Positions 1-17,855 of a stretch of 17,855 nt of DNA are shown here, one piece after another. The notes beneath the pieces are model-generated. The model was not told the DNA's origin, searched no databases, and was given only the letters and a program-made list of their open reading frames with translations. This DNA comes from Oligoflexales bacterium (GTDB lineage: Bacteria > Bdellovibrionota > Oligoflexia > Oligoflexales > Oligoflexaceae): assembly GCA_015232735.1 (NCBI GenBank), contig JADFZC010000016.1:1-17855 (forward strand), given 5' to 3'. How positions within the stretch are numbered: the stretch's first letter is position 1; each line of letters begins with the position of its first letter. The translations under genes and the position numbers were made by a program.

Positions 1-695
1 ATGTCCAAGACAAAGGAGAGGCAGCCACCCGGTTTCAGAAGATGAAAGGAATTTTCAATGAACATCATTGAAAGATTGAGTTTGCCATTTTCCATATTGC
101 GGGGGAACTGTGTGAAATGTTTTAAGTAGTATATTCTTTGCGCTTCAGAGACTTTCTTGTCGTGTCTGCCGTAAAGTGCAATAAACGGCGGATTGCCGAT
201 AACATAGTCAAAAACGCCGATCAGTTTTTTCAACGGGGAACTGCTTTTCGATGATATAAGGTCTCCTGTAAAGTCGCAATTATATGAATTGAATGCAAAG
301 TCGATATGATCGTTAAAAAGTTCATAATAGAGGTTTGAAATATTTCTCTCTGTTGATGAGACCATGTTTGCGTCAATATCGCAGAAATATACGTTTTCTG
401 AAAAGAAATTGCGAATCAGCTTTGGGGTGATGCCTCTTTTATGCAGCCCGAAAAGCAAATATATTAAAAAAATGCCGGTACCGCATGATGGTTCAATTAT
501 TTTTTTTGCAGTAAGATTATCGTCAGAAATCAGGTTTGAGATGATTGAGTCAAGTATTTGAAAACTTTCGGTAAGGAATACTCCCCTGCTTTTTTTTCTG
601 GAATGTGGAAGCTTTTTTTCAAATTCCCTTTGTTCGTCAATAAGCATATTCAGCCTGCTTTTAATATTGGAATCTTTAAATGTTATCTGTTTCAT
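1..695 (-). CDS. Adenine-specific DNA methyltransferase, Eco57I/type IIG-like (3' part beyond window)
   Basis: This gene runs off the left edge; 231 codons are visible, reading leftward from an ATG at 695. It transfers a methyl group from S-adenosylmethionine to the N6 of adenine in a recognition site. Motif I (SAM binding) is EPSCGTG at residues 68-74, an acidic DID at 106-108 fits the second SAM-binding strand, and catalytic motif IV is NPPF at 168-171. The following stretch (KLNLSMMFIENSFHLLKPGG, about 205-224) is typical of Eco57I-class N6 methyltransferases. Such proteins are usually 500-1000 residues, so the target-recognition part and any nuclease domain lie outside the window. It may be a stand-alone methylase, a type IIG enzyme or part of a defence cassette; the missing portion decides. 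A good promoter lies 60-90 bp upstream. The family call is secure, the subtype is not. Confidence 0.85.
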   Translation of the reverse strand, partial: MKQITFKDSNIKSRLNMLIDEQREFEKKLPHSRKKSRGVFLTESFQILDSIISNLISDDNLTAKKIIEPSCGTGIFLIYLLFGLHKRGITPKLIRNFFSENVYFCDIDANMVSSTERNISNLYYELFNDHIDFAFNSYNCDFTGDLISSKSSSPLKKLIGVFDYVIGNPPFIALYGRHDKKVSEAQRIYYLKHFTQFPRNMENGKLNLSMMFIENSFHLLKPGGCLSFVLD

Positions 696-757
696 TAGAT
701 AAAGTTCTCAAAAGTTAACGCATGGTGTCTTATTGCTGGAATACTGTTACTGTACAA

Positions 758-785
758 AGTATATCGGTCTGATGCCAGCTGGCAA
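758..785 (-). promoter_or_regulatory. Sigma70-like promoter of the methyltransferase gene, overlapped by a palindrome
   Basis: Read on the minus strand, TTGCCA (785-780) and TATACT (763-758) are separated by 16 bp, each one mismatch from the consensus -35 and -10. Transcription would begin near 750, leaving a leader of about 55 nt before the ATG at 695. The perfect 12-bp palindrome TGCCAGCTGGCA (773-784) covers most of the -35 element and could be an operator. The promoter is seen by motif only; the operator role is inferred. Confidence 0.5.
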
Positions 786-805
786 TATCGTTTTTGGTGA
801 CAGCG

Positions 806-827
806 GTGAATATCCTTGGATATTCAC
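806..827. repeat. Perfect inverted repeat, 10-bp arms, between lipoprotein and methylase genes
   Basis: GTGAATATCC and GGATATTCAC are separated by only TT. It lies 56 bp beyond the lipoprotein stop codon (minus strand) and upstream of the methylase promoter. It could end the lipoprotein transcript, although no U-run follows on either strand, or serve as a protein-binding palindrome. Confidence 0.5.
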
Positions 828-882
828 GATGAAAGGATAGGAATATGGAAGCTATTAAACAACCGTAAGGGAGTAATGAATT

Positions 883-1536
883 TCAGTAAGGCATGAATCT
901 TTGATTGCTCTTTCGACTGCAGTCTTTCTGCCATTTGAGGTTGATGCCATATTCCCTTGAGCACCAGACAATGGAAGAGTTTGCCCGGGGATCTGTGTTG
1001 GTAATGCGAATGAATTTTTTTGTCCAGGGAACAGTGCCGTCCTGGGTACTGATTTGCCATTGGTATTGAGGGGTGCTGGAAAACTCAAGATTAATACCGT
1101 ACTTTCTCTCTTTATAGTAGAGATAGCCGCCATAATCATTGGTGTTTCTTCCAGAAATGCGAATTGCTACAGGACCGCCGTTGTTGATGGGCATTCCATA
1201 GGACACATTGGGTTTGATTATCTGGATTACTGAGTTGGCACCGTTTGTGTCCCAGACCAGGTTGATCCCATATTCTCTTTTTCCGGAACGGATATATTGC
1301 AGGCCTTCCCGGTAGGCATTGAAAAGCCTGTAGGTTTCACCGGAGTAAATGGCTTCAACGAGGGAAGGGTTCCTGTCGCTTACCAAAACCCAGTCATAGG
1401 CGTCAGCCATGGTGTAGATTACACCGGCATTCAGTTGTGACGATGAATTATCGGTGTCCTTTTGTTCATTGCCGCATGCAATGGTGAATAAAAGAAAGAT
1501 TGAAACTGCTGTTTTTGACAATAATTTTGTATTCAT
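883..1536 (-). CDS. Predicted lipoprotein with three YGINL repeats (beta-trefoil-like)
   Basis: A 217-residue exported protein of unknown function. The start is the second of two close ATGs (1536), because GAGGAG sits 7 nt before it and almost touches the first (1542). Residues 1-20 form a signal peptide ending in FTIAC, a lipobox with the lipidated cysteine at 21; a Ser/Asp/Asn-rich linker follows to about 36. The body has three copies of [RK]-x-YGINL-x-[WF] at about residues 87, 134 and 193, each preceded by an aromatic strand (LQYIR, YLYYKE, SIVWC). One copy is followed by YQWQI. Three repeats spaced about 47 and 59 residues with Q-W-type motifs suggest a beta-trefoil, a fold common in carbohydrate-binding proteins; this is inference. 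It lies downstream of dinB on the same strand, 151 bp away, with its own ribosome binding site. No family is recognised with certainty. Confidence 0.75.
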   Translation of the reverse strand: MNTKLLSKTAVSIFLLFTIACGNEQKDTDNSSSQLNAGVIYTMADAYDWVLVSDRNPSLVEAIYSGETYRLFNAYREGLQYIRSGKREYGINLVWDTNGANSVIQIIKPNVSYGMPINNGGPVAIRISGRNTNDYGGYLYYKERKYGINLEFSSTPQYQWQISTQDGTVPWTKKFIRITNTDPRANSSIVWCSREYGINLKWQKDCSRKSNQRFMPY

Positions 1537-1687
1537 GATCATACTCCTCTGTTTTTTGGTCAAGGTACCGCCTTGATGAAATAAAGATTCACATGGATTA
1601 TGAATATTGCATGGATAAATTTTATTTTTATTGTTTATTGCGGTCTTTTCTCTGGATATCTGCAGGATTGCCGGTTTGAAACAGCCT

Positions 1688-2761
1688 CTAGATATTTTCA
1701 AGGTTTGACAGAGATATGCCCAAAAGACGAATCTTCCTGACCCCGGCATGTGTCCTGTCCAGCAGACCCTTGGATGTTTTAAAAATTTTTTCACAGTCAT
1801 ATGTGGCTTCTTCCAGGGTTTTGCTGCGTGTAACCTGAATGAAGTCGCTGTATTTGACCTTAAGTGTGACAGTCCGGCCCTTGATGCCGTCCTCCCTTAA
1901 ATTTTCCGCGACGGTCCTTGATAACTGTTCAAGCTTGTCCAGTATTATATTTGTGCTAAGAATATCTTCCTGATAGGTTTCCTCCCGCCCCATGGATTTG
2001 CGGATCCATGTAGGGTCCACCGGTCTGGGATCGATCCCTTTCGCTTCTTCCAGAAGCCATGTGAAATGAGAAAGACCAAGTCCGGTCATGTCGTATTCAG
2101 AAACATTCCATAAATCACTGCAATACCTTATACCCGCCGCATGGAGCTGCTTCTCGGAGACCGGGCCCACACCGAACAGGACCCTGACTGGGAGTCTTCT
2201 CATGAACTCAAGGACTTCAGCAGGCAATACGACTGTGAGTCCATCAGGTTTGTAAAAATCGGAGGCAATCTTGGCCACCAGTTTATTGGGAGCAACCCCG
2301 GCTGAGCAGGTTAGCTTCGTTTCCCTGCGGATAGTATTCTTGATCTCCCTTGCAATAGTTGAGGCATAAAGCCCTTTTTTATTTTTGGTTACATCGAGGT
2401 AGGCTTCATCCAGGGAAAGGGGCTCAACCAGATCGGTATATCTTTGGAATATTTCCCTGATCTCTGTTGAAACCTTATGATATGCCTCGAACCTGGGTTT
2501 CAGGAAAATTGCGTGGGGACACAGACGTGCTGCATGCGACGAGGGCATCGCTGACCTTATCCCATATCGTCTCGCCTCATAGCTGGCAGTACAGACAACC
2601 CCTCTTGAGTCAGGTGAGCCGCCGACAACTATCGGTTTTCCGATAAGGGATGGATTATCCCTCATTTCTATAGAAGCATAGAAGGCATCCATGTCAATGT
2701 GGATAATCTTTCGTTCCAGCAGGCTGGGATGGGTATTTTCATCTTGTATAATACGCGACAT
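1688..2761 (-). CDS. dinB: DNA polymerase IV (Y-family translesion polymerase)
   Basis: Error-prone polymerase that extends primers across damaged template bases. ATG at 2761 gives 357 residues beginning MSRIIQ; a TTG five codons upstream (2776) is possible but less likely. Palm-domain motifs are clear: HIDMDAFYAS (21-30) with catalytic D23 and the aromatic steric-gate position at F27/Y28, RRYGIRSAMPS (64-74), and SLDEAYLDVT (116-125) with the D118/E119 metal ligands. The thumb helix-hairpin-helix (VRVLFGVGPVSEKQL, about 182-196) and the little finger up to IRLLGISLSNL follow. The protein stops at SNLENI, so no canonical C-terminal beta-clamp peptide (QLxLF type) is seen. No recognisable LexA box was found upstream, so SOS control cannot be asserted. 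The lipoprotein gene follows on the same strand. Confidence 0.95.
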   Translation of the reverse strand: MSRIIQDENTHPSLLERKIIHIDMDAFYASIEMRDNPSLIGKPIVVGGSPDSRGVVCTASYEARRYGIRSAMPSSHAARLCPHAIFLKPRFEAYHKVSTEIREIFQRYTDLVEPLSLDEAYLDVTKNKKGLYASTIAREIKNTIRRETKLTCSAGVAPNKLVAKIASDFYKPDGLTVVLPAEVLEFMRRLPVRVLFGVGPVSEKQLHAAGIRYCSDLWNVSEYDMTGLGLSHFTWLLEEAKGIDPRPVDPTWIRKSMGREETYQEDILSTNIILDKLEQLSRTVAENLREDGIKGRTVTLKVKYSDFIQVTRSKTLEEATYDCEKIFKTSKGLLDRTHAGVRKIRLLGISLSNLENI

Positions 2762-2864
2762 TTCAGGGATTCCCAATTTGGGCCTTGGAAAACAAGTCTA
2801 GCATATTAAACGGAAGGTATCTCTGATTTTTTGGGAAACGGCGTTTCGTTCGGGATTTTATGGA

Positions 2865-3012
2865 CTATTTTTCTTGTCCCATAAGGGACAGGAAGTTTGT
2901 CTGTGTCAGCCCATCGAGCCTGTGCTGGACGTTGAGGTTTGGAAGCACCTTGCAGACGAACGGATTCAACTCATCATGATTGCCTTCAATAACGTAATTG
3001 GGATAAGATCTC
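2865..3012 (-). pseudogene. Coding-like relic of unknown origin in the dinB/BPL_N divergent gap
   Basis: The gap between dinB and the divergent BPL_N gene keeps an open minus-strand frame ending in a stop at 2865. The peptide reads like real protein (for example SYPNYVIEGNHDELN, then LNVQHRLDGLTQTNFLSLMG) rather than the shadow of another gene. Upstream the frame runs into the start of the BPL_N gene and no convincing start or ribosome binding site is visible, so it is probably the surviving C-terminus of a lost gene. I do not recognise the family. It may instead be chance. Confidence 0.3.
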
Positions 3013-3045
3013 AACGCCGTACCTGACCTTGGAGAGGATAATCCA

Positions 3046-4209
3046 ATGAGAAAGAAGTCAACCTTGTCATTATTATTTCTTCTAGTATTCCTTCCGCAAG
3101 CCTTTGGCAACAATAACACTGAAAGGGCAAAATCTAATGACAGTCGTATAAGAACAGCGATTTTCAGGGGAAACGGCGCCTCGGGCGGATGTGTTACCGA
3201 TGCTTATTCAGCTTTAAAAATAGATGGCAAAATCGATATTTCAATCATAACTGCCAATGATGTTTTGAATGGTGGACTTAAGCATCTGGATGTTATTGTT
3301 TTTCCTGGAGGCGGAGGGTCCAGGCAGTTTAGCAGCCTGGGCTCTTTCGCTGTAGAAAAGATAAGGGAGTTTGTCATTGAGGACGGCAAGGGCGTGGTCG
3401 GGCTTTGTGCAGGGGCATATATGCTTTCAAATACGCCAGATTACACTTGTTTCAGTATGTCCGGATATAAAGCTATAGATATGGAACATGATGAAAGGGG
3501 AAATGGGACGATATCATTTAAAATAAACAGCGATGGTGCGCGGGTGTTTCCAGAATTGAAGGAAAATGCCTCTTACTTTATACACTACTACGAAGGCCCC
3601 ATCCTTGTCAGCAATCCGATTAGGGAGGTTGAGACAAGTGTGCTGGCATATATGACCTCTGATGTTGCTCTGAAGAATGATGCACCCAAAGGTATGACAG
3701 TCAATAAACCCTTATTTTTAAATGGAAAGGCTGGCAGGGGAAGGGTGTTTCTTTCAGTTGCCCATCCGGAAAATACACCAGGGCTGAGGTGGATGCTGCC
3801 AAGAATGGTGCGCTGGGTATCTGGCAAATCCCTGGTATCCTACTCAAAAGAAGTTGTCAGACCAAATATTTATACCGGCGAAATCCTTTTCAATAAGGAG
3901 CTGAGTGATGAAGAGGATCTTTTATTTAAGAAAGTCATGCGTGACAATGAAGAAGGGAAGATCGCATCGATAAACAGGCTGGTTGAAATAAAAAGCTGGT
4001 CGGCAAGGGACTATATCCCGGGGCTTTTGAGAGATAAAGCCCCTCAGGTGCGGATTGCCGCCGCGCGCGGGCTGGCTGAACTCGAAAGGATCGAGACAAT
4101 TCCGGAAATCGAAACAATAATAAGGATTGAAAAGAATCAATCTGTAAAGAAGGAGCTTTCCAGGCATTTAGAAAGATTGAAGAGCATGGTGGGTTGTGAC
4201 CTCAAATAA
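3046..4209 (+). CDS. Secreted BPL_N-type glutamine-amidotransferase-like protein with HEAT-like C-terminus
   Basis: A 387-residue exported protein. Residues 1-21 form a Sec signal peptide (MRKK, hydrophobic core, QAFG), so it should act outside the cytoplasm. Residues about 35-260 resemble the class I glutamine-amidotransferase fold of the biotin-protein-ligase N-terminal family (BPL_N): DVIVFPGGGGSRQF (82-95), the nucleophile elbow GLCAGAY with Cys121, and AHPENT with His240 and Glu242 completing a Cys-His-Glu triad. BPL_N proteins are usually of unknown function and often lack a synthetase partner, as here; no ligase domain follows. Residues about 285-380 are helical and contain a HEAT-like unit (APQVRIAAARGLAEL), perhaps for protein binding. 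The ATG has a GGAGAGG 8-11 nt upstream. The MFS gene follows at 107 bp on the same strand. Substrate is unknown. Confidence 0.75.
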   Translation: MRKKSTLSLLFLLVFLPQAFGNNNTERAKSNDSRIRTAIFRGNGASGGCVTDAYSALKIDGKIDISIITANDVLNGGLKHLDVIVFPGGGGSRQFSSLGSFAVEKIREFVIEDGKGVVGLCAGAYMLSNTPDYTCFSMSGYKAIDMEHDERGNGTISFKINSDGARVFPELKENASYFIHYYEGPILVSNPIREVETSVLAYMTSDVALKNDAPKGMTVNKPLFLNGKAGRGRVFLSVAHPENTPGLRWMLPRMVRWVSGKSLVSYSKEVVRPNIYTGEILFNKELSDEEDLLFKKVMRDNEEGKIASINRLVEIKSWSARDYIPGLLRDKAPQVRIAAARGLAELERIETIPEIETIIRIEKNQSVKKELSRHLERLKSMVGCDLK

Positions 4210-4316
4210 AATTTACTTTTCTTGATTAACTCCCGGTATCAATGATACACAAGCAATATGTTTTTGGAAAAAATCTGCGCACAGAATGGGTTTTAATATG
4301 GCTTGGAGGAGCTAAT

Positions 4317-5762
4317 ATGGTTGAATTAACCGAAGAACTAGACGGATTGGGTGAGGCGGGCCAGGAAGTATCGAAGGTGCAGCCGCAGAATCCTTGGAAA
4401 GAAATCGTTCAGCCATTTAAGGATCTTTTACATGCGCCGCGGGCTCTTTGGGGGGTGAACCTCTCATATTTCCTGGAAGGCTTTGTTTATTTTGGGATGC
4501 TTGGTTATCTGTCCATGTTCTACGTTGAGCATGTGGGTATGACGGATCAATGGGCCAGCGTTTTTGTGGGCGTGCTCACCTGGGGTATCACGTTTTCGAT
4601 GTTCCTGTTTGGTGGCTTTGCTGACAAGTGGGGAATCAGGAAGGCACTGCTGAGTGCGCTTTGCCTCATGTTTTTGGGCAGGGTGGTTATTTCGCTCGGA
4701 CCTGCATTGGGACTTCAGCCGCAGGGCCTCTGGTCGCCTATTCATTGCGTGACCTTGTTTGGAATCCTGTTTGTGGTTCTGGGTTATGGAATGTACATGC
4801 CTTCGGCCTATACAGCCGTCCGGCAGTTTACAACTGAAAAGACCTCCTCCATGGGTTATGCCATGCTCTATGCCCTTATGAATTTGGGCGGTTTCCTTCC
4901 ATCTTTCTTTTCTCCCATCCGAAAGGCCGTGGGAATCCCCGGCGCTTATTGGGTGTATACAGGACTGACTCTGCTCGGGATTGTTTTAACTTATTTTGTT
5001 CTCTCAAAGAAGACTGTTGACAGGGCGATTGATGAAGCAAAGACCCGGCGGGAGCTTGAAGGCTCAATGGGGATAACAAATCCGGCCCCCACCAAGGCAG
5101 AGCCTGCACAGCCCTTTTCCCTGGGACGATGGCTCAGAAATCATCCGCTGGCCAATCCAAAGTTCGCTTTCTTCATCTTCGCTCTTATTCCTGTGCAGAC
5201 CCTCTTTGCGCACAACTGGCTGACGCTGCCTCTGTATGTTGAGCGGGCATATCGCGGGCAATGGATCGGAGATCATTTTGAGGCTGCGGTAAATTTCAAT
5301 CCCATTCTGATCTTTATTCTCGTGCCGATTGTCACAGCAGTGACCCAGCGGGCCAAGGTCTACAAGATGATGATCCTTGGTACGATGGTAATGGCTGCGC
5401 CGACTTTTCTTCTGGCGCTTGGACCATCTCTTTGGACTCTGGGCAGCTTTCTCATCCTCATGACTTTGGGTGAGGCCATGTGGCAGCCGCGCTTTCTGCA
5501 GTACGCGGCTGAAATCGCGCCGGAGGGAAGGACGGGAGCCTATATGGGCGTTGCACAGTTCCCATGGTTTTTGACCAAGGTAATCACGAGCTTTTATGCT
5601 GGCTGGTTTCTTGCGAATTTCTGCCCCGATAAGGGCCCGCAAAATACCCAGTTGATGTGGTTCATCTATGGTATGATCGCCATATCTTCGTCAATCCTGC
5701 TGATTCTGTCGAGGAATTGGCTGGGCAGAAACTTCAAGGCGAAGCTGAGCTCTCAGGGATGA
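4317..5762 (+). CDS. Major facilitator superfamily transporter
   Basis: A polytopic inner-membrane protein of 481 residues expected to carry a small solute by proton-coupled transport. ATG at 4317 is preferred over one 75 nt upstream because GGAGGAG lies 5-7 nt before it. About 12 hydrophobic segments are visible, with a long charged cytoplasmic loop between the two six-helix halves (VDRAIDEAKTRREL to PAQPFSLGRW, roughly residues 240-285). The loop after TM2 reads GGFADKWGIRKAL, an MFS motif A (G-x-x-x-D-x-x-G-x-R-[KR]). MGYAMLYALMNLGGFLP recalls peptide/POT-like MFS proteins, but no POT signature is clear, so the substrate is left open. It follows the BPL_N gene on the same strand and may be co-transcribed. 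The gene looks intact. Confidence 0.9.
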   Translation: MVELTEELDGLGEAGQEVSKVQPQNPWKEIVQPFKDLLHAPRALWGVNLSYFLEGFVYFGMLGYLSMFYVEHVGMTDQWASVFVGVLTWGITFSMFLFGGFADKWGIRKALLSALCLMFLGRVVISLGPALGLQPQGLWSPIHCVTLFGILFVVLGYGMYMPSAYTAVRQFTTEKTSSMGYAMLYALMNLGGFLPSFFSPIRKAVGIPGAYWVYTGLTLLGIVLTYFVLSKKTVDRAIDEAKTRRELEGSMGITNPAPTKAEPAQPFSLGRWLRNHPLANPKFAFFIFALIPVQTLFAHNWLTLPLYVERAYRGQWIGDHFEAAVNFNPILIFILVPIVTAVTQRAKVYKMMILGTMVMAAPTFLLALGPSLWTLGSFLILMTLGEAMWQPRFLQYAAEIAPEGRTGAYMGVAQFPWFLTKVITSFYAGWFLANFCPDKGPQNTQLMWFIYGMIAISSSILLILSRNWLGRNFKAKLSSQG

Positions 5763-5965
5763 TGGATGGCGTCAGCGATCGGATGAACTATCACAGACTT
5801 GCTATTAAGCTTTGGTACGAATTCAAGATTCTTAAAGTCACCAACGTCGTATTCACTTAATATACTATCCATATACTGATCAATCCAGTCATTGAAGTTT
5901 TTTTCAGAAAATCTGCAGTTCAATGCAATATTGTTCGAACTGCCGTTATCTATTTTGCATTCAGT
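5753..5965 (-). pseudogene. Possible gene relic, 70 open codons without a start
   Basis: The minus strand between the MFS and CAP genes is open for about 70 codons (from the stop at 5966 down to TGA at 5753, overlapping the MFS 3' end by 10 bp). The peptide has an ordinary composition (NNIALNCRFSEKNFNDWIDQ, then SEYDVGDFKNLEFVPKLNSK). There is no plausible start or ribosome binding site, and the N-terminal side is cut off next to the CAP promoter region. I read it as the possible C-terminal remnant of a lost gene; chance openness cannot be excluded. Family unknown. Confidence 0.3.
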
Positions 5966-5995
5966 TCAATTTAAAAATTTTAGAGAGGATAAAAT

Positions 5996-6904
5996 ATGAA
6001 AATTATCACAATTTCTCTATCGTTTTATTTGATTGGCCTTGTCGCAACAGATTTGCATGCTGAAGGCAGTTGTACCTATCCATCGAATACTGTTGAAAAT
6101 GAATTATTTACTTATATAAATAACCAAAGAACGAACAAGATGATATGTGATTTGGGTGCCTGGTGGACTGCCTATTACCATAACAAAGATATGTGTGATA
6201 ATAACTTTTTCAGCCATGTTGGTTCAGATGGAAAAAGATTGGGGGAACGACTGACCAGACAAGGTGTTACCTATACGATGGCGGCTGAAAATATTTATAT
6301 GGGAAGTGGTACCAGTGTCAGTGGTTATGATGTCTACACTTCCTGGTATAACAGCAAGGAGGGGCATAGAGAAAACATGTTCAATAGTAATTATGGCAGG
6401 GTTGGGATTAGTGTTTACAGATGTTCCAATTCTGACAGGACATATGCGACAGCTGTATTTGTTAACCCTTTAAATAATGACGGTGGAGGAAATGGTGAAG
6501 ACACCTATGCTGCTATTGCTTTGTCGACATCTACGCGGGATTGGGGGACTGCATGGAAATTTACCACTCAGTCATCCGCAACGGAAAATGCACTGAAAGC
6601 ATGTTCAAGAGGTCCAAATAACGCAAGCGACTGCAAGTTGATAACTGCTGTTAAAAATTCCTGCGCTGCACTCGCCATGGGTTATAATGCTTACGGATGG
6701 TCTAACCATGACAATCTTCAAACAGCCGAGGCCAATGCCGTATCTTACTGCAATCAGAAAACCACTAGTTGTGCCATCGCGACAAAGGTATGCTCCAATG
6801 GTTCTCATCAAAATGGAGTCAACGGGAATATTATTGCTGAGGAGGATAATACCTCTTATTCAACAGATATTCACATTTTCAGGGATGAACCGCTTAACGA
6901 TTGA
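5996..6904 (+). CDS. Secreted CAP/SCP-domain protein fused to DUF4189
   Basis: A 302-residue exported protein. Residues 1-22 are a signal peptide (ending DLHA). Residues about 33-157 form a CAP/SCP (PR-1-like) domain: NNFFSHVGSDGK with His74, AAENIYMG with Glu98, and KEGHRENMFN with His124, followed by YGRVGISVYR and a final TAVFVNP strand. These are the conserved pocket residues of bacterial CAP proteins, whose biochemical role is poorly defined. After a Gly/Asn linker (161-168), residues about 170-267 match DUF4189: an AAIALS opening, ATENALKAC, SCAALAMGYNAYGW, then a second AEANAVSYC / CAIATKVCS unit, with paired cysteines suiting an oxidising compartment. GAGAGG lies 7-8 nt before the ATG. 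A 12-bp hairpin follows the stop. It appears monocistronic. Confidence 0.85.
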   Translation: MKIITISLSFYLIGLVATDLHAEGSCTYPSNTVENELFTYINNQRTNKMICDLGAWWTAYYHNKDMCDNNFFSHVGSDGKRLGERLTRQGVTYTMAAENIYMGSGTSVSGYDVYTSWYNSKEGHRENMFNSNYGRVGISVYRCSNSDRTYATAVFVNPLNNDGGGNGEDTYAAIALSTSTRDWGTAWKFTTQSSATENALKACSRGPNNASDCKLITAVKNSCAALAMGYNAYGWSNHDNLQTAEANAVSYCNQKTTSCAIATKVCSNGSHQNGVNGNIIAEEDNTSYSTDIHIFRDEPLND

Positions 6905-6906
6905 AT

Positions 6907-6933
6907 TTTAGAGCCACCAGAGGTGGCTCTAAA
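6907..6933 (+). terminator. Hairpin after the CAP gene, 12-bp perfect stem
   Basis: TTTAGAGCCACC and GGTGGCTCTAAA enclose the 3-nt loop AGA, starting 2 nt after the CAP stop codon. The stem is GC-rich at its top and is a likely transcript end or 3' stabiliser. The run following the stem (TTGACATTT) is not a true U-tract, so intrinsic termination is probable but not certain. Confidence 0.6.
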
Positions 6934-7448
6934 TTGACATTTCCTTCAATCCCTGAATGAGTCTCCTTACAGAGGAATCGGTTTCCCTGCTAAGAATCGT
7001 CTGCAACAAATTTTGAACAATATGCTTGCGCAATCCCGCCCATTTATGGGGTGATCAAGCAAGCATGAGCAAGCTGAGCGCAGCGGAAGGTGAGTAACCA
7101 ATCTCATGATTTATGTTTTTTTCCTAAAAGAGCATTAGATTTTTTTATATTTTTTGGGTCCAATTCATAGGTAAGAGGTAAAGCTTATGGATTTAGAATA
7201 AGGGTTTTAAGAACAGGAACGACGACTGTGATGTCTCAGATATTCAACTCCACTTTGGTCCCACATACCTGGACCCAGCAAGTTCAAAAATCTTTAATCT
7301 AAAAATTTGAATGAGTCAAGCCCATCCATGGTAATTCGTCCAGAAAGCCTGTAACTCTTTTGGCATAAACTTGTTTCGTCCGCCAGCTCCACCATGAGGT
7401 TTTGCGGGCTTTAATAGCGATTCTCGCCACCGATAAACAGCACGTCGG
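6934..7448. other. Gap of about 515 bp with decayed sequence, including a copy of the right-edge repeat
   Basis: No intact gene is visible. On the plus strand 6968-6982 encodes YRGIG and 7177-7194 encodes GKAYGF; both peptides recur, in one frame and 48 bp apart, at 17731-17796. Here they are 209 bp apart and in different frames, so this copy looks broken, perhaps by an insertion of about 160 bp. From 7177 the frame stays open to 7302 (GKAYGFRIRVLRTGTTTV and onward). At 7317-7448 the minus strand encodes an HTH-like peptide (TTLEINRRAVYRWRES, then GGRNKFMPKELQAFW), probably also transposon debris connected with the OrfA relic to its right. Confidence 0.45.
7175..7194 (+). repeat. 20-bp direct repeat, copy 1 (copy 2 at 17777-17796)
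   Basis: GAGGTAAAGCTTATGGATTT is identical in both places. A second shared word, AGAGGAATCGGT, lies to the left of each copy (6971-6982 and 17734-17745). The repeat contains a ribosome-binding-like GAGG and an ATG 8 nt on, but here the ATG frame stops after four codons (MDLE). Confidence 0.8.
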
Positions 7449-7724
7449 TTAATTTCCAAAGTCGTTCTCTGCTTGAAGATCCATCTTTTCTTGAGCGATA
7501 CCGCTTCCGGACTTTCTTCCTCGTTTCATTTGCTTTAATTCTTCGATTCCTGCCTGACGGAACCTGGCTTTCCGGCGGTAAAAGAGGTTTGGGGCAATCC
7601 CCTCTTTGCGACAAAGTTCGGCGGTATTGCCTTTTCTCTCGGCTTCGAAGATAAGCTCTGCGATCATCTCCGGGCTTCGACGTATTCTTTTCTTCTTTTG
7701 TTTTTGTAGGTCTGCTTTCATCAT
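7449..7724 (-). pseudogene. Transposase OrfA, IS3-type, truncated or frameshifted
   Basis: A 91-codon frame starting at ATG 7724 (AAAGGAAACC just upstream serves as ribosome binding site). Residues 10-55 form a helix-turn-helix of the Transposase_8/IS3 OrfA type: RRSPEMIAELIFEAERKGNT, then AELCRKEGIAPNLFYRRKAR, followed by KQMKRGRKS. In IS3-like elements this DNA-binding subunit is joined to the DDE integrase OrfB by frameshifting. The reading frame ends early at AENDFGN; a shift of one base near 7460 would continue as ERLWKL, which looks like the missing leucine-zipper start, so a frameshift is likely. No OrfB follows. The element is dead. A possible terminus, TGGACACGGAGG, lies at 7762-7751 (minus). 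Confidence 0.7.
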
Positions 7725-7816
7725 AATGGTTTCCTTTACTTGACATATGTCCTCCGTGTCCAGAGGCAAGGAAACCATGCTAAAAAATTCAGGATGTTAG
7801 GTCTGAACTGACATAA

Positions 7817-8986
7817 AAACCTATCTTATATTTTGATGGAGTTTGTGTCGAACGAGCCCGGACAGCACAGTATCTCGGAACGATTGAAAAATTGATTGAG
7901 ATGGCGGAAGGAGGTGGCCGCGAAGAGGTGAGGCAAATAGATTGCGTTGATGAGGGGGGTGTATCTGTTCTTTGTAAAATCGCTGATGAGTTGGGTGTCA
8001 AGGATATTATCGACTCGATTTACCCTAAGCGTAAACAAGGGATGACTGTCGGTGACAATGTTCTCATCGCGGCGTTAAATAGGGCATTGGCCGCTACATC
8101 AAAATCAGAAATGAAAGAATGGGTGGACTCTACCGCTTTACATCTCTATTTACCGATGGATGGAAAAAAACTCGAATCTCAAAATTTTTGGGATCATTTC
8201 AATAAAATTAGTGCGGAACAAGTAGAAAAAATCAGTGATACCATTGCAAGGAAAGTTGCAGAACTTGAAAAAATCGATCTCGATTGTCTCATCTATGACA
8301 CCACCAATTATTTCAATTATTGGGACGTGACGACACCATCTGAACTGGCAAAGATGACGAAATCCAAAAGCGGCAAAGATCATCTTAGACATATCGGACT
8401 TGCTGCAACCTTGGATAGGCAGTGGGGAGTTCCCTTATTTTATCGATTGTATCCAGCTAACGACTATGACTCAAAAGTCTTCAGCAACTTGATTGACGAC
8501 CTTTTTAAGCAGATTAATCATGTCAAAACTGATAAAAAAAGCGTTACTCTCGTCATTGACAAAGGCAATAACTCTGAAGAACTTATTCAAAAACTCGATA
8601 AGAGCCGATACCATTTCCTAGGAACCCGCAGCCCTTATCATCATAAGGATCTTTGTCGGATCAGCCTCGATGAATATTCAGACATTGAGCTCAATGAAAC
8701 CAAAAAAGTCCAGACTTATGAAGCCAGGAGTGAACTCTATGGCCAAATTAGGCGCATCATTCTCGTTTTAAATAACGCTACATATCAACGTCAGCTTCAT
8801 CGAATGGATCGTCATATTGAGCAGGCTAAAACGGAACTGTCATTTTTCAAACGCAAAGCCAAAGGTGCTTACGGCCGTTCGACTATAGAATCTATTGAAC
8901 GCCAAGCAGATGAAATCCTGCAACATCCCATTGCATTTGCCCCAACCTTGGCAAAAATATGGACAATTCTTAAAAAAGCATGTTAA
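7817..8986 (+). pseudogene. IS1634-family (IS4 superfamily) transposase, truncated at both ends
   Basis: The frame is open from 7817, just after a stop, and has no ATG; the peptide begins with a family-like stretch (ERARTAQYLGTIEKLIEMAE), so the normal first 30-40 residues are missing. It runs through DEGGVSVLCKIADELGV, a first catalytic-Asp region (CLIYDTTNYFNYW) and a second (VTLVIDKGNNSEEL), then a helical RQLHRMDRHIEQAKTEL section, and stops at 8986. The family is usually about 550 residues; the last 150-200, which carry the catalytic Glu (YRxxWxIE region), are absent. It therefore cannot transpose. Its left edge abuts the IS3-type relic and its right edge abuts the SET gene promoter region. 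Confidence 0.8.
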
Positions 8987-9056
8987 TTTAAGATATTGCA
9001 CTAATACATCGGCACAGGTAAGCTATCTTTATCAATAGTTGTCATTGGAGCATAAT

Positions 9057-9623
9057 ATGAAATACAGTGCAGAAGAGATTCTAAGTAGCGGATCGTCATA
9101 CTTTCCAACACTGGCCGATGAATTTTACAGTTTCAGCAAACGCTGGATGCCTGATAAAAAATACTATGGTGTATTTGCCGATGAGCCAATTGTCGAAGGC
9201 AGCGTTATCGCCAGGGGGGGCGGCAAACTGGTTGGTTTCGATCATATCTCTGAAAAGGAGATGAATTTTTCTGTTCTGATGGGTGAAGGCATTTATGCAG
9301 TCCCAATTGACATGAACAACTTGGAAACCTTTTGGTTTGTCAATCATTCCTGCTCACCGAATGTGGCAAGGATAGGCGGTCTCATATTCGTAGCCAAAAA
9401 AGCAATACAGGCAGGAGATGAAATAACAATAGACTATGCTCCTCTTGCAGCTTCAATCTCTGAAAAGGAAAAATGGTCTATGGAATGCAATTGCGCAAGC
9501 GAAAATTGCAGGCGGATCATCTCATCAGAGGATTGGAAAAATCCCTCTCTGGTATCCAGACTCTGGCCGGAATGGCTTCCCTTTATTCAAAAACTCATTG
9601 TCAATAACTCTCATATCGGGTGA
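9057..9623 (+). CDS. SET-domain protein lysine methyltransferase with post-SET zinc motif
   Basis: A 188-residue cytoplasmic protein expected to transfer methyl groups from SAM to lysine of a protein. The start is ATG 9057 because GGAG lies 7 nt upstream; a TTG 18 nt earlier is less likely. The SET core is complete: YYGVFADEPIVEGSVIARGG (37-56, SAM-binding Gly loop region), FVNHSCSPN (94-102), and AGDEITIDYAPL (119-130, with the Tyr of the active site). A post-SET CxCx4C (Cys144, Cys146, Cys151) together with Cys99 of NHSC supplies the four zinc ligands known from eukaryotic SET enzymes. Bacterial SET proteins are sporadic and include secreted chromatin effectors, but no signal peptide is seen here. 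It lies 9 bp before the hybrid kinase, probably one operon. Target unknown. Confidence 0.88.
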   Translation: MKYSAEEILSSGSSYFPTLADEFYSFSKRWMPDKKYYGVFADEPIVEGSVIARGGGKLVGFDHISEKEMNFSVLMGEGIYAVPIDMNNLETFWFVNHSCSPNVARIGGLIFVAKKAIQAGDEITIDYAPLAASISEKEKWSMECNCASENCRRIISSEDWKNPSLVSRLWPEWLPFIQKLIVNNSHIG

Positions 9624-9632
9624 AAAAGAAAT

Positions 9633-11981
9633 ATGAAATTGATACTGGCTATTTTGTATATTCTTATGCCGACTGTACTCGCATCAAAACTGATGTTGGA
9701 CAACTATTTCATTACAGGTCATCATGCCCATTTGTCCGAGTTGGGGATAGTTCTGGTTTTCTTCTATGCCCTCCTAAAAGAATCCTGTGAGAACAGGTCC
9801 GAGAACATTATCATGGCAATTTCGTTTTTAGGCCTTTTGTTTGCGGATCTGGTATATACATTCACCGTTATGCTGCCAAACAGGGAGAGCCTGTTGATCG
9901 TCCAGGTAAGCAATTTCGGATATACTGTTTTAATGCTGGGACAGACCATATTGGTATTGAGAGACATACTATTCTTTCACTTTCGAAAGGAACCATGGTC
10001 TCTGGCAATAATCGTCCTTTTAGCTGTAGCCTTCAATATCCTGAACATGAAATATATTACCATGCCCATTATAGAAAAAGGTGGTTTTGCGACTACTTTT
10101 CAGATAGCACATGACATCTTTTACTCATTCCTTTCAAGCGTGATTTGCGCTGTTTTCATCCCCTATGTTTTCCGCAGTGTAAATTTTCACTCCATGTCAT
10201 ATGGATTGATGTTTCTTTTGATGTGCATGTCGGATTTTGCAATCAGAATGCAAACCGCATCCGCCAAAAGCGAGCAGATCCTGTACGGTTTTGAGCATGG
10301 ATGGGAAATAGGAGTGGCTTCAATATTCATGCTGGTTCTCTGGAAAAGAAAGGCACCCGGTTTTAAGTCAACCGATATTGCTCCTCTGAGAAGTCTTCGT
10401 GCAATGCTAGCGCTTGCAATAGCGGCAAGCCTTTTCATCTCATTGGTATTAATGTTCATTGTCAGGCTCTTTCAATTGCGTGATGCCTACAACCTAACAA
10501 ATTTTTTATTGATCATTCTAGCAACGGTCCTGTGGTCAAATGCCATTGCTCTTTACTTTTCACTCAGCGTAACCAATATAAGCAGTCTGGTAGACGAGCC
10601 CCTTAAAAAAATCACTGAAGCTCTAAGCCCAGAGTTGGCAGATCATCGTTTTCCCTATGTGTCCCATACGACGAAAATTGAAGAGATAGACTCAGTTATC
10701 AACAAATATAACATAGTTGCAAAAAAAGCAAACCAGCTGATTGAGGAGGTGATAGAAAAATCACGCCTTGCAGCAATATCCAGAACAACCCAGATGCTGG
10801 CACATGATGTACGAAAACCATTTTCCATAATAAAACTTGGCCTTGATCAGCTCTGCGAGGCAAAGGACATGATGAGTATCAGAAACATATTGAAAATTTT
10901 TATTCCGGAAATAGATAAATCGTTGAGATCAGTTCAGGGGATGATCAACGACATCATGGAGGTCGGACGCGCTGCCGCCCCAAAAATGGAAAATGTGGCA
11001 ATTGAATCCATTCTGGAATCCACTTTGTCTGATCTTTGCAGGGTTTATGAAAATACTGACATACAAATCAATTATGAATTTGCGCATAAACATATGCTGA
11101 ACGTAGATTCACTGAAGATGTCAAGGGTATTTGCAAATATTATTGGGAACGCATTTCAAGCTATGAATTATTCCGGAAGTCTATGGATAAGAACAACAGA
11201 GGAAGAAGGAATGATGACTGTCTGCATCGGAAACAGCGGATCTTTCATAAGCGAAGATGACATGCATGACCTTTTTGAAGCGTTTTTTACCAAGAACAAG
11301 CATGGCGGAACTGGTCTAGGGCTTGCTATTGCACACAAAATTATAACGAGTCACGGAGGAAGAATCTGGTGTGAATCATCCAGTGAAAAACGGACTGTTG
11401 AGTTTTTCTTCACTCTGCCGACAGACATCACCCAGCAGAACAGGACGACATCCATATTGTTTAAAAACACCAAAGACATTCGAGAGGAAATAAATATTTC
11501 AACCTTATCATTTCCGCAGGGCGAAGATGCCGTATTCAACGTCATCGACCATACGATCTATGAAAAAACCATTCAAAAACATAGTCAAGAGCTTGGCAGA
11601 AAGATAAAAATTGCCATTATCGATGATGAGGCTGTATACAGGAATTCATTAAAGGAACTCATCGAAAAAAACGATAATGTAAAAAATTATGTTGAGTCGA
11701 GATTCTTTTCCTCATCATCTTCTCTTCTGGAGGCATTTTCGTCGGAATCTTTCGATTTTCTCATCTGCGATATCGATCTCGGCCCCGATTCGCTCGATGG
11801 CTACGAAATTTTAAGGAGAATAAGGATTAAGGGGCATAAGACAATCATTTGTGTACATTCGAATAGATCTCTTCCTGAGGACTATACGATGTCCATAGAG
11901 CTCGGTGCACAATCCTTCCTTACCAAACCGATGACATATCTCCATTTTTTGAAGTTTATAAGCAGTACCCTTCCGATTTAG
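9633..11981 (+). CDS. Membrane hybrid histidine kinase with C-terminal receiver
   Basis: A 782-residue sensor. Residues 1-315 hold about nine hydrophobic helices and little periplasmic domain, so the signal is probably sensed in or at the membrane. A linker (316-375) leads to the H-box LAHDVRKPFS with the phosphorylatable His391, then the N-box ANIIGNAFQAMN (501-512), a G1 region reading GNSGSF (533-538; Asn where most kinases have Asp), an F-box FEAFFTK and the G2 box GGTGLGLAI (558-566). After a 60-residue spacer a receiver domain (658-782) shows the acidic pair D664/D665, phosphoacceptor D713 (LICDIDL), S743 and K765. No output or HPt domain is present, so phosphate must pass to another protein or the receiver gates the kinase. 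Poor ribosome binding site; translation is likely coupled to the SET gene 9 bp upstream. Confidence 0.92.
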   Translation: MKLILAILYILMPTVLASKLMLDNYFITGHHAHLSELGIVLVFFYALLKESCENRSENIIMAISFLGLLFADLVYTFTVMLPNRESLLIVQVSNFGYTVLMLGQTILVLRDILFFHFRKEPWSLAIIVLLAVAFNILNMKYITMPIIEKGGFATTFQIAHDIFYSFLSSVICAVFIPYVFRSVNFHSMSYGLMFLLMCMSDFAIRMQTASAKSEQILYGFEHGWEIGVASIFMLVLWKRKAPGFKSTDIAPLRSLRAMLALAIAASLFISLVLMFIVRLFQLRDAYNLTNFLLIILATVLWSNAIALYFSLSVTNISSLVDEPLKKITEALSPELADHRFPYVSHTTKIEEIDSVINKYNIVAKKANQLIEEVIEKSRLAAISRTTQMLAHDVRKPFSIIKLGLDQLCEAKDMMSIRNILKIFIPEIDKSLRSVQGMINDIMEVGRAAAPKMENVAIESILESTLSDLCRVYENTDIQINYEFAHKHMLNVDSLKMSRVFANIIGNAFQAMNYSGSLWIRTTEEEGMMTVCIGNSGSFISEDDMHDLFEAFFTKNKHGGTGLGLAIAHKIITSHGGRIWCESSSEKRTVEFFFTLPTDITQQNRTTSILFKNTKDIREEINISTLSFPQGEDAVFNVIDHTIYEKTIQKHSQELGRKIKIAIIDDEAVYRNSLKELIEKNDNVKNYVESRFFSSSSSLLEAFSSESFDFLICDIDLGPDSLDGYEILRRIRIKGHKTIICVHSNRSLPEDYTMSIELGAQSFLTKPMTYLHFLKFISSTLPI

Positions 11982-12051
11982 ATACGAAAGTACAAATTGT
12001 TAAACATAATATTTTTCCCCGCAAGGCCTTCTTTAAATAGGTTAATCACTT

Positions 12052-12101
12052 CCAAAGTGATACATGATAATTCTTTTACCGATTATCATGTATCATTGTG
12101 G
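12052..12101 (+). repeat. Long hairpin, 14-bp perfect arms extendable to 20
   Basis: TGATACATGATAAT (12058-12071) and its exact reverse complement (12082-12095) are separated by 10 bp. Allowing a G-T pair and one mismatch the stem extends to 12052-12101. It lies 70 bp after the hybrid kinase stop and 90 bp before the next ORF. It is AT-rich and has no following U-tract, so it is a poor intrinsic terminator; an RNA structure or binding site is equally possible. Confidence 0.65.
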
Positions 12102-12160
12102 AAGGATTGAACCTTAAAGGGAAAACCTTGCTGATAAATAACATTATGTATATTAATCGA

Positions 12161-12179
12161 TTCTTTTGAATCAAAAGAA
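12161..12179 (+). promoter_or_regulatory. Inverted repeat just before the small ORF's ribosome binding site
   Basis: TTCTTTTG and CAAAAGAA (8-bp arms, 3-bp spacer) end where the AAAGG ribosome binding site (12179-12183) of the small ORF begins. Either a repressor site or a weak RNA hairpin masking the site would fit; neither is shown. Confidence 0.35.
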
Positions 12180-12190
12180 AAGGTAATTTT

Positions 12191-12424
12191 ATGAAATTTA
12201 AAAATGCGGCAGGAGTGAGCGGGATATTAATACCCTGCTTAAACGGGAGAGAATTTTATTTCAGAGTCTATGAAAAAGATGAAAATAGGGAGTATGTTGG
12301 AGAGGAAAAGTTCACAGATTACAAAATGTATCAATTTCCCTCAAGGACTTTAGTAATGCTAATCTTAGCCCGTAGATTTTTAATTTTTGTTCGTAAGACA
12401 AGTTTGAACATCTGCGTCGCATGA
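12191..12424 (+). CDS. Small hypothetical protein, possibly 3'-truncated
   Basis: A 77-codon ORF with a reasonable ribosome binding site (AAAGG, 7 nt from the ATG). The first 46 residues look like a folded beta-rich protein (SGILIPCLNGREFYFRVYEK, then a charged segment to FTDYKM). The remaining 30 are low-quality (basic, hydrophobic, LILARRFLIFVRK), as if the original C-terminus had been replaced after a deletion near 12330. No family recognised. It is separated from the hybrid kinase by a large hairpin, so it is probably expressed on its own if at all. Confidence 0.45.
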   Translation: MKFKNAAGVSGILIPCLNGREFYFRVYEKDENREYVGEEKFTDYKMYQFPSRTLVMLILARRFLIFVRKTSLNICVA

Positions 12425-12499
12425 CCGAGTCTCCGTGAATTTTTCTTTTCATTTCAGTGGATTCCTAATTTTAGGTTGTAGCGTAAGGCAAATATGGGG

Positions 12500-12558
12500 G
12501 ATTATACTGTGAGAAGAGGAATAACTGCACCGTCTACGGTGATGAAAAAGCCGACCTC
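12500..12558 (-). pseudogene. Fragment of a second AAA_14/DUF4143 ATPase gene
   Basis: Minus-strand translation gives EVGFFITVDGAVIPL, matching EVDFVIAVDGAMIPL (residues 378-392) of the intact ATPase at 13098-14423. Over the best 43 bp, 35 bases agree with 13280-13322. The fragment abuts the stop codon of the GNAT gene at 12558 and breaks off at about 12500, followed by an in-frame stop. It is a gene relic from a paralogous copy, not a shadow. Confidence 0.7.
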
Positions 12559-13055
12559 TAAGGATGACCTATCAGCTTAACCATTTCGATTATATTCAAA
12601 TACTTCTCTTTATCAATTTTCAAGCGATCTTTCTTTTCGACTTCCAGTGAAAATCCAAATCTTTTGTACAGTTTGAATGCCGGATTATCCTGAATGACAG
12701 ATAGCTCCATCCTTCTTATGTTGTTGGCAACTGCCCATTTTTCAGCTTCTAAAAGCAACCTTGAACCTATACCTTTACCACGGTACTGCTTTGATACTGA
12801 CATTGAAAGCTCACAATTGTGGCTAAGCTGCTGATGCATTTGTTTTCGTATCGTACACATCCCCGTTAATACCCCATCATCTTCTGAAACCAGCATAATG
12901 CTACTTATGCCATCAAAGGTCTTCAAAAACTCTTTTTGCATCTCGAGTGTTGGAACAGGATTTTGAAGAATATAAGGCAACTTTTCCGCAAGCAGATTTT
13001 CATACATGGTTCGAAGTATTTCTGCATCGTTTAGGTTTGCGGGTCTTATTATCAT
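12558..13055 (-). CDS. GNAT-family N-acetyltransferase
   Basis: A 165-residue cytoplasmic enzyme expected to move an acetyl group from acetyl-CoA to an amine. GGAG lies 8 nt before the ATG at 13055. The fold runs IIRPANLNDAEILRTMYENL (beta1-alpha1), IMLVSEDDGVLTGMCTI (beta2-beta3), ELSMSVSKQYRGKGIGSRLL (beta4 and motif A; the acetyl-CoA loop Q90-YRGKGIG-97), then RMELSVIQDNPAFKLYKRFGF (motif B, with the N124 region and Tyr130). The substrate is unknown; single-domain GNATs of this size can modify proteins, antibiotics or metabolites. It lies 42 bp downstream of the AAA ATPase gene on the same strand but has its own ribosome binding site. Its stop codon coincides with the edge of an ATPase-gene relic, so its last residues may have been changed by a rearrangement. 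Confidence 0.88.
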   Translation of the reverse strand: MIIRPANLNDAEILRTMYENLLAEKLPYILQNPVPTLEMQKEFLKTFDGISSIMLVSEDDGVLTGMCTIRKQMHQQLSHNCELSMSVSKQYRGKGIGSRLLLEAEKWAVANNIRRMELSVIQDNPAFKLYKRFGFSLEVEKKDRLKIDKEKYLNIIEMVKLIGHP

Positions 13056-13097
13056 TTTTATTTCTCCATATTATTTTCGTAAAAAGTCAGACCCAAA

Positions 13098-14423
13098 TCA
13101 TTCCACGCTTGTGATTGCTTTTGACCATACCAATTCTGCCGCATAGAGAGGGATTCTGATAATCCTGTCAGAAATGAAAAAGTTTTCTTCTGACAGTTTA
13201 ATCCCTCTTTTTATTTTTTTCTCATCCAAAAAAATATGAAGGCTTTTCATTTTGCCTCCACTGCCCGATTTGACTTCGAGAGGAATCATTGCACCATCTA
13301 CAGCGATGACAAAATCGACCTCGGCACTGCTTCCGCGAGCTTCCCTATGCCAGTAGAAGATATCAGGCCTTGTGTGCGAAGGGCTTCCTTTGACAAGTTC
13401 ACAGCACACGAAAATTTCAGCGAGAGCACCTTTATTGATAATATTCTGGAAATCCATAAGGACATATTTTGAAAGATCAAGGCCGAGGATCCTCTGCATG
13501 ATTCCGACATCAAACATAGCCATTTTGAATAGATTTGGAGTTATCTGAGCGCCAAGAGGAACTCCTCCCGCAGATGTATGGCAGATTTTATAGGTCAGTC
13601 CGGCCTTTATTAAAAGCTCAAGGGCAATCTTGTAGGTCGATGAACGTTCGTCAGAGATACTAGCATACTTAAATTTTCCACCGGCCTGAAAGGCGATCGA
13701 GCGAAACACTTCGGTTAATCGATCGATGGGCGGATTTTTTTTATATTTGGCGAAATCATCGAAGTAGGTAAGAAGAAGGCCATCGATGATCTTTTGGCAA
13801 TCAAGGAGCCCCTTCCCTTCAATATAGCTCTTTACAACCTCAGGCAATCCGCCGATTAACAGGTAGGTTTTTAGAAGCTCCAGCAGCTTCAAATGAATAA
13901 CATCCGAGAGAGGATTTTTAAAGGAGGCCTCGTGAATAGCCCTGACAAGGTCAGGGGAATCATGGGCCATAAGAAACTCGTGAAAACTCATCGGATACAT
14001 GAAAAGCGACTCAATTCGTCCAACCCCATAGGATGGGATTTCAGAGAGAGCAAATTCCAAAAGAGATCCTGCGGCAATCAAATGCAGTTCAGGCATCTTT
14101 TCGTAGAAAAACCGAAGAGATCTGATGGCCTCGGGACAAGCTTGGAGCTCATCAAAAAAAAGGAGTGTTGAACCCGGTTTGATCTGCGAACCGAAATAGA
14201 GAGAGAGCTGTTCAATGATTTTTTGAGGGGTGAGGGAGTCCTGAAAGAATTTTTTGATACTCGAATGTTCCTCAAAATTCACTTCTACAAAATTGGCAAA
14301 ACGGCGGCCGAACTCCCGAACAGAATAGGTCTTCCCTACTTGTCTTGCGCCTCTCAAAAGAAGGGGTTTTCGTTTGGAATTTGTCCGCCAATTTTCAAGT
14401 TTGGTATTTATAATTCTTTCCAT
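13098..14423 (-). CDS. AAA_14/DUF4143 ATPase
   Basis: A 441-residue cytoplasmic ATPase, typical length for the family. The N-terminal AAA domain has Walker A GARQVGKT (25-32), Walker B LLFFDE (87-92) followed by LQACPEAIRSLRFFYE, and AAGSLLEFAL (117-126), the sensor region characteristic of AAA_14. A winged-helix-like middle (TEVFRSIAFQAGG, ISDERSSTYKIALELLIKAG) leads to the DUF4143 C-terminus, which carries a PD-(D/E)xK-like arrangement: AEVD (D380) and PLEVK (E393, K395). The family is widespread in bacteria and archaea, often multicopy and horizontally moved; function is not established. No good ribosome binding site precedes the ATG at 14423. Upstream are four motifs at about 33-bp spacing. 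A GNAT gene follows, then a fragment of a second such ATPase. Confidence 0.9.
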   Translation of the reverse strand: MERIINTKLENWRTNSKRKPLLLRGARQVGKTYSVREFGRRFANFVEVNFEEHSSIKKFFQDSLTPQKIIEQLSLYFGSQIKPGSTLLFFDELQACPEAIRSLRFFYEKMPELHLIAAGSLLEFALSEIPSYGVGRIESLFMYPMSFHEFLMAHDSPDLVRAIHEASFKNPLSDVIHLKLLELLKTYLLIGGLPEVVKSYIEGKGLLDCQKIIDGLLLTYFDDFAKYKKNPPIDRLTEVFRSIAFQAGGKFKYASISDERSSTYKIALELLIKAGLTYKICHTSAGGVPLGAQITPNLFKMAMFDVGIMQRILGLDLSKYVLMDFQNIINKGALAEIFVCCELVKGSPSHTRPDIFYWHREARGSSAEVDFVIAVDGAMIPLEVKSGSGGKMKSLHIFLDEKKIKRGIKLSEENFFISDRIIRIPLYAAELVWSKAITSVE

Positions 14424-14800
14424 TTGATAATATTACCATATTTATAAGTCATATGCAAAAATCGAGGTTATGATTATAGTTATACAAGCACAAATCAAGG
14501 ATAATGATACTTAATTGTACGTAAATATCAAGGTTGTTTGACTAAGAATTGTGCTAAAATCGAGGAAACTCTAATTTTGTTAGGGAAAATAATGAGTTAA
14601 TTGCTTTGATGTATATAATGCTGCGTATTGACTCTGAATTTTTCTCTTAAGTTAAGGGATCTCTTATTTTAGGATATGGCGTTATCCCAAAATATAAAAT
14701 TTCTTATTTTAGCCTAAATCCGAAAGATCGCATTTATAAAAATGACCGAATAATGGAAATATCAACAGAAATGAGAATTTTTCTCACTCACCCAAATTAA
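14424..14800. other. AT-rich gap of 377 bp upstream of the ATPase gene
   Basis: No gene is seen. The part nearest the ATPase (14459-14565) holds four regularly spaced direct motifs, listed separately. TCTTATTTTAG occurs twice, at 14662-14672 and 14702-14712, 40 bp apart. The right side approaches the decayed IS1380-type transposase; the element's left terminus should lie here but I could not define it. Confidence 0.5.
14459..14565 (-). repeat. Four phased direct motifs (CCTYGATWT on the minus strand), 32-33 bp apart
   Basis: On the plus strand AAATCGAGG (14459-14467), AAATCAAGG (14492-14500), ATATCAAGG (14525-14533) and AAATCGAGG (14557-14565) recur at intervals of 33, 33 and 32 bp. Similarity extends past the core: on the minus strand units 1 and 4 agree at about 20 of 32 positions, including CCTCGATTTT, GCA and CTTA. 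The spacing is about three helical turns, putting the sites on one DNA face. They lie 36-142 bp before the ATPase start, suiting an operator or iteron-like array. Confidence 0.55.
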
Positions 14801-16070
14801 CAAATTATCCACAAACTGCGGCATAACCTGCCTACAAAAGCGATCAAAAAACATACTCCGAAAATGTACAAAAAATGGCTTTTTCACCGAGAGAAATGTT
14901 GGTTAGAAATTGCCTATCTGAGTGATCGATTTTGCAGTGAATGCTGAACAGAAGGGAAGCAAATGATGGGGAGGTCTATACAGCTCGCAGCCAGGGAGAT
15001 TTTTTGCGCAGTTTTAATCTATACAATTGCAAACAGTTAAATCACTCCCTCATCGATATGTGCTATCAGTTGCGGCGTTCGCTTTTACCTAGGCAGGAAC
15101 GAATCATCATCGACTTTGATTCGACAAGCCATGAACAACATGGAAAGAAGATGGAAGGTGTGGCGCATAACTACAAAGGAATATGGGGTCTCGATAGCAT
15201 TAACGCATTTGACGAATATGGCCTCCAGTATTGGCATGACGTTCGTCCGGGCAACACATATACCTCTAATGGAGTAACGGAGATCATCCATGAAATATTT
15301 AATCGAATGCCCAAGACAAAAGCATATAAGCATGTTAAACGCTATGCCAGAGCCGATAGCGGATTTTGCAACTCTGATTTTTTTGGTGCTTGCGGTATCA
15401 AAGAGGTCAATTTTGTTGTAGCAATGAAGGAGAATATATATGGCCCTTTGATAAAAAATGTAAAAAATTGGTATGCCCAAAATCCAAACAAAAAAACCGC
15501 ATCCGATTTCGTGATTGTAGAGAGTGTGAAATTGGCGAGACCATTTATAAGCCAGGAAATAGTAATAGAATCTTGCGAGTGGTTATGATACGGGCCGTAA
15601 AAGAAGAATCGAAACGGGCTTTGTTTAAATTAGAAAGTGATTATGACTATCATGCTTTTGTAACAAGCATCGGCGCATATGAGATGAGTGGGGCTGCGGT
15701 GATAGAATTCTATCGTGGCCGGGGTAACGCAGAAAATTTTTTGAAAGAAATAAAAAATGGACTCGATCTTCATCACTACCCATGCCAACAACTCACTGCA
15801 AATAAGGCATATGGGCTTATAGGTGCAATTTCGTATAATTTAATGCGATTTATATCGCTTCTCGACAACATTAAAAAACCAAAGTTTGCCAAGGCTATTC
15901 GATTTCATTTTGTACACTTGCCGATGCAAGTACTACGCCATGCACGACAAGTGATTTTTCGATATGGAGAACATCATTACAATGGGAATGTGAAATCTTT
16001 TTCCCTCAAATCAACATCAACCCTCTATAATATTTGCTCTTCGAGGATTTTTTCAAAATCACCCGTTTGA
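14801..16070 (+). pseudogene. IS1380-family transposase, frameshifted copy
   Basis: A relic in several frames. From 14801 a frame without a start gives a family-like N-terminus (LPTKAIKKHTPKMYKK, CWLEIAYLSDRF) and stops at 14927-14943. The main frame from ATG 14941 carries VYTARSQGDFLRSF, the first catalytic Asp (IIIDFDST) and the second (YARADSGFCN). Around an A7 run at 15490-15496 homology moves to another frame, which continues RIRFRDCRECEIGETIYK through the third acidic site (YRGRGNAENFLKEIKNGLDLHHYPC) to 16070. The intact copy at 16198 aligns throughout but is clearly diverged, so these are two different elements rather than a recent duplication. With at least two disruptions it should be inactive. 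Confidence 0.8.
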
Positions 16071-16139
16071 AAAAGTTATCCACAGGTTTTATACGAGTAC
16101 TCACTTCGATAATGGAAAAATTTAGATTGCAAAAGAAAA

Positions 16140-16194
16140 AGGAGCCACTAAAGTTCTTTCTGCAAAAAAAAACCCTTTAGTATGAAAGGCTCCT
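16140..16194 (+). promoter_or_regulatory. Hairpin immediately before the intact transposase start
   Basis: AGGAGCC (16140-16146) pairs with GGCTCCT (16188-16194), and CTAAAG (16148-16153) pairs with CTTTAG (16175-16180), leaving an A-rich loop. The stem ends 3 nt before the GTG at 16198. Comparable hairpins in IS10 and IS50 block expression from transcripts entering the element; that role is inferred here. Confidence 0.5.
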
Positions 16195-16197
16195 CAG

Positions 16198-17589
16198 GTG
16201 AATATCCATATCAAATCCGAAAAGACCGATAAACATCTTTCTTCACTTGGGGGGCTGACATTATTTGCAAAGTTCTGGTCCACATTAAAAATGCCAGCAA
16301 TGATTAGTAATTTTTTGCCTCAAGTACGCCATAGCCTCAAAAAATTTGAAGACCTCTCCCTTGGTTTTGCAGCCGGTGCAGAGTGCCTTGATGATATCTC
16401 AACCTTGGCTCTCGATGAGGGGTTTAGAGCTGTGTGCGATGAGAAAGTCTACACAGCGAAAAGCTATGGGGATTATCTTCGTGAATTTACCGAGCCTCAA
16501 ATCGACGAGGGTAACCGCGCATTAGCCAGAAGTGCCTTTATGCAACGAGCCAAGATCGATAAGAAAATGACTTCCATGACCTTTGACTTTGATTCAACTT
16601 TTAACGAGCAGTATGCCGAGAAAATGGAGGGGGTTTGCTTTTCCGGAGAAAAGAAGGCGACGGGTCTGACAACGATGTATGTTTTTGACGAGCTGGGATT
16701 TCAGTACTATGGCGATGTGCGTCCAGGAAACACCCATACGTCCCATTCAATAGCCAAAATCATCCATATGGTGTTATCCCAAATGCCCACAGAAGGCACT
16801 TACAAAGCTGAGGAAGTCTATCTTCCCTGGCTTAAAAGTCCCTATAAGAAAAAGATCCATCTCTACGCTCGCGCCGATGCCGGCTACAGCAATAGTGAAT
16901 TCATGAATGGCTGCTTTGCTAAAAACATGGGCTTTGTCGTGCGGCTTAAAGAGGATATGTTAACTCCAAAATTAAAAAATATTACAAACTGGAAAGATAC
17001 TAAAAAGCGTTTAAAACCGATCAAACGCCGCGATGGACGAACTGATTATGTGGATAAATCCATACGGTTCTACGACGGGCGGCGGGCAGAAATCGGATCA
17101 ACAATTTACCGTAATGAAAATATGGTTCATGCAACCCGGCTTATTTGTATCCGCGCTAAAAAACCTGGTTCTTTAGGCCTCAAAGCAGAGGATTATGATT
17201 ATTACGCCTGGTTGACCAATATTGGCGAACACGAGATGAATAATGAAAAAATTATCTTTTTCTATAGGGCTCGAGGCCAGGCGGAAAATTACATAAAATC
17301 CTTAAAATATGGCTACGACATGCACCATTATCCCTGCCTCAAACTGGACGCCAACAGGGCTTATTGCCTCATTGCTGGATTTTCATACAATGTGCTTCGG
17401 TTCATCGCTTTGCAGGATAATCCTAGCAAACCTCATTATGCCAAGGTGCTTCGGAACAAATTAATCAACTTGCCCTGCCAGGTAGTCCGACGGTCAGGAC
17501 AAGTTTTTTTTAAATTTATGGAAACTCATTTGATGGAGGTGGAACGATTCTTAATAAAGCTAAAAAACCTGCAGTATGGTTACACATAA
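16198..17589 (+). CDS. IS1380-family transposase, apparently intact
   Basis: A 463-residue DDE transposase that cuts and joins the ends of its own element. The start is GTG 16198: the frame is closed by TGA 12 nt upstream and there is no ATG before residue 32; no strong ribosome binding site is seen. The N-terminal DNA-binding region ends in the family motif AECLDDISTLALDEGF (61-76). Catalytic residues are D122 (FDFDST), D217 (YARADAGYSNSEF) and E353 (FFYRARGQAENYIKSLKYG), followed by DMHHYPCLKLDANRAYCLIAG and the C-terminal QVVRRSGQVFFKF. Length matches the family (about 430-480). Terminal inverted repeats could not be found by eye, so element borders and target duplication are undefined. 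It sits next to a diverged broken relative. Confidence 0.9.
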   Translation: MNIHIKSEKTDKHLSSLGGLTLFAKFWSTLKMPAMISNFLPQVRHSLKKFEDLSLGFAAGAECLDDISTLALDEGFRAVCDEKVYTAKSYGDYLREFTEPQIDEGNRALARSAFMQRAKIDKKMTSMTFDFDSTFNEQYAEKMEGVCFSGEKKATGLTTMYVFDELGFQYYGDVRPGNTHTSHSIAKIIHMVLSQMPTEGTYKAEEVYLPWLKSPYKKKIHLYARADAGYSNSEFMNGCFAKNMGFVVRLKEDMLTPKLKNITNWKDTKKRLKPIKRRDGRTDYVDKSIRFYDGRRAEIGSTIYRNENMVHATRLICIRAKKPGSLGLKAEDYDYYAWLTNIGEHEMNNEKIIFFYRARGQAENYIKSLKYGYDMHHYPCLKLDANRAYCLIAGFSYNVLRFIALQDNPSKPHYAKVLRNKLINLPCQVVRRSGQVFFKFMETHLMEVERFLIKLKNLQYGYT

Positions 17590-17625
17590 CAAAGGGAGTC
17601 TGTAGCTGCAACGGACGCTGTTTGA

Positions 17626-17855
17626 CAACTTCATACTTGTTATGGCCATCTCAGACTATTTCTCCAAAATGAAGATGGTTATGCCCCCCGTGTGCCTTCC
17701 GGTGTCGTAAAGCCGGTTTTGGCCCCTGCATATAGAGGAATCGGTCTGGAAGCTCGAAAAAAACTGACCGGGTTAGGAGGTAAAGCTTATGGATTTGGAC
17801 ATACAAGTGCCCTCTTGCTGACGCCGTTTGCTGAAAAATTTCGCAAATTCCGTCA
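17626..17855 (+). other. Unrecognised open frame at right edge, sharing a repeat with 6.97-7.2 kb
   Basis: One plus-strand frame is open from 17626 (after TGA 17623) to the end of the window, 76 codons, without an ATG; GTG 17692 is the only plausible start and lacks a ribosome binding site. The peptide includes VVKPVLAPAYRGIGLEARKK and GGKAYGFGHTSALLLTPFAE. YRGIG and GKAYGF are encoded again near 7 kb; the Tyr codon of YRGIG differs synonymously, which hints at coding origin. In another frame AGGAGG (17775-17780) precedes ATG 17789, giving only 10 codons (MDLDIQVPSC). Family unknown. Confidence 0.35.
17777..17796 (+). repeat. 20-bp direct repeat, copy 2 (copy 1 at 7175-7194)
   Basis: GAGGTAAAGCTTATGGATTT is identical to 7175-7194, in the same orientation and about 10.6 kb away. 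AGAGGAATCGGT lies 43 bp to the left here, against 204 bp in copy 1. The pair flanks the insertion-sequence-rich part of the window. Confidence 0.8.

Follow-up and report, generated by a model that had tools for sequence, protein, structure and literature searches.

A SET-domain methyltransferase gene beside a hybrid histidine kinase in an Oligoflexales bacterium: a candidate methyltransferase–sensor pair

What would a bacterium do with a SET-domain methyltransferase encoded directly next to a membrane-bound histidine kinase? The question is raised by a 17,855-nucleotide stretch of a contig from an Oligoflexales bacterium (hereafter the window), in which two such genes lie on the same strand and are separated by 9 bp (Table 1). 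The initial annotation, which first described this arrangement, also remarked that the kinase lacks a good ribosome binding site, and this holds: only AAAAAGAA, a weak candidate, precedes the kinase start, as against the TTGGAG that precedes the SET gene. The SET gene was taken to start at the ATG at 9057, the mechanical open reading frame beginning at a TTG at 9039. From these features a signal-controlled protein methylation module was proposed, with the SET enzyme as a possible effector of the kinase. As argued below, the functional link between the two genes finds support, whereas the effector direction is less well supported than a role for the enzyme on the input side of the sensor.

Table 1. 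Coordinates of the SET–kinase locus and its flanking elements in the window.
Feature	Position	Strand	Details
IS1634-family transposase relic	7892..8986	+	364 aa; lacks the end of the profile; bounds the locus upstream
TTGGAG, likely ribosome binding site of the SET gene	9045..9050	+	read in sequence; six bases before the start
SET-domain methyltransferase gene	9057..9623	+	188 aa; post-SET cysteines; C-terminal EDW...EWLPFIQ extension
Gap between SET stop and kinase start	9624..9632	+	9 bp; without a strong ribosome site
Hybrid membrane histidine kinase gene	9633..11981	+	782 aa
Sensor part of the kinase	9633..10580	+	residues 1-316; about ten membrane helices; no Pfam family at cut-off
HisKA (H391) and HATPase_c core	10767..11429	+	residues 379-599
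Receiver domain	11598..11978	+	residues 656-782; D664, D665, D713 and K765 invariant in 16-row alignment
Large imperfect hairpin downstream of the kinase	12039..12114		two 33-nt arms (12039-12071 and 12082-12114)

The first gene product belongs to the SET domain family (PF00856, E 1.2e-11; 45.3 bits against a cut-off of 22.4), which is its sole Pfam match above cut-off, and it matches no NCBIfam entry. Its catalytic motifs are complete, with NHSC at residues 96–99, DY at 126–127 and CxCx4CR from 144, the last including the post-SET zinc cysteines C144, C146 and C151. Across six aligned SET proteins, the window row counted, N96, H97, S98, C99, D126, Y127, C144, C151 and R152 are invariant, and C146 is replaced by tryptophan in one (P0006). 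Eukaryotic-type SET lysine methyltransferases (MLL/KMT2, ASH1L) and bacterial SET effectors, NUE among them, share these SET motifs, the post-SET cysteines and the motif tyrosine; the window protein differs in its N- and C-terminal extensions, of which the N-terminal part is its own and the C-terminal one is common to most of its close relatives. The window protein groups with its four closest rows in a clade of their own (support 99/97) in a tree of 29 bacterial and viral SET proteins, which was built without BurB and lacks resolution in its deeper branches. A shared-word search of about 5.8 billion proteins returned only five others at E ≤ 0.001, a search of phage records yielded no confirmed relative, and PADLOC gave no match; the predicted structure (pLDDT 42.5) is too poor for use.

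The second gene encodes a hybrid histidine kinase in the full sense, with an H-box, a HATPase_c domain and a receiver carrying its phospho-acceptor aspartate. HATPase_c (E 1.4e-20) and Response_reg (E 2.3e-14) both exceed their Pfam cut-offs; HisKA (E 3e-4) stays below its own, and the H-box AHDVRKP is invariant across a 16-row alignment. A Pfam profile search found no output domain 3′ of the receiver. The domain reading of the initial annotation is thus upheld with that reservation about HisKA, and so is its multi-helix sensor, but not its count of about nine helices, as the predicted model (mean pLDDT 76.9) places ten in the sensor. A hydropathy scan likewise gave ten peaks in each of four sensor relatives (P0010, P0013 and those at loci L001 and G010, described below), while only eight reached threshold in the window kinase itself. 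The kinase core has many relatives in the protein search, the two best named Oligoflexales; the sensor alone returned only itself as query. The window sensor matched nothing in NCBIfam at E ≤ 10, and no confirmed relative was found among plasmids or in viral contigs scanned with the sensor, P0002 and P0013. Fold searches with the kinase listed mostly matches to its core and receiver. A weak match to a viral lysoplasmalogenase fold (E 3e-3), whose placement on the sensor is conjectural, is not counted as evidence, and with PADLOC the kinase had a single weak match (E 0.002).

The pair lies between the two elements that the initial annotation had named, an IS1634 relic (NF033559, E 2.8e-43, with the profile covered to position 316 of 483) and a large hairpin (folding z −7.3), and the suggestion drawn from them was that the pair may have been acquired, a transfer that is conjectural. 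We considered the SET gene as a part of the IS1634 relic and rejected this, as the gene has its own ribosome site and its MAG relatives occur in other settings. The hairpin is absent from the list produced by a terminator scan of the window, and the 41 matches of a 15-mer scan with it look like chance and were set aside. The window holds no tRNA and no Rfam match at gathering score. Beside the pair we recognized no clear precursor or export gene, and beside the SET gene no histone-like target or secretion gene.

If the two genes work together, their adjacency might be expected to recur, and a gene-neighbourhood search was the check that the initial annotation had proposed, with homologues that are almost never adjacent as the outcome that would speak against a module. 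A scan of genome contigs for close SET relatives found two loci, L001 and L002, both in one MAG labelled Deltaproteobacteria. At L001 the SET gene (7956–8543) is followed by a kinase gene whose start we place at the ATG at 8540, since its alignment with the window kinase sets in at that point; this ATG overlaps the SET stop as ATGA. The SET proteins of L001 and the window are 37% identical, and the two kinases align from residue 1 at 23% identity (E 1e-31). Among 35 matches to the window kinase in the MAG genome, this SET neighbour is the best and the sole one to cover the sensor, the others beginning at residue 278 or later. The L001 kinase ends at the contig end, where the last 127 bases repeat the SET start exactly in inverted orientation; we read these as an assembly fold-back and reject a genuine truncation. 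The SET copy at L002 is 86% identical to that of L001 and has no kinase after it; upstream of it lie two class-I methyltransferase genes, and the closer of these ends at the SET start. A kinase is therefore present at two of the three readable loci of the close SET family (the window and L001), which is not that adverse outcome, and the pair is repeated in one independent genome only.

Within the repeated pair, the two halves of the kinase have fared differently. The core of the L001 kinase is 46–50% identical to two kinases of the same phylum (G001 C35 and G041), as against about 23% to the window kinase. Because the MAG core is thus of another subtype while the sensor is kept, the recurring unit, judged from these sequences, is the SET enzyme plus the sensor. 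Together, the recurrence of the pair in a distantly related genome and the ATGA overlap there support a functional link between the window SET protein and its kinase.

The sensor itself was found in two of 46 genomes of the MAG's phylum, namely the MAG and a second genome, G010, which has no match to the close SET family. The G010 sensor kinase (905 aa), which matches the window kinase at E 1e-71, instead lies between two same-strand class-I methyltransferase genes. Of these, the upstream gene runs 16 bp into the kinase gene, and the downstream gene has its likeliest start at an ATG preceded by AAGGAG, 128 bp beyond the kinase stop; we preferred this ATG to the mechanical GTG start, which would overlap the kinase by 4 bp, and this gene is probably not translationally coupled to the kinase. 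The G010 methyltransferases match Methyltransf_25, Methyltransf_31 and other families, with no CheR among the listed matches. A SAM methyltransferase thus adjoins the sensor at all three readable sensor loci (window, L001 and G010). Beyond these, G001 C35 and G041 share a conserved operon of a class-I methyltransferase (45% identical between the two), a five-helix membrane protein (59%) and a kinase with the MAG-type core (46%). In having a multi-helix membrane sensor the window kinase resembles the MASE3-type sensor histidine kinases (NF047874); the MAG sensor matches MASE3 weakly (NF047874 E 3e-4, far below the curated cut-off; Pfam MASE3 E 0.009), and the window and G010 sensors have no MASE3 match in Pfam or NCBIfam.

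Such partners are not a general property of kinases of this kind. Among 27 kinase-core open reading frames at 23 loci, taken from the 24 best of the matches listed, the sensor unit had a methyltransferase (SET, or class I detected by a motif test that can miss some) as its partner in four cases; some of these loci end near the kinase gene. At four other control loci, with one neighbour scanned at each, the neighbours were a periplasmic binding protein, a FemAB-like protein, a PEGA protein and a weak VWA_N match. Genomes G001 and G010 together have 84 HATPase and 69 Methyltransf_25 matches, and these form six same-strand pairs within 2.5 kb where 1.9 are expected on even spacing; these are raw counts, and three of the six come from the G010 locus itself. 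The argument for a methyltransferase partner therefore stands on the three sensor loci.

We tentatively favour a role for the SET enzyme on the input side, in which it makes or edits a small-molecule signal that the ten-helix sensor kinase reads. This reading is preferred because methyltransferases of two unrelated folds adjoin one sensor type, and because SET enzymes need not act on proteins. Searched against the PDB, the SET profile matched MLL-type histone methyltransferases best (E 3.5e-13), and BurB (E 7.6e-9) was the sole bacterial entry recognized among the matches listed (60 of 106); with the C-terminal part of the SET protein, BurB (9l4t) was the top match, a weak one (E 0.081). Like the window protein, BurB is a small bacterial SET protein with a similar DYA...CxCx4CRR...IT C-terminal part; it differs in that MLL-type enzymes score better over the whole window profile. 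BurB is described as methylating free methionine to S-methylmethionine, the first step of DMSP synthesis (PMC12542666). No gene of the DMSP pathway was recognized in the window.

Several more distant SET genes likewise lie in biosynthesis-like clusters. For example, two of them (L003 and L033) are near desaturase and TauD genes, and two others (L005 and L006) are near class-III aminotransferase and QueC- or NAD-synthase-like genes, with a radical SAM gene also nearby at L005. A Streptomyces plasmid SET gene is near peptide ligase, lysine 2,3-aminomutase and SidA-type genes, and that of Tabrizicola near GHMP kinase, PLP-enzyme and transporter genes. Because BurB methylates a free amino acid and several distant SET genes keep such company, lysine as the substrate of the window enzyme is an assumption that, on this comparison of sequences, should not be taken for granted; the initial annotation's 'SET lysine methyltransferase' stands in its SET domain and motifs but not in its lysine. 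The same two observations favour the input side.

The layout has known counterparts in quorum sensing. Like LuxM–LuxN and CqsA–CqsS, the window pair has an enzyme gene adjoining the gene of a kinase with a membrane-helix-bundle sensor, that is, the layout of a synthase–sensor cassette with a multi-helix hybrid kinase. Both LuxM and CqsA are SAM-using enzymes, and CqsS belongs to the hybrid kinases. Synthase and sensor genes of such systems are described as usually adjacent or close together (PMC3376566), and LuxN and CqsS as having a predicted nine and six membrane helices, respectively (PMC5007282). The likeness described here is one of layout; the window enzyme is a SET methyltransferase (its only Pfam match above cut-off) rather than a member of the LuxM or CqsA family, and the window sensor has about ten helices.

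On the input-side reading, the two genes would form a co-translated methyltransferase–sensor pair, whose SET enzyme would, with SAM as methyl donor, produce or alter a small molecule that probably crosses membranes. The ten-helix sensor would detect this product as its ligand, and ligand binding would set kinase or phosphatase activity. Since the kinase lacks an output domain, phosphate would then pass from H391 to the receiver aspartate and onward to a distinct phosphotransfer protein and a regulator encoded elsewhere; hybrid kinases without an output domain usually hand their phosphate to such a protein. We hold this mechanism with some reserve because its small-molecule substrate is conjectural and just one independent genome repeats the SET pair. 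A broader version, as a new chemical signalling module, is somewhat less likely: a SET-fold (class V) enzyme would make the signal here, class-I methyltransferases would serve the same sensor type elsewhere, and methylated metabolites would be a class of bacterial signals for one sensor family.

In the main rival, the sensor kinase is itself the substrate: the SET enzyme would methylate lysines of its loops or linker and so tune it as CheR does chemoreceptors. A complex of enzyme and sensor would fit tight coupling, it is the sensor and not the kinase core with which the SET gene is kept, the PDB entries closest to the SET profile are protein-lysine methyltransferases, and on a Deinococcus plasmid a SET gene overlaps by ATGA the gene of a HAMP receptor with a weak Cache match. 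We nevertheless judge such tuning somewhat unlikely: unrelated class-I methyltransferases hold the place of the SET enzyme in G010, which would be odd for a lysine-specific tuning enzyme, none of the 17 invariant columns of a five-row sensor alignment is a lysine, and we noticed no gene for a demethylating partner next to the two genes. The comparison with CheR is also one of role rather than of enzyme, the window protein being a SET enzyme and those of G010 having no listed CheR match.

Alternatively, the two genes may merely share a transcript, as neighbours by chance or by shared ancestry and with no functional interplay. The close SET family offers only three readable loci, two of them with the kinase. 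Among more distant SET genes, no kinase of the window type was found by profile at any of at least 54 viral-contig loci, many of them short (from the 600 stretches listed), and none of 11 plasmid loci had a match to two profiles of such kinases at E ≤ 1e-3 (11 of 15 SET matches, namely H1–H4, H7, H8, H10–H12, H14 and H15, with H5, H6, H9 and H13 left out and records H3 and H11 without annotation). Chance or ancestry seems an improbable account all the same, as order, strand and near-zero spacing are kept at the low identities of the SET proteins and kinases given above. Least probable by our estimate is the effector model, in which the kinase would control the SET enzyme and the enzyme would methylate cell proteins such as nucleoid proteins as the output: a lone receiver without an output domain could dock an enzyme, and HU or H-NS genes lie near two distant Paraburkholderia SET genes, but the kinase core is not what is kept with the SET gene (the receiver falling outside this comparison, as the MAG kinase is cut), phosphate from such kinases usually goes elsewhere, and the sensor recurs with the SET gene and in G010 is linked to class-I methyltransferases, which favours the input side.

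The input-side role thus remains our preferred reading, and it bears on how bacterial SET proteins are viewed. Those discussed in the literature, as far as it was sampled, are mostly treated as host-directed enzymes. Among the open-licence papers listed, no title or opening of an abstract pointed to a SET–kinase pair, and the main text of a 2014 review of bacterial SET proteins (PMC3980110) uses none of the terms 'histidine kinase', 'two-component' and 'operon'. A SET enzyme that recurs with a membrane sensor, and whose place is taken elsewhere by other methyltransferases, would suggest a native role in bacterial signalling; and if the enzyme should instead tune the sensor itself, the pair would represent protein methylation by a SET enzyme within a two-component system.

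Linkage of methyltransferases to sensors takes a second form in genomes of the same phylum as the Deltaproteobacteria MAG that repeats the SET–kinase pair, where a three-gene operon conserved between G001 and G041 joins a class-I methyltransferase to a histidine kinase. In a third genome, G010, the sensor-kinase homologue lies between two class-I methyltransferase genes, the upstream one overlapping the kinase gene by 16 bp and the downstream one following after a gap that is likely 128 bp; a gene for an L,D-transpeptidase and one for another hybrid kinase are found further upstream. The receptor encoded beside a SET gene on a Deinococcus plasmid carries HAMP and a weak Cache match without a kinase, and the two are perhaps another SET–sensor pair.

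Features discussed in the text and other genes of the window
Location	Coordinates	Feature
L082 (G001, C35)	157-3621	Operon: class-I methyltransferase, 5-helix membrane protein, histidine kinase
L119 (G041)	1-3411	Same operon
L077 (G010)	3162-7710	Sensor-kinase homologue with flanking methyltransferases
L137 (Deinococcus plasmid)	4953-6592	SET and HAMP membrane receptor genes, ATGA overlap
L001 (MAG contig end)	10215-10341	Exact inverted copy of SET gene start
Window	5996-6904	CAP domain and DUF4189 joined in one protein
Window	12039-12114	Strong hairpin
Window	13098-14423	AAA_14/DUF4143 ATPase, minus strand; matches PDC-S01, a candidate defence family in PADLOC, at E 3e-139
Window	14941-15588 and 16198-17589	Partial DDE transposase adjoining near full-length IS1380-family transposase

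The inverted repeat in the MAG is probably an assembly fold-back that cuts the kinase. In the window, the hairpin 3′ of the kinase gene, absent from the terminator-scan output, may be a miniature element, or it may act as a terminator of unusual type.

Distant SET genes occur in other settings: on viral contigs (L003, L005, L006, L033) within biosynthesis-like clusters with desaturase, TauD, class-III aminotransferase and radical SAM genes, and on Paraburkholderia plasmids (L136, L135) near HU or H-NS genes, where native nucleoid-protein methylation is possible.
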